Origin: an uncultured Bacteroidales bacterium
GTDB lineage: Bacteria > Bacteroidota > Bacteroidia > Bacteroidales > UBA932
DNA length: 64,000 nucleotides
Direction of reading: 5' to 3'
Assembly: GCA_946410455.1 (NCBI GenBank)
Contig: CAMKAJ010000004.1
Coordinates: 34,576 to 98,575 of the forward strand
The notes under the pieces are model-generated. The model had not been told where the DNA came from. It saw only the letters and a list, made by a program, of their open reading frames with translations, and made no database searches. Position 1 is the first letter of the stretch. Every line of letters starts with the position of its first letter. A program made the translations under genes and the position numbers. Of the stretch, positions 1 through 64,000 are shown piece after piece.

Positions 1-885
1 CTGACGATGGACGACGACCTGTCCGTCAACAGGTTCATATTTACAATTCCCGTGTCTTCGGAAGCCTCTCAGCCATCCGGGCCGATCAGCGTCAGCACCA
101 AGGACAAGTCCATAATGGTGGTCGAGGACGACAGGGACATGGCGCGGGTCATCGGGGATATTCTCAGCGAGTCGTATGACATAATGCATGCGTCCAACGG
201 CCGCCAGGCCCTTGACAAGATAGAGGCTGGCGCGTCTCCAACGCTGGTCGTTTCGGACGTGATAATGCCGGAAATGGATGGAATTGCCCTCACGAAGGCC
301 CTGAAGGGCAATCTGGCCACAAGCCATATACCGGTCATCCTGCTTTCGGCGGAGGTGCCGGACGTGTTCATGCAGGAAAGCCTCGAAGGCGGGGCGGACG
401 CATATCTGGAGAAGCCGTTTTCGCCGAAAAAACTGCGCAGCACCGTTGACAACCTCATCGAAAACCGCAAGCGCATCTACGAATTCTATATATCTTCGCT
501 TCCGTCTGACGGAGAACTGCCTTCCGGAAGGGTTTCCGCCCAGGAGCAGAAGTTCCTGCGCAGCATCCAGGAGTATGTTTCGGCCAATCTGCACAGGAAC
601 ATCACCCTGGACGACCTTGCCGAAGTCGTGTGCCTGTCTCCTTCCACCCTGTACAAAAAAATGAAGGATTATGCCGGACTTGCACCAATGGAATACGTGA
701 TGAAAGTACGCCTTCACAGGGCAGTGGAACTGCTTAAGGATGATTCCGTATCGGTACAGGAAGTGGCTTCCGCCGTTGGCTTCAACACCCATTCCTTCTT
801 CTCGGAGTGTTTCAAGCGTGAATTCGGCATGACGCCGCGCCAATGGAGACTGCGTAACGTAGCCAAAGGACAGAATATCAAATGA
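1..885 (+). CDS. Hybrid two-component system regulator, C-terminal part (end of kinase ATPase domain, receiver, AraC HTH); truncated by window edge
   Basis: Frame is open to the window start; receiver motifs VVEDDRDM / VVSDVIMPEMDG / EKPFSPKKL, then AraC-type HTH 'LSPSTLYKKMKDYAGLAPMEYV...VASAVGFNTHSFFSECFKREFGMTPRQWR'. Confidence 0.9.
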   Translation: MTMDDDLSVNRFIFTIPVSSEASQPSGPISVSTKDKSIMVVEDDRDMARVIGDILSESYDIMHASNGRQALDKIEAGASPTLVVSDVIMPEMDGIALTKALKGNLATSHIPVILLSAEVPDVFMQESLEGGADAYLEKPFSPKKLRSTVDNLIENRKRIYEFYISSLPSDGELPSGRVSAQEQKFLRSIQEYVSANLHRNITLDDLAEVVCLSPSTLYKKMKDYAGLAPMEYVMKVRLHRAVELLKDDSVSVQEVASAVGFNTHSFFSECFKREFGMTPRQWRLRNVAKGQNIK

Positions 886-2378
886 TTATAAAGAAACTGC
901 AAATATTGTTGTTGGTTTGCTCAGCCCTTCTGGCCGGAGGGTGCAGGGAAAAGGCAGAAGCCGGGATTCCCACTCCCGTGTTTGACGCCAGGCCTGAATA
1001 CGTCGACTTTTACCGGACAGCCTGGGAGCAGGCAAAGGCCCATATCAAATATCAGCCTGGCCTCGTACAGCCTCTGTACATGGACGAGGGATTCCGGGAC
1101 GAGGCGATCTGGATCTGGGATTCGGAGTTCATGGTCCTGTTCTGCAAATACGCCCCGAAGGTTTTCCCCGGCATCCAGACGCTCGACAATTTCTATTACA
1201 CCCTCCACGAGAATGCGGGATCCCCTCTAAGCGTATGGCACCCGGACAATCCCCCTTTCTTTGCTTGGGTGGAGAACGACTACTACAAATTCACCGGCGA
1301 CAAAGCCCATATCAAGGAGCTGATCAGCGAAAAGCAGTTCCTCCAGAAGCATTTCGAGCTGTTCAACACCATGAAGCCCGGGACGGAATTCCCTTTCCCG
1401 ATTTGCAATATAGGCATTGCCGTAGAATATAAGGGCATAGGCTACAACTGGAACAGTTGGCAGAGCGGCATGGACAATACGCCCAGAAAGAGGGAGATGC
1501 CGTTGTTCTGGGTGGATGCCATCTCGCAGCAGGCCCTGTCGGCCCTCTATATCTCCCGCCTTGCCCGGGTCGCCGGGGATAAAGTCGTGGAGCAGGAATA
1601 CAAAGAAAGGTATGAGGAGCTGAAGGAGAAGGTGAACAAGTACTACTGGGACGAAGAAGACGGCTGCTACTACGACATACGGGAGGGAGACCTCTCCAGG
1701 ACGCATATCCTCACGCCCGCATCCTTCTGGCCTATGCTTGCGGAAATCCCCTCGCAGGAGCAGGCGGAGGCCATGGTCAAGTTCGCCCTGCAGGACAACA
1801 AACTCGGAGGCGCCGTACCATGGACGTCCGTCGCACGGGACGATGTTGATTTCGACCCGGACGGGAACTACTGGAGGGGCTCCATGTGGCTCCCGACTGC
1901 CTACATGGGCATCAGGGCTCTCGAAAAATATGGCTTTTTCGAGCAGGCCGACAGCACCGCCGAGGTCATCCTCGAGCATATGTGGCAAACTTATTCGCAG
2001 TATGAGCCTCACACTATCTGGGAGTGTTACAACCCCACGAAGCCCGAGCCCGCCAGCAAGGTTACCAGCGCATCCACCAGGGTCAAGAGCGTCAAGGCCG
2101 ATTTCTGCGGCTGGTCGGCCCTCGGGCCCATATCGCTCTTCATAGAGAACGTCCTGGGTTTCTACGACGTCGATGCCCCTACGGCCACCGTACGCTGGAA
2201 CTTGCACCAGAACTGCAGGCACGGCATAGAGAAACTCAGCTTCGGAAACACAGTCACCGACATACTCTATGAGGACGGCGTAGTGACTGTCAGAGCCAAC
2301 CGTCCCTATACCCTTTACATCAACGGCACCCGCTACGCCATACACCGCGGCAAGAACAAAATTCACCCGGCAAAATAA
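882..2378 (+). CDS. MGH1/GH63-like (trehalase-like fold) glycoside hydrolase, predicted lipoprotein
   Basis: Lipobox-like 'LLAGGC'; (alpha/alpha)6 glycosidase-like segments 'EAIWIWDSEFM', 'YWRGSMWLPTAYMG'; ATGA overlap with the upstream regulator gene. Confidence 0.75.
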   Translation: MIIKKLQILLLVCSALLAGGCREKAEAGIPTPVFDARPEYVDFYRTAWEQAKAHIKYQPGLVQPLYMDEGFRDEAIWIWDSEFMVLFCKYAPKVFPGIQTLDNFYYTLHENAGSPLSVWHPDNPPFFAWVENDYYKFTGDKAHIKELISEKQFLQKHFELFNTMKPGTEFPFPICNIGIAVEYKGIGYNWNSWQSGMDNTPRKREMPLFWVDAISQQALSALYISRLARVAGDKVVEQEYKERYEELKEKVNKYYWDEEDGCYYDIREGDLSRTHILTPASFWPMLAEIPSQEQAEAMVKFALQDNKLGGAVPWTSVARDDVDFDPDGNYWRGSMWLPTAYMGIRALEKYGFFEQADSTAEVILEHMWQTYSQYEPHTIWECYNPTKPEPASKVTSASTRVKSVKADFCGWSALGPISLFIENVLGFYDVDAPTATVRWNLHQNCRHGIEKLSFGNTVTDILYEDGVVTVRANRPYTLYINGTRYAIHRGKNKIHPAK

Positions 2379-2433
2379 TAATTACTTGCAATTGTCGGAA
2401 ACATCGGCGTATTATAAACGTCCGCGACCGAAC

Positions 2434-2441
2434 TATCTTTG
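2434..2441 (+). promoter_or_regulatory. Bacteroidota -7 box (TATCTTTG) upstream of susC
   Basis: Exact match to TAnnTTTG, 21 nt upstream of the ATG at 2463. Confidence 0.55.
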
Positions 2442-2462
2442 TAAAAAGATATTCCGGATTAT

Positions 2463-5400
2463 ATGAGACGTTTAGCGTTAACACTGTTTTTCTCTCTCCT
2501 CGCCGTTGCAGGCTTCTCCCAGGAGATCACCCTCACGGGCGTCGTAAAGGACGCTGTCACCGGCGAACCGGTAATCGGAGCCGGCGTAATTGTGAGGGGT
2601 GCATCAGGCGGGACCGTCACTTCCATCGACGGAGAATTCTCGATTGCCGCGTCCATCGGCAAGGAAATAGTCATTTCGTCCCTGGGATACAAAGACTACA
2701 CCTTCAAGGTCACGGGCCCCGGCCCCATGGAAATCCAGATGTCCTCATCGTCAGAATTTCTGGACGAAGTGGTCGTCGTGGGCTACGGTACCACCAAACG
2801 CGCCAACCTTACAGGCGCTGTCGACCAGGTGACTTCGGAGGTGTTCTCCGGGCGTCCTTCCTCCAATACCACACAGATGCTGGTGGGAGCGATCCCCAAC
2901 CTGAACATCACGCTGTCAGACGGCAAGCCAAGCCGCACTGCGGACTACAACATCCGAGGTGCTACTTCCGTGGGCGGCGGCGGAAGCGCGCTGGTGCTGA
3001 TTGACGGAGTCGAGGGCGACCCCTCCCTGCTCAACCCCGACGACATCGAGAGCGTCTCGGTCTTGAAGGATGCCGCATCGGCGTCCATCTACGGTTCGCG
3101 GGCCACGTTCGGCGTCGTGCTCATCACCACCAAGAGCGCTTCTCCGGAAGCAGGTAAGTTCAACTTCAGTTATAACGAAAACATATCATTCCTCTCGCCC
3201 ACCAACCTTCCGAACATAGTTGATGACGGATATGTATATGCTTGCTTGTTCAGGGATTCGTACTACAACTACCAGGGAACCATGCCGTCCGGCTTCAATT
3301 CTCTCATGGATTTTTCCCAGGCCTGGCTGGACGAGTTCCTCCGCCGCAAGCAGAAGGGCATCAAGGAGGAAGTGGACATCGACGAGAGCGGGCGGTATGT
3401 CTATTACGGCAACACGAACTACTACAAGGTCATATACAAGCCGTATACGATGGCCAGGACCCACAACATCTCGGCCAGCGGCACTTCAGGAAAAATCGAC
3501 TATTATCTTTCCGGTCGCGTCTATAAGTACGACGGCATCCTGAATTTCAACCCCGATACATATTTCACATCGGCGCTCAGGTCAAAGATAACCGCCCGTC
3601 CGTTCGAATGGCTGAAAATATGGGAAAACCTTTCGTTTAACTATGACAAGAACCATATCCCTGCCAACCACAACCAGAACAACTCCGGCCAATTCCTGCG
3701 CAGCATTCAGGATGTCGGTTTCGTCTGTTTCCCCATTTGGAACCCCGATGGCACCTTCACCAAGAGCGGTGCCAGGGCAATCGGCGGTCTGGTGACAGGA
3801 AAGAACTACACCGACAAGCTCCGCAACACCCTCTCCTCCACGACGGGACTCCGGGCCGAGTTCTTCGACAAGTCGCTGCGCCTGAATACTGATTTCTCCG
3901 TCAAGACCAATTGGGAAAACCAATTCAAGAAGAATACGATGGTCTGCTATAGCGAGGCCCCCGGGGAGATCACCTGGGTCGGAACTCCCGGCGTGAACGA
4001 CTATATCCAGGAAACCTGGTTCAAGAGCCTGTACATGTCTACCAACGCTTATGCGGAATACGGAAATATTTGGAATGCGAAGCATGATTTCAAGGCGCTT
4101 GTAGGTTTCAACTGGGAGTCGTATGCCAGCAAAACCTTCCAGATGCTGCGTTACGGTCTCATTTCCGAAGATGTCGAGTCCATCAATATGGCGATGGGCG
4201 ACAACTTCTCCGAATATTCTTACGAGGGAAAGTGGAAAAGCGCCGGTTTGTTCGCAAGGATTAACTATGCGTTCGATGAGCGTTACCTTCTTGAACTGAA
4301 CGGCCGTTATGACGGTTCTTCCAAATTCCCCACGAACCAGCAATGGGGCTTCTTCCCTTCGGCTTCGGCCGCCTGGAGAGTGTCCAAGGAGCCTTGGTGG
4401 CGCATCAGAAATTCCATAATCTCGAGCCTCAAGCTGCGCGCCTCCTGGGGCGAACTCGGCAACGGTAACGTCTCGGAGTATTCGTTTATTGAGCGCTTCG
4501 GTTTCTCCAACCTCAGCAACGTCATCGACGGTCAGGGGAAAAGGCGCATCACGAACGTTCCCAGTCCGATTCCCGACAACCTTACATGGGAGACATCCCG
4601 CACGATAGACGGCGGAATCGACATAGGCTTCTACAACGGCAAGATCAACTTTACCGGAGATTATTACGTCCGCAACACCCTGAACATGTACACCGTGGGC
4701 CCGAAACTGCCTGACACCTTCGGCACCAGCGCTCCCAAAGGCAATTACGCCGACCTGGTCACCCGCGGCTTCGAGCTCTCCCTAAGCTATGACGACTCCT
4801 TCCAGCTTGCCGGGAAACCTTTCAACTACGGCCTAAGGGCCACCCTGGCAGACAACCGTTCCTTCATCACCCGTTACAACAACCCTTCGAAAGAGCTCAG
4901 CGATTATTACGAAGGGCAGGAAATCGGAGAGATATGGGGATATAAGTTCGTCGGTTTCTTTGAAAGCCAGGAACAGATAGACAATTACTACGGCCCAGGA
5001 GACCCTTACGTCAACAAGATTATCCAATATAACAACGGATACGTATCCAAACCGGGCGATGTGATTCTCGAGGACAGGAACGGCAACCATCAGGTTGATA
5101 AGGGCGCCCAGACTGCCGATGACCCTGGCGACCTGGTCGTCATTGGCAACAAGCACCCGCGGTTCCCTTACTCCCTTTCCCTCAATATGGAGTGGAACGG
5201 CTTCTTCGCCTCGGCGATGTTCCAGGGCATCGGCAAGCAGGACTGGTATCCGAGCGGCGAATCCATCATCTGGGGCCAGTACCACAGACCTTACGGCAAC
5301 GCCCTGGCCTGGACCGTCAACAACGCATGGACTCCGGAAAATCCGGATTCGTTCCTTCCCAAGTACAGCGGATACTACCGCATCTTCTTTACAAGCCAGC

Positions 5401-5699
5401 ACAAGGTAGACCGCTATATCATGGACGCTTCTTACTTCCGCCTGCAGAATCTCCAGGTTGGCTGGAACCTTCCTCGAAGCTGGGTCAGCAAGATAGGCAT
5501 GAGCGGAATCAGCATCTATTTCTCAGGTGAGAACCTCTACACCTGGGCTCCTCTCTACCGGCTTACTACCGACGTGGATGTGGTCACGGCGACCCATGGT
5601 TCCGACGTGGACCTCGGAAACGGCGTTGACAACTTTGGCGACGGCAACAGCCTTACTTCTCTGCGTACATTCTCACTGGGTATAACCATCAAAATCTGA
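2463..5699 (+). CDS. SusC-family TonB-dependent outer-membrane transporter
   Basis: Carboxypeptidase-D-like N-domain 'GVVKDAVTGEPVIGAGVIVRG', plug 'VVVGYGTTKRANLTGAV', 'NIRGATSVGGGGSALVLIDGVEGD', C-terminal beta-barrel. Confidence 0.97.
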   Translation: MRRLALTLFFSLLAVAGFSQEITLTGVVKDAVTGEPVIGAGVIVRGASGGTVTSIDGEFSIAASIGKEIVISSLGYKDYTFKVTGPGPMEIQMSSSSEFLDEVVVVGYGTTKRANLTGAVDQVTSEVFSGRPSSNTTQMLVGAIPNLNITLSDGKPSRTADYNIRGATSVGGGGSALVLIDGVEGDPSLLNPDDIESVSVLKDAASASIYGSRATFGVVLITTKSASPEAGKFNFSYNENISFLSPTNLPNIVDDGYVYACLFRDSYYNYQGTMPSGFNSLMDFSQAWLDEFLRRKQKGIKEEVDIDESGRYVYYGNTNYYKVIYKPYTMARTHNISASGTSGKIDYYLSGRVYKYDGILNFNPDTYFTSALRSKITARPFEWLKIWENLSFNYDKNHIPANHNQNNSGQFLRSIQDVGFVCFPIWNPDGTFTKSGARAIGGLVTGKNYTDKLRNTLSSTTGLRAEFFDKSLRLNTDFSVKTNWENQFKKNTMVCYSEAPGEITWVGTPGVNDYIQETWFKSLYMSTNAYAEYGNIWNAKHDFKALVGFNWESYASKTFQMLRYGLISEDVESINMAMGDNFSEYSYEGKWKSAGLFARINYAFDERYLLELNGRYDGSSKFPTNQQWGFFPSASAAWRVSKEPWWRIRNSIISSLKLRASWGELGNGNVSEYSFIERFGFSNLSNVIDGQGKRRITNVPSPIPDNLTWETSRTIDGGIDIGFYNGKINFTGDYYVRNTLNMYTVGPKLPDTFGTSAPKGNYADLVTRGFELSLSYDDSFQLAGKPFNYGLRATLADNRSFITRYNNPSKELSDYYEGQEIGEIWGYKFVGFFESQEQIDNYYGPGDPYVNKIIQYNNGYVSKPGDVILEDRNGNHQVDKGAQTADDPGDLVVIGNKHPRFPYSLSLNMEWNGFFASAMFQGIGKQDWYPSGESIIWGQYHRPYGNALAWTVNNAWTPENPDSFLPKYSGYYRIFFTSQHKVDRYIMDASYFRLQNLQVGWNLPRSWVSKIGMSGISIYFSGENLYTWAPLYRLTTDVDVVTATHGSDVDLGNGVDNFGDGNSLTSLRTFSLGITIKI

Positions 5700-5704
5700 C
5701 GGAT

Positions 5705-7555
5705 ATGAAAAAGTACAGGATATTTCTCATCTGCGCGTCAATAGCGCTGAGTTTCTCTTCCTGCTCCCTGGTGGAGATGCCGATAACATCCGGCAACAGG
5801 TCCATTATCTTCGGCTCCGCATCGGGCCTGGAGTCATATTCGTTGTCGTTCTACCAGCAGCTACCTTCCCTAAGCAGCCTGAGCGCGAGGGAGGGCTCCA
5901 CCGACTATGGTGTGGCAAAGAACGTAAGCCAGTTCTATACCGCCACATACAGCGCCGAGACGCCCACGTCCTGGGGTTGGGGCAACCTCCGCAAGGTAAA
6001 TTACTTCATAGACGGCATACATAGCGACGACTGCACCGTTACCCAGGCAGACAAAGACCACTACGAAGGCCTCGCCCGCTGGTTCAGGGCATATTTCTAT
6101 TACGACAAGCTCTTCACTTACGGAGGTGTGCCCTGGTTCGACCATTGCCTGAACAATGACGATCTGGACGAGATGTACAAGAACCGCGATCCCCGCGACA
6201 CCATCATCACCCACATAATCAAGGATTTGGATTTTGCTGCGGAACATATACGCACAGAGTCATCCATAGGCAATACACGAATCTCGAAGAATGCCGCATA
6301 TGCGCTCAAGAGCCGCGCCTGCCTATGGGAAGCTTCGTGGCGCAAGTACCATAATATAGAGACCTCTCAATGGTCTGCCGAGGCGCTATACCGTCTGGCT
6401 GCCGAGGCGGCAAAGGCCGTCATGAACGATCCGCTGGTCAAGCTCAATACTACGATATGCGCCGATGCATATATGACAAACAACCCTTCCCTCGGAGCCT
6501 ACCGCAGCCTTTTCTACTCCAAAGAGCCAATGACGGACGAGGTCATTCTCGGAGTCCAGGCATCCTTGACCGACCTTGTGACAGGAGATGCCAACTGGTA
6601 TTGGAATTCGGCCACCTACGGGGACTGCATGTGTATGTCCAGAGCCTTTGTCTTCACTTACCTGTGCACCGACGGAACCCCGTTTACCGACAAGCCCAAG
6701 TACAAGGCCATCAGCTTCATAAACGAATTCAGCGGGCGTGACGAAAGGCTTGCCCAGACCGTCAAAGGCCCACGCTATGAAATAGCTGGCGGAGGATGGA
6801 GAGACCGCAGGCCTAATATAGTCGACGGTGTCGCAATCACCGGATACCAGGTAATTAAGTTTGTCGAAGACGCTACTGCCAAGAACGGCACGAGCAAGAA
6901 CGAAAACAGCCTCCCCGTCATACGTTTTGCCGAGGTGCTGTTGAATTATGCCGAGGCCATGGCGGAACTGGGAGAGCTCAGCGATGCCGACTGGGCAAAC
7001 ACCATAGGTGCCCTGCGCCTTAGGGCCGGTTTCCAGGACAAGGCGGGAGTTACTTCTTCCAAGCCTACCAAGATCGATTCATACCTGAAGGATACCTTCT
7101 ACCCCGACATCAACGACCCTGTCATCCTCGAAATCCGTAGGGAAAGGGCTATAGAATTGGTCTTCGAGGGCTTCCGCTCCGACGACCTCAAGCGCTGGAA
7201 GGAAGGCAAAAACTTCGAGCGCGTCCCTTGGACCGGACTGCATGTCCCCACGCTGGACGCTCAGTTCGACGTTAACTACGATGATACAAAGGACTTCTAT
7301 TTTACATACAAAGAGTATGGAGAAGTCCCTTCTTACGCGCAGAACAAGTTCGTCCACGTATATCCCGACGACTCTCCCGAGCAGGGGCTCCGACTTGACG
7401 AAAACCCTGACGGCGGTTATGATCCCCGCTACGAGGTCATCGTAAAACGCAAATGGTTCGACGATGACCGGCAGTACCTGTATCCTATCCCCGCCGAGGT
7501 AATTCGCGAGTATAATAACCGTGGTTATAAACTGGACCAGAATCCCGGATGGTAA
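5705..7555 (+). CDS. SusD/RagB-family nutrient-binding lipoprotein
   Basis: Signal plus SCS lipobox; 'RWFRAYFYYDKLFTYGGVPW', 'VIRFAEVLLNYAEAMAELG', 'EIRRERAIELVFEGFRSDDLKRW'; directly follows SusC. Confidence 0.96.
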   Translation: MKKYRIFLICASIALSFSSCSLVEMPITSGNRSIIFGSASGLESYSLSFYQQLPSLSSLSAREGSTDYGVAKNVSQFYTATYSAETPTSWGWGNLRKVNYFIDGIHSDDCTVTQADKDHYEGLARWFRAYFYYDKLFTYGGVPWFDHCLNNDDLDEMYKNRDPRDTIITHIIKDLDFAAEHIRTESSIGNTRISKNAAYALKSRACLWEASWRKYHNIETSQWSAEALYRLAAEAAKAVMNDPLVKLNTTICADAYMTNNPSLGAYRSLFYSKEPMTDEVILGVQASLTDLVTGDANWYWNSATYGDCMCMSRAFVFTYLCTDGTPFTDKPKYKAISFINEFSGRDERLAQTVKGPRYEIAGGGWRDRRPNIVDGVAITGYQVIKFVEDATAKNGTSKNENSLPVIRFAEVLLNYAEAMAELGELSDADWANTIGALRLRAGFQDKAGVTSSKPTKIDSYLKDTFYPDINDPVILEIRRERAIELVFEGFRSDDLKRWKEGKNFERVPWTGLHVPTLDAQFDVNYDDTKDFYFTYKEYGEVPSYAQNKFVHVYPDDSPEQGLRLDENPDGGYDPRYEVIVKRKWFDDDRQYLYPIPAEVIREYNNRGYKLDQNPGW

Positions 7556-7571
7556 GAAATAACGACAAGCA

Positions 7572-10124
7572 ATGAAAACACTGAAATATTTTGCATTATT
7601 CCTGCTCGTGGCGCTGCTGATTCCTTCCTGCTATCAGCATCAGCAGCTGGACTACAGCAAATGGTATACAGTTGAAACGGATCCCGACGAACCGCTTCCT
7701 ACCGAAGACATAAGCGGATTGATGATAATGTCCTCCAACGTCCGTTTTTATTCGGCACGCGACAAAAAGGATGATCCCGACACAGGCGAACGCGACTGGG
7801 AAGTTCGCAAGAAAGGGTACTTCCAGATGGTCAACACCATGCAGCCTGTAGTGATGGGCCTGCAGGAGGCCGAGATGAACCAGGTGACAGATATCATCTC
7901 AAACTGCAAGGGTTACTCTTACATAGGCGTCGGCCGTAATGACGGAGCCCAGAAAGGTGAATCCACTTCAATTCTTTATAAGACAGACGAGATAATAGTG
8001 GAGGACTGGGGTACGAAGTGGCACTCGGAGACGCCGGATACCCCTTATACCTGGTTCCCCGAAATGTCTCCCAACTCTCCCAGGACGCATACCTGGGCAG
8101 TCCTTACAGTCAAAGAAAGCGGACGCAGGTTTTTCTACCTCAATACCCACCTGAGCCTGGATGAGGCAGCCCAGCCAAGAGAAGTGGAACTGATACTGCA
8201 GACTGTGCAGGAAAAGTGTCCCGTCGGTCTTCCTGTTGTGCTTTCCGCCGACTGGAACGTGGAAGAGGACGATGCTTGTCTGGCGCCGCTACTGAAAAAG
8301 TATGCCTCTGCCAGACAGACAGCCCCTCTTACAGACAATATCGAGACTTTCCACTGGTGGGGAAGTCAGAGCACAATAAGCAAACATCAGCACCTGGACC
8401 ACATTTTCTGGTCTGGATTCGAGAAGTGCATGCGTTTCCGCACCCTCAATATGAAGTGGAAGGGCCTGTGGATTTCCGACCACCATCCTGTCTATGCTAT
8501 CTTCCAGTTCAAGACGGGATCTGCGGAAAAACCCAAGCCTGTGGCTGACTTCGATCTCCCGGCGAATCCCAGGATGGATGAAACCATTAAGTTCTTCGAC
8601 AAGTCAACATCTGCCGACGGAATAGAGATTTGGGAGTGGAACATAGGAGGTCTCCTGTCTTCTGCCCAGAATCCTGAAGTGGTGTTCAATACTTACGGCG
8701 ACAACATTCCGGTGACGCTTACCGTCACGGACCACTACGGCCAGAAATCCACGGCTTCCAAATCTTTCTCCGTTTCGCTTTCGGAAGGTCATGACATGAC
8801 AATCGAATGGAGTGTGGTATACGATGATACGAAAGACGGGAAAGGCACTGCCGTGGCGGACTGGACTGCCCCGGCCGTTACGCCGGACTGCAGCAAGATT
8901 TACGTGGCGTCTTCAGGCTATAATCTTGTCGGGTTCACCCCGGACGGCACTTCATTTGGCAGCTATAATATTGGCAAACGCGAGCCCTCAATCTCCGACC
9001 GTGACATCCAGACTCCGACTCCATCCATAGACGCCCAGGGCAATGTTTATATTCCTGTGCAATATGCATACATTGAAGGAGGCAACGGCGGCCTGTATTC
9101 GATCAGGCCTGATCTCTCCGGCGAAAATTGGTATCATGCCACCGGCGGCACATCGCAGTACCGCTGCACGATTCCAGCAATAGTGGGAGATTACGTGGCT
9201 CTCGTACTCACGAACTGCGGAGAAGACCTTGAAAGGAACGCCGCCGTTTTCAGGCGCTCCAACGGTTCGCTTGTCCAGGTCCTGGAGTGCGACAAAGGCT
9301 CTTGGGGCGGAATGGCCGTAGGTTACAAAGGAGAGCTGATATATGCTACCAACCGCGGCGGAACCAAACAGGGGCGCGAACCCGGGACCGAAAGCGGCGG
9401 CGGATACCATGTATCCCCTGTAGACGGCAGCATCGGTGCCTGGAAGAGCTCTCCCAACAGCGATGAAGGCCGCAAGACCAATCTCCTGGGAATGCGCCAT
9501 ACCGACGGCAACGGATACCTGGCCAAAGCTGGCCAGCCTGCGGTTGGAACCGACCACTGCGTCTATGTGTGCTCCACCAGCGACAACCAGAATATGATTT
9601 GCGCCAAGTACAACCTGGACAGTTATGTATTTGGTTCTGCGCCTACCCCTCTCTGGAAGGTGGAACTGGAGACCAAGTCAAATAGCGGCGTCCTCGGCCT
9701 CGGCTGTGTGCTTGACAAGGACGGCAATGCTTATTTCCGCGCGGCGGAGAAAGTCTTCCGGCTTAACGGCAAGACAGGCGAAACGGCCTGGACGTACAAC
9801 ACCTCCGGCAACTACAATACAGGAGTCCCGGCCATTGATTCAATGGGTTATCTGTATGTGGTGGACTACGGCGGCAACGACGGCAACAAGCTGCTCAAGC
9901 TGTCATCCGCCGACGGCAAGCTAATCTCGTCCGTCGATCTCGACAGTCCGAGAACCAGCCCCACCATCGCACCGGACGGAACCATTTATGTGACCGGCTC
10001 TTCCAGCCAGGGTGCAATACTCTACAGAATTACCTGTCCCAAAACCACCGCCCCCGGTCCCAACTGGTCGCAGCTCGGCGGCAATCCACAAAAGACTTGC
10101 ACGCCCCCCGGTTTCAATTTATAG
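7572..10124 (+). CDS. Lipoprotein: endonuclease/exonuclease/phosphatase (EEP) domain - PKD - PQQ/BamB-like beta-propeller
   Basis: EEP motifs 'MSSNVRFYS', 'GLQEAE', 'LNTHLS', 'SADWN', 'LDHIFW', 'ISDHHPVYAIF'; PKD-like 'EIWEWNIGGLLSSAQNPEVVFNTYG'; propeller repeats 'GNVYIPVQYAY', 'SPTIAPDGTIYVTG', 'NWSQLGGNPQKT'. Confidence 0.85.
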   Translation: MKTLKYFALFLLVALLIPSCYQHQQLDYSKWYTVETDPDEPLPTEDISGLMIMSSNVRFYSARDKKDDPDTGERDWEVRKKGYFQMVNTMQPVVMGLQEAEMNQVTDIISNCKGYSYIGVGRNDGAQKGESTSILYKTDEIIVEDWGTKWHSETPDTPYTWFPEMSPNSPRTHTWAVLTVKESGRRFFYLNTHLSLDEAAQPREVELILQTVQEKCPVGLPVVLSADWNVEEDDACLAPLLKKYASARQTAPLTDNIETFHWWGSQSTISKHQHLDHIFWSGFEKCMRFRTLNMKWKGLWISDHHPVYAIFQFKTGSAEKPKPVADFDLPANPRMDETIKFFDKSTSADGIEIWEWNIGGLLSSAQNPEVVFNTYGDNIPVTLTVTDHYGQKSTASKSFSVSLSEGHDMTIEWSVVYDDTKDGKGTAVADWTAPAVTPDCSKIYVASSGYNLVGFTPDGTSFGSYNIGKREPSISDRDIQTPTPSIDAQGNVYIPVQYAYIEGGNGGLYSIRPDLSGENWYHATGGTSQYRCTIPAIVGDYVALVLTNCGEDLERNAAVFRRSNGSLVQVLECDKGSWGGMAVGYKGELIYATNRGGTKQGREPGTESGGGYHVSPVDGSIGAWKSSPNSDEGRKTNLLGMRHTDGNGYLAKAGQPAVGTDHCVYVCSTSDNQNMICAKYNLDSYVFGSAPTPLWKVELETKSNSGVLGLGCVLDKDGNAYFRAAEKVFRLNGKTGETAWTYNTSGNYNTGVPAIDSMGYLYVVDYGGNDGNKLLKLSSADGKLISSVDLDSPRTSPTIAPDGTIYVTGSSSQGAILYRITCPKTTAPGPNWSQLGGNPQKTCTPPGFNL

Positions 10125-10130
10125 CAGATT

Positions 10131-10265
10131 ATGAAAAAAATATATCTCACTCCTGAAACTCTATTGGGTCCTGTGTTTGGAAGCAGCCGTCCTCTGTGCG
10201 CCAGCACCGAGTCGTTGACCTCCCTCGAAGAAAGTGACGACCTGAGCGGCCTGGATTGGAATTAA
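10131..10265 (+). CDS. Small ORF, 44 aa (MKKIYLTPETLLGPVFGSSRPLCASTESLTSLEESDDLSGLDWN); resembles short acidic, Trp-ended Bacteroidota peptides
   Basis: ATG..TAA read directly from sequence; tightly packed between two same-strand genes (6 nt and 13 nt gaps); absent from supplied ORF track because of its size. Confidence 0.65.
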   Translation: MKKIYLTPETLLGPVFGSSRPLCASTESLTSLEESDDLSGLDWN

Positions 10266-10278
10266 TCAAGCAAACAGT

Positions 10279-13200
10279 ATGAAAAAGTTGTATCCACTAG
10301 CTCTTCTGGTCCTGTTTGCTTGCTCTCAGGAACCAGTTGTTCCCGTAGAACCGGAAACCATAACCTTCAGTGCCGAGATTGCCGCACCTGATGCCACAAA
10401 AACGCAACTCGGGGATAAAACCGGCACGTCCTATCCCAATTACTGGTCGGCTGGAGACGCCATTTCAGTCAATGGCATCACTTCGGGCGCCATCGCCGAC
10501 GATTCGGAATACGTAGGCACCGCCAAGGCGACATTTAACATCCAGGGCGTCATCAACGCTCCATATTATTGTGCATACCCCGCTCCCGCGATATCTTCGT
10601 ACAGTAACGGATCCGCGGTTGTCACCCTCCCGGCCACTCAAAGGATGTCCGCGACAAGTTACGACGCGTCTGCCTTTGTCATGGCGGGCAGCAGCAGTTC
10701 TGCGTTGCTGACTTTCTCGCCTTTGGTGAGTGTCGTCAAGCTCACCATTCCGGGATTATATGATGCAAGAGTTTCATCCGTGTTATTCGAGAGTCTCGGG
10801 TCGGAAAAAGTGAGCGGACAGTTCAGTACCGACTTCAGCAGCCTCTCACCCCGTTCCGGAGCCAGTTCCAGGGTGTGCGTGTATGCTTCCGGAGACGGCA
10901 CCGCTTTCGGCAGCAGCATGTATATGGTAATCCCTGCTCAGACTTATGCGAGCGGCATGCGTTTCACTATCCGGGCCACCGACGGCACGCAAATGACATT
11001 CTCCACGTCCAATTCGTTTACAGCTCAGGCGGGCAAGGTATATCCCCTTACATCCAAGACGTATGTTCCCGAGCCGGAAACGATTCCCGACGGTTTGTTT
11101 GTGATGTCATCCAACGTGCGATTTGCATCGGCCCGTGACAAATCCAGCAATCCTGATACGGGAGACCGGGACTGGACAAACCGCAGGAGCGCTTATTACG
11201 CAATGGTAAACAATTACCGCCCGGCTATCATCGGCCTCCAGGAGGCGGAAAGGGAACAGGTTTCCGATATCAAGAGCAACTGCAGCGGCTACAACCACTA
11301 TGGCCTTGGCAACAAACTTGGGGAAAATATCACGAAGTCCGACGGGCTGTGGAACCTGTGGGGCAAAACGAGCAACGGAGAATCCTCCACCATACTCTAC
11401 AGGACTGATCTGATTACCCTGAACAGTTCAGGCACGGTATGGCACTCTAACACGCCCAACAAAGCGGGCACCTATTTCTCCGGGATGTCGGACAGCAAAC
11501 CACAGGCCTCTGCCTGGGCCATCATGACCTACAAGCCCACGAACACCCAGTTCTTCCTGATGAACGTCCATCTGAGTATATACGATACTGAGCCCCAGGA
11601 AATTGCCCTCATTATGAACACGGTCAACAGCAAGAACACCGGCAATCTCCCTGTCATCATTATCGGAGACTGGAACCTGAAGGACGGTGACTCATGGCTG
11701 AATCCCCTCGAGGCCGTCTATTACAATGCACGCCAAAGGGCACAGAAGACTGACGATTACGGGAGCTACCACTGGTGGGGTACCGAGAGCAAAAAGATAG
11801 ACCATATTTACTATAAGGGCATCGGTGACTGCTATCTTTTCCGCACCGATGCGAGGAAGTGGAACGACAAGTACGTTTCCGACCATTATCCCGTCTTTGC
11901 AGTCTTCGGCGTCAACAGCAGCACCCCGGCCATGCCTGTAGCCAACTTCGAAATCCCCGGCAGCATCCAGATTGATGAGCCCGTCACTTTCACCGACCTT
12001 TCCTCATCCCCCTCCGGCATAGCCTATTGGGAATGGGACTTCGACGGAATACGCTCCAACGAGCAGAATCCCACTGTTACTTTCACCTCCATCAAGAGTG
12101 ACGTTCAGGCCAGGCTTACCGTCATCGACAACAATGGCAACATGGCTACGGCGACAAAGTTCATCGAGATTGAAGGCTCCGACGAGCATGCCATTACACA
12201 GGTCTGGAGCAGGGCATATGACACCACGGAAGGCGCTTGCGCCTACTGGGGTTCACCGGCAGTTAATGCCGCCGGCAACAGGATATATGTGTCATCCTCC
12301 GGCTACCACTTGGTTGGCTTCAATTCATCCGGAACGCAGATTGGAAGCTACGACCTTTGCGAGTACAGTCCCAACATGCCTGCCTCGCTGACTTTCCAGA
12401 CGCCCACGCCATCCATTGACAACAACGGGAATGTCTTTATGCCGGTACAGTATCAGAGCAGCGATGGCGGCAACGGTGGTTTGTTCAGCATCAAGGGAGA
12501 CTTGTCTGCCAAGAACTGGTATGTTCCTACCGGTCCCAAATCCCAGTACCGCAACTGTATCCCGGCCATCTTCGGAGACTATGTAAGCGTCCTGATGCGG
12601 AACGTTGGCGGAGATTTCTCCTCTAATATGCTAATTTTCAACCGCAAGGACGGGACACTGAACCAGCAATTAAATGTGGATAAAGGATCCTATGGCGGCA
12701 TGGCCGTAAGCGCCGACGGCAAGCTTGTGGTCAGTACGGCACGCGGTGATGCCGAGGATACCGGCGGCGGCTATAAGGTCTACCTGATCGATGGTGCATA
12801 CGGCACCTGGAAGACATCGTCCAACAACGACACCGGCCGGTCTTACAACCTGCTCGGCCTTGCCCATACCGACGGCAACAATTACATGGCCAAGGGCAAT
12901 CAGCCGGCCATTTCCGCAATCGACGGCAGCGTGTATGTGGTATCGACTACAACCGCAGAGGATATATTGGTTTGCGCACGCTACAGCCTCAACTCCTATG
13001 TGTACAACTCCGTCCCTACGCCTATATGGAAGGTTGAGGTCGAGGCGGCAGCCAACAACTATGGTCTTGGATGCGTGCTGGACGACGAGGGCAACGCCTA
13101 TGTGCGCGCCGCCAACAAGGTGTTCAAGCTGAATGCCTCCGATGGCTCGTTGCTGTGGGAATTTACCACCGGCACTGGCAACTGCGGCGTGCCCGCTATT

Positions 13201-13545
13201 GACAATATGGGCTACGTGTATGTGACGGATTCAGGAAAACAGCGCATCTACAAGCTCTCGCCCCAGAACGGCAGCCTCGTGTCCCAGATAGTTATATCCG
13301 GTTACCAGCCCCGTACGAGTCCCACCATAGACTACAGCGGCAATATTTATGTTGCCGCCACATCCATCAACGACGATGGCGTCTATCTCTTTAAACTTAC
13401 CTCCCCGAGGACTACAGGGCCCGGTGCCAACTGGAGCCAGCTCGGTGGCAATCCCATGAAGACTTGCGTGGTGCCCGGAGCCACAGAGGTCTACAATTCC
13501 ACAGGCTCCTCCCACGAAGGTTACATGACAACTGACTTGTTCTGA
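10279..13545 (+). CDS. Lipoprotein: fimbrillin-like N-domain - EEP - PKD - PQQ/BamB-like beta-propeller (paralog of 7572..10124)
   Basis: Lipobox 'LFACSQ'; 'ITFSAEIAAPDATKTQLGD...YWSAGDAISVNG' is fimbrillin-like; EEP motifs 'LQEAE','MNVHLS','IIGDWNLKDGD','IDHIYY','VSDHYPVFAVF'; propeller 'NWSQLGGNPMKTC'. Confidence 0.85.
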   Translation: MKKLYPLALLVLFACSQEPVVPVEPETITFSAEIAAPDATKTQLGDKTGTSYPNYWSAGDAISVNGITSGAIADDSEYVGTAKATFNIQGVINAPYYCAYPAPAISSYSNGSAVVTLPATQRMSATSYDASAFVMAGSSSSALLTFSPLVSVVKLTIPGLYDARVSSVLFESLGSEKVSGQFSTDFSSLSPRSGASSRVCVYASGDGTAFGSSMYMVIPAQTYASGMRFTIRATDGTQMTFSTSNSFTAQAGKVYPLTSKTYVPEPETIPDGLFVMSSNVRFASARDKSSNPDTGDRDWTNRRSAYYAMVNNYRPAIIGLQEAEREQVSDIKSNCSGYNHYGLGNKLGENITKSDGLWNLWGKTSNGESSTILYRTDLITLNSSGTVWHSNTPNKAGTYFSGMSDSKPQASAWAIMTYKPTNTQFFLMNVHLSIYDTEPQEIALIMNTVNSKNTGNLPVIIIGDWNLKDGDSWLNPLEAVYYNARQRAQKTDDYGSYHWWGTESKKIDHIYYKGIGDCYLFRTDARKWNDKYVSDHYPVFAVFGVNSSTPAMPVANFEIPGSIQIDEPVTFTDLSSSPSGIAYWEWDFDGIRSNEQNPTVTFTSIKSDVQARLTVIDNNGNMATATKFIEIEGSDEHAITQVWSRAYDTTEGACAYWGSPAVNAAGNRIYVSSSGYHLVGFNSSGTQIGSYDLCEYSPNMPASLTFQTPTPSIDNNGNVFMPVQYQSSDGGNGGLFSIKGDLSAKNWYVPTGPKSQYRNCIPAIFGDYVSVLMRNVGGDFSSNMLIFNRKDGTLNQQLNVDKGSYGGMAVSADGKLVVSTARGDAEDTGGGYKVYLIDGAYGTWKTSSNNDTGRSYNLLGLAHTDGNNYMAKGNQPAISAIDGSVYVVSTTTAEDILVCARYSLNSYVYNSVPTPIWKVEVEAAANNYGLGCVLDDEGNAYVRAANKVFKLNASDGSLLWEFTTGTGNCGVPAIDNMGYVYVTDSGKQRIYKLSPQNGSLVSQIVISGYQPRTSPTIDYSGNIYVAATSINDDGVYLFKLTSPRTTGPGANWSQLGGNPMKTCVVPGATEVYNSTGSSHEGYMTTDLF

Positions 13546-13547
13546 CG

Positions 13548-14813
13548 ATGAAAAAAAAGAGTCTGTTCTGCGCGGTTCTTGTGGTTCTTTTCGCATCCTG
13601 TACGGAAACCCTGCCTCCTTTCCCGGAGGTGGGTGAGCCTTATGCCATCACGCAGGAGCCTGGAGACCACCTGCTGGCCAATTACTTCGGAATAAATGCA
13701 TGGAGTCCGGACGGACGCTACGTGTGCGTGCTGGGCACGGACTTCACCGGAAGGCTTCCGGAAGCCACGGACACTGCCACGGTTGCCCTGGTGGACCTTA
13801 AGGACAGCTGCCGGTACATACCCATAGGCCGCACGACATCCTGGAACTTCCAGGAAGCCGCCATGTTCCATTGGCTGCCTTGGGAAAACGGGCTTTGCGC
13901 TTTCAATGACTTCCGGGACGGCAGGTTCGTGACCGTGATGCTAAACTGGAAGACTGGTGCTGAACGCATCGTTCCCCGTCCGCTAAGTGCGGTGGATCCT
14001 TCAGGCGAGTGGGCTGTGAGCCTGAACTACGCCCGCCTGCGCGTCTGCCGTCCCGACTACGGTTATGCAGGGGACGGGCAGGACCCGCTTCTGGATGAAG
14101 TGTGGCCGGAGGATGACGGCCTGTGGCTGCTCAACCTCAAGACCGGCGAGGAAAGGCTGTTGCTCTCGGTCGCAGCTGCCAGGGAACAGATGCCGGAGAT
14201 TACTTCCGACGACGGTCTTGCATATTTCTGCCACACCATCATCAGCCCGGATGCAGGAAGAGTCTTCTTCCTTGCGAGGACGGTACAGAACTTCAAGGCC
14301 CAGCTTGCCGAACGCGGATATGTGTACAATTGGGACACTGTGTCCTTTACAATACGGACCGACGGTACGGAACTGCGCCGCTGTTTCCCGGACGGATGGA
14401 AGGGGTCTCACTTCAACTGGAAAGACAACGAAACGCTCGCCGTCACCGCCAGATGGAACGGCAACCAGACCTGGGCCCATACAGTGTTTACCGTAGGGCA
14501 GGAAGATAAAGTCCGCCATCTGGCTCCCGGTATAATGGACTGGGACGGCCACTGTATCTTTGCGCCCAACGGCAAGTTCATCAGCAGCGAGGGCTATTGG
14601 AACAAGGACGGTTACCGCAGCTGGGTGCTCCTGCGACTTGAAGACGAAGCTCTAATCTCCATCGGGCGCTTCTTTGTGCCGGACGCATATAAGGAGCAGT
14701 ATTCCCGCTGCGACCTCCACGCCCGCTGGAAGCCGGACGGCAGCCAGCTGGCGTTCAATTCCGTGCACGAAGGAAGCCGGCAGGTATATCTGAGAGATGT
14801 AAAATGGCAGTAG
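13548..14813 (+). CDS. TolB-like / oligogalacturonate-lyase-like beta-propeller lipoprotein
   Basis: Lipobox 'FASC'; 'INAWSPDGRYVCVLGTDF', 'SRCDLHARWKPDGSQLAFNSVHEGSRQVYL'. Confidence 0.7.
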   Translation: MKKKSLFCAVLVVLFASCTETLPPFPEVGEPYAITQEPGDHLLANYFGINAWSPDGRYVCVLGTDFTGRLPEATDTATVALVDLKDSCRYIPIGRTTSWNFQEAAMFHWLPWENGLCAFNDFRDGRFVTVMLNWKTGAERIVPRPLSAVDPSGEWAVSLNYARLRVCRPDYGYAGDGQDPLLDEVWPEDDGLWLLNLKTGEERLLLSVAAAREQMPEITSDDGLAYFCHTIISPDAGRVFFLARTVQNFKAQLAERGYVYNWDTVSFTIRTDGTELRRCFPDGWKGSHFNWKDNETLAVTARWNGNQTWAHTVFTVGQEDKVRHLAPGIMDWDGHCIFAPNGKFISSEGYWNKDGYRSWVLLRLEDEALISIGRFFVPDAYKEQYSRCDLHARWKPDGSQLAFNSVHEGSRQVYLRDVKWQ

Positions 14814-14815
14814 AT

Positions 14816-16246
14816 ATGAAAAGAATTGCACTCATCGTTTCTCTCCTTGCGGCAGGCGCCTGGCTGCTTTGTGCCCAGAACGCCCAGCCTAATATCGCGT
14901 CTGTCAACATCGACTTGACGATAGACCCTGCGGTCATCGAGGGGCCGCTGAAGCCGATGAATGCCGTGAACAACGGACCGTACATAGACGATGCGGTCCA
15001 GATGCTGGATTTCCGTATCCTCAAGATTCCTTACAGCCGCACGCACGATGCCAATCTGGGATACTACGGTGAGCGGGTAGTGGATATAAGCGCCATTTTC
15101 CCGGACTTCTGCAAAGACCCGAACAATCCTGCGGCATACGACTTCCGCGAGACGGACGCGTACATAAAGACTCTGATAGATTCCGGCTGTGAGCCTTTCT
15201 ACAGGCTGGGACAGTCCATAGAGAACCAGACCGCAGCCAAGTACAATATTTATCCTCCCAGGGACTACAAGAAGTGGGCGAAGGTCTGCGAGCACATCAT
15301 AATGCATTATAACGAGGGCTGGGCAGACGGTTTTCACTACAATATACGCTACTGGGAAATATGGAACGAGGCCGACCTGGACCAGAGCTCAGGCCGCTGG
15401 AAGACTGAGCCGCGTACCTGGGGCGCCCCCATAGAGGAGTTCCATAAGTTTTATGCGGTGGCGGCCAAACACCTCAAGGAGCGTTTTCCGGGCTTGAAGA
15501 TAGGAGGACCCTCTTACTGTCGCATACAGGGCACGAAAACGTATTTCCCGGCATTCTTCGAGTACATGAGAGACAATCATGTGCCGATTGACTTCATATC
15601 CTGGCACAAATACGGCTCGGAACCGTCGGTTTACCTGATGGAGGCAGATCTGATACGGGGGTGGATGAAGGAGTACGGGTACGAAGATGCCGAGCTTATA
15701 CTGAACGAGTGGAATTACCGCAGGATCAAAAGTGGCAACGGCTCAAGCAATGAGCGTTACAACCGTGATAGCCGTATTTCCATGAGGGGAGCGGCTTTCG
15801 CCGGTGCTGTCATGTCGGCCATGCAGCATGCCTCGGTCGATATGCTTATGTACTATGATTATCGTCCGGATACTTCCTGGTGCGGCTTCTATGACAATCA
15901 GACCGAAGCCCGCAAATCTCTGTTCTATACCTTCTACGCCTGGAGCAAGCTCAAGGGCGACGTCTGCGAATGCAAGGTGGAGGGCGGTATCGGAGACGTA
16001 TATCCCGTAGCTGCCGTCGACGGAGGCAGGACGGTTCTCATGCTCACCCGTTACAACGGCGACAACAACACCTGCAACCTGGCCAGGGTAACCATTTCTC
16101 TCAAGGGACGCGGGTTCAAGGACGTTGTATTCTGCCATTTAACGGATGAAGAACACATCTATACGGAAATGCCCATTTTCCCCAACGCAGACGGGACACT
16201 GAGCCTGGAACTGGGGAACAATTCTATTGCACTGCTTGAACTGTAG
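14816..16246 (+). CDS. GH39-like glycoside hydrolase (beta-xylosidase/alpha-L-iduronidase clan)
   Basis: 'YWEIWNEADL' (acid/base NE) and 'ELILNEWNY' (putative nucleophile); signal peptide. Start placed at MKRIALIV, 2 nt after the upstream stop. Confidence 0.8.
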   Translation: MKRIALIVSLLAAGAWLLCAQNAQPNIASVNIDLTIDPAVIEGPLKPMNAVNNGPYIDDAVQMLDFRILKIPYSRTHDANLGYYGERVVDISAIFPDFCKDPNNPAAYDFRETDAYIKTLIDSGCEPFYRLGQSIENQTAAKYNIYPPRDYKKWAKVCEHIIMHYNEGWADGFHYNIRYWEIWNEADLDQSSGRWKTEPRTWGAPIEEFHKFYAVAAKHLKERFPGLKIGGPSYCRIQGTKTYFPAFFEYMRDNHVPIDFISWHKYGSEPSVYLMEADLIRGWMKEYGYEDAELILNEWNYRRIKSGNGSSNERYNRDSRISMRGAAFAGAVMSAMQHASVDMLMYYDYRPDTSWCGFYDNQTEARKSLFYTFYAWSKLKGDVCECKVEGGIGDVYPVAAVDGGRTVLMLTRYNGDNNTCNLARVTISLKGRGFKDVVFCHLTDEEHIYTEMPIFPNADGTLSLELGNNSIALLEL

Positions 16247-16249
16247 CCC

Positions 16250-18031
16250 ATGAAAAAGATCTTGTTGCCCGTACTGCTTCTGCTCCTTTCCGCACTGCCC
16301 GCCTCTTCCTTCGGCCTGTACGAAGGCAGGGAGACCGTTTCCCTGGGCGGGCGCTGGAACTATATAGTGGATCCTATGGATACGGGTATCTACAAGTATC
16401 ACATGACGCTCCAGAAGCCTCACAAACGCTATTTCGCCGACCGTCACTTCTACCAGGACAAGAGTACCCTGATAGAGTACGACTTCGATAAGTCTCCATG
16501 CCTGAATGTTCCAGGAGACTGGAATTCCCAGTCCGAAAAGCTTTATTATTACGAGGGGAGCGTTTGGTACCGCCGCCTGGTTGATTTCCACCCGGTGCCC
16601 GGAAGGCGCTGGTTCCTTTATTTCGGTGCGGTGAACTATAAATGCATGGTAGGACTCAACAACACCATCCTCGGTACGCATAAAGGCGGGTTTACGCCGT
16701 TCTGGTTCGAGGTGACGGACGTGCTGAAAGAAGGGGAGAACAGCCTGGTAGTTTATGTGAACAACAGCAGGGGAGTGTCGGAAGTACCGACCATCAACTA
16801 CGACTGGTGGAACTACGGCGGCATTACCCGTGACGTTTTGCTGGTGAGCGTGCCGGAAGTGTTCATCACGGACTATCGTATCAGTTTCGACGGCTCCATG
16901 GTCGATGTTTCGGTGAATCTGGACGGCGGCCGCGGGCAGGTTGCCGTGGAGATCCCCGAACTCGGAATCAAAAAGACTGCGTGTGCCTGCAAGGGTGCGG
17001 CTCATTTCAGGTTCAAGGCGTCCCCCGAACTCTGGTCTCCCGAGCACCCCCGTTTGTACGACATTACTGTGCGTAGCGACGCCGACAGCATTACCGACAA
17101 AGTAGGCTTCCGCACTATCCGGGTAGAAGGGGAAAAGATACTGCTGAACGGTGAGCCTGTTTTCCTTAAAGGAGTAGCCGTACACGACGAAACCATCAGC
17201 CCTAATCCCGGCCGCTGCCGCAGCGAAGCGGATGTGCGCGCCCTTCTGGAGGCGGCAAAAGACCTCGGGTGCAATTTCCTGCGCCTTGCGCATTATCCCC
17301 ACAGCGAGCAGATGGTCCGCCTTGCCGAGGAAATGGGCTTCATGCTCTGGGAAGAAATCCCATGCTACTGGAATATCGACTGGTCGTCCGAAGAAACCCA
17401 CGCTAATGCGGAAAACCAGCTCGTGGAGATGATAAGCAGGGATTATAACCGGGCGGCCGTGATAATCTGGTCGGTGGCCAATGAGACTCCCTGCACTCCG
17501 GAAAGGCTGGACTTCCTTGGAAAACTGATTTCCAAGGCAAGGTCGTTGGATCCGGTGCGCCTGGTAAGTGCTGCCATGCAGAAAGAGAAGCCGGACTTTT
17601 ATCACCCTGTAGTTGAGGATGAGTTGATTTCGCTGACAGATATCATCAGCTTCAACCAGTATTACGGCTGGTACGACGGCAAACCGGCGGACTGCGACTC
17701 CGTGGTCTGGTCCATCCCGCGCGGGAAGCCCGTGGTGTTCAGCGAATTCGGCGGCGGCGCGCTCTATGGCAACCATGGCAGCGACATTGAAATGTTTACG
17801 GAAGAATATCTCGAGCTGTTGTACCGGAAAAACCTTTCGATGCTGTCGAAGATTCCGGGCCTCAGCGGCCTCTGCCCTTGGTGCCTTAAGGATTTCCGCT
17901 CTCCCAAGCGCCCTCTCACCGGTATCCAGGACGATTTCAACCGCAAGGGCCTCATTGACGAGCAAGGCCGCCGCAAGCAGGCATTCTTCGTAGTTAAAGA
18001 CTTTTACGGGCGGGATATTTTGCAGTTTTAG
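16250..18031 (+). CDS. GH2-family glycoside hydrolase (beta-galactosidase/beta-glucuronidase-like)
   Basis: 'GDWNSQ', 'FLKGVAVHDE', 'LRLAHYPHSEQM', 'IWSVANETP', 'VVFSEFGGGAL'. Confidence 0.92.
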   Translation: MKKILLPVLLLLLSALPASSFGLYEGRETVSLGGRWNYIVDPMDTGIYKYHMTLQKPHKRYFADRHFYQDKSTLIEYDFDKSPCLNVPGDWNSQSEKLYYYEGSVWYRRLVDFHPVPGRRWFLYFGAVNYKCMVGLNNTILGTHKGGFTPFWFEVTDVLKEGENSLVVYVNNSRGVSEVPTINYDWWNYGGITRDVLLVSVPEVFITDYRISFDGSMVDVSVNLDGGRGQVAVEIPELGIKKTACACKGAAHFRFKASPELWSPEHPRLYDITVRSDADSITDKVGFRTIRVEGEKILLNGEPVFLKGVAVHDETISPNPGRCRSEADVRALLEAAKDLGCNFLRLAHYPHSEQMVRLAEEMGFMLWEEIPCYWNIDWSSEETHANAENQLVEMISRDYNRAAVIIWSVANETPCTPERLDFLGKLISKARSLDPVRLVSAAMQKEKPDFYHPVVEDELISLTDIISFNQYYGWYDGKPADCDSVVWSIPRGKPVVFSEFGGGALYGNHGSDIEMFTEEYLELLYRKNLSMLSKIPGLSGLCPWCLKDFRSPKRPLTGIQDDFNRKGLIDEQGRRKQAFFVVKDFYGRDILQF

Positions 18032-18062
18032 GTAATACTCGTACATTACAAAACAGTTCGTG

Positions 18063-19784
18063 ATGATGAAAAAGATATTTTCGCTGCTAATCGCCGCCCT
18101 GATGGTGCTGGCTGCATATTCATGTGAGAAAGACCCTGAGCCCGTGGATCCTGATCCCGGGAACAAAGAGGAAGAAGTCACTCCCGTGGAAACACCTGAG
18201 ACACCCCTCGTGTCCAAAGGGGCCTACAAGCATGTTGTGATAGTCGGAGTCGACGGTGCAGGAGCGTTCTTCAAGGATACGCCAACACCCCGCTGCGACG
18301 AGATTTTCGCCGGCCAGGCCACGACCTACAGGTCCAAGACATCGTTCCCTACCATCAGCGCCCAGTGCTGGACTTCCATGCTGCACGGCGTGCTTCCCGA
18401 GTTTCACGGCATCACGAACGACATTTCCGAAGATAAGAACGTCCATTATCCGGTGAAGAGCCCTTATCCGTCCATCTTCCGGGTGGCGCGCGAGGCTCAT
18501 CCGGATGCGAAACTGGCTTCCTTCGTGAGCTGGTACGCCATCAACAACGGCATTATCGAGCAGAATCTCGGGGTCGAAATGGGAGAAACGAAGGACGTAG
18601 ATCCGGAAATAGCGCGCATGACGGTCAGTTATCTTGCCGACAACGCGCCGATGCTGCTGTTCGTTCATTTCGGCTCCCCGGATGTCGTGGGAGAGAAGCT
18701 TGGCTTCGGGACGGACGCCCAGCTGAAGGCCATCAGCGACCTGGATACCTATATCGGATGGATTTACGACCAACTTAAGCTGAAGGGGCTCCTTGACGAT
18801 ACCCTCTTTATCGTCACCGCCGACCATGGCGGCATCGGAAAAAGCCATGGCGGCGACACGGATCAGGAAAGATATGTGTTCCTGGGAATCGCGGGCAAGA
18901 CTGTCGCGGACGGCACCATCGTCGACGCCGAAGCTCGCGACGTCGCTGCAATTTCCGCCTATGCGCTTGGGCTTGAAGCTCCTGAGACATGGACAGGGCA
19001 CGTCCCGGCCGGCGTGTTCAAGGATGTCACCGAGGTGGGTGAACGCAAGACCGGGGAGCTGCCGGGCGCAAAGTACCGCAGCCACCAGACAGCGCCTACC
19101 CCTTCCCTGAGCGACGTGCAGACCCTTCTCGCCAAACATAAGGTGACGGCTTACTTCCCGTTCGACGAAAGCGTCAGCGACGCTTTAGGCAAGGTGCAGA
19201 CAAGCTCTTCCGGCACTCTGAAGTATGAAGACGCCTACTTCGGGAAAGGTGTTGCCCTGAACAACGGGTACGTGTCTTTGAAGGATGTCTCAGTGGGCAC
19301 AGGATCCTTCTCGGCGGCGTTCTGGCTTAAGGCCACGCTGCCCTCGCCCAAGGGCGCCGACCCGGGGCTGATTTCCAACAAAGACTGGAACGAGGGCGTG
19401 TATAAAGGATTCATCCTGTCCCTCAGGGGCACCCGGGATATCAAGTTCAATGTCGGAGACGGCGGCAAGAACAGGATGGATTTCACGCGGGTCCTTCCGT
19501 TCGACTATGACCAAGGCTGGATGCATGTCATCCTGACCGTTGACCGCGAGAACAAAAAGGTCCGCATCTACTACGACTTTATCGACGGAGACGAGGCGGA
19601 CATTCCGGATGCGCTTGCCACCATATCCTTCGACTCGCTGTCTTTCAACATCGGCCAGGACGGCACTGGCAAGCTGTCCTACAGGCTCCCGGCCAGCATA
19701 GACGAACTCATCATCACGTCCGACGTGCTGGACGATGAAGCCATCGCTGCCCTGAAGGCCCACTATATGGCGAAGTCCACGTAG
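18063..19784 (+). CDS. Alkaline-phosphatase superfamily / type I phosphodiesterase-nucleotide pyrophosphatase-like lipoprotein with C-terminal LamG/ConA-like domain
   Basis: 'HVVIVGVDGAGAFF', 'KTSFPTISAQCWTSMLHG', 'LFIVTADHGGIGKSHGG'; C-terminal 'VTAYFPFDESVSDALGK...GSFSAAFWLKA' LamG-like; lipobox 'AAYSC'. Confidence 0.85.
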   Translation: MMKKIFSLLIAALMVLAAYSCEKDPEPVDPDPGNKEEEVTPVETPETPLVSKGAYKHVVIVGVDGAGAFFKDTPTPRCDEIFAGQATTYRSKTSFPTISAQCWTSMLHGVLPEFHGITNDISEDKNVHYPVKSPYPSIFRVAREAHPDAKLASFVSWYAINNGIIEQNLGVEMGETKDVDPEIARMTVSYLADNAPMLLFVHFGSPDVVGEKLGFGTDAQLKAISDLDTYIGWIYDQLKLKGLLDDTLFIVTADHGGIGKSHGGDTDQERYVFLGIAGKTVADGTIVDAEARDVAAISAYALGLEAPETWTGHVPAGVFKDVTEVGERKTGELPGAKYRSHQTAPTPSLSDVQTLLAKHKVTAYFPFDESVSDALGKVQTSSSGTLKYEDAYFGKGVALNNGYVSLKDVSVGTGSFSAAFWLKATLPSPKGADPGLISNKDWNEGVYKGFILSLRGTRDIKFNVGDGGKNRMDFTRVLPFDYDQGWMHVILTVDRENKKVRIYYDFIDGDEADIPDALATISFDSLSFNIGQDGTGKLSYRLPASIDELIITSDVLDDEAIAALKAHYMAKST

Positions 19785-19928
19785 ACGGGGAAGTGGTCTG
19801 ATGCGCCATTACAAAAGCGGCGACACGTACATTTCTGCAAAACAAGCAAAAAGAATAGAAGCTGGCCTGCATCGTATAGCAAAAGAGTTGCTATCTGTAA
19901 CCCTATAATTGAGGCTCTGCCTACTATG

Positions 19929-20053
19929 CCCCAGCAGCAAAGTGGGACGGCTGGAGCGGCAGTGCTGCCGGAGGTACATTCCGATGGACCTCCGGCAGCA
20001 AAAAAGCCCCAAAATGCTGCCGGAGGTACAAGCTAATGTACCTCCGGCCACGC
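19929..20053 (+). repeat. Intergenic double-hairpin repeat, copy A
   Basis: Two adjacent hairpins with GCCGGAGGTACA-type arms; near-identical reverse complement at 23751..23875, related copy at 40758..40846. Confidence 0.85.
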
Positions 20054-20092
20054 AATAGATAATGGGGATTCACCGGTGATTGGAAAAACAAA

Positions 20093-20123
20093 TTGATACT
20101 TTGCGCCAAAAAGGCTACATTTG
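20093..20123 (+). promoter_or_regulatory. Putative promoter of the PPC-domain gene (TTG ... TACATTTG)
   Basis: TACATTTG at 20116..20123 matches TAnnTTTG; TTG about 20 nt upstream; ATG at 20142. Confidence 0.5.
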
Positions 20124-20141
20124 TGAGAAAAAATCTGAACC

Positions 20142-20570
20142 ATGTACCAATTCAAAGAAGTGAAGCCGGGGACTTTTGTTTTGAGCCTCGATAACCATGT
20201 ACTGATTGCTGATGCGCTGGCAGCATTTTGCTCACAGAATAATATACTGGCCGGTACGGTAAACGGACTTGGGGCAGTTAATGAGGCGACGTTCCGCTTC
20301 TTGAATCCTCAGACCATGAAGTATGTTGATAAGACTTTCTCTGAGCAGATGGAAATCACCAACCTTACCGGAAACATCTCTCAGAAAGACGGAAAGCCTT
20401 ACCTCCACCTGCACATTACAGCAAGCCGCAGCGACTACAGCTGCATAGGAGGCCATTTGCTGAACGCCCGCATTAACGGCGCGTGCGAGCTGGTTGTAGA
20501 GAACTGGCCCGGAGCCACGATAGGCCGCAGGCTGGACGAGCAGACCGGACTTAACCTCTACGAGTTTTAG
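20142..20570 (+). CDS. PPC/DUF296-domain protein
   Basis: 'GTVNGLGAVNEATFRF', 'EITNLTGNISQKDGKPYLHLHITASR', 'GGHLLNARI' typical of the PPC (DUF296) domain. Confidence 0.85.
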   Translation: MYQFKEVKPGTFVLSLDNHVLIADALAAFCSQNNILAGTVNGLGAVNEATFRFLNPQTMKYVDKTFSEQMEITNLTGNISQKDGKPYLHLHITASRSDYSCIGGHLLNARINGACELVVENWPGATIGRRLDEQTGLNLYEF

Positions 20571-21943
20571 TTCACGAAGCTGGCAAAGTAGCCGGCAAAG
20601 AACACATTGGTGATAAGGTAGCCCACAATGGTAGCTACTATCACGCTTATCAGTCCAGGCATCATAAAGCTGTGATTCAGAAGGTACTTGCCTATCTTGG
20701 TAGTACCTGAACGGTCGAAGTTCACAGTAGCAATGTCGGAAGGATAGTTGGGTATGAAGAAATATCCGTACACGCTGGGCAGCACGCCAAGCAGCACCGG
20801 GCCTGCAATTCCCAGCTCGTATGCCAGCGGCAGCATGGCTACCACTACTGCGCCCTGCGAATTAATCAGCACAGACACCAAGAAGAACACGACGGCAATA
20901 GCCCAGGGGAAGTTAGTCACCAGACCCGTGAGCATGGCCTTCATCTCTTCCATATAATTACCAAAGTAAGTGTCTGCAAGCCAGGCAATTCCGTAGATTG
21001 CCACAACGGCTACCATGCCGGATTGCCACACAGCCCCGGCCACAGCCTTCTTGGGTGACGCCTTACAGAACATGATATTACAGGCGGCGGCCATGAGCAT
21101 GATAATCTGGATGCAGATATTCATCTTAGGCAGATTCACAGCCTTGGCAAGGGTGGTGCCGTCTGCGGTATGAATCATCTGCAAGAATGCAAAGGCAACG
21201 ATAACCAGGAGTGACGCAAGGAAAATGAATACCGACGCTTTTGCCTCCTTGGTAATCACCTTGTCGAGAGTGGTGGCTGAGCTGCCATACATGTATGCAA
21301 ATGCCTCAGGGTCAGCCTTGCGCTTGAGGAATTCGGGATCCTTGTCGAGGTCCTTCCCGCGCTTGTAAGATGCAAGTGCGGCGCACATCAGGCCTAATAC
21401 GCATGCGGGAATTGTTACCATCAGTACCTGAGGAATAGAAACCATGTAGCCGTTGGCGTTGGATATTGTCACGAAGGCCACAACTGCAGCTGCGATGGGC
21501 GAACAAGTGATACCGACCTGTGAGGCTACTGAAGCCACGCCGCAGGGGCGCTCAGGGCGTATTCCCTTTTTGAGCGCGATATCGCAGATGATTGGCATGA
21601 TTGTATAGACCACATGACCGGTGCCGACGAGTACGGTGAGAAAGAAAGTTACAAGCGGCCCCAGGAAGGTGATGTGGTCCGGGTGCTTGCGCAACATCTT
21701 TTCAGCAATCTGGATCATCCAGTCCATACCGCCGGAGGCCTGGAGGGTTCCGGCACATGTTACCGCTGCTATAATGATATAGATAACATCCGTCGGAGGA
21801 GTGCCCGGTTTGAGCCCGAAGCCAAATACCAAAATTGCCAGGCCGATGCCGGAAATAGCGCCGAGCGCCAGGCTGCCGTACCTTGAGCCCACATACAGGG
21901 CCGCCAGCACGATCAGCAGTTCAATGATCATCGTAATCGTCAT
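20567..21943 (-). CDS. Anaerobic C4-dicarboxylate transporter, DcuA/DcuB family
   Basis: Multispan membrane protein; 'GTGHVVYTIMPIICDIALKKGIRPERPCGVASVASQVGITCSPIAAAVVAF'. Confidence 0.9.
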   Translation of the reverse strand: MTITMIIELLIVLAALYVGSRYGSLALGAISGIGLAILVFGFGLKPGTPPTDVIYIIIAAVTCAGTLQASGGMDWMIQIAEKMLRKHPDHITFLGPLVTFFLTVLVGTGHVVYTIMPIICDIALKKGIRPERPCGVASVASQVGITCSPIAAAVVAFVTISNANGYMVSIPQVLMVTIPACVLGLMCAALASYKRGKDLDKDPEFLKRKADPEAFAYMYGSSATTLDKVITKEAKASVFIFLASLLVIVAFAFLQMIHTADGTTLAKAVNLPKMNICIQIIMLMAAACNIMFCKASPKKAVAGAVWQSGMVAVVAIYGIAWLADTYFGNYMEEMKAMLTGLVTNFPWAIAVVFFLVSVLINSQGAVVVAMLPLAYELGIAGPVLLGVLPSVYGYFFIPNYPSDIATVNFDRSGTTKIGKYLLNHSFMMPGLISVIVATIVGYLITNVFFAGYFASFVN

Positions 21944-21955
21944 ATCATGACTAAG

Positions 21956-23593
21956 TTAAAGCTCTTTAAATATATACTCGCCCTCTACGTTACCATTGCC
22001 GCTACAATACAAAATCCACCAGATAACCTGCAGCATGCTACAGTTATAATTCTCTCCGGCAACGGAAAAGTCTAATGAGAAATCGTTATTCATTACCACG
22101 TAACTCTCATCAGGGAATTTGCCAAAGGAATCAAATCCATCCTGCAACCAGTTTATGTCAAGCGGAATCTACCCGTAACCAGCCAGGTAGAACTCGCCCC
22201 TGGCATGGGTACCTATCTCCTCTCCGTCCTTTGACGGTATGAGCATCAAGATGGGTCTGGCCGGAATACCTTTGCACCGGACCAGGGACATCCAGACAAC
22301 GTGCATATTCCCACAATCGCCCGACATCCTTTGGACGATTTCGTCGATGGAGTTGCCGAAGTCGAAGATTTCATACTTAAAGTTCTGGGCTACAAAATTT
22401 GCACAGGCCCTGGCGTACTCCAGATGATTCCCGTTGGCTTTCTCCCACAGCCGGTCAGACCATTCAACTATCTTGGGGTGGGTTGGGTCCACTATCTTCA
22501 CCCACTTATCATCCACCATGGCCGTACACACAGATGTAAAGCGCTTGTATTCCGACGATTCCGTATCGTACGGAAGATTAGGCTCGGAAACAAGCTTTAC
22601 AGAGGTAGCAAAGGTGTAGAAGTCAACCGTATATCGGTGGTAAATGAATTCGCTTCCTGACGGCGGGAAGCCTGAGGTGCGGTAATCCATGAGGTATTTG
22701 AATCCGGTGTCGCTCGTACACAGCTTTGCCGTGCCGAAATCAGAGTTGGTTATTACCTGATACTGGTTTGTTTCCGGGTATGGCAGAATCATCAGGGTCA
22801 TGTCCAGTTTAACGCTGGAGTCGTAATATAGTTTATGCGCCTGCAAAATATTTGCACGGCGAACAAACTTTTTTGTGAACACATCTGCGTGCTGCTTGAT
22901 AAGTACGCTCTCAGTCTTGCCGGAACTGTAGGTCAGGCGGAGTTCGGCTTCCCGGTCTTTAGTCAGGCTGTTCGGCTCCGAGCTTAAGTCGAGCCGCACT
23001 TTTCCTGGACCGCCCGACTGGGGGCTGACGCTAAGCCAGGGAAGGTTGGTGCTGGCAGTCCAATCTTCTTCAACATCAATTACTACATATCCTGCACCGC
23101 CTTCGGCAAATGCATATCCGGGATCGTTATTGAATACGAATTTCGTCGAAGCCTCAAATACTTGCTGAGTTGCCGTTATGCTGGCGCTACCAGTAGCTGT
23201 GCCGAAGCAAGTAACCGAAATCTCGGTTGAGAGCGGCTCTAATCCGGTGTTGGGAGCGGCCTTAAGGGTTATCGTACTGCTGCCTTCCGAGCCAAAGTTT
23301 GGAGTAGCTACCAGCCAGCTAACGCCTGTAAAGACATTCCAGTCAGCATTACTCTCTATCACCAGCTGTACATTGCCTCCCGCCGGCGGCATTATCAGCT
23401 CTGACAACTGGGTGCCATCAATACTGTAGAAAGAGATAACTGCCTCCGGCTTCTGCGTGGGCTTTCCGGGATCAGTCCCTGGCGTATCTCCTCCAGGCCC
23501 ATTGTCGGGCTCCACAGGATTGCAGCACAGCGCAAAACATGCCAGTGCAAAGCCAGCGGCTAAAACTCGTAATCGTCTGAAGACAGGACCCAT
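21956..23593 (-). pseudogene. BACON-like plus transglutaminase-like lipoprotein interrupted by in-frame TAG at 22169..22171
   Basis: 22169..23602 and 21956..22147 are in the same frame, separated by one TAG: '...THARGEFYLAGYG*IPLDINWLQDGFDSFG...'. Catalytic Cys region 'SGDCGNMHVVWMSLVRCKGIPARPI'. Start placed at ATG 23593 because the track's TTG start overlaps a -7 box. Confidence 0.75.
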
Positions 23594-23599
23594 ATTGCG

Positions 23600-23607
23600 C
23601 AAATATA
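23600..23607 (-). promoter_or_regulatory. -7 box (TATATTTG) for the transglutaminase gene
   Basis: Reverse complement of CAAATATA; ends 6 nt before ATG at 23593. Confidence 0.5.
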
Positions 23608-23750
23608 CAAAACTTATGCAAATACTCCGTAATTGTTAGCGGGTACTTATGACGTTAATCGTCTTATTATTATAAAAATAAAAATGGTTTTATTCGCAAA
23701 CCGTATCCATATGTGTCTCCACATGCTGAATCTACGATAGTGCGTCCATC

Positions 23751-23875
23751 GCGTGGCCGGAGGTACATTAGCTTGTACCTCCGGCAGCATTCTGGGGCTT
23801 TTTTGCGGCCGGAGGTCCATCGGAATGTACCTCCGGCGACACTGCTGCTCCAGCCGTCCCACTTCGCTGCGGGGG
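23751..23875 (-). repeat. Intergenic double-hairpin repeat, copy B (inverted relative to A)
   Basis: Reverse complement of 19929..20053 with only a handful of mismatches over ~125 bp. Confidence 0.85.
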
Positions 23876-23930
23876 TAAGCGCGAAATCTGGCTTTATTGC
23901 TCCCGCCGTCCCACTTCGCTGCGGGGGTAG
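23851..23930. repeat. Direct repeat of ccgtcccacttcgctgcgggggta (two copies about 54 bp apart)
   Basis: 'gccgtcccacttcgctgcgggggta' occurs twice; a diverged inverted copy lies at the edge of repeat A. Confidence 0.7.
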
Positions 23931-23962
23931 GAATGAAATCCCGGCCTATGGGGTAGTCAAAA

Positions 23963-24045
23963 ACAGCCCCGGGACCGGTGTTTGGACCCTTACTGCAAAA
24001 ACCCTAGAAAACGCAGATTCAGATCTTCCACCGGTCCCGGGCTGT
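23963..24045 (-). terminator. Long inverted repeat with downstream T-run on minus strand; possible terminator of the dcw-gltX transcript or a mobile palindromic element
   Basis: acagccccgggaccggtg / caccggtcccgggctgt arms (one-base bulge) around a 48-nt loop; minus strand continues TTTTT after the distal arm. Confidence 0.45.
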
Positions 24046-24129
24046 CTAGAGCAAGCCACTAACTAACAGTAGCCGGGAGGGTAAGTCGGCAACGGGACCC
24101 GGAGCTTGTCCTAAGCCCGTGCCCCGTCA

Positions 24130-25647
24130 TTATAATAACCGCTCTTCGGCCCTGTGGAAGCGCAAAAGCGCCTCCTCCCGGCCTATGAAACGCATTATAT
24201 CAGCAATACCGAGCCCGCTGCCGGAGCCCGTAAACGCAAGGCGGATGCAATTCATCACCTTGCCCATGGGCCACTCTCTGGCCCGTATATATTCTTCCAT
24301 TTCGAGTGCGGAAGCTGTGGCTTGCAGGGCCTCGCGGGCCATGGCCACGTTCTCCGCCTTCCAGAATTTAGTAACATCCTTCTCTACATACTCCTCGGGG
24401 GCCTGGAACAGATACCAGGCAATGCCCCAGAAGTCGGAGACGAAGGTAGCCCTCTCTTTAATGAGCGCTACAACCTCGCGCACCATATCCTCAGAAGCGG
24501 AAACACCGTGAGAGGCAAGTTCCGGCATCCAAAGGGCGGCCAGCTCGGCGTCGCTGCGCTTACGCAGGTACTCTTTGTTGAACCACTTTGCCTTCTCCGG
24601 GTTGAACTTGGCTCCGGACCTGCCCACCTTCTCAAGAGAGAAAGCCTGCACAAGCTCGTCCATGCTGAAGAGCTCCTGCTCGGTCCCGGGATTCCAACCC
24701 AGCATGGCCAGAAGGTTCACGAAGGCATCGGGGAAGTATCCGTCTTCGCGGTATCCGCGAGACACAGTGCCGTCAGGTGCAGTCCACTTCAAAGGAAATA
24801 CAGGGAAACCCATCTTGTCGCCGTCTCGCTTGCTGAGTTTACCGTTACCTACGGGCTTGAGCAGCAGGGGAAGGTGTGCAAAGTGCGGCCTCTCCCAGCC
24901 GAATGCCTTGTAAAGCAGGTAGTGCAAGGGAAGGGACGGAAGCCATTCTTCGCCACGGATAACGTCACTGATCTCCATCAGATGGTCATCTACGATGTTT
25001 GCAAGGTGATAGGTGGGCAGTTCGTCGGCGCGCTTCCAGAGCACTTTGTCATCCAGCGTGGAGGTGTTAACCTCGATGTGGCCTCGAATCTTGTCGTCCA
25101 TCTCTACCATCTCGTCGGACGGCATGCAGAAGCGTACCGTCCAGTCTGTGCGCTCGGCAAGCAGCTTCTGCACCTCTTCTGCGGGCAGCGTAAGAGAGTT
25201 CTTGAGACCGCCGCGAGTGCTCGCATTGTAGATGAAAGTCTGCCCGGCACTCTCTGCATCGGCGCGCGCTTTTTCAAGCTCTTCTGCGCTGTCGAATGCA
25301 TAATAGGCATTGCCGCTCTCAACCAGCTGCTCGGCGTACTTGCGGTAGATCGCGCGGCGCTGCGACTGGCGGTAGGGCGCGTGCGGATTACGCTCGTCGG
25401 CCACTTCTGCCAGCTTGCCGGAGGCGTCCAGACCCTCGTCGGGGACTATGCCGCACCAGCGCAGCGATTCAATTATATATTCCTCCGTTCCGGGAACGAA
25501 GCGGTGGGAGTCTGTATCTTCTATACGGAGTATGAAGTCGCCTCCGTTCTTCTTGGCTATCAGATAGTTGTACAGGGCCGTGCGGACTCCGCCCATGTGC
25601 AGGGGCCCGGTAGGCGAGGGTGCAAATCTTACTCTTGTCTTTTTCAT
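24130..25647 (-). CDS. gltX: Glutamyl-tRNA synthetase
   Basis: 'VRFAPSPTGPLHMGGVRTALYNYLIAKK', 'KLSKRDGDKMGFPVFPL'. Confidence 0.97.
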   Translation of the reverse strand: MKKTRVRFAPSPTGPLHMGGVRTALYNYLIAKKNGGDFILRIEDTDSHRFVPGTEEYIIESLRWCGIVPDEGLDASGKLAEVADERNPHAPYRQSQRRAIYRKYAEQLVESGNAYYAFDSAEELEKARADAESAGQTFIYNASTRGGLKNSLTLPAEEVQKLLAERTDWTVRFCMPSDEMVEMDDKIRGHIEVNTSTLDDKVLWKRADELPTYHLANIVDDHLMEISDVIRGEEWLPSLPLHYLLYKAFGWERPHFAHLPLLLKPVGNGKLSKRDGDKMGFPVFPLKWTAPDGTVSRGYREDGYFPDAFVNLLAMLGWNPGTEQELFSMDELVQAFSLEKVGRSGAKFNPEKAKWFNKEYLRKRSDAELAALWMPELASHGVSASEDMVREVVALIKERATFVSDFWGIAWYLFQAPEEYVEKDVTKFWKAENVAMAREALQATASALEMEEYIRAREWPMGKVMNCIRLAFTGSGSGLGIADIMRFIGREEALLRFHRAEERLL

Positions 25648-26891
25648 GATCGTCTGATTGCGGGTATGTTTTCAAGGTCTGACATAGGGTCGCCGGCATC
25701 TACCAGCAAGACGGGCTTCTTCTCGGGGTCGAAGCGGAAAGCCCTCTGGTTGTCGGTAGAGCTGTAGCCTATGCGCACTACGGGAGAATCCTCAGACAAG
25801 CTGATACCCTTGGTGCTTGCGGCCTCGCTCTTGTCGTACTTGAAGTTGCGGGTAATCATAATGTAGTTGCCCATGTCTCTGCGGGACCCTACGATGTCTA
25901 TGAATTTGAGGCCGGTGACAATGGAGGTAATGTGTATCTGGTCGCCCACCTCGGGGTCTTCGTCCCAGATAAGGCCGCGCTTGAAGTTGTTGGCGCCTCC
26001 GGTGTAGCTGTCGATGCGGCGGTTTATCTCGGACATATCGTCCATGGTCAGGCCCTTCTCGTTCTTGCCTCCGGTGATGTTCACAAGCACGTTCTTGGCT
26101 GTCTTGAGGTCGAAGTCGTTGAGCAGGGGAGATTCGAAGGCCTGGCGCACTGCGTCCTCTACGCGGTTGGGACCGCTTCCCTCGCCGTATCCCATGAGCG
26201 CCATTCCGCTGTCTCTCATCATGGTGCTTACGTCCTCGAAGTCAACATTTATGAATCCGGGCTTCTGGATAATCTCAATGATGCCCTTTACGGCGGTGGT
26301 GAGCACCTCGTCAGCCTTGGGGAAGGCATCGTGGGTGAGGTGGTCGCCAAAGTGGTCGTAGAGCTTCTCGTTGTTGATAATGAGCAGCGAATCCACATTC
26401 TTCTCCAGCTCCTGGATGCCGTCTATGGCGCGGGACATGGCCCTGTCGCCCTCGTTCTTGAAGGGGAGAGTAACCACAGCTACCGTGAGTATGCCTTTCT
26501 CCTTGGCCATCTTGGCAATGATGGGAGTGGCCCCGGTGCCGGTGCCGCCGCCCATACCTGCCGTGATGAACAGCATCTTGGTGTCGCTGTCCAGAATGCA
26601 CTTTTCTATCTCGGCCTGGCTGTCGATGGCGGCGTTACGGCCCTTGATAGGGTTGGTGCCGGCGCCAAGCCCTGCGCCCATCTGAATCTTGGTGGGCACG
26701 GGACTGCACTCCAGTGCCTGCGAGTCTGTGTTGCAGACCACGAAACTGCAACCTTCGATACCGGTGCGGTACATGTAAGACACGGCGTTACAACCGCCTC
26801 CGCCGACTCCTATCACCTTGATGATAGCGTCTGACCTCTGCCAGTCGTTCGGAGTCGTGGTTTCCAGATCTATGTTAAAATCTTCGAACAT
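25644..26891 (-). CDS. ftsZ: Cell division protein FtsZ
   Basis: 'IGVGGGGCNAVSYM', 'AGMGGGTGTGATPIIAKMAKE', tubulin/FtsZ GTPase signature. Confidence 0.98.
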   Translation of the reverse strand: MFEDFNIDLETTTPNDWQRSDAIIKVIGVGGGGCNAVSYMYRTGIEGCSFVVCNTDSQALECSPVPTKIQMGAGLGAGTNPIKGRNAAIDSQAEIEKCILDSDTKMLFITAGMGGGTGTGATPIIAKMAKEKGILTVAVVTLPFKNEGDRAMSRAIDGIQELEKNVDSLLIINNEKLYDHFGDHLTHDAFPKADEVLTTAVKGIIEIIQKPGFINVDFEDVSTMMRDSGMALMGYGEGSGPNRVEDAVRQAFESPLLNDFDLKTAKNVLVNITGGKNEKGLTMDDMSEINRRIDSYTGGANNFKRGLIWDEDPEVGDQIHITSIVTGLKFIDIVGSRRDMGNYIMITRNFKYDKSEAASTKGISLSEDSPVVRIGYSSTDNQRAFRFDPEKKPVLLVDAGDPMSDLENIPAIRRS

Positions 26892-26892
26892 A

Positions 26893-28416
26893 TTATTTTC
26901 CTCCGTTATCTTCTCCCATATCGTCGTACAGGCCTGCGATGGTGTTCTCGAAGCCCTTTTCGAATACCTTCTCTACTTTCTTCCAGAAAACATGTATTCC
27001 GGTATTCTTATCTTTATTCTGGTTGGCCGGCTTGCTGACGCTGCGGCTGCGTCCGCCCTTGGGCTCCTTGACTATCTTTGTCTCTATCTCGTCTTTGTGG
27101 AACAGCAGGCCCTGGCCAGTAGTATCTACCTCAATGGGGCGTTCTTCGGGCTTGACTGCTTCCTTTATTTCTTCTTTAGCCTTAGGTTCTACCTTGACCT
27201 CCTGCCGGCTTTGCAGTGCGAATCCATGCTCGTCGATGCAGTTGAGGTAAGGGTCCATGGCTGCTTCGAGTACCAGGCCTACGGATGTGGCTGCTTCTGC
27301 CTCACCCAGCCCTGGATAACCGTCGGAAGTGAACTTGCGCGCCAGAGGGAAGCCCAGGCGTACGTTGTAGCCGGACATGTCCTTTACCAGGGTTACGAGG
27401 TTTGTGAGGTTGGCGCCACCGCCGGTAAGCACAACGCCGCAGCGCAGCCGGTCTGCATAGCCGCTTTCCTGAATAAGGAACAAAATGGCATTGATGATTT
27501 CCTTGGTGCGGGCAGTGATGATCTCCGACAAGTACTTGACAGGCAGGTTCTCGTAGGTACCGTTCTCCTCATCGTTGATTTGCAGTATCTTATCTCCAAG
27601 CGTCTGGAGTTTCTCGGGCAGGCAGGCGCCGAAGGCCAGCTTGATATTCTCTGCCAGGGCATCGTCGAATGCGCACTCAAGCCGTATATCTTTGGTGATG
27701 CTTTTGCCTCCGAAGGGAATGTAGCCGTAGTAACGCATGATGCCTCCCTGATAGATAGACAGCGAGGTAACGTCTGCGCCAATCTCAACCAGGGCAACGC
27801 CGTTGGATTTCTCGTCGCTCTTGAGCACGGCCTCGGCTACGGCAGTAGGAGTGAAGATGGCCTGGGCAAGGGCCACTCCGGCATCGCCGAGCATGATGTC
27901 GATATTGTTGGCTGCTTTTTTCTTGCCAACGAAAATCTTGAAATTACCGGAAAGCGTGCTGCTGTTGGTGCCTATCACGTCTTCGTCCTTTCCCATAACG
28001 TCGTCGGTAGAGAAAGACTGGGCCACCGCGCCGTAAATGAGCTCGTTGTCACTGTCGGACAGGGGATAGCTGTCCAGCGCGATGCTCCTCAGGGCGCTGA
28101 TTTCTTCTCCTTCGATGAGTGATGAAGGATTGCTGCGGTTGAGCCCGGCAGACGCAGTTTCCTGGTGAACGTTGTAGCGGGGGAGTCCCACTACTACCTG
28201 CATAATCTTAATCTGCAGCTCATCCTCTGCATCGGCAATTGCCTCGCGCAAAGGGCCGGCCGCCCTTCTGGGATTGAATACGCAATTGTAGCGCATTCCG
28301 TCCGAAGGCCTCTCCTTGTAGTAAAGGATCTGGATGTTCTCACCAGTGACTTTGGCGACGCACAGCGCCAGTTTGGAAGTGCCCAGATCCACTGTCGCTA
28401 TATATCTTTCCTGCAT
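26893..28416 (-). CDS. ftsA: Cell division protein FtsA
   Basis: Actin-like 'ATVDLGTSKLALCVAKV', 'VALVEIGADVTSLSIYQGG', 'GVVLTGGGANLTNL'; adjacent to ftsZ. Confidence 0.96.
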   Translation of the reverse strand: MQERYIATVDLGTSKLALCVAKVTGENIQILYYKERPSDGMRYNCVFNPRRAAGPLREAIADAEDELQIKIMQVVVGLPRYNVHQETASAGLNRSNPSSLIEGEEISALRSIALDSYPLSDSDNELIYGAVAQSFSTDDVMGKDEDVIGTNSSTLSGNFKIFVGKKKAANNIDIMLGDAGVALAQAIFTPTAVAEAVLKSDEKSNGVALVEIGADVTSLSIYQGGIMRYYGYIPFGGKSITKDIRLECAFDDALAENIKLAFGACLPEKLQTLGDKILQINDEENGTYENLPVKYLSEIITARTKEIINAILFLIQESGYADRLRCGVVLTGGGANLTNLVTLVKDMSGYNVRLGFPLARKFTSDGYPGLGEAEAATSVGLVLEAAMDPYLNCIDEHGFALQSRQEVKVEPKAKEEIKEAVKPEERPIEVDTTGQGLLFHKDEIETKIVKEPKGGRSRSVSKPANQNKDKNTGIHVFWKKVEKVFEKGFENTIAGLYDDMGEDNGGK

Positions 28417-29153
28417 ATTATTTGTTTGTTATATTTCAGGTTCACGCTTTTGTAGTAGCCCTGGTCTTTTGAGGGCTGAATATGAGTAAAGTACTTTCCC
28501 ATGCGCTCCAGCTTGCCGGCCAGCTCGTCGGGGAAGCCGATTATAAAACGCTCGCTCCCGTCTTTAAGGCGAAGCTCAAGGTCGCCGGCACTGTTCATGC
28601 TCAGCTTGTCCAGCCTGTCTTTCCACATCTTGCTGCCATCGAGCATCTCTACGAGACTTAGCACTCCTTCTACCCATTTGTCCCAATTGGGGTTCCCTGC
28701 AGAAGGAATGCTTCCCTCTATCATCGGTACTTCAGCAACATAATCTGTGTGCTGAGGGAAGATGAAGCCGGTGCGGTCTATGTAATAAACCTGCCCGTTG
28801 CGCATGAATCGCAGCACAGGTTTGCGCTGCACTACGCTCACGTGGAGCACTCCGTCGGGAGTGGTCCATGCTTCGCTCTTTTCCACCACGCTCTTCTGCT
28901 CCAGCAGCTGCTCCATGCGATAAAGGTCAAGACTGTCGAGGCGTACTCCGACGTAAGTCCCGTAGCGCTTGATTATCAGCTCTGTAACATCTTCCGGAGT
29001 AACAAATTTGTGCTCGTCCTTGATCTGTACGTCCAGACGGTCGCAAAGCACCTTTGCGCGCTCCCCGCCCGCCCACAGGCCAAGTGCCGCCAGCGCTGTT
29101 ATAAACAGCACCAGCGAAGTCCAGAAGACGGTTATGAGGAGTTTGCGTTTCAT
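28398..29153 (-). CDS. ftsQ: Cell division protein FtsQ/DivIB
   Basis: Single N-terminal TM, POTRA/FtsQ-like segment; position between murC and ftsA. Confidence 0.85.
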   Translation of the reverse strand: MKRKLLITVFWTSLVLFITALAALGLWAGGERAKVLCDRLDVQIKDEHKFVTPEDVTELIIKRYGTYVGVRLDSLDLYRMEQLLEQKSVVEKSEAWTTPDGVLHVSVVQRKPVLRFMRNGQVYYIDRTGFIFPQHTDYVAEVPMIEGSIPSAGNPNWDKWVEGVLSLVEMLDGSKMWKDRLDKLSMNSAGDLELRLKDGSERFIIGFPDELAGKLERMGKYFTHIQPSKDQGYYKSVNLKYNKQIICRKDI

Positions 29154-30511
29154 TAGCGTGTGTTGAGCATTTGTGTTATGGGTTCAATGAAGCGGTCAAT
29201 ATTTCCGGCGCCGAAGCTCGCCAGTACGTCCACATCTTCCCTGGAAAGCAGGTCCATGAGCTCTTCTTTGCGTATGAGCACCTTGGAGGGCGCAGTGATA
29301 TCTTTATATATGATTTCTGATGTAACTCCGGGGATGGGCTCTTCTCGGGCGGGATAAATGTCCAGCAGTATCACGCGGTCCAGCGCGCTCAGGGCCTCGG
29401 CAAATTCTTTTGCAAAGTCGCGGGTGCGTGTGTACAGGTGCGGCTGGAAGATTCCGGTAATTTTGCGCCCCGGGAATATCCCGCGAAGGCTGGAGATGGC
29501 GCTCGCCAGCTCTGCCGGATGGTGGGCATAATCGTCTATGTAGTTGAGACCGGGGCGGTTCACGTGCTCGTCGAGCCTGCGCTGTACGCCGCAGAAGCTG
29601 CCTATGGCTTTGCGCACTTTCTGCCCGTCAACTCCGTAGCACAGGCACGCCGCAGCTGCTGCTATGCTGTTCTCTACGTTCACCCACCCGAGCGCTCCTA
29701 CGCGAATGTCGCTGAGCGTTCCGCCAGGATAAACAAGGTCGAATACATAGTGCCCGTCGCTTTGCAGGCGGAGGTTTGCGCCGTGGAAGTCGGCATCGGG
29801 ATTATTGAAGTGATAGCTGAAGATACGTGCGCTAACCTGCTCCTCGCTTATGGGGAGACCGTATTTGAGGATGATGGTCTCGCTCACCTGCGAGGCAAAG
29901 GCGCGGAAGGCCTCGTGCACGTGCTCCAGGTCGCCGTAAATATCCAGATGGTCTGCGTCCATAGCCGTGATGACGGCAATCTGCGGATGCAGCTGGAGGA
30001 ACGAACGGTCGAATTCATCGGCCTCGGCCACCACGGTAGGAGTGCTGCTCATAAGCAGGTTGGTGCCGTAATTCTTGGAGATGCCGCCAAGGAATGCGGA
30101 GCATCCTTCTCCGGAGTCGGTAAGGATATGGGCGATGAGGGTGGACGTGGTGGTCTTGCCGTGGGTGCCGGCTACCGCCAGGCAGGACTGGTCGCGGGTA
30201 ATCTCTCCGAGTGCAAGGGAACGCTTGACTACTTTGTATCCATGCTCACGCACATATACGAGCTCTCCCATGTCTGCAGGGATGGCCGGGGTGTAAATCA
30301 CGAGTGTGGACTCTACGTCGGAGGGAATGCGCGAGCAGTCATCCTCATAGTGCACGCCTATACCTTCCTGCTCCAGGCTGGCTGTAAGCGGGGAGGGGGT
30401 GCGGTCGTAGCCGCTCACTTCGTAGCCCCTGAACTTGTACCAGCGGGCTATCGCGCTCATTCCAATTCCGCCTATCCCAATGAAATAGACGCTTTTTAGC
30501 TTGTTGTCCAT
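29153..30511 (-). CDS. murC: UDP-N-acetylmuramate--L-alanine ligase
   Basis: 'VYFIGIGGIGMSAIARWY', 'VAGTHGKTTTSTLIAHIL', 'YIDDYAHHPAEL'. Confidence 0.97.
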   Translation of the reverse strand: MDNKLKSVYFIGIGGIGMSAIARWYKFRGYEVSGYDRTPSPLTASLEQEGIGVHYEDDCSRIPSDVESTLVIYTPAIPADMGELVYVREHGYKVVKRSLALGEITRDQSCLAVAGTHGKTTTSTLIAHILTDSGEGCSAFLGGISKNYGTNLLMSSTPTVVAEADEFDRSFLQLHPQIAVITAMDADHLDIYGDLEHVHEAFRAFASQVSETIILKYGLPISEEQVSARIFSYHFNNPDADFHGANLRLQSDGHYVFDLVYPGGTLSDIRVGALGWVNVENSIAAAAACLCYGVDGQKVRKAIGSFCGVQRRLDEHVNRPGLNYIDDYAHHPAELASAISSLRGIFPGRKITGIFQPHLYTRTRDFAKEFAEALSALDRVILLDIYPAREEPIPGVTSEIIYKDITAPSKVLIRKEELMDLLSREDVDVLASFGAGNIDRFIEPITQMLNTR

Positions 30512-31641
30512 TATTCTCCGACTATCTTGTAAATCTCTTCTACTATTGTGTGTGCTGCGTCCGGCAGGGCCAGGGCTGCGGCGTTTTTCTCAAGGGTGGC
30601 AATCCTCTCCGGGTTGTGCACCAGCTCCAGCGCAGTGGGGAGCAGTTTTTCTGCTGCTTCTGCGTCGCGCACCAGAAGTGCAGCGTCTTTGCGCACCAGG
30701 GCCATGGCATTGTGGGTCTGATGGTCTTCGGCCACGTTGGGCGAGGGGACGAATACGGCCGCTTTGGCGGTGGCGCAGATCTCCGATACCGACGAAGCGC
30801 CGCTGCGGCTGATGACTACGTCGGCAGCCGCGTATGCCAGGTCCATGCGGGCGATAAAGTCGCTATGGCGCACTGCCGGCAGCTCGCGGCCCTCCATGAA
30901 TGCGTCTATGCCCTTCTTGTAGTATTTGCCGCACTGCCAGAGTATCTCCACTCCCTCTCCTCCGGGGCATCCGGCCTCTATCCATGCCTTCATGGCGTTA
31001 TTGAGGGTGCCGCTGCCCAGGCTTCCGCCGATTATGAGTATGTGCTTGGTATCGGGCTTGAATCCGTAGAACTCAAGTCCTTCCTGGCGCTCCTTGGCGC
31101 TGTAGGGGTGCATGCTGGGCCTGATGGGGTTGCCGCTCATCACAAGTTTGTCTGCGGGGAAGAAACGTTCCATTCCCTCGTATGCCACGCAAATCTTCTG
31201 CACTCGGGGGCCGAGCATCTTGTTGGTAAGACCTGCAAATCCGTTCTGCTCCTGGATGAGCGCCGGGATGTGCTTTTGTACCGCCGCCCTGAGCAGGGGA
31301 GCGCTGGCATATCCGCCCACTCCAACAGCTATGTCGGGCTTGAACTCTTTGATGATGCGTCGTGCCTTGCAGACGCTTGATATGTATTTTGCAGGGACCA
31401 TGAGGTCGCCCACGATATTGTGCAGGGTGAGCTGGCGCTGCAGGCCGGCGATGGGCAGCCCGACGATGCGGAAACCCTCTGCAGGAACCTTCTCCATCTC
31501 CATCTTGCCCTCCGCTCCTACGAAGAGAATCTCTGTTTCCGGATTCACTGCCTTCAGCTCCTTGGCGATGGATACTGCCGGGAAGATGTGTCCACCGGTC
31601 CCGCCGCCACTGATGATTACTCTGAGTTTCCTATAGTTCAT
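30511..31641 (-). CDS. murG: UDP-GlcNAc:undecaprenyl-PP-MurNAc-pentapeptide transferase
   Basis: 'ISGGGTGGHIFPAVSIAKEL', 'GGSLGSGTLN', 'ISRSGASSVSEI'. Confidence 0.97.
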   Translation of the reverse strand: MNYRKLRVIISGGGTGGHIFPAVSIAKELKAVNPETEILFVGAEGKMEMEKVPAEGFRIVGLPIAGLQRQLTLHNIVGDLMVPAKYISSVCKARRIIKEFKPDIAVGVGGYASAPLLRAAVQKHIPALIQEQNGFAGLTNKMLGPRVQKICVAYEGMERFFPADKLVMSGNPIRPSMHPYSAKERQEGLEFYGFKPDTKHILIIGGSLGSGTLNNAMKAWIEAGCPGGEGVEILWQCGKYYKKGIDAFMEGRELPAVRHSDFIARMDLAYAAADVVISRSGASSVSEICATAKAAVFVPSPNVAEDHQTHNAMALVRKDAALLVRDAEAAEKLLPTALELVHNPERIATLEKNAAALALPDAAHTIVEEIYKIVGE

Positions 31642-33034
31642 ATTCGTCGTCTTCTTCGTTTAATTCTGTTACGGGTTCTTCTGGCTCCAGTTCTTCTTCT
31701 ACTGCGGGCACTTCGCCGCTCTCGAAGGCATCCAGCACGTCAAGTCCGCTGTTTACGCTCTCTTTAAGTTCCAGAAGTGGCTGGGCCTCGCGCTGTTCCT
31801 TCTCTATCTTTCGCTGGGCTATGCGGCTGAAAGACAAGATGATACCGAAGGCAAGACTGAAGCACAAGAAGGCGCTGTTGCCGTGGCTGATAAGGGGCAG
31901 CGTCTGCCCGGTCATGGGGCCTATGTCGGCATTTACAAACATGTGCAGGAAGGCCTGTCCGGTTATGAGCAGGCATAGTCCGGCCACGCTCAGCTTGGCG
32001 TAAGTGTCTTTGCCACAGTTGCGTACGATAATTGAGGCTCTCGCCACCAGCGACACGTACAAGAAGATAATTATCAGTGCGCCCCAGAGGCCGTATTCTT
32101 CTACTATAAAGCTGAACATATAGTCCTCTGATATATCCGGCACTACGTAACGCTGGGTGCTCTGTCCGGGGCCCTTCCCGAATACGCCGCCTTCTTTGAT
32201 AGCGATCTTGGCGCTGTAGGGCTGGCGTATCTTGTCCAGGGCCTTGTAGAACTCGTCGGAACCAATCCTTGCATCTATGGCCTGCTGCTCATAGTCTTCG
32301 TGCTCGGATATACGGCTTATAGCTGTGCCTATGCGTTCCATATACTTGTGGCCGCTGATTTCGTAGATCCCCCAGGCGGCAGCGAGCAAGCCTACAGCAA
32401 CAGCGCCGAGCAGCGCCATGTCGCGCAGTGCGCCTCCACCAATCACTATTACCAGGAACATGATGCCTCCGATAAAGAGGGCAGCGGAGTTGGAACCCGG
32501 GACAAGCATCAGAAGAGTGATGAGGAACGGGGCGTAGATATAGATTATCTTCTTCCAGATCTCTTTTGCCGGTCCCTTGAGTTCACCTTTCTTGAGGGCG
32601 TCCTGCGCCCAAGACAGGTAGAGCACCATGGCAACCTTTACTACCTCGAATACGTGTACCTGGAATCCGCCGAACTGCAGGATTCGTCTTGCTCCGTTAA
32701 GTTCTATACTCTTTACGAAACCGGTGTTTATCTTGGAAATCAGGAGCGCCAGCAGCGCGAACGAGAACAGGAATCCCCACTGCGAGAACCATCGGAATAT
32801 CTTGATGTTCTTTATGTTGTAGCATACAAGAATGAGCGCGAGTCCGGCGGCCACAATGAAGAGCTGCCCCTTCACTATGTCCAGGCGGGTCTGGCTGCCT
32901 TCGAGCAGGCGCGAGGTCGAGGAGAAAATGCACACGATGGATATGAGGATCAGCATCAGCGCTATGATCCACACCACCTTGTCGCCCTCGATGCGGTCGA
33001 AGAAATTCCAGACTGTGCGTTTCTTGGATACCAT
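31631..33034 (-). CDS. ftsW: SEDS-family FtsW
   Basis: Polytopic; 'VVPDISEDYMFSFIVEEYGLWG', 'PMTGQTLPLISHGNSAFL'. Confidence 0.93.
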   Translation of the reverse strand: MVSKKRTVWNFFDRIEGDKVVWIIALMLILISIVCIFSSTSRLLEGSQTRLDIVKGQLFIVAAGLALILVCYNIKNIKIFRWFSQWGFLFSFALLALLISKINTGFVKSIELNGARRILQFGGFQVHVFEVVKVAMVLYLSWAQDALKKGELKGPAKEIWKKIIYIYAPFLITLLMLVPGSNSAALFIGGIMFLVIVIGGGALRDMALLGAVAVGLLAAAWGIYEISGHKYMERIGTAISRISEHEDYEQQAIDARIGSDEFYKALDKIRQPYSAKIAIKEGGVFGKGPGQSTQRYVVPDISEDYMFSFIVEEYGLWGALIIIFLYVSLVARASIIVRNCGKDTYAKLSVAGLCLLITGQAFLHMFVNADIGPMTGQTLPLISHGNSAFLCFSLAFGIILSFSRIAQRKIEKEQREAQPLLELKESVNSGLDVLDAFESGEVPAVEEELEPEEPVTELNEEDDEYEL

Positions 33035-33037
33035 ATT

Positions 33038-34381
33038 CTACAGTTTCCTTACTGCGTTTTTGAATTTGCGCCCACGGTCTTCGTAGTTGTCGAAGAGGTC
33101 GAAGCTGGCGCAGCAGGGGCTCAGGAGCACTACGTCTCCGGGGCTGGCGAGCTGGCTGGATACCTGCACCGCCTCTTCTGCGCTGAGCGTGTCTTTAATA
33201 TTCTCTTTCCCCACAATCCCTTCGAATGCCGCGTGAATCTTGCTGTTATCTACTCCCAGGCACACGATGGCCTTGACCTTGGTACGTACCAGTTCGTCCA
33301 GCACGCTGTAGTCGTTGCCCTTGTCGGTGCCGCCCACAATCCACACGACGGGCCTGGTCTGGCATTCAAGTGCGTACCAGGCAGAATCTACGTTGGTGGC
33401 CTTGGAGTCGTTGATGTACATGACGTCGCGTATGCTGAGCACGGGCTCCAGACGATGCTCGATGGGAGAGAAGCTCTTGAGGGAGTTGCGAATCACCTCG
33501 TCTTCTATGCCGGAGGCCTTTGCTGCAAGCGCCGCTGCCATGGAATTGTAAACATTATGTTTGCCGCCGAGCGCGAGTTCCTGCAGGTAGAGCTCGCTCT
33601 CGCTCTGCTCGTAGCGCACCACTATGCGGTTGCCGTCGAGCCAGGCTCCCTGCTCCAGGTTCTTCTTCTCCTGGGTGAAGGGCAGCATCTTGGCCTTGAG
33701 CACTATCTTGCTAAGGTGGTCGATGGTGATGGCGTCGTCGGAGTCGAAGATGAAGCAGTCTTCGGGGCGAAGATTGCGTACAATCTTGAACTTGGCGCGC
33801 ACGTAATTCTCCATCTTGTGGTCGTAGCGGTCAAGATGGTCGGGGGTGATGTTGGTGATAACCGCTATGTCGGGGCGGAAATCGTAGGTGTCGTCGAGCT
33901 GGAAACTGCTGATTTCCAGCACGTAGTAGTCGTGCTTCTCGGTAGCCACCTGCATAGCGTAGCTCTTGCCGATGTTGCCGCCCAGGCCCACGTTGAGGCC
34001 GGCTTCCTTGAGCAGGTAGTGGATCAGGGAAGTAGTGGTGGTCTTGCCGTTGGAACCGGTGATGCAGATTTTCTTGGCGTTGTCGTAGCGCGATGCGAAT
34101 TCTATCTCGGACACGATGCGGGTGCCCTGCTGCGCCAGCGCGCGTACCATGGGCGCGGTGGACGGAATGCCGGGGCTCTTCACCACCTCATCGGCGTTCA
34201 GAATCTTGTCTGCGCTGTGCCCTCCCTGCTCGAAGGGGATGTCCCATTCGCGCAAAGTGCGAGCGTAATCTTCTTTGATGGTTCCGTTGTCGGACAGGAA
34301 CACGTCAAAGCCCTTGACTTTTGCGAGCACGGCGGCTCCTATACCGCTCTCTGCTCCTCCCAATACCACTAATCTCGACAT
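33038..34381 (-). CDS. murD: UDP-N-acetylmuramoyl-L-alanine--D-glutamate ligase
   Basis: 'ITGSNGKTTTTSLIHYLLKEAG', 'NITPDHLDRY', 'YINDSKATNVDSAWYAL'. Confidence 0.96.
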   Translation of the reverse strand: MSRLVVLGGAESGIGAAVLAKVKGFDVFLSDNGTIKEDYARTLREWDIPFEQGGHSADKILNADEVVKSPGIPSTAPMVRALAQQGTRIVSEIEFASRYDNAKKICITGSNGKTTTTSLIHYLLKEAGLNVGLGGNIGKSYAMQVATEKHDYYVLEISSFQLDDTYDFRPDIAVITNITPDHLDRYDHKMENYVRAKFKIVRNLRPEDCFIFDSDDAITIDHLSKIVLKAKMLPFTQEKKNLEQGAWLDGNRIVVRYEQSESELYLQELALGGKHNVYNSMAAALAAKASGIEDEVIRNSLKSFSPIEHRLEPVLSIRDVMYINDSKATNVDSAWYALECQTRPVVWIVGGTDKGNDYSVLDELVRTKVKAIVCLGVDNSKIHAAFEGIVGKENIKDTLSAEEAVQVSSQLASPGDVVLLSPCCASFDLFDNYEDRGRKFKNAVRKL

Positions 34382-34385
34382 AATT

Positions 34386-35543
34386 CTACCTTATCTTTAG
34401 TATGGCCAGCGATGCTACGGCCAATATGATTCCTACTATCCAGAAGCGCGTTACTATGCGCGGCTCCGGAATACCTTTTTTCTGATAATGATGGTGCAGG
34501 GGAGCCATCAGGAATACCCTGCGACCCTCTCCGTACTTCTTCTTGGTGTGTTTGAAATAGGTCCTCTGGATAATGACCGACAGGCTCTCCATCAAGAAGA
34601 TACCACACAGCAACGGGAGTAGCAGCTCTTTACGGATGAGCACTGCGCTAACTCCGATAATTCCGCCTATGGTGAGGCTTCCGCAGTCGCCCATGAATAC
34701 CTGGGCCGGGTAGGTGTTGTACCACAGGAAGCCTATGAGGGCGCCCACGAATGCGGCCATGAAGATTGCTACCTCGCCGGTTCCGGGGATGTGCATGATG
34801 TTGAGGTACTGTGCGTCGATTACGTCACCGCTCAACCATGCCATCACACCTATTGCAACGCCTACTATGGCAGAGGTTCCCGATGCCAGGCCGTCCATTC
34901 CGTCGGTGAGGTTGGTTCCGTTGGAGCATGCCAGGATTACGAGGATGATCATAATCATGTAGATGCCCCAGGAGCAGTACACTCCGAGCTGGCCTTTGAA
35001 GGGGGAGAGCCAGGAATAGTCGAACTCATTGGCCTTCACGAAGGGGATGGTGGTGATGAGCTTGTCGGTGGGGATGTCGGGGCTGATGCACACTGTGAGG
35101 GCTATGATGAGGCCGATTCCGAACTGCAGTATGAGCTTGCCCTTCTCGCTCATGCCTTCCTTGTTGTGCTTGAAGACCTTGATGTAGTCGTCTGCTAAGC
35201 CAATCCCGCCGCACCACAGGGTGGTAAGCATGAGCAGGATGGTGTAAATGCTGTCCAGCCTGCACACAAGCAGGGCGGAGCCCATGAGGGCTATGATTAT
35301 GATGAGGCCGCCCATGGTGGGTGTGCCCTTCTTCTGCATCTGCCCTTCGAGGCCCAGGTCGCGAATGGTCTCTCCTATCTGGTGCTTCTGCAGCCAGCGT
35401 ATAATCTTTCCTCCCGCCAGGAACGCGATGAGCATACTTATGACGACTGCCAGCATTGCCCTGAACGAAAGGTAATGCATCAGACCCAGGCCGGGTATGT
35501 CAATTCCAAGGCTTTTCAGCCACTCTGTCAGATGGTAGAGCAT
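34386..35543 (-). CDS. mraY: Phospho-N-acetylmuramoyl-pentapeptide transferase
   Basis: 'GTPTMGGLIII', 'LTDGMDGLASGTSAIVG', 'VFMGDCGSLTIGG', 'MAPLHHHYQKKG'. Confidence 0.97.
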   Translation of the reverse strand: MLYHLTEWLKSLGIDIPGLGLMHYLSFRAMLAVVISMLIAFLAGGKIIRWLQKHQIGETIRDLGLEGQMQKKGTPTMGGLIIIIALMGSALLVCRLDSIYTILLMLTTLWCGGIGLADDYIKVFKHNKEGMSEKGKLILQFGIGLIIALTVCISPDIPTDKLITTIPFVKANEFDYSWLSPFKGQLGVYCSWGIYMIMIILVILACSNGTNLTDGMDGLASGTSAIVGVAIGVMAWLSGDVIDAQYLNIMHIPGTGEVAIFMAAFVGALIGFLWYNTYPAQVFMGDCGSLTIGGIIGVSAVLIRKELLLPLLCGIFLMESLSVIIQRTYFKHTKKKYGEGRRVFLMAPLHHHYQKKGIPEPRIVTRFWIVGIILAVASLAILKIR

Positions 35544-37015
35544 TGCGCAAAAATCTCTGTTACTATTTCTTTTTCGTCAAAATGTTTCTTCTCGGTACCA
35601 ATTATCTGGTAGGTCTCGTGGCCTTTGCCGGCCAGCAGCACCGTAGCTCCGTCGGGCGAGAGCATGAGAGCGGTGCGTATAGCTTCTTTGCGGTCGGCAA
35701 TGAAGATTGCTTTGGCCAGGCCGGAGGGGCTGAAACCCTTCTTGATGTCTTCCAGTATATCTTCAGTTTTCTCCGTGCGGGAGTTGTCGGAGGTTACGAA
35801 GATGCGGTCTGCCCATTTCTCGGCCACCGCTGCCATCTCGGGGCGCTTGGTACGGTCGCGGTCGCCGCCGCAGCCGAAGAGGCACGCCAGATGCTTGTCC
35901 GGAGCCACGTCGCGTAGGGTCTTGAGTACGTTCTCCATGGCGTCGGGAGTATGGGCATAATCTATCACGGCACAGAGCCCGCGCGGTCCGTGTATGGTTT
36001 CCAGACGTCCCGGGGCCGACTCCAGGGTGGAGAGGGCAACGAGCACCTCGTCTTTGTCGATCCCCAGTTCTACCGCTACTGTGTATATTGCGAGCAGGTT
36101 GTAGGCGTTGTGCATGCCAATGAGCCGGCTCCATACTTCTGCTCCGTCGATACGCAGCAGCATGCCCTCGAAGCTCTGCTCCATCACGCGGCAGTTGTGG
36201 TCTGCCATGCTGCGGCAGGAGTAGCTTACCTTGCGGGCGGCCGTGTTCTGGAGCATTACGTCGCCGTGCTTGTCGTCTATGTTGGTAATGGCTACTGCGC
36301 CGGCTCCCAGGTTGTCGAAGAACAATTTCTTGCAGCGGAGGTACTCGGCGAAGGTGCCATGGTAGTCCAGATGGTCGTGGGTGAGGTTGGAGAAGATGCC
36401 GGCGGCAAATTCCAGCCCGGTTACGCGGTCTTGCTCCACTCCAATGGAGCTTACTTCCATGAAGCAGTACTCGCAGCCTGCTTCTACCATTTGGGCGAGC
36501 AGGGAGTTGATGGTCACGGGGTCGGAGGTGGTGTTGGCGGTCTCCAGGCGCTTGGGGCCCACGTAGTTGGCTATGGTTGAGAGCAGTCCGCACTCGTATC
36601 CGAGGCTCCTGAGCAGGCGGTACAGCAGGGTTACCGTTGTGGTCTTGCCGTTGGTCCCTGTGATGCCTACGAGTTTGAGTTTGCCGCTCGGGTGGCCGTA
36701 GAATGCGTCTGCCGCCATTGCAACGGCCCGGCGGGAGTTGCTTACGGTTATTAGTGTTACGCTATTGCCGATGAAGCTGTCGGTGCAGCATCCCCCCGTT
36801 GTTTCCGTGGCCTCCTCGAACATCACCGCCGACGCTCCGGCCTCGATGGCCTTGCCGATATATGCGCGGCCGTCGTTGCCGCAGCCGTTCACGGCCACGA
36901 AGAGGCAGCCGGGACCAGCCTTGCGCGAGTCGTTGGTGACCGAACTGATTTCTATGTCGGGGTTGCCGCTCGTGGCAACTACGCCGCAATTCTTTATGAT
37001 GTCTGCGAGTTTCAT
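35528..37015 (-). CDS. murE: UDP-N-acetylmuramoyl-tripeptide synthetase
   Basis: 'VGITGTNGKTTTVTLLYRLL', 'NLTHDHLDYHGTFAEY', 'AVIDYAHTPDAMENVL'. Start placed at MKLADIIKNC; the longer track ORF is an upstream extension overlapping ftsI. Confidence 0.96.
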   Translation of the reverse strand: MKLADIIKNCGVVATSGNPDIEISSVTNDSRKAGPGCLFVAVNGCGNDGRAYIGKAIEAGASAVMFEEATETTGGCCTDSFIGNSVTLITVSNSRRAVAMAADAFYGHPSGKLKLVGITGTNGKTTTVTLLYRLLRSLGYECGLLSTIANYVGPKRLETANTTSDPVTINSLLAQMVEAGCEYCFMEVSSIGVEQDRVTGLEFAAGIFSNLTHDHLDYHGTFAEYLRCKKLFFDNLGAGAVAITNIDDKHGDVMLQNTAARKVSYSCRSMADHNCRVMEQSFEGMLLRIDGAEVWSRLIGMHNAYNLLAIYTVAVELGIDKDEVLVALSTLESAPGRLETIHGPRGLCAVIDYAHTPDAMENVLKTLRDVAPDKHLACLFGCGGDRDRTKRPEMAAVAEKWADRIFVTSDNSRTEKTEDILEDIKKGFSPSGLAKAIFIADRKEAIRTALMLSPDGATVLLAGKGHETYQIIGTEKKHFDEKEIVTEIFAQCSTI

Positions 37016-38895
37016 TTGGCTGCTGACAGTTGGGGCCTGAAGGCCGGATCTATATTGTACATTTCGTTGACGAGGGTCTTGATGGCCCTTGCCGGTATGC
37101 CGCCTCCCTGGAATTGCTTGCGTGTGGGACGGCTGAAAACGGTGCAGATTACGCTGTACTTGGGGGCGTCTGCGGGGAAGAAGCCCACGAAGGTGCCCTG
37201 GTATTTGCGCCTGCCGCTCTCGTCGCTGTATTTTCCTCCTTCGTAGGTACCGAATGAGGTTCCGGTCTTGCCGGCAACTGCACATTTGGCTCCCTTGAGC
37301 CTGCGGGCGGTACCTTCTTCCGTAACCGCTTTGAGGGCGCGGGTTATTGTGTCGGCCACAGCCTTGCTGCATATGCTCGACATTAGCGCAGGACCGCGCT
37401 TGTTCTTGATTACTCCGTTAAGCTCTATGTCTTCTACCAGGTAGGGCTTCATCATCTTGCCCTTGTTTGCTATGGCGTTGTAGAAGCACAGGATATGCAG
37501 CGGAGTTTCGCGGGTGCCGTATCCGTAACCCATTACTGCGAGGTCGCTATTGCTCCAGTAGCGGTTCTTGTCTTTGGGGGAGGGAATAGTGGGCGTGGCG
37601 AGTCCGGCAAGGTCGAAGTCGAAGGCCTCGCCCAGTTTGTAGCTGTGGATATTCTCTATGAAACGCATTGGCTTCTTGGCGTAATTAGAGACGGCCAGCG
37701 TGCCGAATACGTAGTTGGAGGAAATTTTGAATCCGTCCAGGATGGAGATGCTGTTGGTGTGGTACCTGTGCTCATGCTCCACCATGTGTATGTCGGACGG
37801 CACGCCCTTGGCGTTCTGTATTACACCGTGATTTGTGGGCAGAGTTTCGTCGAGGCTCTTGATGTATCCGTCAGAGAGCACCTGCATGAGGGTTACGGTC
37901 TTGAATACCGAGCCGGGCTCTATGGAGCGGCCTATGGCCAGGTTGGTAACTTCCTCGAAGTCGGCGTTTTCTCCGTCACGGTAGAGGTTGACCATTGCCC
38001 TGATGGCTCCCGTAGAGGCCTCCATCAGTACCATGCAGGCTCCTTCCAGGTCGGGCTCTTCGCAGATTTCGTTGTACAGGGCCCTCCAGGCGATGTCTTG
38101 GTAATCAATGTTGAGGGTGGTGCGTATATCTTTGCCGTCCTCGGGCAGGGTTTTGGTGCTGTCGTTGTCAAGGATGGTTCCTGCGTCTGTCACGCGGGTC
38201 CACTCGCGCCCCTCGCGGCCATGGAGTACGTAGTCGAACTTGCCCTCCAGGCCCACGTGGGTGTTGGCCACCTCCGAACGGTTGTTGCGCACGAAGCCGA
38301 TGGTGCGGCGGGCGAGCTTTCCGTAGGGGTAGATGCGGATATTCTGTTGCTCGGTTATGAGGCCGCCTTTGTACTTGCCCTCGTTGAAGAGGGGGAAGGT
38401 GCAGATGCGGTTGTAAACGTTACGGTCTACCGGTTTGCCGAGGCGCAGGTATTTCTTGCCGCTGGCGCGGCCGCTGCTTATCATTCTCAGATACTCTGCA
38501 GCGCTCTTCTCGGGGAACACTTGAGCAAGCTCTACGCTCAGGGCCTTGGCTTTCTGCATCCATTCTTGCTCCTTGCGGGCGCCCTCTTCTTTATCCTTGG
38601 CAAACTCTTCGCGGCGTACGGTGCAGTCCATTGCTATCTGGTAGGTGGGGCAAGACATTGCAAGCAAGCGCCCCTCGCAGTCGATGATGTTGCCCCGCAC
38701 CGGCTCTACCGAGCGTGCACGGCTCCTGGGCGTAAGCGCTGCTTCTATCTTGGGGTCGGGGTTGAAGAATATCTGGATGCCCACAATCTTGACGAACAGC
38801 AGGACGGAAGCGAGCAAAAGAACCACATAGCCCACATAAAGGACTACGCCTATGCGGTCTCTGTTCTTCTTGATTATGCCGGTGTTCACTTCCAT
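37012..38895 (-). CDS. ftsI: FtsI-type penicillin-binding protein (transpeptidase)
   Basis: 'SIEPGSVFKTVTL' (SxxK), 'SSN', 'VAGKTGTSFG' (KTG), N-terminal TM. Confidence 0.95.
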   Translation of the reverse strand: MEVNTGIIKKNRDRIGVVLYVGYVVLLLASVLLFVKIVGIQIFFNPDPKIEAALTPRSRARSVEPVRGNIIDCEGRLLAMSCPTYQIAMDCTVRREEFAKDKEEGARKEQEWMQKAKALSVELAQVFPEKSAAEYLRMISSGRASGKKYLRLGKPVDRNVYNRICTFPLFNEGKYKGGLITEQQNIRIYPYGKLARRTIGFVRNNRSEVANTHVGLEGKFDYVLHGREGREWTRVTDAGTILDNDSTKTLPEDGKDIRTTLNIDYQDIAWRALYNEICEEPDLEGACMVLMEASTGAIRAMVNLYRDGENADFEEVTNLAIGRSIEPGSVFKTVTLMQVLSDGYIKSLDETLPTNHGVIQNAKGVPSDIHMVEHEHRYHTNSISILDGFKISSNYVFGTLAVSNYAKKPMRFIENIHSYKLGEAFDFDLAGLATPTIPSPKDKNRYWSNSDLAVMGYGYGTRETPLHILCFYNAIANKGKMMKPYLVEDIELNGVIKNKRGPALMSSICSKAVADTITRALKAVTEEGTARRLKGAKCAVAGKTGTSFGTYEGGKYSDESGRRKYQGTFVGFFPADAPKYSVICTVFSRPTRKQFQGGGIPARAIKTLVNEMYNIDPAFRPQLSAAK

Positions 38896-38898
38896 CTC

Positions 38899-39249
38899 TT
38901 ATTTCACTAAAACCGTGGCCGGGGCCTGCGGCTCCGTTACCTTTGACCCCATCTGCTGGAGCATTGCTTTCACAGAAGAACGCTTGCTGATGCTCACTAC
39001 ATCAAATGTCTTCTGGGTGTGTACTATCTCCAGTTCGTGCAGCACGGCTTTGTTGCGCTCTACTTTGTTCATGGTGCTCTCTATCATAAGGGAGATCCAT
39101 ATAATCATGGCAAAGAGGAAGAAGGTGTACACAATATGGATGAAGTACCGCCCTATATCCAGACGGAGCAGGAACTCGCCCTTCAGGATGGCGCGGAAAC
39201 TGTTCCGCAGCCACCTTCCGATGTCTTGTATTTTCCAAGTCCTGTCCAT
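38899..39249 (-). CDS. FtsL-like short bitopic protein
   Basis: 116 aa, one TM then coiled-coil-like stretch; located between rsmH and ftsI. Confidence 0.75.
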   Translation of the reverse strand: MDRTWKIQDIGRWLRNSFRAILKGEFLLRLDIGRYFIHIVYTFFLFAMIIWISLMIESTMNKVERNKAVLHELEIVHTQKTFDVVSISKRSSVKAMLQQMGSKVTEPQAPATVLVK

Positions 39250-39250
39250 A

Positions 39251-40153
39251 TCAGTTCTTCTCGCCTATGCGCAGCTTGGCGCTTCGTGCGCGCGTGTTGT
39301 TTGCTATTTCATCCTCCTCTGGCAGCAGTGGCTTGCGGTTCACCGCCTTGAGCGGGGCGCTGCTGCGGCCGTAGAGGTCTTTGTCTTCCGATCCGTCAAT
39401 ATTTCCGCTGCGGAAGAAGTTCTTTACCATCCTGTCTTCCAGAGAGTGATAGGTGATGACCGCGAGGCGGCCTCCTTTCTTGAGCGATTTTGCGGCGCCC
39501 GGCAGGAATTTCTCCAGGGAGCGCATCTCGTCGTTTACTTCTATCCTCAGGGCCTGGTACACTTTTGCCAGGTATTTATGCTCGGCGAAAGAAGGCAGGG
39601 CTCCCGCGATGGCATTGTCGAGGTCGCCGGTGGAGAGGATCTGCGCCCGGGAGCGTGCAGTAACGATGAGTTCCGCAAGCTTGCGGGCGTTGTCCACCTC
39701 ACCGTAGATTTTGAAGATCCTTTCCAATTCTTCTTGCGTATAAGAATTAACAATGTCAGCAGCGGTTTTGGCGCCCTGCACATTCATTCGCATATCGAGG
39801 GGACCGTCGAAGCGGAAAGAGAAACCTCTCTGCGCCGTGTCGAACTGGTGGGAGCTCACGCCAAGGTCGGCGAGCACTCCGTCCAGGCCTTCGGGGGCCT
39901 CGATTAGAGCATAGTTATGTATGAACCTGAAGTTGTTGTGTATCAGTTTGAATCGCTTGTCTTCGGGGGCGTTGGCGGCCGCATCTGCATCTCTGTCGAA
40001 TGCAATGAGCCTGCCCTTAGGGGAGAGGCGCCTCAGGATTTCGCGGGAATGTCCGCCTCCGCCGAAGGTGGCGTCTGCATAGATGCCGTCCGGGTTGAAC
40101 ACCAGGGCGTCTACGCTTTGGGAGAGTAAAACGGGGTTGTGGTATTCACTCAT
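39251..40153 (-). CDS. rsmH: 16S rRNA (cytosine(1402)-N4)-methyltransferase
   Basis: 'YHNPVLLSQSVDAL', 'YADATFGGGGHSREIL', 'GGRLAVITYHSLEDRMVKNFF'. Confidence 0.97.
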   Translation of the reverse strand: MSEYHNPVLLSQSVDALVFNPDGIYADATFGGGGHSREILRRLSPKGRLIAFDRDADAAANAPEDKRFKLIHNNFRFIHNYALIEAPEGLDGVLADLGVSSHQFDTAQRGFSFRFDGPLDMRMNVQGAKTAADIVNSYTQEELERIFKIYGEVDNARKLAELIVTARSRAQILSTGDLDNAIAGALPSFAEHKYLAKVYQALRIEVNDEMRSLEKFLPGAAKSLKKGGRLAVITYHSLEDRMVKNFFRSGNIDGSEDKDLYGRSSAPLKAVNRKPLLPEEDEIANNTRARSAKLRIGEKN

Positions 40154-40165
40154 TGCCTGCTTCTC

Positions 40166-40615
40166 CTATTTACGGGAGAGGCTTTTGGCAATTGAGATGA
40201 AACTGTCGTTCGTGATGCGGGACTGCTCGAATGCCTCCTTCGCCCAAACTTCCAATTTAAAGCCAACGCCAAAGAATACCACTTCCTTAGTAATACCAAT
40301 TGCGTCAAGAAGTTCACGCGAGATGGAGATACGTCCCAGTTTGTTGTCGGGCTCCACTATGTCAACATCCCTCATATACTCACGCCAGAAAGTCACGTGA
40401 TCGGGATTGAAGAAGTCGAGCTCCTGCTTGATTTTGTCTGCCTGGAGATTCCACTCTTCAAACGTGTACATTTCCAGGCAGTTGTCATAGATGCTTTTTT
40501 TAAGCACAAACCTCATATCGCCACCCGCCGGAATATCCCTGCGCAGAGCGGCAGGGAAGACTATTCTCCCCTTGTCGTCGATACGAGCCGGATATTTTCC
40601 GTAAAAAGTGACCAT
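40166..40615 (-). CDS. mraZ: Division/cell wall cluster regulator MraZ
   Basis: 'FYGKYPARIDDKGRIVFPAALRRDI', 'GRISISRELLDAIGI'; start at MVTFYG. Confidence 0.93.
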   Translation of the reverse strand: MVTFYGKYPARIDDKGRIVFPAALRRDIPAGGDMRFVLKKSIYDNCLEMYTFEEWNLQADKIKQELDFFNPDHVTFWREYMRDVDIVEPDNKLGRISISRELLDAIGITKEVVFFGVGFKLEVWAKEAFEQSRITNDSFISIAKSLSRK

Positions 40616-40636
40616 AATAATTCTTATACGCAACCG

Positions 40637-40644
40637 CAAAGATA
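40637..40644 (-). promoter_or_regulatory. -7 box (TATCTTTG) for mraZ/dcw operon
   Basis: Reverse complement of CAAAGATA, 21 nt before mraZ ATG. Confidence 0.55.
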
Positions 40645-40757
40645 TGAAAAATTTTCCACTTTATTACATTTTATTACAATTTTTTCCACACAGTTTTCAA
40701 CAGCTTCCACCGGAGGCTCCTGAAGTACCTTGACCAGCACTTCAGGGTCGCAAAAGC

Positions 40758-40846
40758 GTTGCCGGAGGTACATCGGGATGGACCTCCGGGCGCAAAAACG
40801 GCCCAAAATGCTGCCGGAGGTACAAACTAATGTACCTCCGGCAGCA
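40758..40846 (+). repeat. Intergenic double-hairpin repeat, copy C
   Basis: gttgccggaggtacatcgggatggacctccgg...aaaatgctgccggaggtacaaactaatgtacctccggcagc; same architecture and orientation as copy A, more diverged. Confidence 0.8.
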
Positions 40847-40906
40847 GGGAGATTTGTAAATTGCAGATATTCAGATAGAAGCGAAAAACGCTAAAATGCG
40901 GTCCTC

Positions 40907-42310
40907 TTAGATTTCCTTGCGCCAGCGGGCGAGGGGGATGCCGAGCTGGCCGCGATATTTGGCGATGGTGCGGCGGGCGACGTTGTAGCCCCGGCGCGCC
41001 ATCTCGTCTACCAGCTGTTCATCGGTGAGAGGCTTTTTCTTGTCCTCGGCGTCGATGCATTCCTGGAGGACTTTCTTGAGCTCGCGTGTAGAAACTTCTT
41101 CTCCTTCTTTATTCTCCATGCCCTCGGAGAAGAAATATTTGAGGGGGAAGATGCCGAAGTGGGTCTCAATAAATTTACTGTTCACCACGCGGCTGATGGT
41201 AGAGATGTCGAAGCCGGTCATCTCTGCAATGTCTTTGAGCACCATGGGGCGCAGGTTGCTCTCGTCTCCGTCCAGGAAGAAATCGTGCTGATAATCCAGG
41301 ATAGCACGCATGGTCTTGGACAAGGTGTTCTGGCGCTGCTTTAAAGCCTCTACGAACCATTTTGCAGAGTCCAGCTTCTGCTTCACAAAAGCGGCAGCCT
41401 CTTTCTGGGCTCGCTCAGAAGAGCCTTTGGCGTCCAGAAGCAGGTCTGCGTATTTCTTGTTCACGCGAATCTCCGGCACGTTGAAGCGCGGCATGGTGAA
41501 GTCTAGCACTCCGTCGTGCTCGTCCAGAATAAAGTCCGGCACAATCTGCTGCGATTGGTCGGCATAAGAATCATCTACCTGGCCTCCGGGAGCGGGATTG
41601 AGCTTGACTATCTTGGCAAACGCCGCCTTGAGCTGCTCTTCGCTGATATTCAGACGGGAACAGATTTTCTGGAAGTGCTTGTTGGAGAAGTCCTGGAAGC
41701 ATTCGTCGATTATGCGGATTGCAGTACGCACTTCGGGCGAGGGCTTGAGGGCGCGGAGCTGGAGCAGCAGGCACTCCTGCAAGTCGCGGGCGCCTACTCC
41801 CGTGGGCTCGAATTCCTGAATCACCCCAAGCATTCTCTCTACCTCGTCGGGTGTGGTTTCTATATTGGCCCGGAATGCAAGGTCATCTACCAGCGTCTCC
41901 AAGTCGCGGCGTAAGTAGCCGTCGTCGTCGAGGCTTCCGATAATGAAAGATGCAATCTCGCGCTGGTGAGGAGTGAGGTCGCGGAAGCCGAGCTGGCGCT
42001 GGAGACTCTGGGTGAACCCCTCTTTGACTGAAAAAGTATTGTACTCCGGACGGGGATCCTTGCCCCAGTTGTTGACCTTCAGACGGTATGCAGGAATGTC
42101 GCCGTCTTCTTTGATGGCGTCTATAGAAACATCCTTGGTGTCGGGGTCGCTGTCGGGCCCGGGCTCGTCGTCCAGCACAGGATTGCTCTCAAGCTCGGCG
42201 CGGACCTTTTGCTCGAGCTCCTGGATGGGCATCTGGATGAGCTTGATGGTCTGTATCTGGAGCGGAGAAAGCCTCTGCTGCTGCTTGAGTTCGAGTCCGG
42301 TCTTGAGCAT
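40907..42310 (-). CDS. rpoN: RNA polymerase sigma-54 factor
   Basis: Q-rich N-terminus 'LKQQQRLSPLQIQTIKLIQMP', RpoN box 'ARRTIAKYRGQLGIP'. Confidence 0.96.
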   Translation of the reverse strand: MLKTGLELKQQQRLSPLQIQTIKLIQMPIQELEQKVRAELESNPVLDDEPGPDSDPDTKDVSIDAIKEDGDIPAYRLKVNNWGKDPRPEYNTFSVKEGFTQSLQRQLGFRDLTPHQREIASFIIGSLDDDGYLRRDLETLVDDLAFRANIETTPDEVERMLGVIQEFEPTGVGARDLQECLLLQLRALKPSPEVRTAIRIIDECFQDFSNKHFQKICSRLNISEEQLKAAFAKIVKLNPAPGGQVDDSYADQSQQIVPDFILDEHDGVLDFTMPRFNVPEIRVNKKYADLLLDAKGSSERAQKEAAAFVKQKLDSAKWFVEALKQRQNTLSKTMRAILDYQHDFFLDGDESNLRPMVLKDIAEMTGFDISTISRVVNSKFIETHFGIFPLKYFFSEGMENKEGEEVSTRELKKVLQECIDAEDKKKPLTDEQLVDEMARRGYNVARRTIAKYRGQLGIPLARWRKEI

Positions 42311-42744
42311 CAGTTTCTCACAATAAATGCAGCCGGAAACTCCTGCTGTATAGATTTAAGTGCGGCAGCAGCCTCGGCCTTTGACGCGTAATTACCAACG
42401 GTAACCTTGAAGAAAGGGTCTGTGAATGTGCGGGATACGGCAACTCCGGGGTGCAGGTTGCGGAAGCGTGCGGCAGCGGCCTCGGAGCCGGCGCGGGCGC
42501 TCTGTCCGCTGTCGAAGAAAATCCTGATGCGGTACGACTGCCCCGTGAGTCCGGCAGCTGTGCGCCGTTCGTTGCGCTCTACGTGGTTGCTGACGGCCTC
42601 GTACATCTCCGGGCTCTGCTTGACCACTAGATTCTCGGACAGATGTTCAAACACATCGTACACAGCCACGCTGTCTGCCGCCTCCTGGGCCCTAAGCCCG
42701 AGGCATAGCAGTAACGCAGTAAGAATCAGCCCGATACGTTTCAT
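42310..42744 (-). CDS. SPOR-domain protein
   Basis: 'YRIRIFFDSGQSARAGSEAAAARF...FFKVTVGNYASKAEAAAAL', signal peptide. Confidence 0.75.
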   Translation of the reverse strand: MKRIGLILTALLLCLGLRAQEAADSVAVYDVFEHLSENLVVKQSPEMYEAVSNHVERNERRTAAGLTGQSYRIRIFFDSGQSARAGSEAAAARFRNLHPGVAVSRTFTDPFFKVTVGNYASKAEAAAALKSIQQEFPAAFIVRN

Positions 42745-43208
42745 ATATTGTTCATCAAATCGTTAACCGGAATATCCTTGTATTCAAAATGCTTGCCGAG
42801 ACCGCTTTTGAGTGAACCACGGAAGCGAATATCCATGGTCAGCGACTCCATACTCGCTTTGCCAAGCAACTCCAGCAGCCTGAAAGGATTGAAGTTCTCG
42901 TCCAGGTAGCCATGAAATACAACTGTATATAGTTCCCGGCTTTTAGGTGATATGGTAACATCCTCCGCAGTGAGGTGCAGGCAGGGCTCCTGATTCATTT
43001 TGACCAGAGCAGTCATCTCAGACAGCGTAACCTGCGGTGCGGGGTTGTCCACTTCAAGTTCCATTACAGCGTCGAATGCCGACAGGCCCCTGGGCGAGAT
43101 GGATACGAGCTTGCCGGAAGTTATTTTGATATCTTTGAATGAATCGGCGCACGACGCTGCACACAGCGCCGCGAGGGCGATAATCAAGAGTTCGATAGAG
43201 CGTTTCAT
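42741..43208 (-). CDS. LEA14-like lipoprotein
   Basis: Lipobox 'CAASC'; 'VMELEVDNPAPQVTLSEMTALVKMN' beta-sandwich typical of LEA type 2. Confidence 0.65.
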   Translation of the reverse strand: MKRSIELLIIALAALCAASCADSFKDIKITSGKLVSISPRGLSAFDAVMELEVDNPAPQVTLSEMTALVKMNQEPCLHLTAEDVTISPKSRELYTVVFHGYLDENFNPFRLLELLGKASMESLTMDIRFRGSLKSGLGKHFEYKDIPVNDLMNNI

Positions 43209-43215
43209 TGGAGTA

Positions 43216-43223
43216 CAAATATA
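43216..43223 (-). promoter_or_regulatory. -7 box (TATATTTG) for the LEA14-like gene
   Basis: Ends 7 nt before the ATG at 43208. Confidence 0.45.
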
Positions 43224-43255
43224 GCGAAAAGTCCAGCAACAAACGTACTATGTTA

Positions 43256-44668
43256 TTATTTCTGCTTCTTGGTCTCGTATTCGGCGCGAACCTCCTCGAG
43301 CAGTTTTTCTGCCTTGGCATATCCGTCGGCAGGCTTGTTCCACAGCAGGGCGAGCAGCACGGTGCCAATAATGCCCATTGCGATGGCGGCAATGTAAACG
43401 CCGTTCCATCCGAGCTCCGGGTTGTCTGCGATGAGTCCGAATACTGCGCCCGAAACTATGGGGCTGAGATAGCAAACTATGCCCACTATGCCGTTAGCTG
43501 TGGCGGCGGCACGCTTGGTAGCCTGGTTAGATGCGGCAATACCCAGCAGTGCCTGAGGACCGTAGATAAAGAAGGCTGACATTACAAGCATGGTGATAAA
43601 GAGCCAAGGAATATCTTTAACCTGCCAGAACACAAAGAGGCATACAACCGCCAGGATTGTGCATATAGAGCTGGTGCACTGGGCCTTGCTCTTGAAGAAC
43701 TTGTCTGTGGCCCATCCGGCGAAGAGCATACCTACGATGCCTCCCACGATCTCGCATGCGCCAACGATAGAGGCCGCCAGAGTGATGTCCAGGCCTTTGT
43801 CTTGAACCAGAATAGTGGAACCCCAGTCCAGAATCGTGAAGCGTATAACGTACACAAAGAAATCGGCCACAGCGATAATCCAGATGATAGGATTACCAAA
43901 GGCCATCTTGCTCACGAAGCGCTTGTATGCCAGTTTCGTGAATTCCGGATCTTCTTCTGCAGCGGGGGCCTTGTCTTCGCGGTGAGCGTCCATGTCTTCC
44001 GGGTTGGGCAGGCCGACGGAGGACGGAGTGTCTTTGAGTCCGAAGAAAATCAGGGCGGCACCGAAGATAGCCAGCACGGCAGGAGCCCAGAAGCACCACT
44101 GCCATGCAGAGTTACCAAAGCTGCCGAGTATGCCACCAATCATCAGGGCCAGAAGTCCGGCGCCGATAGAGTGGGAAGCGTTCCAGATAGACTGCTTGGT
44201 GGCCAGCTCGGAAGGCTTGATCCAGTGTGCCATAAGCGAAGAGCAGGGAGGGTATCCCATGCCCTGGAGGTATCCGTTGATAAGCCACAGCGAGCCCAGT
44301 ATGTACACAAAGCCAATGGTGGCCTTGCCGCCAGCGTCGAGCACGTTGAAGAAGCTGTTGACGGCAGGGATGAAGCCTATGGCGATATTAACTATGGCGG
44401 ACAGCAGCAGGCCGAGTGCCATCATGCGTTTGCGGCTGTAGCGGTCGGCAAGCATGCCGTTGATGAAGCGAGAAACTCCGTAGATAACTCCGTTGAGAGT
44501 GAGGAATATACCCAGCTGGGTCTTACTCAGCCCAAGTTCTGCCTCCAGCGCCGGCATAGCGATGCTGAAGTTCTTGCGCACAAAATAAAACAGCGCATAA
44601 CCCACCATCAGGATAATGAGGGTGCGCCACTGCCAGTAGTTATACTTCTTTAAGATTTTCTGGTCCAT
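43256..44668 (-). CDS. MFS transporter, organophosphate:phosphate antiporter family (GlpT/UhpT-like)
   Basis: 'FYFVRKNFSIAMPALEAELGLSKTQLG', 'GLSRFINGMLADR'-like loop, 12 TM pattern. Confidence 0.85.
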   Translation of the reverse strand: MDQKILKKYNYWQWRTLIILMVGYALFYFVRKNFSIAMPALEAELGLSKTQLGIFLTLNGVIYGVSRFINGMLADRYSRKRMMALGLLLSAIVNIAIGFIPAVNSFFNVLDAGGKATIGFVYILGSLWLINGYLQGMGYPPCSSLMAHWIKPSELATKQSIWNASHSIGAGLLALMIGGILGSFGNSAWQWCFWAPAVLAIFGAALIFFGLKDTPSSVGLPNPEDMDAHREDKAPAAEEDPEFTKLAYKRFVSKMAFGNPIIWIIAVADFFVYVIRFTILDWGSTILVQDKGLDITLAASIVGACEIVGGIVGMLFAGWATDKFFKSKAQCTSSICTILAVVCLFVFWQVKDIPWLFITMLVMSAFFIYGPQALLGIAASNQATKRAAATANGIVGIVCYLSPIVSGAVFGLIADNPELGWNGVYIAAIAMGIIGTVLLALLWNKPADGYAKAEKLLEEVRAEYETKKQK

Positions 44669-44671
44669 ACT

Positions 44672-45319
44672 TTATTTTTTAACAGGTACGCATACTTTGT
44701 TCCACTCCTCATCCCACAACCATTTAATCTCCAAGATGGTAGTCTGGCCCTCCGGGACTCTGTCCGCAATCGGGAAGCTGGCGTAGAAAGGGAATTCGGT
44801 CCATTCTCCGGAGCCTTCGGAGCCCTCTGGAGTGATGCTGTGGCGCAAAACTACGTGCAGGGTATCTGTGCTTGCGCCCTGCACAACCTGCAGGTTTACT
44901 TCATGTTTGGCTTCGGAGTCTTGCTCAAGCATCACAGTACAAATCATATTGAGGTGGCCGCCGGATACTATTCCGTCGTCCATCCTGATAGGCGCGTCGC
45001 CCAGCGCTGCATCCTCTTCCGGAGTGCTGCATTCAACAGGCTCCACGCACAAGGGAACGGCAAAGCTAAGCAATTGTGCCGTATAATTCTCATTCTCACC
45101 TTTCTCATAGGCATCCAGCAGAGCGGCAACGCGCCCTTCTGACGGCAGGGAACTGTCGCTGGCGATATTGGAGAAATGGTATGTGCGGCCGTCATCGCCC
45201 AGCATGGTTGCCGGCTCCTTCATAGTGCCGAACAAGAAAACCCTGTACAAAATCTCCTTGGTGGGAGTGCAGGCGCTCAGGCATACGAGCACCGCAGCTG
45301 CTAATGCAAAACGTTTCAT
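44672..45319 (-). CDS. NigD-like/hypothetical lipoprotein
   Basis: Lipobox 'LSAC'; C-terminal beta-rich domain. Family assignment is tentative. Confidence 0.45.
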   Translation of the reverse strand: MKRFALAAAVLVCLSACTPTKEILYRVFLFGTMKEPATMLGDDGRTYHFSNIASDSSLPSEGRVAALLDAYEKGENENYTAQLLSFAVPLCVEPVECSTPEEDAALGDAPIRMDDGIVSGGHLNMICTVMLEQDSEAKHEVNLQVVQGASTDTLHVVLRHSITPEGSEGSGEWTEFPFYASFPIADRVPEGQTTILEIKWLWDEEWNKVCVPVKK

Positions 45320-45768
45320 ATCAATTTCTTACGTGTCGGATGACACAATATCTGAATGTCAATATCGTCTATCTTGTACCCTTTGAAGCGCCTGCGCTTG
45401 ATACCTTGCTCTGCGGCTGCCATCAGGGCCTCGGCCTCTATGTCCATGAAAACATGGTTCTTGGTATCGTACAGGTGGATGTGCCTGTAAGGATTGATGT
45501 CGAAGACCATCTTGTTGTTGGCGCTCATGCGGCGGGAGTATATGCCCTCGTCTGCCAGGCCTGACAGGATGTTGTATACAGATGCCGGGGTAATGCGGCA
45601 AAGGCCTGCGGCGGTAATGGCTTCGTAAACCATGTCTGCACTCGCATGTATCATATCCATCATTACGGTATGGACCGCGACGCGTTGAGGAGTAGCTTTC
45701 AGGCCGTGCGACTTGAGCAGGCGCCTGAAGCTCTCCATGTCCTTGGGCTGTTTGCGATATCCGGCCAT
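45316..45768 (-). CDS. Fur-family transcriptional regulator
   Basis: 'LLKSHGLKATPQRVAVHTVMMD...ITPASVYNILSGLADEG'; 'HIHLYDTKNHVFMDIE'. Confidence 0.85.
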   Translation of the reverse strand: MAGYRKQPKDMESFRRLLKSHGLKATPQRVAVHTVMMDMIHASADMVYEAITAAGLCRITPASVYNILSGLADEGIYSRRMSANNKMVFDINPYRHIHLYDTKNHVFMDIEAEALMAAAEQGIKRRRFKGYKIDDIDIQILCHPTRKKLI

Positions 45769-45773
45769 AGCAC

Positions 45774-47390
45774 TTAATTGTCGTTAAGCAAGGCTCTTGC
45801 GTTGGCCAGAGCCTCGGGGGTGATGCTGGCGCCACTAAGCAGCCGCGCGATTTCCTGCGTACGCTCTTCTCCTTCTACTTTGCGTATTCCGGAGAAGCTG
45901 CGGCCACTCTCTGCATCGAATTGCTTGGACACCACAAAGTGGGCGCTTCCCTTGGCCGCAACCTGGGGCAGGTGGGTAATCGCCACTACCTGCATGGTCT
46001 CTCCCATACGGCAAATGAGGCTGCCCATCTTGTCTGCCACGCTACCTGAGACTCCGCTGTCTATCTCGTCGAAAATGAGGGTTGGCATGCCCTGGAACCG
46101 GGCCATTACTGCTTTGAGACTCAGCATGATACGGGAAAGCTCTCCGCCAGATGCACATTTTGCCACATCGCTTACCTCCCGACCGTCGGCAGAAAAACCA
46201 AAGCTTACCGCATCTTTTCCGGACGCCCCGGGAGCGGCCTCGTGGAGCCCGACTTCGAATACCGCCCTGTCAAGCTCCAGATAGCGGAGCTGGGCGGTAA
46301 TCTCTGCTGCCAGTTGCGGGGCTGCGCTGCGGCGTTCTGCCCCAAGGCGGGAGGCGCAGTCGTCGTAGCCCTTTTGCAGCTGCCCCAGGCGAATCTCCAG
46401 TTCGGCGCACTGCTCTTCCAACTCTTCGCTGCCGCTTACGGATGCTCCATAGCGGTCTCTTACTTCAATAAGCTCCTCCACGCTGCTGCAGGAGTGCTTG
46501 GAGAGAAGCTTGTAGAGCAGCGAGAGACGTTGCTCCACGGTCTCGAGCCGTGCGTCAGAGAAGTCCATGCGCTCTGCGGCGTCTTCTGCTTCAGCAAATA
46601 CGTCCTCCAGCTCTATACGTGCAGATTCTATCCTTTCGCACAGCGGTGCGAGACCCGGCATATAGCGGGAGGCGTGCTCCAGCTGCTTGCGAGCGTCGCG
46701 CAGCGATTCGCTCACGCCTTCCTGCCCCCTCGGGCGGAAGCGCTCGAGAGCGGCGCCCAGACTCTCGCGAATCTGGCCTGCATTTGCAAGGGCCTTCTGC
46801 TCTTCTTCCAGGGCCGGCAGTTCGTCGAAGCGCAGCGATGCAGCATTCAGCTCCTGCCACTGCGCCTGGTTGTAGTCGAACTCCGCCTTGTTCTTGCGCA
46901 GGCGCTCCTTTGCCTCCTCCAGCGAGCGGCGGCACTCTCCAAGCTCTTTCCAGGCATCCCGGCACTCTTGCAGCAGAGGAGCGTCGGCGGCGAAGCTGTC
47001 CAGGAGCGAGAGCTGGAACTGCTTGTCGGTGAGCAGCAGGCTGTTGTGCTGCGAGTGAATGTCGAAGAGCTGCGAGCACACGGCACTCAACTCCTGAAGC
47101 TGCACGGGGCAGTCGTCTATAAAGCTGCGTGAGCGCCCCGATGAGTAGAGCACCCGCCGTACCGTCCTGAGCCCTTCCTGGGTCTCGAACTCACCCTCCA
47201 CCACGCAGGTCTCTGCACCACCGCTGATCATCGAGGGCTCGGCTTTGTCACCTGCAAGCAGGCCCAGGGCGCCGAGGAGAATAGATTTTCCTGCGCCGGT
47301 CTGTCCCGTAATGATTACAAGACCCTCCGGGAACTTGATGTCCAGAGAGTCTATCAGGATGTAATTTCGTATGTGCAGGCTGCGCAGCAT
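45774..47390 (-). CDS. recN: DNA repair protein RecN
   Basis: 'IITGQTGAGKSILLGALGLLAG', 'ASGGELSRIMLSLK', 'TLIFDEIDSGVSGSVADKMG'. Confidence 0.96.
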   Translation of the reverse strand: MLRSLHIRNYILIDSLDIKFPEGLVIITGQTGAGKSILLGALGLLAGDKAEPSMISGGAETCVVEGEFETQEGLRTVRRVLYSSGRSRSFIDDCPVQLQELSAVCSQLFDIHSQHNSLLLTDKQFQLSLLDSFAADAPLLQECRDAWKELGECRRSLEEAKERLRKNKAEFDYNQAQWQELNAASLRFDELPALEEEQKALANAGQIRESLGAALERFRPRGQEGVSESLRDARKQLEHASRYMPGLAPLCERIESARIELEDVFAEAEDAAERMDFSDARLETVEQRLSLLYKLLSKHSCSSVEELIEVRDRYGASVSGSEELEEQCAELEIRLGQLQKGYDDCASRLGAERRSAAPQLAAEITAQLRYLELDRAVFEVGLHEAAPGASGKDAVSFGFSADGREVSDVAKCASGGELSRIMLSLKAVMARFQGMPTLIFDEIDSGVSGSVADKMGSLICRMGETMQVVAITHLPQVAAKGSAHFVVSKQFDAESGRSFSGIRKVEGEERTQEIARLLSGASITPEALANARALLNDN

Positions 47391-47399
47391 CCGGCAGTC

Positions 47400-47723
47400 T
47401 TATTCGCCCTTGCCGTCAGACTTTGCGAAGCGGAAGGACAGCTCGCCCTCCTCGAATTCGGATATAGCTACAAGGCTGGGTTTGGGCTGACGCTCGAAGT
47501 ACTTGGAGATTTCTATCTGCTCCTTGTTCTCGAAGGTCTCTTCCATGGTGTCACGCTCGTTGCGGAACTCCTCAAGACGTTTGTTCAACTCTTTCTTCTC
47601 TGCAAGTGCAATCTGGTTTGCCCTCTGGGCAAGGATTACTGCGGTCTCGTAAATGTTGCCCGTAGGGGCGGCGAGGTCTTTGATGTCCCTCGTAATGGTG
47701 TTGTTGGGTATTTTGTTTTCCAT
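47400..47723 (-). CDS. rpoZ: RNA polymerase omega/Rpb6-like subunit (Bacteroidota type)
   Basis: 'TGNIYETAVILAQRANQIALAEKKEL'; located between recN and bamD. Confidence 0.75.
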   Translation of the reverse strand: MENKIPNNTITRDIKDLAAPTGNIYETAVILAQRANQIALAEKKELNKRLEEFRNERDTMEETFENKEQIEISKYFERQPKPSLVAISEFEEGELSFRFAKSDGKGE

Positions 47724-47756
47724 ATCGTTAATACGAAGGGGAGTGCCGGCAAAGTT

Positions 47757-48545
47757 TCAATATTTTTCTTTCACCTTTTTGTAGAGTCTGTCAAGCTCTG
47801 CGCGGTGGGAAGACTCCGGGTATTCCCCTATGAAGTTGTAATAATCGTCGTAGAATACCAGGAAGCGCTCTTTCTGCTTGTGCTCGTAGCTCAAATCGGC
47901 ATATTTATACGAGGCCATAGCGGTGTAGAAGAGTATGTCTTCGCGGTAGCGGTTGTCGGCATTCTCCTTGAGTACGTTGCGCAGCGCCACACGGGCGGCG
48001 AGGTAATCCTCCATCTTATAATATAGGTATGCGCTCTCGTACGCCTTGTGGTCCAGCCGCTCGAGAAGGTCGTCCAGCATGTGGTCGCACACAGAACGGT
48101 ACTCGCTTTCCGGATGGTTCATCAGGTACTCGTTGATGGCGGTGATGCACTTGTAGGTGGGCGTCTGGTCGAGCTCATAGCGCAGGGTGGCCCTGTAGAG
48201 GCAGTCCAGCCGCAGGAACGATGCAGACTCGGCGAAGGTGCTGCGGGGATAATTCTCCAAGAACTTCTCGAAGTTGGTCTCTGCGGTGTAATAGTCTTTT
48301 GCGCGGTAGTTGCTCAGGCCCCAATAGTACTGCACCGTGTCGTCCCTTGCCGTTCCGTTGGTGATTACTGCCAGCGACTCAAAGAGTTGGGCGGACTTGG
48401 TGTACTTGCCTTCGTTGAAGTATTCGAAGGCTGCATTGAACTTGGCATCTGCGTCGTTGCCCTCGAGCAGCAGTTCGTACTGGCTCTTGCAGGCATATAT
48501 GGCGGCCAGCAAAACGGCTGCTGCCAGAAATAGACGTTTGCTCAT
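47757..48545 (-). CDS. bamD: Outer membrane assembly lipoprotein BamD
   Basis: TPR-like 'AFEYFNEGKYTKSAQLFESL...YTAETNFEKFLENYPRSTFAESASFL', lipobox region 'IYAC'. Confidence 0.9.
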   Translation of the reverse strand: MSKRLFLAAAVLLAAIYACKSQYELLLEGNDADAKFNAAFEYFNEGKYTKSAQLFESLAVITNGTARDDTVQYYWGLSNYRAKDYYTAETNFEKFLENYPRSTFAESASFLRLDCLYRATLRYELDQTPTYKCITAINEYLMNHPESEYRSVCDHMLDDLLERLDHKAYESAYLYYKMEDYLAARVALRNVLKENADNRYREDILFYTAMASYKYADLSYEHKQKERFLVFYDDYYNFIGEYPESSHRAELDRLYKKVKEKY

Positions 48546-49462
48546 CGTTTCAAGAATTTTTCTGCGTCAAGCGCGGCGCGGCAGCCCGATGCGGCAGCAG
48601 TTATGGCCTGACGGTAATGTGGATCCTGAACGTCTCCGGCGGCAAAAACACCTTCTACATTAGTGGCAGAACTGCGTCCGTCGGTAACTATATAGCCAGC
48701 CTCGTCGGTCTTTACCCAGGGGGCGAAGAGTGCCGACTGAGGAGTGTGTCCGATTGCGAGGAAGAAGCCGTCCACGGCAATGTCGAAGACTTCTCCGTCT
48801 TTGCGCTCCAGCCTTGCGCCCGTAACGCCGTTTGCATCTCCCAGCACTTCGCGGGTATTGCAATTCCAGAGGATTTCTATGTTGGGGGTGTTCTTAACCC
48901 TCTCCTGCATGGCTACCGAGGCCCTGAGGGCATCGCGGCGCACAATCATGTAAACCTTGCGGCAGAGCCCTGCGAGGTAGCTGGCCTCTTCGCATGCGGT
49001 GTCGCCTCCGCCCACTACGGCAACGTCTTTCTTGCGGTAGAAGAAACCGTCGCAAGTAGCGCAGGCAGAGACTCCGAGCCCACGGAACTTTATCTCTGAA
49101 GGGAGTCCGAGGTAGCGGGCCGTGGCGCCGGTGGCTATGATGAGGCACTCAGCTTCTATTTCCGTGCTGCCGTCTATAGTAAGCTTGAAGGGTCTTGACG
49201 ACAGGTCGGCGGCAGTAACTGCACCCCTGCGGATATCGGCTCCCAGCCGTACGGCCTGCTCGCGCATGTCAGTCATCAAGGCATTAGCATCTACTCCGCC
49301 GGGGTAACCGGGGAAATTCTCTACCACGGTGGTGGTAGTGAGCTGCCCCCCGGGCTGGAGCCCCTCATAGAGAACAGGGGAGAGGGCGGCGCGGGACGCG
49401 TAAATCGCTGCAGTATAACCTGCAGGCCCTCCGCCTATTATTAAGCATCTGATTTTCTCCAT
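48542..49462 (-). CDS. trxB: Thioredoxin-disulfide reductase
   Basis: 'IIGGGPAGYTAAIYASRA', 'CATCDGFFYRKKDVAVVGGGDTACEEA', 'GVFAAGDVQDPHYRQAITAA'. Confidence 0.96.
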   Translation of the reverse strand: MEKIRCLIIGGGPAGYTAAIYASRAALSPVLYEGLQPGGQLTTTTVVENFPGYPGGVDANALMTDMREQAVRLGADIRRGAVTAADLSSRPFKLTIDGSTEIEAECLIIATGATARYLGLPSEIKFRGLGVSACATCDGFFYRKKDVAVVGGGDTACEEASYLAGLCRKVYMIVRRDALRASVAMQERVKNTPNIEILWNCNTREVLGDANGVTGARLERKDGEVFDIAVDGFFLAIGHTPQSALFAPWVKTDEAGYIVTDGRSSATNVEGVFAAGDVQDPHYRQAITAAASGCRAALDAEKFLKR

Positions 49463-50677
49463 CTATCGAATAATTGAAATTGTATTGTCTGCGTTGTATT
49501 TGAGCCTGCGGACTGCTGTATTAGTCTTTCCGGTGTAATCAAAGCGGAAGTCGGTCTGCAGGCCGATGCCTGCGGTAAAGGGCAGCTCTGCTGGCCACAG
49601 GTCGGGATCTTGCTGCACCAGAGGGGCAAAGTAATTCAGCAGGTCGTAGCCCTGTAAGGCCCAGCGCCCGGGCTCTCCCTTGAAGAGTTTCCGGTAGGTC
49701 TGCGTGAAGCTGCGTACGCGCTCGTCGTACGGGTCTGCGTAGTAGCTGGCAGTAATTCGGGCAGATGCGGCATGAAGACTTTCTGCCTCCAGGTCTGCGA
49801 TACCACGGAGCCTTGAGGTGCTGTAAACAATATTGTTTCCGCCCTTGAGGTTCATGAGCGCGATTTCTCTGATGGCAGCGCTGCAGAACTCGTCGTTCTC
49901 TGAGGCCATCACAAAACGGCAATTGCCCTGCGCGCCTTCTTCGAACGATGCTGCTGAGGATGAAATGACGTATTCTATCCCACGCTCTCCGAGCTGCCAG
50001 GCAAGGCGCGAAACCACCTCGCCGTCTGCCTCGGCCTCGTTCTTGAGCAGCACAACCTTATCTTCTGCGAGCAGGTCTTCCGCGAGCCAGCTTACCAGCG
50101 CGTCAACCTGGGCTTCCCAGCCTGCAGGAGCTTGAATTACGTTGAAATGCTCTGTGAGGCGGGCTACTTTAGGGTCCAGCGGCGACACAAGGTACTTGCC
50201 GGGCGCCCTGGGAATCATGTAATCCATCTCTTCCAGGCTCACCGGGCCGACGATAAGGCTGCACTCAGCTATATCTGAGGCGGACGGCAGGCCGAGGCTT
50301 GAATCGAAGACATCTATCTGTAATCTGTGTTCCTCTGAACTATGCTCAGATGCCGCAAGCAAGGCTCCGCAATAGAAATCCAGGAAGTTGCTGTTTGGCG
50401 TATCGCTGCTCTTGAATGGAAGAATCAGGGCGAGCCGGGTTACGGTCCAATATGGAACTGCCGTGGTGTCTGCGGGCACAATTGAGAGCAGGCTGTCCTG
50501 TACTGCGGCCAGGCGCGTGCTGTCTGCGGCAACGGCCACAAAGGTGCTGTCTGCGGGGCCTGCATGCGAGGCGCTGTCCTGCCTCTCCCGGCCTCCGGGG
50601 AACAGAAACCACTGGGCCTGCGCCCCTGTGTGGAACAGCATAACCATAACAAGCGCTGCAACAATATATCTTCTCAT
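49463..50677 (-). CDS. Exported type-1 periplasmic-binding-fold protein
   Basis: Signal peptide 'MRRYIVAALVMVMLFHTGAQA'; 'TRLALILPFKSSDTPNSNFLDFYCGALLAAS' then PBP-I-like fold. Start placed at 50677 (ATGA overlap with upstream gene) rather than the longer track start. Confidence 0.7.
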   Translation of the reverse strand: MRRYIVAALVMVMLFHTGAQAQWFLFPGGRERQDSASHAGPADSTFVAVAADSTRLAAVQDSLLSIVPADTTAVPYWTVTRLALILPFKSSDTPNSNFLDFYCGALLAASEHSSEEHRLQIDVFDSSLGLPSASDIAECSLIVGPVSLEEMDYMIPRAPGKYLVSPLDPKVARLTEHFNVIQAPAGWEAQVDALVSWLAEDLLAEDKVVLLKNEAEADGEVVSRLAWQLGERGIEYVISSSAASFEEGAQGNCRFVMASENDEFCSAAIREIALMNLKGGNNIVYSTSRLRGIADLEAESLHAASARITASYYADPYDERVRSFTQTYRKLFKGEPGRWALQGYDLLNYFAPLVQQDPDLWPAELPFTAGIGLQTDFRFDYTGKTNTAVRRLKYNADNTISIIR

Positions 50678-51795
50678 AACGTCTCGATAAAGCCAGTCAG
50701 TCCCTTGCAGAATTCGGACCAAGACAGGCGATTCTTCTCTTTGAGTATGTTCTTGTGGCATTCTTCCCTCAGCCCGGGTGTGCCGAAGAAGCGGAGTACC
50801 CCTTCTCTGACGCAATCAGGTTGTGCCTTTGCTACCACCAGTCCAGTGCCGCTGCCTTCTATGCTGCGCTTAAGGGCGCCGGTGTCGGTAACAATCATGG
50901 GAACCTCGAAATGGGTGGCGAGAGCTCCAACTCCGCTCTGGGTAGCGCTGCGGTATGGGAGTACCACTGCGTCTGCCGCGCTGAAGTAGTATTTTACCTC
51001 GGAATCTGCTATGTATCTGCAGAACAGATGGATACGCTCTTTCCTCGGACATCTGTCGATAAGCTCTGCGTACTCGTTCCAGCTGCCGTAAGGCTCTCCG
51101 GCCACCACTAACTGGTAGTCGTCCGGCAAGCTGCCGAAGGCCTCCAGAAGTATGTCGAGCCCTTTGTATTTGCGGATGAGTCCGAAGAAGAGCAGGGTCT
51201 TGCGGCTTTCGTCCAAGCCCAGCTGCGCTCGTGCTTCGCTCCTGGACAGTTTGTCTCCGAAGTGGGTATAAAGCGGGTGGGGGAGAGTGGCATAGCGGGC
51301 GTCCGCTTTCCATTTGAGGAGGTCCCCGGCCACTTCCTGGCTAAGGGTAACGCAGCCATTGACGGCCTTGAGGAACCATTGCGTAAGAGGCTTGTCAAAG
51401 AAATGCTGCTCGTGCGGAATCACGTTGTCCATGATTGCTACTACTTTGCATTTGCCTCTGAGCTTGCGCGCTACGCTCCCGAGTGAAGGGGCAAACCAGG
51501 ACATCCAGTAACGTACTATCAGCACGTCGGCACCCCAGTCTATTATGGCTCTTGCGGTTTTGCCCCAGGTAAACGGATTGACCGTGCTCAGCAGAGCCTC
51601 AGACTCTACGGGCACGGCCGTGTCTCCTTCTTCTACGTACTGTGTCTTTCCAGGAAACAGCAGGTCGGGGTACTGGGTGGTAAAGTTGAATGCTTTGACC
51701 GTATGCGTTTTGCTCAGTTCGTTAAGCAGGCTTGCATTGAACTGGGCGACCCCTCCTCTGAAAGGATAGAAACAGGACAGTAGGGCTATTTTCAA
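50674..51795 (-). CDS. Glycosyltransferase family 4-like
   Basis: 'RGGVAQFNASLLNEL', 'LLFFGLIRKYKGLDILLEAF', 'VVLPYRSATQSGVGALA'. Confidence 0.88.
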   Translation of the reverse strand: MKIALLSCFYPFRGGVAQFNASLLNELSKTHTVKAFNFTTQYPDLLFPGKTQYVEEGDTAVPVESEALLSTVNPFTWGKTARAIIDWGADVLIVRYWMSWFAPSLGSVARKLRGKCKVVAIMDNVIPHEQHFFDKPLTQWFLKAVNGCVTLSQEVAGDLLKWKADARYATLPHPLYTHFGDKLSRSEARAQLGLDESRKTLLFFGLIRKYKGLDILLEAFGSLPDDYQLVVAGEPYGSWNEYAELIDRCPRKERIHLFCRYIADSEVKYYFSAADAVVLPYRSATQSGVGALATHFEVPMIVTDTGALKRSIEGSGTGLVVAKAQPDCVREGVLRFFGTPGLREECHKNILKEKNRLSWSEFCKGLTGFIETL

Positions 51796-52385
51796 TTGCT
51801 CTTGCTCTTGACGTATGCGGCGTTCAGGCCCTCAAGAAGCTCGTCGGTGATGTCCAGAGACTCGTCTGCGACAGCTACGGGAGCGGGCAGGATGTCACCC
51901 TGAGTGGTAAGAATCATGGCGTAGCCCTTCTCGGCGTTGAACTCGTCCAGATAGGTCTTGATGGCATCTGCAATCTGGTTCATCATAACCTGCTGCTCCT
52001 CAGCGATTTCCTGCTGCTTCTGGGCGGCATACTGCTGGAAGCTGTTCTGCTGGTCCTGAAGTTTCTTGCTCTGGATTTCGGCAACAGACTGGGTCATGAG
52101 TCCCTTGTTGATTTTGTCCTGGAAAGCCTTGATATCTTTCTCGAGCTTGGTGCCCCTGCGGTTGACCTCCTGGTTGATGCTGTTGACCTTGGTCTCTGCG
52201 ACGCTGCGGAGGTCGTTGGCCATATCGTATTCGTTTAGTACGCGGTCGAGGTTGAAGTAAACGATGGAACCTGCTGCAACTGCGCTTTCACCCTCGGTCT
52301 TGGGTGCGGGAGCGTTGTTGGCGTTGCATCCGCTGAGTGCGGCGAGAAGTGCTGTGGCGAGAACGCCTGCAAAAATCTTTTTCAT
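51792..52385 (-). CDS. OmpH/Skp-like protein with a lipoprotein signal
   Basis: 'LLAALSGCNANN' lipobox; 'IVYFNLDRVLNEYDMANDLRSV...KLQDQQNSFQQYAAQKQQEI' coiled coil. Confidence 0.85.
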   Translation of the reverse strand: MKKIFAGVLATALLAALSGCNANNAPAPKTEGESAVAAGSIVYFNLDRVLNEYDMANDLRSVAETKVNSINQEVNRRGTKLEKDIKAFQDKINKGLMTQSVAEIQSKKLQDQQNSFQQYAAQKQQEIAEEQQVMMNQIADAIKTYLDEFNAEKGYAMILTTQGDILPAPVAVADESLDITDELLEGLNAAYVKSKSN

Positions 52386-52426
52386 TTTATTTGTGTATTT
52401 TCTTAAGTTGCAAACTGCAAATTTAA

Positions 52427-53146
52427 CTAAATTTTCCGAATCTCTCCCAGATAGGCGGCTATTGTGCGCTCCAGGCCCATGTAGAGGGCGTCGCAGATAA
52501 GGGCGTGCCCAATAGAAACCTCGTCCGTCCAGGGTATCGTGTGAATAAAGTAGGCCAGGTTCTCAAGGCTGAGGTCGTGCCCCGCATTTAGGCCCAGTCC
52601 GCATTCGCGGGCGGCAAGGGCTGCCTGCAAATAAGGGGCTACGGCGCTCTCTGGGCCGGAGGCGTAATTTGCGGCGTAAGCTGCCGTATAGAGCTCAACT
52701 CTGTCTGCTCCGCATGCTGCGGCTCCTCGCACCATCGCAGGGTCTGGATCTACGAATACGGAAACCCTGATGCCGAGCTCCTTGAACCTGGCGCAGATGT
52801 GCGTGAGGAAGTCTTTGTGTGCAATGGTATCCCAACCTGCGTCGGACGTAAGGGCGTTCTCTGAGTCTGGCACAAGGGTTACCTGCGCGGGCCGTATTTC
52901 TTCTACCAGTTCGCAGAAGCGGGGAACTGGATTCCCTTCTATGTTGAACTCGGTGCTCAAAATGGGCTTGAGGGCATACACATCGGTGTAGCGTATGTGC
53001 CTCTGGTCTGGCCGGGGATGAACAGTGATACCCTGGGCCCCCCAGCGCTCGCAGTCGAGAGCCGCTTTGAGCAGGTCGGGCATGTTGCCGCCGCGTGCAT
53101 TGCGCAGGGTAGCTATCTTGTTGATGTTTACGCTTAGTCTGGTCAT
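52427..53146 (-). CDS. pdxJ: Pyridoxine 5'-phosphate synthase
   Basis: '[49 protein letters not shown]', '[15 protein letters not shown]'. Start at MTRLSVN. Confidence 0.96.
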
Positions 53147-53152
53147 AGACTG

Positions 53153-53181
53153 CAAATATATCAAAAAATGTGCTAAATTCG
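53153..53181. promoter_or_regulatory. Divergent pdxJ/nadK promoter region (TATATTTG on minus 53153..53160; TAAATTCG on plus 53174..53181)
   Basis: Two back-to-back -7-like boxes 13 nt apart between ATGs at 53146 (-) and 53191 (+). Confidence 0.5.
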
Positions 53182-53190
53182 CAGGTTGTA

Positions 53191-54009
53191 ATGAAACTCG
53201 CGTACTATATAAAGGACAGTAGTCTGGAACTTGATTCGAGAGTGCTTGAATTGCTCGCCGGTCTTGGTGCCGCCGGCTTCGAGGTTTGCCCCGTGAGGGT
53301 AAAGGAAGACGTGCCCGATGGGACCGAGATGTTGCTGAGTTTCGGTGGAGACGGCACCTATCTTTCGGCGGCGGCCCTTTCGTACTCTGTGGGTCTTCCT
53401 GTGCTGGGAGTCAACTTCGGCCGGCTGGGATTCCTTTCCGAGCATAGGCCGGAAGCCGTGATTGCTGCCTTGAGCGAGGGGGATTATACAATTGAAAAGA
53501 GGGGAATGCTCCGGGCAGAGGGCTGGTGCCTTGCAGACGGGCCCCAGATGGCACTTAACGAAGTGTGCGTGCTGAGGCAGGGAACTGCAATGCTAGGCAT
53601 AGATGTGAGCGTGGATTCCAGGCCTCTTCCGACGTACTGGGCGGACGGCCTGCTGGTTGCTACGAGTTCTGGCTCCACCGCTTATTCTCTCAGCGCCGGC
53701 GGCCCTATCTGCATGCCCGATGCCAGAGTGCTGATTATCGCTCCCGTAGCCCCGCACAACCTCAACGTACGTCCTTTGGTGGTACCTGATACTGCCGACG
53801 TGCGCATTTCTTTCCAATCGCGTGACAAGGAGCTTAGGCTCACGGTGGATGACAGAGGCTACAGCATCCCGTCCAGTTCGCAGATCAGCGTCCGTGCCGT
53901 GCCCGAAGCGCTGGAGCGGGTGGTTCTGGGTGGCTCCAATTTTATAGAGGCATTGCGCGCCAGGCTGCTCTGGGGCAGGGATGTAAGAAACGCCAACGAA
54001 CAAGTATGA
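53191..54009 (+). CDS. nadK: NAD kinase
   Basis: '[14 protein letters not shown]', '[12 protein letters not shown]', '[17 protein letters not shown]'. Confidence 0.96.
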
Positions 54010-54680
54010 TAGAGATATTACCGCAACACGTTACGTTCATCATGGACGGCAACGGCCGTTGGGCAAAGCAACGCGGCAAAGAACGCCTGTACGGCCATTT
54101 CGAGGGCGTAGAAAGCGTGCGCTCCGTTTTGAGTACCAGCGTAGAGATGGGCATTAAGTACGTGTCTTTTTTCGCTTTTTCAGAGGAGAACTGGAACCGG
54201 TCGCCGGAAGAGGTGGGTGGCCTTATGGACCTGATGCTCAAATCTATGAAAGCGGAGTTGGACACCTTCCTTAATAATGGGGTGCGGTTCAAAGTGATAG
54301 GCAATAAGGCCCGACTGCCAGAGTCGCTGAACGAGGGCATAGACGAACTGGAGACTCTTACGGCCCATTGCTCCCGCACGACTGCAATTATCTTTGTGAG
54401 CTACAGCGGCAAGTGGGATTTGCAGCAGGCTGCCTCCCGTATGGCCGCCGACGGTGCTCATGAGCTGGAGCCCTATCTTGCAACAGCCGGAATTCCTGAT
54501 CCGGATCTCATGATTCGCACTTCCGGAGAGAAGCGCATCAGCAATTATATGCTTTGGCAACTCGCTTATACAGAATTTGTGTTCGTTGATACACTTTGGC
54601 CTGATTTTAGAAAGCAGGAGTACCTGGCCGCGCTGGAAGAGTATGCTTCCCGGGACAGACGTTTCGGAAAAGTCAAATAA
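54006..54680 (+). CDS. uppS: Undecaprenyl diphosphate synthase
   Basis: 'HVTFIMDGNGRWAKQRG', 'FFAFSEENWNRSPEEV', 'DLMIRTSGEKRISNYMLWQLAYTEFVF'. Confidence 0.97.
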   Translation: MIEILPQHVTFIMDGNGRWAKQRGKERLYGHFEGVESVRSVLSTSVEMGIKYVSFFAFSEENWNRSPEEVGGLMDLMLKSMKAELDTFLNNGVRFKVIGNKARLPESLNEGIDELETLTAHCSRTTAIIFVSYSGKWDLQQAASRMAADGAHELEPYLATAGIPDPDLMIRTSGEKRISNYMLWQLAYTEFVFVDTLWPDFRKQEYLAALEEYASRDRRFGKVK

Positions 54681-54685
54681 TTCCG

Positions 54686-54693
54686 TATATTTG
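54686..54693 (+). promoter_or_regulatory. -7 box (TATATTTG) for bamA
   Basis: Exact TAnnTTTG, 18 nt before ATG 54712. Confidence 0.5.
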
Positions 54694-54711
54694 CGAACTT
54701 ATCGGTAGAAG

Positions 54712-57309
54712 ATGACGAAAAGATATATAGTTGTCCTTTTTGTTTTGCTGGCATCCTGCCTTTTGAGAGCGCAGGACCGCAATGTAGAGATAGATTACAC
54801 GCATCCCAAAAAGTATATCGTGGGAGGCGTGAGCGTAGAGGGCAACAACTACTTCAGTTCCCAGCAGATAATCCAGCTTACGGGCATGCAGAAGGGCATG
54901 GAACTCACCGTTCCGAGCGACGATGTGTCCGGAATAGTGCGCCGTCTGTGGCTTCAGAGGTATTTCGAAGATGTATCCCTCGTTATCGACCACCTAAGCG
55001 AAAATGCCGATTCCGCATTCTTCAAGGTCATCATAAAGGAGCGTCCGAGGGTGTCCCGCTGGACTTTCTCCGGCATCAAGTCGGGTGACAAGAAGGAGCT
55101 CCAGGACCGTCTGAACCTGCGCCGTGGCGGAGAGTTCTCGGAATATGTAGAGAAGACATCTGCCGATATTATCAAACGCTACTACGCTGAGAAGGGATTT
55201 ATTAACGCCAAGGTGACTGCGGAAGTGCAGAAAGATTCCATCGTGCGCAATGCCATCCGCGTGAACTTTGCAATTGACAGGGGAGACAAGGTGCGTATCA
55301 AAGACATCAACTTCATAGGCAACGACCACGTGAGCGACTTCAAGCTGGCCCGTTCTATGAAGAAAACCAAGTCTAACAAGATATACAACTTCTTCAGCAG
55401 CAAGAAGTTCAACGAGAAAGAGTACATCAACGACAAGAAGGCCGTAATATCGGCTTTCAACGAGGCCGGATACCGCGACGCCCGCCTTGTGCGCGATTCC
55501 GTATATTACATAGAACCCAAGAAGCTTGCCATCGACTTGGTGTTTGACGAGGGCGACCAGTATTTCTTCCGCGACATCACCTGGACTGGTAATTCGGTAT
55601 ATACTACTGATGCTCTCAATGAGGTGCTGCAGGTCAAGAAGGGCGACGTTTACGATGTGGTCTCCATGGAGAAGCGCCTGTATGGCGGTGGCAAGCAGAC
55701 AGATATGGACGTATCTAAGCTATACCGCGACTACGGTTATCTTTTCTTCAACGTAACTCCGGTGGAGACCAATATCCAGAACGACTCTGTTGACGTGGAG
55801 CTCCGTATCTCAGAAGGTAAGCAGGCAACGCTCAATAACATCATTATCAACGGCAACGACCTTACCAGCGAGAAGGTGGTGCGCAGGCAGGTATTCACCC
55901 GCCCGGGCTACTTGTTCCGTCAGTCCGACTTCGAGCGCTCTATCCGTGAAATCGCTTCGCTTGGCCAGTTTGATCCCGAGGCGATTGCCGATCCTAATTC
56001 CGGATACACCATCCTCCCTAACCAGCTCAATAACACCGTAGATATCATCTACAACGTTACCGAGAAGCCTTCCAGCCAGCTGGAGCTTTCCGGAGGCTGG
56101 GGAGCCAATACTTTTGTGGCTACCGTGGGTGTGAGCTTTAATAACTTCTCCACGCACAGGTTCTTCGACAAGAGCGCATGGAGGCCCGTGCCACTCGGCG
56201 ATGCCCAGAACCTGGCCTTCCGGTTCCAGACCAATGGCCGGTACTACACGGCGCTCACCGCAAGCTTTGTGGAGCCCTGGCTCTTCGGCAAGAAGCCTAC
56301 GTCGCTCAACCTCTCCGGCTATTACACCCGTTACACCAATTCCAATCTGTGGCTCGGTATCTTGAGCAACGACCAGCAGATGGAGGTCTTCGGTGCATCT
56401 GCGTCGCTGGGTAACCGCCTCAAGTGGCCCGACAACTACTTCGTGCTGTACAACGGACTCAGCTGGCAGACCTACCGCCTTAAGAACTGGACGGGCTACG
56501 GATTCATCTTCGATACCGGTATCTCGCACAATATCAGCTATACCGTGAACCTCATGAGGAATTCTACCGATCAGCAGATATATCCCCGCTCCGGTTCGGA
56601 TTTCTCGCTCTCTCTGGCGCTTACCCCTCCGTTCTCGCTCTTCCGCAACTGGGATTACGGCCCGGACGGCCAGAAGATTACCACGCGCAACGGCAAGCCC
56701 ATTACCCCCAAGGATGTGCAGTACGACAACTGGACTGTGCAGCAGCGCTACAAGTGGATAGAGTACCATAAATGGAAGTTCTCTGGGACCACTTACATCA
56801 AGCCGTTCAGCAGTCTTGACTTTGTGATTATGACTCGTGCGCAGTTCGGCTATCTGGGATATTACAACCGCAACTGGGGGTATTCTCCTTTCGAGGGCTT
56901 CCTCGTGGGAGGCGACGGAATGTCGGGCTATATGACTTACGGCAACGAGATTATCTCGCTGCGCGGATATACGAACTACAGTCTTACTCCGCAGACTGTT
57001 ACCCCTTACAACACTTCGGGTACTGCGTATTCCGGCAACGTGTATGATAAATTTACTGTGGAACTCCGTTACCCGGTGATTCTACAGCCTTCTTCTACCA
57101 TCTTTGTGCTGGCCTTCCTGGAGGGCGGTAATTGCTGGAGCGACATCCGCGACTTCAATCCCTTCCAGATTAAGCGCAGCGCCGGTGCCGGCGTGCGTAT
57201 CTTCCTGCCGATGATTGGTTTGCTGGGAGTTGACTGGGGCTATGGTTTCGACGCTACCGACGGCACCGGAGGAAGCCAGTTCCACTTTGTTATAGGACAA
57301 CAATTTTAA
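54712..57309 (+). CDS. bamA: Outer membrane protein assembly factor BamA
   Basis: Tandem POTRA repeats, C-terminal Omp85 barrel '...VDWGYGFDATDGTGGSQFHFVIGQQF'. Confidence 0.96.
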   Translation: MTKRYIVVLFVLLASCLLRAQDRNVEIDYTHPKKYIVGGVSVEGNNYFSSQQIIQLTGMQKGMELTVPSDDVSGIVRRLWLQRYFEDVSLVIDHLSENADSAFFKVIIKERPRVSRWTFSGIKSGDKKELQDRLNLRRGGEFSEYVEKTSADIIKRYYAEKGFINAKVTAEVQKDSIVRNAIRVNFAIDRGDKVRIKDINFIGNDHVSDFKLARSMKKTKSNKIYNFFSSKKFNEKEYINDKKAVISAFNEAGYRDARLVRDSVYYIEPKKLAIDLVFDEGDQYFFRDITWTGNSVYTTDALNEVLQVKKGDVYDVVSMEKRLYGGGKQTDMDVSKLYRDYGYLFFNVTPVETNIQNDSVDVELRISEGKQATLNNIIINGNDLTSEKVVRRQVFTRPGYLFRQSDFERSIREIASLGQFDPEAIADPNSGYTILPNQLNNTVDIIYNVTEKPSSQLELSGGWGANTFVATVGVSFNNFSTHRFFDKSAWRPVPLGDAQNLAFRFQTNGRYYTALTASFVEPWLFGKKPTSLNLSGYYTRYTNSNLWLGILSNDQQMEVFGASASLGNRLKWPDNYFVLYNGLSWQTYRLKNWTGYGFIFDTGISHNISYTVNLMRNSTDQQIYPRSGSDFSLSLALTPPFSLFRNWDYGPDGQKITTRNGKPITPKDVQYDNWTVQQRYKWIEYHKWKFSGTTYIKPFSSLDFVIMTRAQFGYLGYYNRNWGYSPFEGFLVGGDGMSGYMTYGNEIISLRGYTNYSLTPQTVTPYNTSGTAYSGNVYDKFTVELRYPVILQPSSTIFVLAFLEGGNCWSDIRDFNPFQIKRSAGAGVRIFLPMIGLLGVDWGYGFDATDGTGGSQFHFVIGQQF

Positions 57310-57320
57310 AGTACGATATT

Positions 57321-57887
57321 ATGAAAAAGATTCTTTTGGTTGCCGCTCTGGCAATTGTGAGTTCAGCGGCATTTGCACAGCAGAAGTTCGCTCATGTCAA
57401 CTTCAGCGAGTTGGTGCAGCTTATGCCCGAGGCAGACCAGGCACGTGCTACCATGGATGCTTCCAGCAAGGAGGCGACCGAAACTTATCAGGCTATGGCC
57501 GAAGAGTGGAATACAAAGTATCAGCAGTATCAGCAGAAGGCTGCCACCTGGACTGCAGCCATTCGTGAGACCAAAGAGAAGGAACTCACCGATATGCAGC
57601 AGAGGATCCAGGAGTTCAACCAGACAGTGCAGGCTGAGCTCCAGCAGCAACAGCAGCAGCTCATGGCTCCCATTTACAAGAAGGCCCAGGAAGCTGTTGA
57701 GAAGCTTGCAAAGGAGGGTGGTTATATCTATGTGATAGACCAGACCACCGCCCTTTATATTGATCCTGCCCAGAGCACAGACCTTACTGGCGCAGCCCGC
57801 AAGGCCCTTTCTATTCCTGACGACAGGACTCTTGAGTCTCTGCAGAAGGAACTTCAGGCACAGGCCGAACAGCAGCAAGCTCAGTAG
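57321..57887 (+). CDS. OmpH/Skp periplasmic chaperone
   Basis: 'QQKFAHVNFSELVQLMPEADQARATMD', coiled coil; directly after bamA. Confidence 0.93.
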   Translation: MKKILLVAALAIVSSAAFAQQKFAHVNFSELVQLMPEADQARATMDASSKEATETYQAMAEEWNTKYQQYQQKAATWTAAIRETKEKELTDMQQRIQEFNQTVQAELQQQQQQLMAPIYKKAQEAVEKLAKEGGYIYVIDQTTALYIDPAQSTDLTGAARKALSIPDDRTLESLQKELQAQAEQQQAQ

Positions 57888-57905
57888 TTAATACAATCAC
57901 ATAAG

Positions 57906-59747
57906 ATGCAACACAAAGTCATTGACTTAAAGGATGTTGTGATCAGGTTCGCCGGAGACTCGGGAGATGGTATGCAGCTCACCGGGTCTCTTTTCGCAGA
58001 TATGTCTGCGATTTACGGCAACGGCCTGGCCACCTTCCCCGACTTTCCCGCCGAGATTCGTGCGCCCCATGGCACCGTTTCCGGCGTTTCCGGTTTCCAG
58101 GTACATATTGGCTCGGATAAAGTGGGTACTCCGGGCGATTTCTGCGACCTTTTGGTGGCCATGAACCCGGCTGCACTTAAGTCTAACGCCAAATGGTGCA
58201 AGCCCACCGCAATGATTCTGGTAGATGAGGACGCCTTCGACGAGAAGGGTATGGCTCGTGCCGGCTTCACTACCGAGAATCCTTTTACCGAACTTCATGT
58301 GGAAGACAGGGCCCTTATCGTGGCGCCTATCACAACTCTCACCCAGGAGTCCCTGAAGGAGAGCGGTCTTGATCCCAAGACAGTGCTCAAGTGCAAGAAT
58401 ATGTTTACTCTGGGCATGGCCTGCTATATCTATAGCCGTCCGCTGGAGTATATATATCAGTATCTGGAGCGCAAGTTCGCCAAGAAGCACCCCGAGCTCA
58501 TCGAGCCTAATAAGAAGGTCCTCAACGACGGCTTCAACTATGCCGCCAACATTCAGGCTATACCTAATACTTATACGGTTGCTCCGTCTAAGAACAAGAA
58601 GCCAGGCACTTACCGCAACATTACCGGCAACCAGGCTACTGCATGGGGCCTCCTTGCTGCTTCCGAGAAGTCGGGCCTGCCGCTTTTCTGCGGTTCTTAC
58701 CCTATTACGCCCGCCACGGCTATCCTGGAGGAGCTCGCAATACACAAGAGCTTGGGAGCCAAGACATTGCAGGCAGAAGACGAGATTGCCGGCATCTGTA
58801 CTGCAATAGGTGCAAGCTATGCAGGCAATCTTGCCGTTACCACTACTTCCGGCCCCGGCCTTTCGCTTAAGTCGGAGGCCTTGGGACTCGCCGTCATGGC
58901 AGAGCTCCCGCTGGTTGTGGTTGACGTGCAGCGCGGCGGCCCTTCTACCGGCCTTCCTACCAAGACGGAGCAGTCCGACCTGGACCAGGCGCTCTACGGG
59001 CGCAACGGCGAATGCCCTATGCCCGTGATTGCCGCACATTCGCCCTCTCATTGTTTCGACGCCGCTTTTACAGCTGCAAAGATAGCCCTGGAGCACATGA
59101 CTCCTGTGATGCTGCTCAGCGAGGGTTTCCTTGGCAACGGCAGCGAGCCCTGGCTCATTCCGTCCATGGCCGATTACCCCGAAATCAAGCCGCCGTTCGT
59201 TAATGGTGTGCTGGCTGAGGGAGAGAAGTTCAAACCCTTCGAGAGAGATCCCCAGACGCTCGTCCGCCGCTGGGCCATTCCCGGCCAGAAGGGATTCGAG
59301 CATCGCGTGGGCGGTCTGGAGAAGAACCATGCAGGAGTGCTTTCTACCGACCCGGCCAACCACGAGATGATGGTGCGCGAGCGCGCAGAGAAGGTTGCTC
59401 GTGTTGCTTCTCAACTCCCGCCGTTGGAGATTATTCACGGCCCTGCAGCCGGGAAGCTTCTGGTAGTGGGTTGGGGCGGCACTTTCGGGCACCTGCTCAA
59501 TGCGGTAGAAGAAGTGGGAGACGGCGTTTCTTTCGCTCATTTCGACTTTATCAATCCTCTGCCGGCCAATACGGCAAAGGTGTTCGAGGCGTTCGACAAG
59601 ATTCTTGTTTGCGAACTCAACAGCGGACAGTTCGTGGGCTATCTGCGCGCGACTTTGCCTCAATTCAACTATGTTCAGTACAATAAAGTCCAGGGGCAGC
59701 CGTTCCTTGTGAGCGAGCTTGTGGACGCAATAAAGAAGGAGTTATAG
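57906..59747 (+). CDS. korA: 2-oxoacid (2-oxoglutarate):ferredoxin oxidoreductase, fused gamma-alpha subunit
   Basis: N-terminal gamma-like 'VIRFAGDSGDGMQLTGSLFA'; alpha-like 'GSYPITPATAILEELA', 'AEDEIAGICTAIGASYAG', 'TTSGPGLSLKSEA'. Confidence 0.93.
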   Translation: MQHKVIDLKDVVIRFAGDSGDGMQLTGSLFADMSAIYGNGLATFPDFPAEIRAPHGTVSGVSGFQVHIGSDKVGTPGDFCDLLVAMNPAALKSNAKWCKPTAMILVDEDAFDEKGMARAGFTTENPFTELHVEDRALIVAPITTLTQESLKESGLDPKTVLKCKNMFTLGMACYIYSRPLEYIYQYLERKFAKKHPELIEPNKKVLNDGFNYAANIQAIPNTYTVAPSKNKKPGTYRNITGNQATAWGLLAASEKSGLPLFCGSYPITPATAILEELAIHKSLGAKTLQAEDEIAGICTAIGASYAGNLAVTTTSGPGLSLKSEALGLAVMAELPLVVVDVQRGGPSTGLPTKTEQSDLDQALYGRNGECPMPVIAAHSPSHCFDAAFTAAKIALEHMTPVMLLSEGFLGNGSEPWLIPSMADYPEIKPPFVNGVLAEGEKFKPFERDPQTLVRRWAIPGQKGFEHRVGGLEKNHAGVLSTDPANHEMMVRERAEKVARVASQLPPLEIIHGPAAGKLLVVGWGGTFGHLLNAVEEVGDGVSFAHFDFINPLPANTAKVFEAFDKILVCELNSGQFVGYLRATLPQFNYVQYNKVQGQPFLVSELVDAIKKEL

Positions 59748-59749
59748 CT

Positions 59750-60769
59750 ATGGCAAATCTTACGTTCAAGGATTTCAAGTCCGACCAGGAGGTACGTTGG
59801 TGCCCCGGTTGCGGCGACCACGCCGTGCTTGCAGCCCTTCAGAGAGCTCTCCCCAAGGTGAGCCAGGCGCTGAACTATGAGAAAGAGCGCTACGTGGTGG
59901 TGTCTGGTATCGGATGCTCCTCGCGTCTACCTTATTATATGGATACCTATGGCTTCCACAGTATTCACGGGCGCGCCACTGCCGTTTCTACCGGCATCAA
60001 GGTGGCCAATCCCTGGCTTACAGTGTGGCAGGCTTGCGGCGACGGCGACGCTCTTGCTATCGGCGGCAACCATTTTATTCATGCGATACGCCGCAACATA
60101 GACATCAACATCATTCTCTTCAACAATCAGATCTACGGACTCACCAAGGGGCAGTATTCACCGACCTCCAAGTTCGGAGCTATCACCAAGACGTCCCCTT
60201 ACGGCACGGTGGAGCATCCTTTCAATCCCGGTTCGCTGGTTCTGGGTGCAAAGGGTACCTTCTTTGCCCGTTCTTTGGATGTAGAGCTTAAGCTCAACGA
60301 GGAGATTATGACGGCGGCCGCTCTCCACGACGGATGCTCCGTTATGGAGATGCTTACGAATTGCGTGATTTTCAACGACGGAGCGCATAAATCCATCTCC
60401 GACCCCGAGGTTCGTGCAGACCGTACCATCGTGCTCCGCGACGGTGAGAAGATGGTGTTCGGTAAGAATTCCGAGAAGGGTCTAGTGTACGATGGGCGCA
60501 AGCTGCGCGTCGTGCACATAGGCGAGGGTGGATTCACTCTGGAAGATGTGCTCGTTCACGATTCGCACGCCGATAATATCGGTCTCCAGATGGCCCTTGC
60601 CGATATGAAGGGCCCCGAGTACCCTGTGGCACTGGGCGTTATCCGTGATGTCAAGGATATTACCTACGACGACGGAGTGCGCGACCAGGTGAAGGACGTG
60701 ATGGCCAAGTCTAAGATTCATACCGTGGACGAATTGCTTCACAGCGGTTCTACATGGGAAGTTCAATAA
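59750..60769 (+). CDS. korB: 2-oxoacid:ferredoxin oxidoreductase, TPP-binding beta subunit
   Basis: 'VRWCPGCGDHAVLAALQRAL', 'GIGCSSRLPYYMDTYGFHSIHGRA', 'GDGDALAIGGNHFIHA'. Confidence 0.95.
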   Translation: MANLTFKDFKSDQEVRWCPGCGDHAVLAALQRALPKVSQALNYEKERYVVVSGIGCSSRLPYYMDTYGFHSIHGRATAVSTGIKVANPWLTVWQACGDGDALAIGGNHFIHAIRRNIDINIILFNNQIYGLTKGQYSPTSKFGAITKTSPYGTVEHPFNPGSLVLGAKGTFFARSLDVELKLNEEIMTAAALHDGCSVMEMLTNCVIFNDGAHKSISDPEVRADRTIVLRDGEKMVFGKNSEKGLVYDGRKLRVVHIGEGGFTLEDVLVHDSHADNIGLQMALADMKGPEYPVALGVIRDVKDITYDDGVRDQVKDVMAKSKIHTVDELLHSGSTWEVQ

Positions 60770-60789
60770 TACCACTAACAACCATTATA

Positions 60790-62133
60790 ATGAAAACCAC
60801 AGACATCATGGCCCGCCTCCAGGCCAAATATCCCGGAGAGAAAGAGTATCTCCAGGCAGTTCAGGAGGTTTTGGAATCTGTTGAGGATGTTTACAATCAG
60901 CATCCCGAGTTCGAACAGGCTAAGATTGTGGAGCGCATGGTCGAGCCCGACCGCATCTTCACCTTCCGTGTCACCTGGGTAGACGACAATGGTGAGGTGC
61001 AGACAAATACAGGCTACCGTGTGCAGTTCAACAGCGCTATAGGCCCTTATAAGGGAGGCCTCCGTTTCCATAGGGCGGTTACTCCTTCCATGCTTAAGTT
61101 CCTCGGCTTCGAGCAGACATTTAAGAACGCTCTTACCACCCTTCCTATGGGTGGCGCAAAGGGCGGCTCCGACTTTGACCCCGTCGGCAAGAGCAACGAC
61201 GAGATAATGCGTTTCTGCCAGGCTTTCATGATGGAGCTTTGGCAGTGCATCGGCCCCGACCAGGATATCCCTGCAGGTGATGTGGGAGTGGGCGGCCGCG
61301 AGATAGGTTATTTGTACGGAATGTACAAGAAGCTCGCCCGTGAGTACAATACCGGCGTTCTTACAGGCAAGGGAAGTACCTGGGGAGGCTCGATCCTTCG
61401 TCCTGAGGCTACCGGTTTTGGCGCCCTTTATTTTACACAGAACCTGCTTCACAAGGCGGGCAAGGATATCAAGGGTTGCCGCGTGGCGGTTTCCGGCTTT
61501 GGCAATGTAGCTTGGGGTGCCTGTATCAAGGCTACCGAGCTTGGCGCCAAGGTTGTGGCTATTTCCGGCCCCGACGGCGTGTGCGAGATTCCCGATGGAA
61601 TTACCAAGGAAATGATTGACTATATGCTCGTTATGCGCGCCTCTAACCGCAATCGAGTGGAGGATATGGCAGACAAGTTCCCCGGTGCGTGCAAGTTTAC
61701 AGCCGGCAAGAAGGCTTGGAGCGTAAAGTGCGACATTGCTCTTCCTTGCGCTTTCCAGAACGAGCTTTCCGAGGATGATGCCCGTGAGCTGAAGGCCAAC
61801 GGCTGCTGGTGCTGCTGCGAGGTGTCCAACATGGGGTGCCAGCCCGGCGCTATCCACTTCTTCCAGCACAATGGCGTTTTGTTCGCTCCCGGTAAGGCTG
61901 TGAATGCCGGCGGTGTTGCTACTTCCGGTCTGGAGATGACACAGAATGCTTCCCACATCAGCTGGAGCGGCAAGGAGGTTGACGACAAACTTCACTTCAT
62001 CATGGATTCTATCCACGAGCAGTGTGTGAAGTACGGCACCCAGCCCGACGGCACTATCGACTACGTGAAGGGTGCGAATATCGCCGGCTTCATGAAGGTG
62101 GCCACGGCTATGCTTGAGCAGGGGACGATTTAG
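60790..62133 (+). CDS. gdhA: Glutamate dehydrogenase
   Basis: 'GPYKGGLRFHRAVTPSMLKFLGFEQTFKNALTTLPMGGAKGGSDFDP'; start at MKTTDIMARL. Confidence 0.97.
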   Translation: MKTTDIMARLQAKYPGEKEYLQAVQEVLESVEDVYNQHPEFEQAKIVERMVEPDRIFTFRVTWVDDNGEVQTNTGYRVQFNSAIGPYKGGLRFHRAVTPSMLKFLGFEQTFKNALTTLPMGGAKGGSDFDPVGKSNDEIMRFCQAFMMELWQCIGPDQDIPAGDVGVGGREIGYLYGMYKKLAREYNTGVLTGKGSTWGGSILRPEATGFGALYFTQNLLHKAGKDIKGCRVAVSGFGNVAWGACIKATELGAKVVAISGPDGVCEIPDGITKEMIDYMLVMRASNRNRVEDMADKFPGACKFTAGKKAWSVKCDIALPCAFQNELSEDDARELKANGCWCCCEVSNMGCQPGAIHFFQHNGVLFAPGKAVNAGGVATSGLEMTQNASHISWSGKEVDDKLHFIMDSIHEQCVKYGTQPDGTIDYVKGANIAGFMKVATAMLEQGTI

Positions 62134-62212
62134 CGGACGCTGCTGCCCTCAGGGGTACTGGTGGTATTTTCCCCCGAACCCCCTTGGCAGCGCTATATCG
62201 CCCCTCGGGGTG

Positions 62213-62887
62213 TTATATCATTCTACTGATTTGCCTCGGAGTTGCTTCCGGGGCAATTTCTTTTATGTGAGACTCCAGAATGTGGTAAGACTCCTCAGGG
62301 CTGCAGGAGGGGAGAATCATGATACCGTCAAAGAGGTCTTCCGGGGCGCAGAACGCGGAGCGCTGCCAACCGTTGTAGTGAAGATCTTCGCCACGATAAA
62401 CGCGCTCGATATCTCCGGTAACCGTACGGCACTGCATCTGCAGGCGCATCATGAGAGTGTCTGCCTGTCCCTTCTTGATACCGAGGAGATGACGGATTTC
62501 CCTTATACCTATACTGCCGTTATCTTTCAGGTAATCAAGTATCTTTTTCTGGTCTTCGTCGGGTTGGTATTTGGATTGGCTGCGCCGCCAGTTCAGTAGA
62601 TGGGCGTACCACTCCGGTGTAGCGAAGGCGGCTTTCCCTCCCCAAAGAAACTTGCCATAGGCAATATCTCCGCATTGAACGGCGTAAATCTTCCAATCCC
62701 AGGGGCCCAGTTCGTCTGAATCGTCATCAAACCAGAACTCCTTTGGAGTGAGTTCCTCGATGGAATAGCCCCTTATAGGATTCTCGAAAAACGGCACTAT
62801 TCCCAACTCCCTGATTACTGCATACATGCTCTCAGGGCTGGTAATTCTTGCCGGCCCCGGATTCTCTGCGTGACGGATAATAGACAT
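62213..62887 (-). CDS. AlkZ-related (YcaQ-like winged-helix) protein
   Basis: 'ELTPKEFWFDDDSDELGPWDWKIYAVQCGDIAYGKFLWGGKAAFATPEWYAHLLNWRR'; start at MSIIRHAEN following TATCTTTG. Confidence 0.6.
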   Translation of the reverse strand: MSIIRHAENPGPARITSPESMYAVIRELGIVPFFENPIRGYSIEELTPKEFWFDDDSDELGPWDWKIYAVQCGDIAYGKFLWGGKAAFATPEWYAHLLNWRRSQSKYQPDEDQKKILDYLKDNGSIGIREIRHLLGIKKGQADTLMMRLQMQCRTVTGDIERVYRGEDLHYNGWQRSAFCAPEDLFDGIMILPSCSPEESYHILESHIKEIAPEATPRQISRMI

Positions 62888-62891
62888 AGCG

Positions 62892-62899
62892 CAAAGATA
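62892..62899 (-). promoter_or_regulatory. -7 box (TATCTTTG) for the AlkZ-related gene
   Basis: Ends 4 nt before the ATG at 62887. Confidence 0.45.
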
Positions 62900-62926
62900 G
62901 ACAAAAAACTCGAACGCCGCCGCGCC

Positions 62927-62946
62927 CGCCCGAGGAAAACTTCCGC
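62927..62946 (+). repeat. 20-bp inverted-repeat arm CGCCCGAGGAAAACTTCCGC
   Basis: Exact reverse complement at 63705..63724; partial copy at 63767..63781. Confidence 0.8.
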
Positions 62947-63107
62947 AGTGGGTGACATTTCCTGCCACGAAATCCATGAGGGGAGATTCACATGTATCTC
63001 GTGGCCTAGGAAATGATCTTTGGATTGATTACCAATTACCGCAAAAGGGGTTCCGACCCCTGCCGCGAAGGCAGACCCCCGGAAGTTTTTCATGAGTTTA
63101 TAAAAAT

Positions 63108-63168
63108 AAGCTGTAGATTTTTGGTTAGTTTTAATCGCCAAACTAAAAACACCAAAAAAGCACAGCTT
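63108..63168. repeat. Imperfect palindrome immediately upstream of the transposase ATG
   Basis: aagctgtagatttttggttagtttt ... aaactaaaaacaccaaaaaagcacagctt. Confidence 0.65.
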
Positions 63169-63372
63169 ATGGAACAAAGTAACAGATTTTCCTTCAAAGG
63201 ACAAAACATCTACGTCGGAATAGACGTTCATTTGAAAAGTTGGTCGGTGACGATCCTGTCGGAGACCTCAGTACTGAAGAAGATGAGCCAGGGCGCAGAC
63301 CCGGACGCACTTCACATCATCAGCCATTGCTACAACGTAGGTCTTTCCGTTTTCAAGTTCGACCTTAGATAA
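63169..63372 (+). pseudogene. IS110-family-like transposase, N-terminal remnant
   Basis: 'FSFKGQNIYVGIDVHLKSWSVTILSETSVLKKMSQGADPDAL' resembles the IS110 DEDD N-terminus; stops after 67 aa. Confidence 0.75.
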
Positions 63373-63396
63373 CGAGCATATTCATTCTCTAAGCTT

Positions 63397-63424
63397 CAGG
63401 GCGGCCCTTTTGCGGGTCGCCCTG
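63397..63424 (+). terminator. Strong hairpin cagggcggccc-TTTTGC-gggtcgccctg
   Basis: 11-bp stem (one G:T), 6-nt loop; no clear U-tract follows. Confidence 0.4.
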
Positions 63425-63704
63425 ATTCTTATCTTATGCATCAACACAGATGGTTACCATCGCTTAGACTTCCGTTGAAAGGACTGACAGACAATACTCA
63501 GTCTTTTCGCTGTCCAGAACTGTTTTCAACCGCGCCGCTTCAACCACCCGGTCGAAGCGTTCGTTCATCCCTTCCGGCTTACCAGCAGATGTACAACTTT
63601 CCCGGATAATATGCATCCATCCCTCCACAAAATTCATCTCTGGCATCGCGACTTTCTGGAGCCTCGGTATTTGGCAGAGCAGTTAGTAGGTATAGCAGAC
63701 ATCA

Positions 63705-63781
63705 GCGGAAGTTTTCCTCGGGCGAGCGAGGAGAGTAACTGCACTAAACTCCACGCAGCTCGGACGGGAGAAAACTTCCGC
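63705..63781. repeat. Inverted repeats gcggaagttttc / gaaaacttccgc
   Basis: Arms at 63705..63716 and 63770..63781; the left arm extends to 20-bp identity with 62927..62946 (reverse complement). Confidence 0.75.
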
Positions 63782-63850
63782 GATGGTTGGTGATTCGCTG
63801 GATCAAACACCACCTCTGGTGATCCCGGTTGATGGTTTTCGGAAGGATTT

Positions 63851-63931
63851 GGGATCACTGGAGGGTCCTGGTGATCCCGTTTGCCCGGTATTTTGCCGTT
63901 TCGGGATCACTGGAGGGGCTCGGTGATCCCG
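63851..63931. repeat. Tandem hairpins gggatcac...gtgatccc
   Basis: gggatcactggagggtcctggtgatccc and cgggatcactggaggggctcggtgatcccg; a third gtgatcccgg half-copy lies upstream near 63819. Confidence 0.75.
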
Positions 63932-64000
63932 GTTGATAATCCAGTGCGGCACCGCCGCCGCGCGGGAGGCAGGCGCGGCGGCTGCGGGCACGCCGGCTGC

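Follow-up and report, generated by a model that had tools for sequence, protein, structure and literature searches.

Paired EEP–PKD–propeller lipoproteins beside SusCD in a rumen Bacteroidales locus: a possible role in the uptake of a phosphorylated glycan

Results

Gene content of the locus

The locus described here lies within a 64,000-nt stretch of DNA from an uncultured Bacteroidales bacterium, referred to as the window; all coordinates are positions in it, and all listed features are encoded on its (+) strand (Table 1). Genes for SusC, SusD, CAZymes and a regulator are clustered on this one strand, as in a polysaccharide utilisation locus (PUL). Two genes of the locus run past the window: that of the 1263-aa hybrid two-component regulator, which starts upstream and has a complete copy at L011:13669-17460, and that of a fusion between the locus's third EEP domain and a GH27 glycosidase. 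Hybrid two-component systems are a glycan-sensing regulator type in Bacteroidetes, and the locus includes four glycosidases (GH27, GH2, GH39 and GH63-like). The nearest solved structures are trehalases and the glucosidase YgjK for the GH63/MGH1-like lipoprotein, the glucosidase 5z3k for the GH39-like enzyme, and 6d1n and 7vqm for the GH2 enzyme. The same cluster includes an NPP-type phosphodiesterase fused to LamG, with ENPP7 as a weak best solved match (1.8e-6), and a TolB/WD40-like propeller lipoprotein that is conserved in the locus.

Table 1. Features of the locus, with positions in the 64,000-nt window.
Feature	Position	Strand	Basis
Hybrid two-component regulator, C-terminal part (receiver + AraC-type HTH)	7..885	+	Pfam
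GH63/MGH1-like glycosidase lipoprotein	882..2378	+	Pfam PF22422 1.4e-29
SusC/RagA TonB-dependent transporter	2463..5699	+	TIGR04056, 750 bits
SusD-like lipoprotein	5705..7555	+	PF07980 7.1e-39
EEP1 lipoprotein, EEP - PKD - BamB-like propeller, 850 aa	7572..10124	+	Pfam, alignment, AlphaFold model, fold comparison
EEP1 post-lipobox tether	7629..7670	+	Conservation, model
EEP1 EEP domain, residues about 50-314	7719..8513	+	Pfam, alignment
EEP1 PKD domain, residues 322-398	8535..8765	+	Pfam, below gathering score
EEP1 BamB/PQQ-like propeller, residues about 405-835	8784..10076	+	Pfam, AlphaFold model, fold match
44-aa ORF (MKKIYLTPETLL...LCAST...LDWN), upstream of EEP2	10131..10265	+	Conservation across loci
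EEP2 lipoprotein, fimbrillin-like domain - EEP - PKD - propeller, 1088 aa	10279..13545	+	Pfam, fold matches
EEP2 EEP domain, residues about 271-543	11089..11907	+	Pfam, alignment
TolB/WD40-like propeller lipoprotein	13548..14813	+	PD40 5e-5
GH39-like glycosidase	14804..16246	+	PF01229 3.9e-21
GH2 glycosidase, beta-glucuronidase/galacturonidase type	16250..18031	+	Pfam
Type I phosphodiesterase/NPP-like enzyme fused to LamG lectin-like domain	18060..19784	+	PF01663 1.2e-16, PF13385 3.8e-13

Domains and folds of EEP1 and EEP2

A first-pass annotation had described the two ORFs after SusD as combining an EEP domain, a PKD domain and a propeller, and Pfam recovered all three parts in each. Exo_endo_phos (4.7e-6 in EEP1, 5.1e-10 in EEP2) and PQQ_2 (1.4e-6 and 8.9e-10, respectively) score above gathering, PKD_4 (3.1e-4 and 7.3e-5) below it. 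EEP1 and EEP2 are 49% identical across EEP-PKD-propeller. An AlphaFold model of EEP1 (mean pLDDT 82.8) matches the solved EEP proteins 3g6s, 3l1w and 4c1r with TM-scores to target of 0.83-0.88, and its fold matches also take in TDP2 and CNOT6L; the four-layer fold and an Exo_endo_phos score above the curated cut-off place the domain in the EEP superfamily. The C-terminal part matches BamB at 0.75-0.76, a similarity of propeller fold.

EEP2 carries an additional N-terminal domain of about 250 aa, fimbrillin-like (Mfa/FimA-fold) according to Pfam and with fold matches to 3t2l, 3ufi and Mfa3 (5nf4), which was absent from the first-pass description. The conserved ORF 5' of EEP2 is unannotated and matches no Pfam family; it pairs with fimbrillin-like lipoproteins. 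The lipobox cysteine is invariant in the alignment of EEP homologues, and a Bacteroidales-type lipoprotein-export signature, sought after the lipobox, was not evident. The EEP1 tether that follows (C-Y-x-x-[QE]-x-LDYSxWY) is disordered in the AlphaFold model, yet conserved, and is a candidate docking segment.

The EEP motifs quoted in the earlier reading were found, and the predicted active site is intact: N56, E99, H193, D227, N229, D276, H277, D303 and H304 are invariant in 33/33 sequences, a set reaching down to 44% identity to EEP1, and none of the catalytic residues is degraded. Two motifs common to related EEPs are replaced in both proteins, NTHxDHxGxxAR by NTHxS... and TFNGF by TFHWWG, and their activity or specificity may therefore differ. 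The signature of BT3783-type sugar phosphatases, comprising these two motifs and seen in 3mpr/4c1r, 3g6s or SASA-EEP, is accordingly missing from EEP1 and EEP2. Unfused EEP relatives retain NTHLD and, mostly, TYNGF/TYNNW.

Distribution, synteny and alternative fusions

The EEP-PKD-propeller architecture is restricted to a single genus of rumen Bacteroidales, about 7% of which carries it. Outside the genus, the propeller was sought by sequence and by profile in 393 genomes of the order, as well as in 346 genomes of the phylum, and none was found. Wherever EEP1 and its upstream flank were readable (20/20 loci), SusC and SusD lie directly upstream, which bears out the placement proposed for these genes in the slot of an SGBP-type lipoprotein, right after SusD. 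A SusCD context is present for every relative read, and the survey of co-occurrence did not find the genes to be routine outside SusCD loci. In one relative, L129, a BACON protein occupies the slot after SusD. A general habit of EEP genes to follow SusD was considered and rejected, as a SusD profile placed SusD beside just one (L119/L126) of the 20 out-of-genus EEP relatives whose flanks were read.

Several relatives encode the modules as separate adjacent genes, in the order SusC-SusD-EEP-PKD-propeller (L059-L064, L066) or with the last two swapped (L127, L128), and these unfused EEPs group with EEP1 and EEP2 in trees. The smallest such locus, L066, comprises sigma/FecR, SusCD, EEP and propeller, with zero glycosidases in the flanks read. 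Because the same modules are neighbouring genes in related SusCD loci, the fusion unites pre-existing partners, which suggests that the EEP and PKD-propeller parts function jointly on a phosphorylated glycan, in its capture and its dephosphorylation or cutting. The propeller seems nonetheless dispensable to an EEP, since EEP2 is without it in six loci (L025, L028, L030, L034, L036, L037). Assembly damage was rejected as the cause: several of these loci share the same short C-terminus with the next gene directly adjoining, so the shortened ORFs look real; a frameshift is apparent solely in L035.

For the locus's third EEP, the fusion partner is GH27 in the window genome, L016, L018, L031 and L035, and GH2 in L020; in L033 this EEP is free. 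Such variable fusion points to phosphoester and glycosidic cleavage as belonging to one pathway. Among sister EEPs, fusions to GH27, GH2, GH13 and SASA domains occur.

Discussion

Proposed function and alternatives

On balance, we consider it probable that EEP1 and EEP2 serve, as lipoproteins of the outer membrane, a SusCD machine that takes up a phosphorylated glycan. In each, the PKD-propeller would be the receptor-like part, holding the substrate at what is presumably the cell surface, while the EEP would hydrolyse a phosphoester of the held glycan beside the transporter, either a phosphodiester bridge or a sugar-phosphate in terminal position. The trimmed oligosaccharide would then enter through SusCD, its breakdown being completed by the GH27 (fused to the third EEP), GH2, GH39 and GH63-like enzymes and the NPP-type phosphodiesterase. 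The propeller may, however, bind protein rather than glycan, as BamB-like propellers can. An earlier proposal of a surface receptor that also cleaves phosphodiester bonds gains support, as to the pairing of receptor and phosphoesterase, from relatives in which an EEP gene and a PKD-propeller gene sit separately in the slot after SusD; as to the bond, it may be a diester or a monoester, the nearest named solved relative being BT3783, a mannosyl-6-phosphatase, and two motifs being replaced.

It is unlikely that the locus is instead a PusCD-type system, whose surface and periplasmic phosphoesterases free phosphate or import organic phosphorus, with the glycan incidental. Ruminant saliva makes the rumen phosphate-rich, which speaks against phosphate scavenging. 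Flavobacterium PusCD loci do contain both phosphodiesterases and phosphomonoesterases alongside SusCD-like transporters (PMC8115612), and L066 would fit such a scheme. However, PusCD loci hold phosphoesterases in place of CAZymes and are phosphate-responsive (PMC8115612), whereas the main locus includes four glycosidases, and its adjacent regulator is a hybrid two-component system.

A purely binding, non-catalytic role of the EEP domains, which would make EEP1 and EEP2 ordinary SGBPs, seems to us quite improbable. The slot after SusD usually holds an SGBP and the two altered motifs are compatible with decay, but with all nine predicted catalytic residues invariant in 33 proteins, decayed domains would be unexpected.

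We give still less credence to headgroup removal from a plant or protozoal glycolipid of the phosphoinositol type, for example the glycosyl inositol phosphoryl ceramides of plants, by an EEP and NPP resembling phospholipase C or sphingomyelinase. Neutral sphingomyelinases are members of the EEP superfamily, ENPP7 is an alkaline sphingomyelinase, and the GH2 is of uronidase type. Yet the ENPP7 match is weak, no hydrophobic substrate signature was seen, no link was found in the literature, and the GH2 is beta-uronidase-like while the glucuronic acid of the plant lipids is alpha-linked. Least credible is a surface DNase or RNase feeding nucleotides or oligonucleotides to SusCD: nucleases belong to the EEP superfamily and TDP2 and CNOT6L are among the fold matches, but we reject this reading because the closest fold and sequence matches (3mpr/4c1r, the BT3783 mannosyl-6-phosphatase, and 3g6s) are non-nucleases and glycosidases occur both in the locus and as fusion partners of sister EEPs.

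Uptake of a phosphorylated glycan may be part of a wider pattern, which we put forward more tentatively. A group of rumen Bacteroidales loci would be built on the EEP phosphoesterase, with a SusCD receptor-enzyme fusion handling an undescribed phosphoglycan, EEP modules shifted among propeller, GH27, GH2, GH13, sialate-esterase-like and DUF6259 partners, and surface cleavage of a phosphoester rather than a glycosidic bond as the entry step of glycan uptake. To our knowledge, descriptions of SusCD systems assign their surface steps to glycosidases or lyases. Should EEP1 prove to be a surface phosphoesterase, phosphate-bearing glycans (teichoic acids, phosphomannans, phosphoglycans of protozoa or bacteria) would form a class of nutrient served by a receptor-enzyme of its own, and the locus would provide a way to learn which phosphoglycan these abundant rumen bacteria feed on. 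Mobile EEP modules, in turn, reveal domain combinations joined within one pathway.

Comparison with known systems

The architecture had been put forward as uncharacterised among PULs, and literature on EEP-PKD-propeller proteins, EEP domains in PULs and PULs for phosphorylated glycans yielded no description of it. Phosphoesterases in SusCD-type loci nevertheless have precedent (PusCD, PMC8115612; BT3783, PDB 4c1r), so the EEP1/EEP2 loci are not a new class. BT3783 of B. thetaiotaomicron (PDB 4c1r, 3mpr), from the same phylum and named as a sugar-phosphate enzyme, has the same EEP fold, falls into one sequence group with EEP1 and EEP2 as their best solved hit (26% identity, TM-score to target about 0.8) and has catalytic residues of the QE, DxN and SDH type in common with them; it differs in being single-domain in the PDB, without PKD or propeller, and in retaining the NTHxDH..AR motif which EEP1 and EEP2 have lost. 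In the PusCD systems of Flavobacterium, SusCD-like transporter genes are likewise clustered with phosphodiesterase and phosphomonoesterase genes (PMC8115612), but those enzymes are periplasmic and of other families, whereas here EEP-PKD-propeller lipoproteins lie beside SusD.

The propeller shares its fold and a PQQ_2 match with BamB/PQQ-like propellers, but in EEP1 it is fused to EEP and PKD within a SusCD locus, and identity with the BAM subunit BamB was rejected on scores far below the TIGR03300 cut-off. With SusE/F and SGBP lipoproteins the two proteins have in common a gene right after SusD; they differ in carrying an intact EEP domain and no SusE/SGBP Pfam match. The levan and dextran utilisomes, in which SusCD, a surface enzyme and a binding protein form a stable complex (PMC7618045), also bring enzyme and binding protein together on one SusCD pair, a four-component layout shared by the unfused relatives. 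In the utilisomes, however, a glycoside hydrolase is separate from the SGBP, while here a predicted phosphoesterase is fused to the putative receptor.

Gene and Domain Content of the Locus

The first-pass annotation had placed two adjacent paralogs, EEP1 and EEP2, after SusC and SusD, and both open reading frames were borne out at the coordinates tabulated below. Pfam searches detected Exo_endo_phos and PQQ_2 in each, as well as PKD_4 at scores under the gathering threshold; the proteins are 49% identical over their common part. Modelled with AlphaFold (mean pLDDT 82.8, pTM 0.64), EEP1 resembled in fold the EEP structures 3g6s, 3l1w and 4c1r (TM to target 0.83-0.88) as well as BamB (0.75-0.76). 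EEP2 features an additional N-terminal fimbrillin-like domain, with a Pfam match to Mfa_like_1 slightly below the cut-off in EEP2 and over it in a relative (L030); as modelled (pLDDT 79.9), its fold is like those of adhesins 3t2l and 3ufi and of Mfa3. The EEP2 of L035 is split over three frames, representing either a pseudogene or a sequencing error.

Coordinates of features in the window and in fetched regions (L-numbers; L011 is the window genome with upstream DNA)
Feature	Region	Position	Strand	Length or pattern
EEP1	window	7572-10124		850 aa
EEP1 post-lipobox segment	window	7629-7670		C-Y-x-x-[QE]-x-LDYSxWY
Small ORF	window	10131-10265	+	44 aa; MKKxYxxP...LCAS...LEExxDLxxLxW
EEP2	window	10279-13545		1088 aa
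EEP-GH27 fusion	L011	11346-13679		777 aa
Hybrid two-component regulator				1263 aa
Fimbrillin-like/beta-helix lipoproteins	L011	4269-9832		930, 864 aa
Third EEP-GH2 fusion	L020	15145-17769		874 aa
EEP-GH13 fusion	L130	7033-9777
EEP-SASA-type esterase fusion	L010	6637-8886
Second SusCD locus	L013	G000:C7:32000-51000
Split EEP2	L035	12594-15793

The window (G000:C4:34576-98575) derives from a Bacteroidales genome of 2.13 Mb. Read with upstream DNA, the cluster comprises, in order, the EEP-GH27 fusion, the hybrid two-component regulator, a GH63/MGH1-like protein, SusC, SusD, EEP1, the 44-aa ORF, EEP2, a TolB-like propeller, GH39, GH2 and NPP-LamG. The GH2 is closest to beta-glucuronidases/galacturonidases and the GH27 to 4nzj and 4ogz, putative Bacteroides alpha-galactosidases; these affinities suggest, as candidate substrate, a phosphorylated glycan containing uronic acid and alpha-galactose. 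Upstream of the locus lie two neighbouring large lipoproteins combining a fimbrillin-like N-terminus with a right-handed beta-helix, and relatives of these also lie beside L022, L033 and, among the unfused loci, L059-L061.

Active Site

Residues N56, E99, H193, D227, N229, D276, H277, D303 and H304 are invariant across 33 EEP1/EEP2 homologues, down to 44% identity to EEP1, and the catalytic site is thus undegraded at the sequence level. Related EEPs share the motifs NTHxDHxGxxAR and TFNGF, in place of which EEP1 and EEP2 carry NTHxS and TFHWWG; unfused relatives retain NTHLD. From this replacement we infer a shift of specificity away from that of their nearest named solved relative, the mannosyl-6-phosphatase BT3783 (4c1r).

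Distribution and Synteny

Scanning one genome per species (84,980 species) with motif patterns taken from both EEP domains yielded 23 loci, nearly all from genomes whose titles name a rumen, reticulum or omasum MAG or which bear the rumen-series prefixes RUG/RUI; L026 alone had no stated source. Within the genus, 20 of 300 genomes matched at E <= 1e-60, while the window genome was the sole match among 150 family, 393 order and 346 phylum genomes. EEP1 is directly downstream of SusC-SusD in all 20 readable loci. EEP2 lies on a different contig in two genomes (L023+L033; L024+L032), with EEP1 remaining beside SusCD. Outside the genus, the flanks of 20 EEP relatives were read, and SusD adjoins only one of them (L126; SusC 44% and SusD 40% identity).

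Of 21 loci read, 19 (the window, L015-L022, L025-L029, L031, L033, L035-L037) have a conserved, unannotated ORF of 42-48 aa immediately before EEP2; in L020 it has relocated along with EEP2 to the cluster end. A Pfam search with it returned no match. A scan of 300 genus genomes for its start pattern gave 63 occurrences, and the reversed control gave 1; by eye, about 18 MKKxYxxP[DE] ORFs in 20 fetched regions of the genus have, no more than 200 nt downstream, a lipoprotein gene whose product begins with a fimbrillin/Mfa-like domain.

EEP modules also occur on other partners. The locus's third EEP is fused to GH27 in the window genome, L016, L018, L031 and L035, fused to GH2 in L020, and free in L033; other EEPs of the genus have as fusion partner a GH13 alpha-amylase, a SASA-type esterase or DUF6259 (L013). 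This last region, a second SusCD locus of the window genome, has an EEP directly 3' of SusD and further holds the DUF6259-EEP fusion, a third EEP, and a small ORF with a fimbrillin-like lipoprotein.

Unfused Relatives and Possible Fusion History

When genes that are separate in some genomes are joined in others, this is classically taken as evidence that their products share a function. In seven loci (L059-L064, L066), SusC, SusD, EEP (~310 aa) and PKD-propeller (~628 aa) are separate adjoining genes, with SusCD 50-59% identical to the window's; L127 and L128 have the order SusC-SusD-PKD-propeller-EEP. L066 comprises ECF sigma, FecR, SusC, SusD, EEP and PKD-propeller, and no glycosidase was found in the part of its flanks that was read. 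In the EEP tree, EEP1 and EEP2 form a supported clade (100/99) with unfused forms branching below, and the GH27-fused EEP falls into a lineage of its own. In the propeller tree, the EEP2 propeller is nested within EEP1 propellers; an AU test of EEP1 monophyly gave p = 0.033 but, the group having been picked once the tree was known, is only suggestive of this nesting. Since six EEP2s lack the propeller, its later acquisition by EEP2 would fit this nesting.

Proposed Mechanism and Known Systems

Gene content, synteny, predicted folds and invariant catalytic residues are what the analysis shows, and from these a tentative mechanism may be drawn. EEP1 and EEP2 would be lipidated and surface-displayed, given the invariant lipobox Cys and SusCD context. 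By analogy with the SusCD utilisome (PMC7618045), it is plausible that the propeller holds substrate, that the EEP cuts a phosphoester, either a mono- or a diester, beside the SusCD mouth, and that the product is imported through SusCD; exo-glycosidases and NPP would finish its breakdown. The LDYSxWY segment, strongly conserved in all 16 EEP1s, looser in unfused EEPs, absent from EEP2 and disordered in the EEP1 model, is proposed as a candidate peptide for docking onto SusC/SusD.

No description of an EEP-PKD-propeller lipoprotein was found in the literature searched, most subscription papers being outside reach. Phosphoesterases encoded beside SusCD have a precedent in the PusCD loci of Flavobacterium (PMC8115612), and B. 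thetaiotaomicron has a known sugar phosphatase (4c1r).
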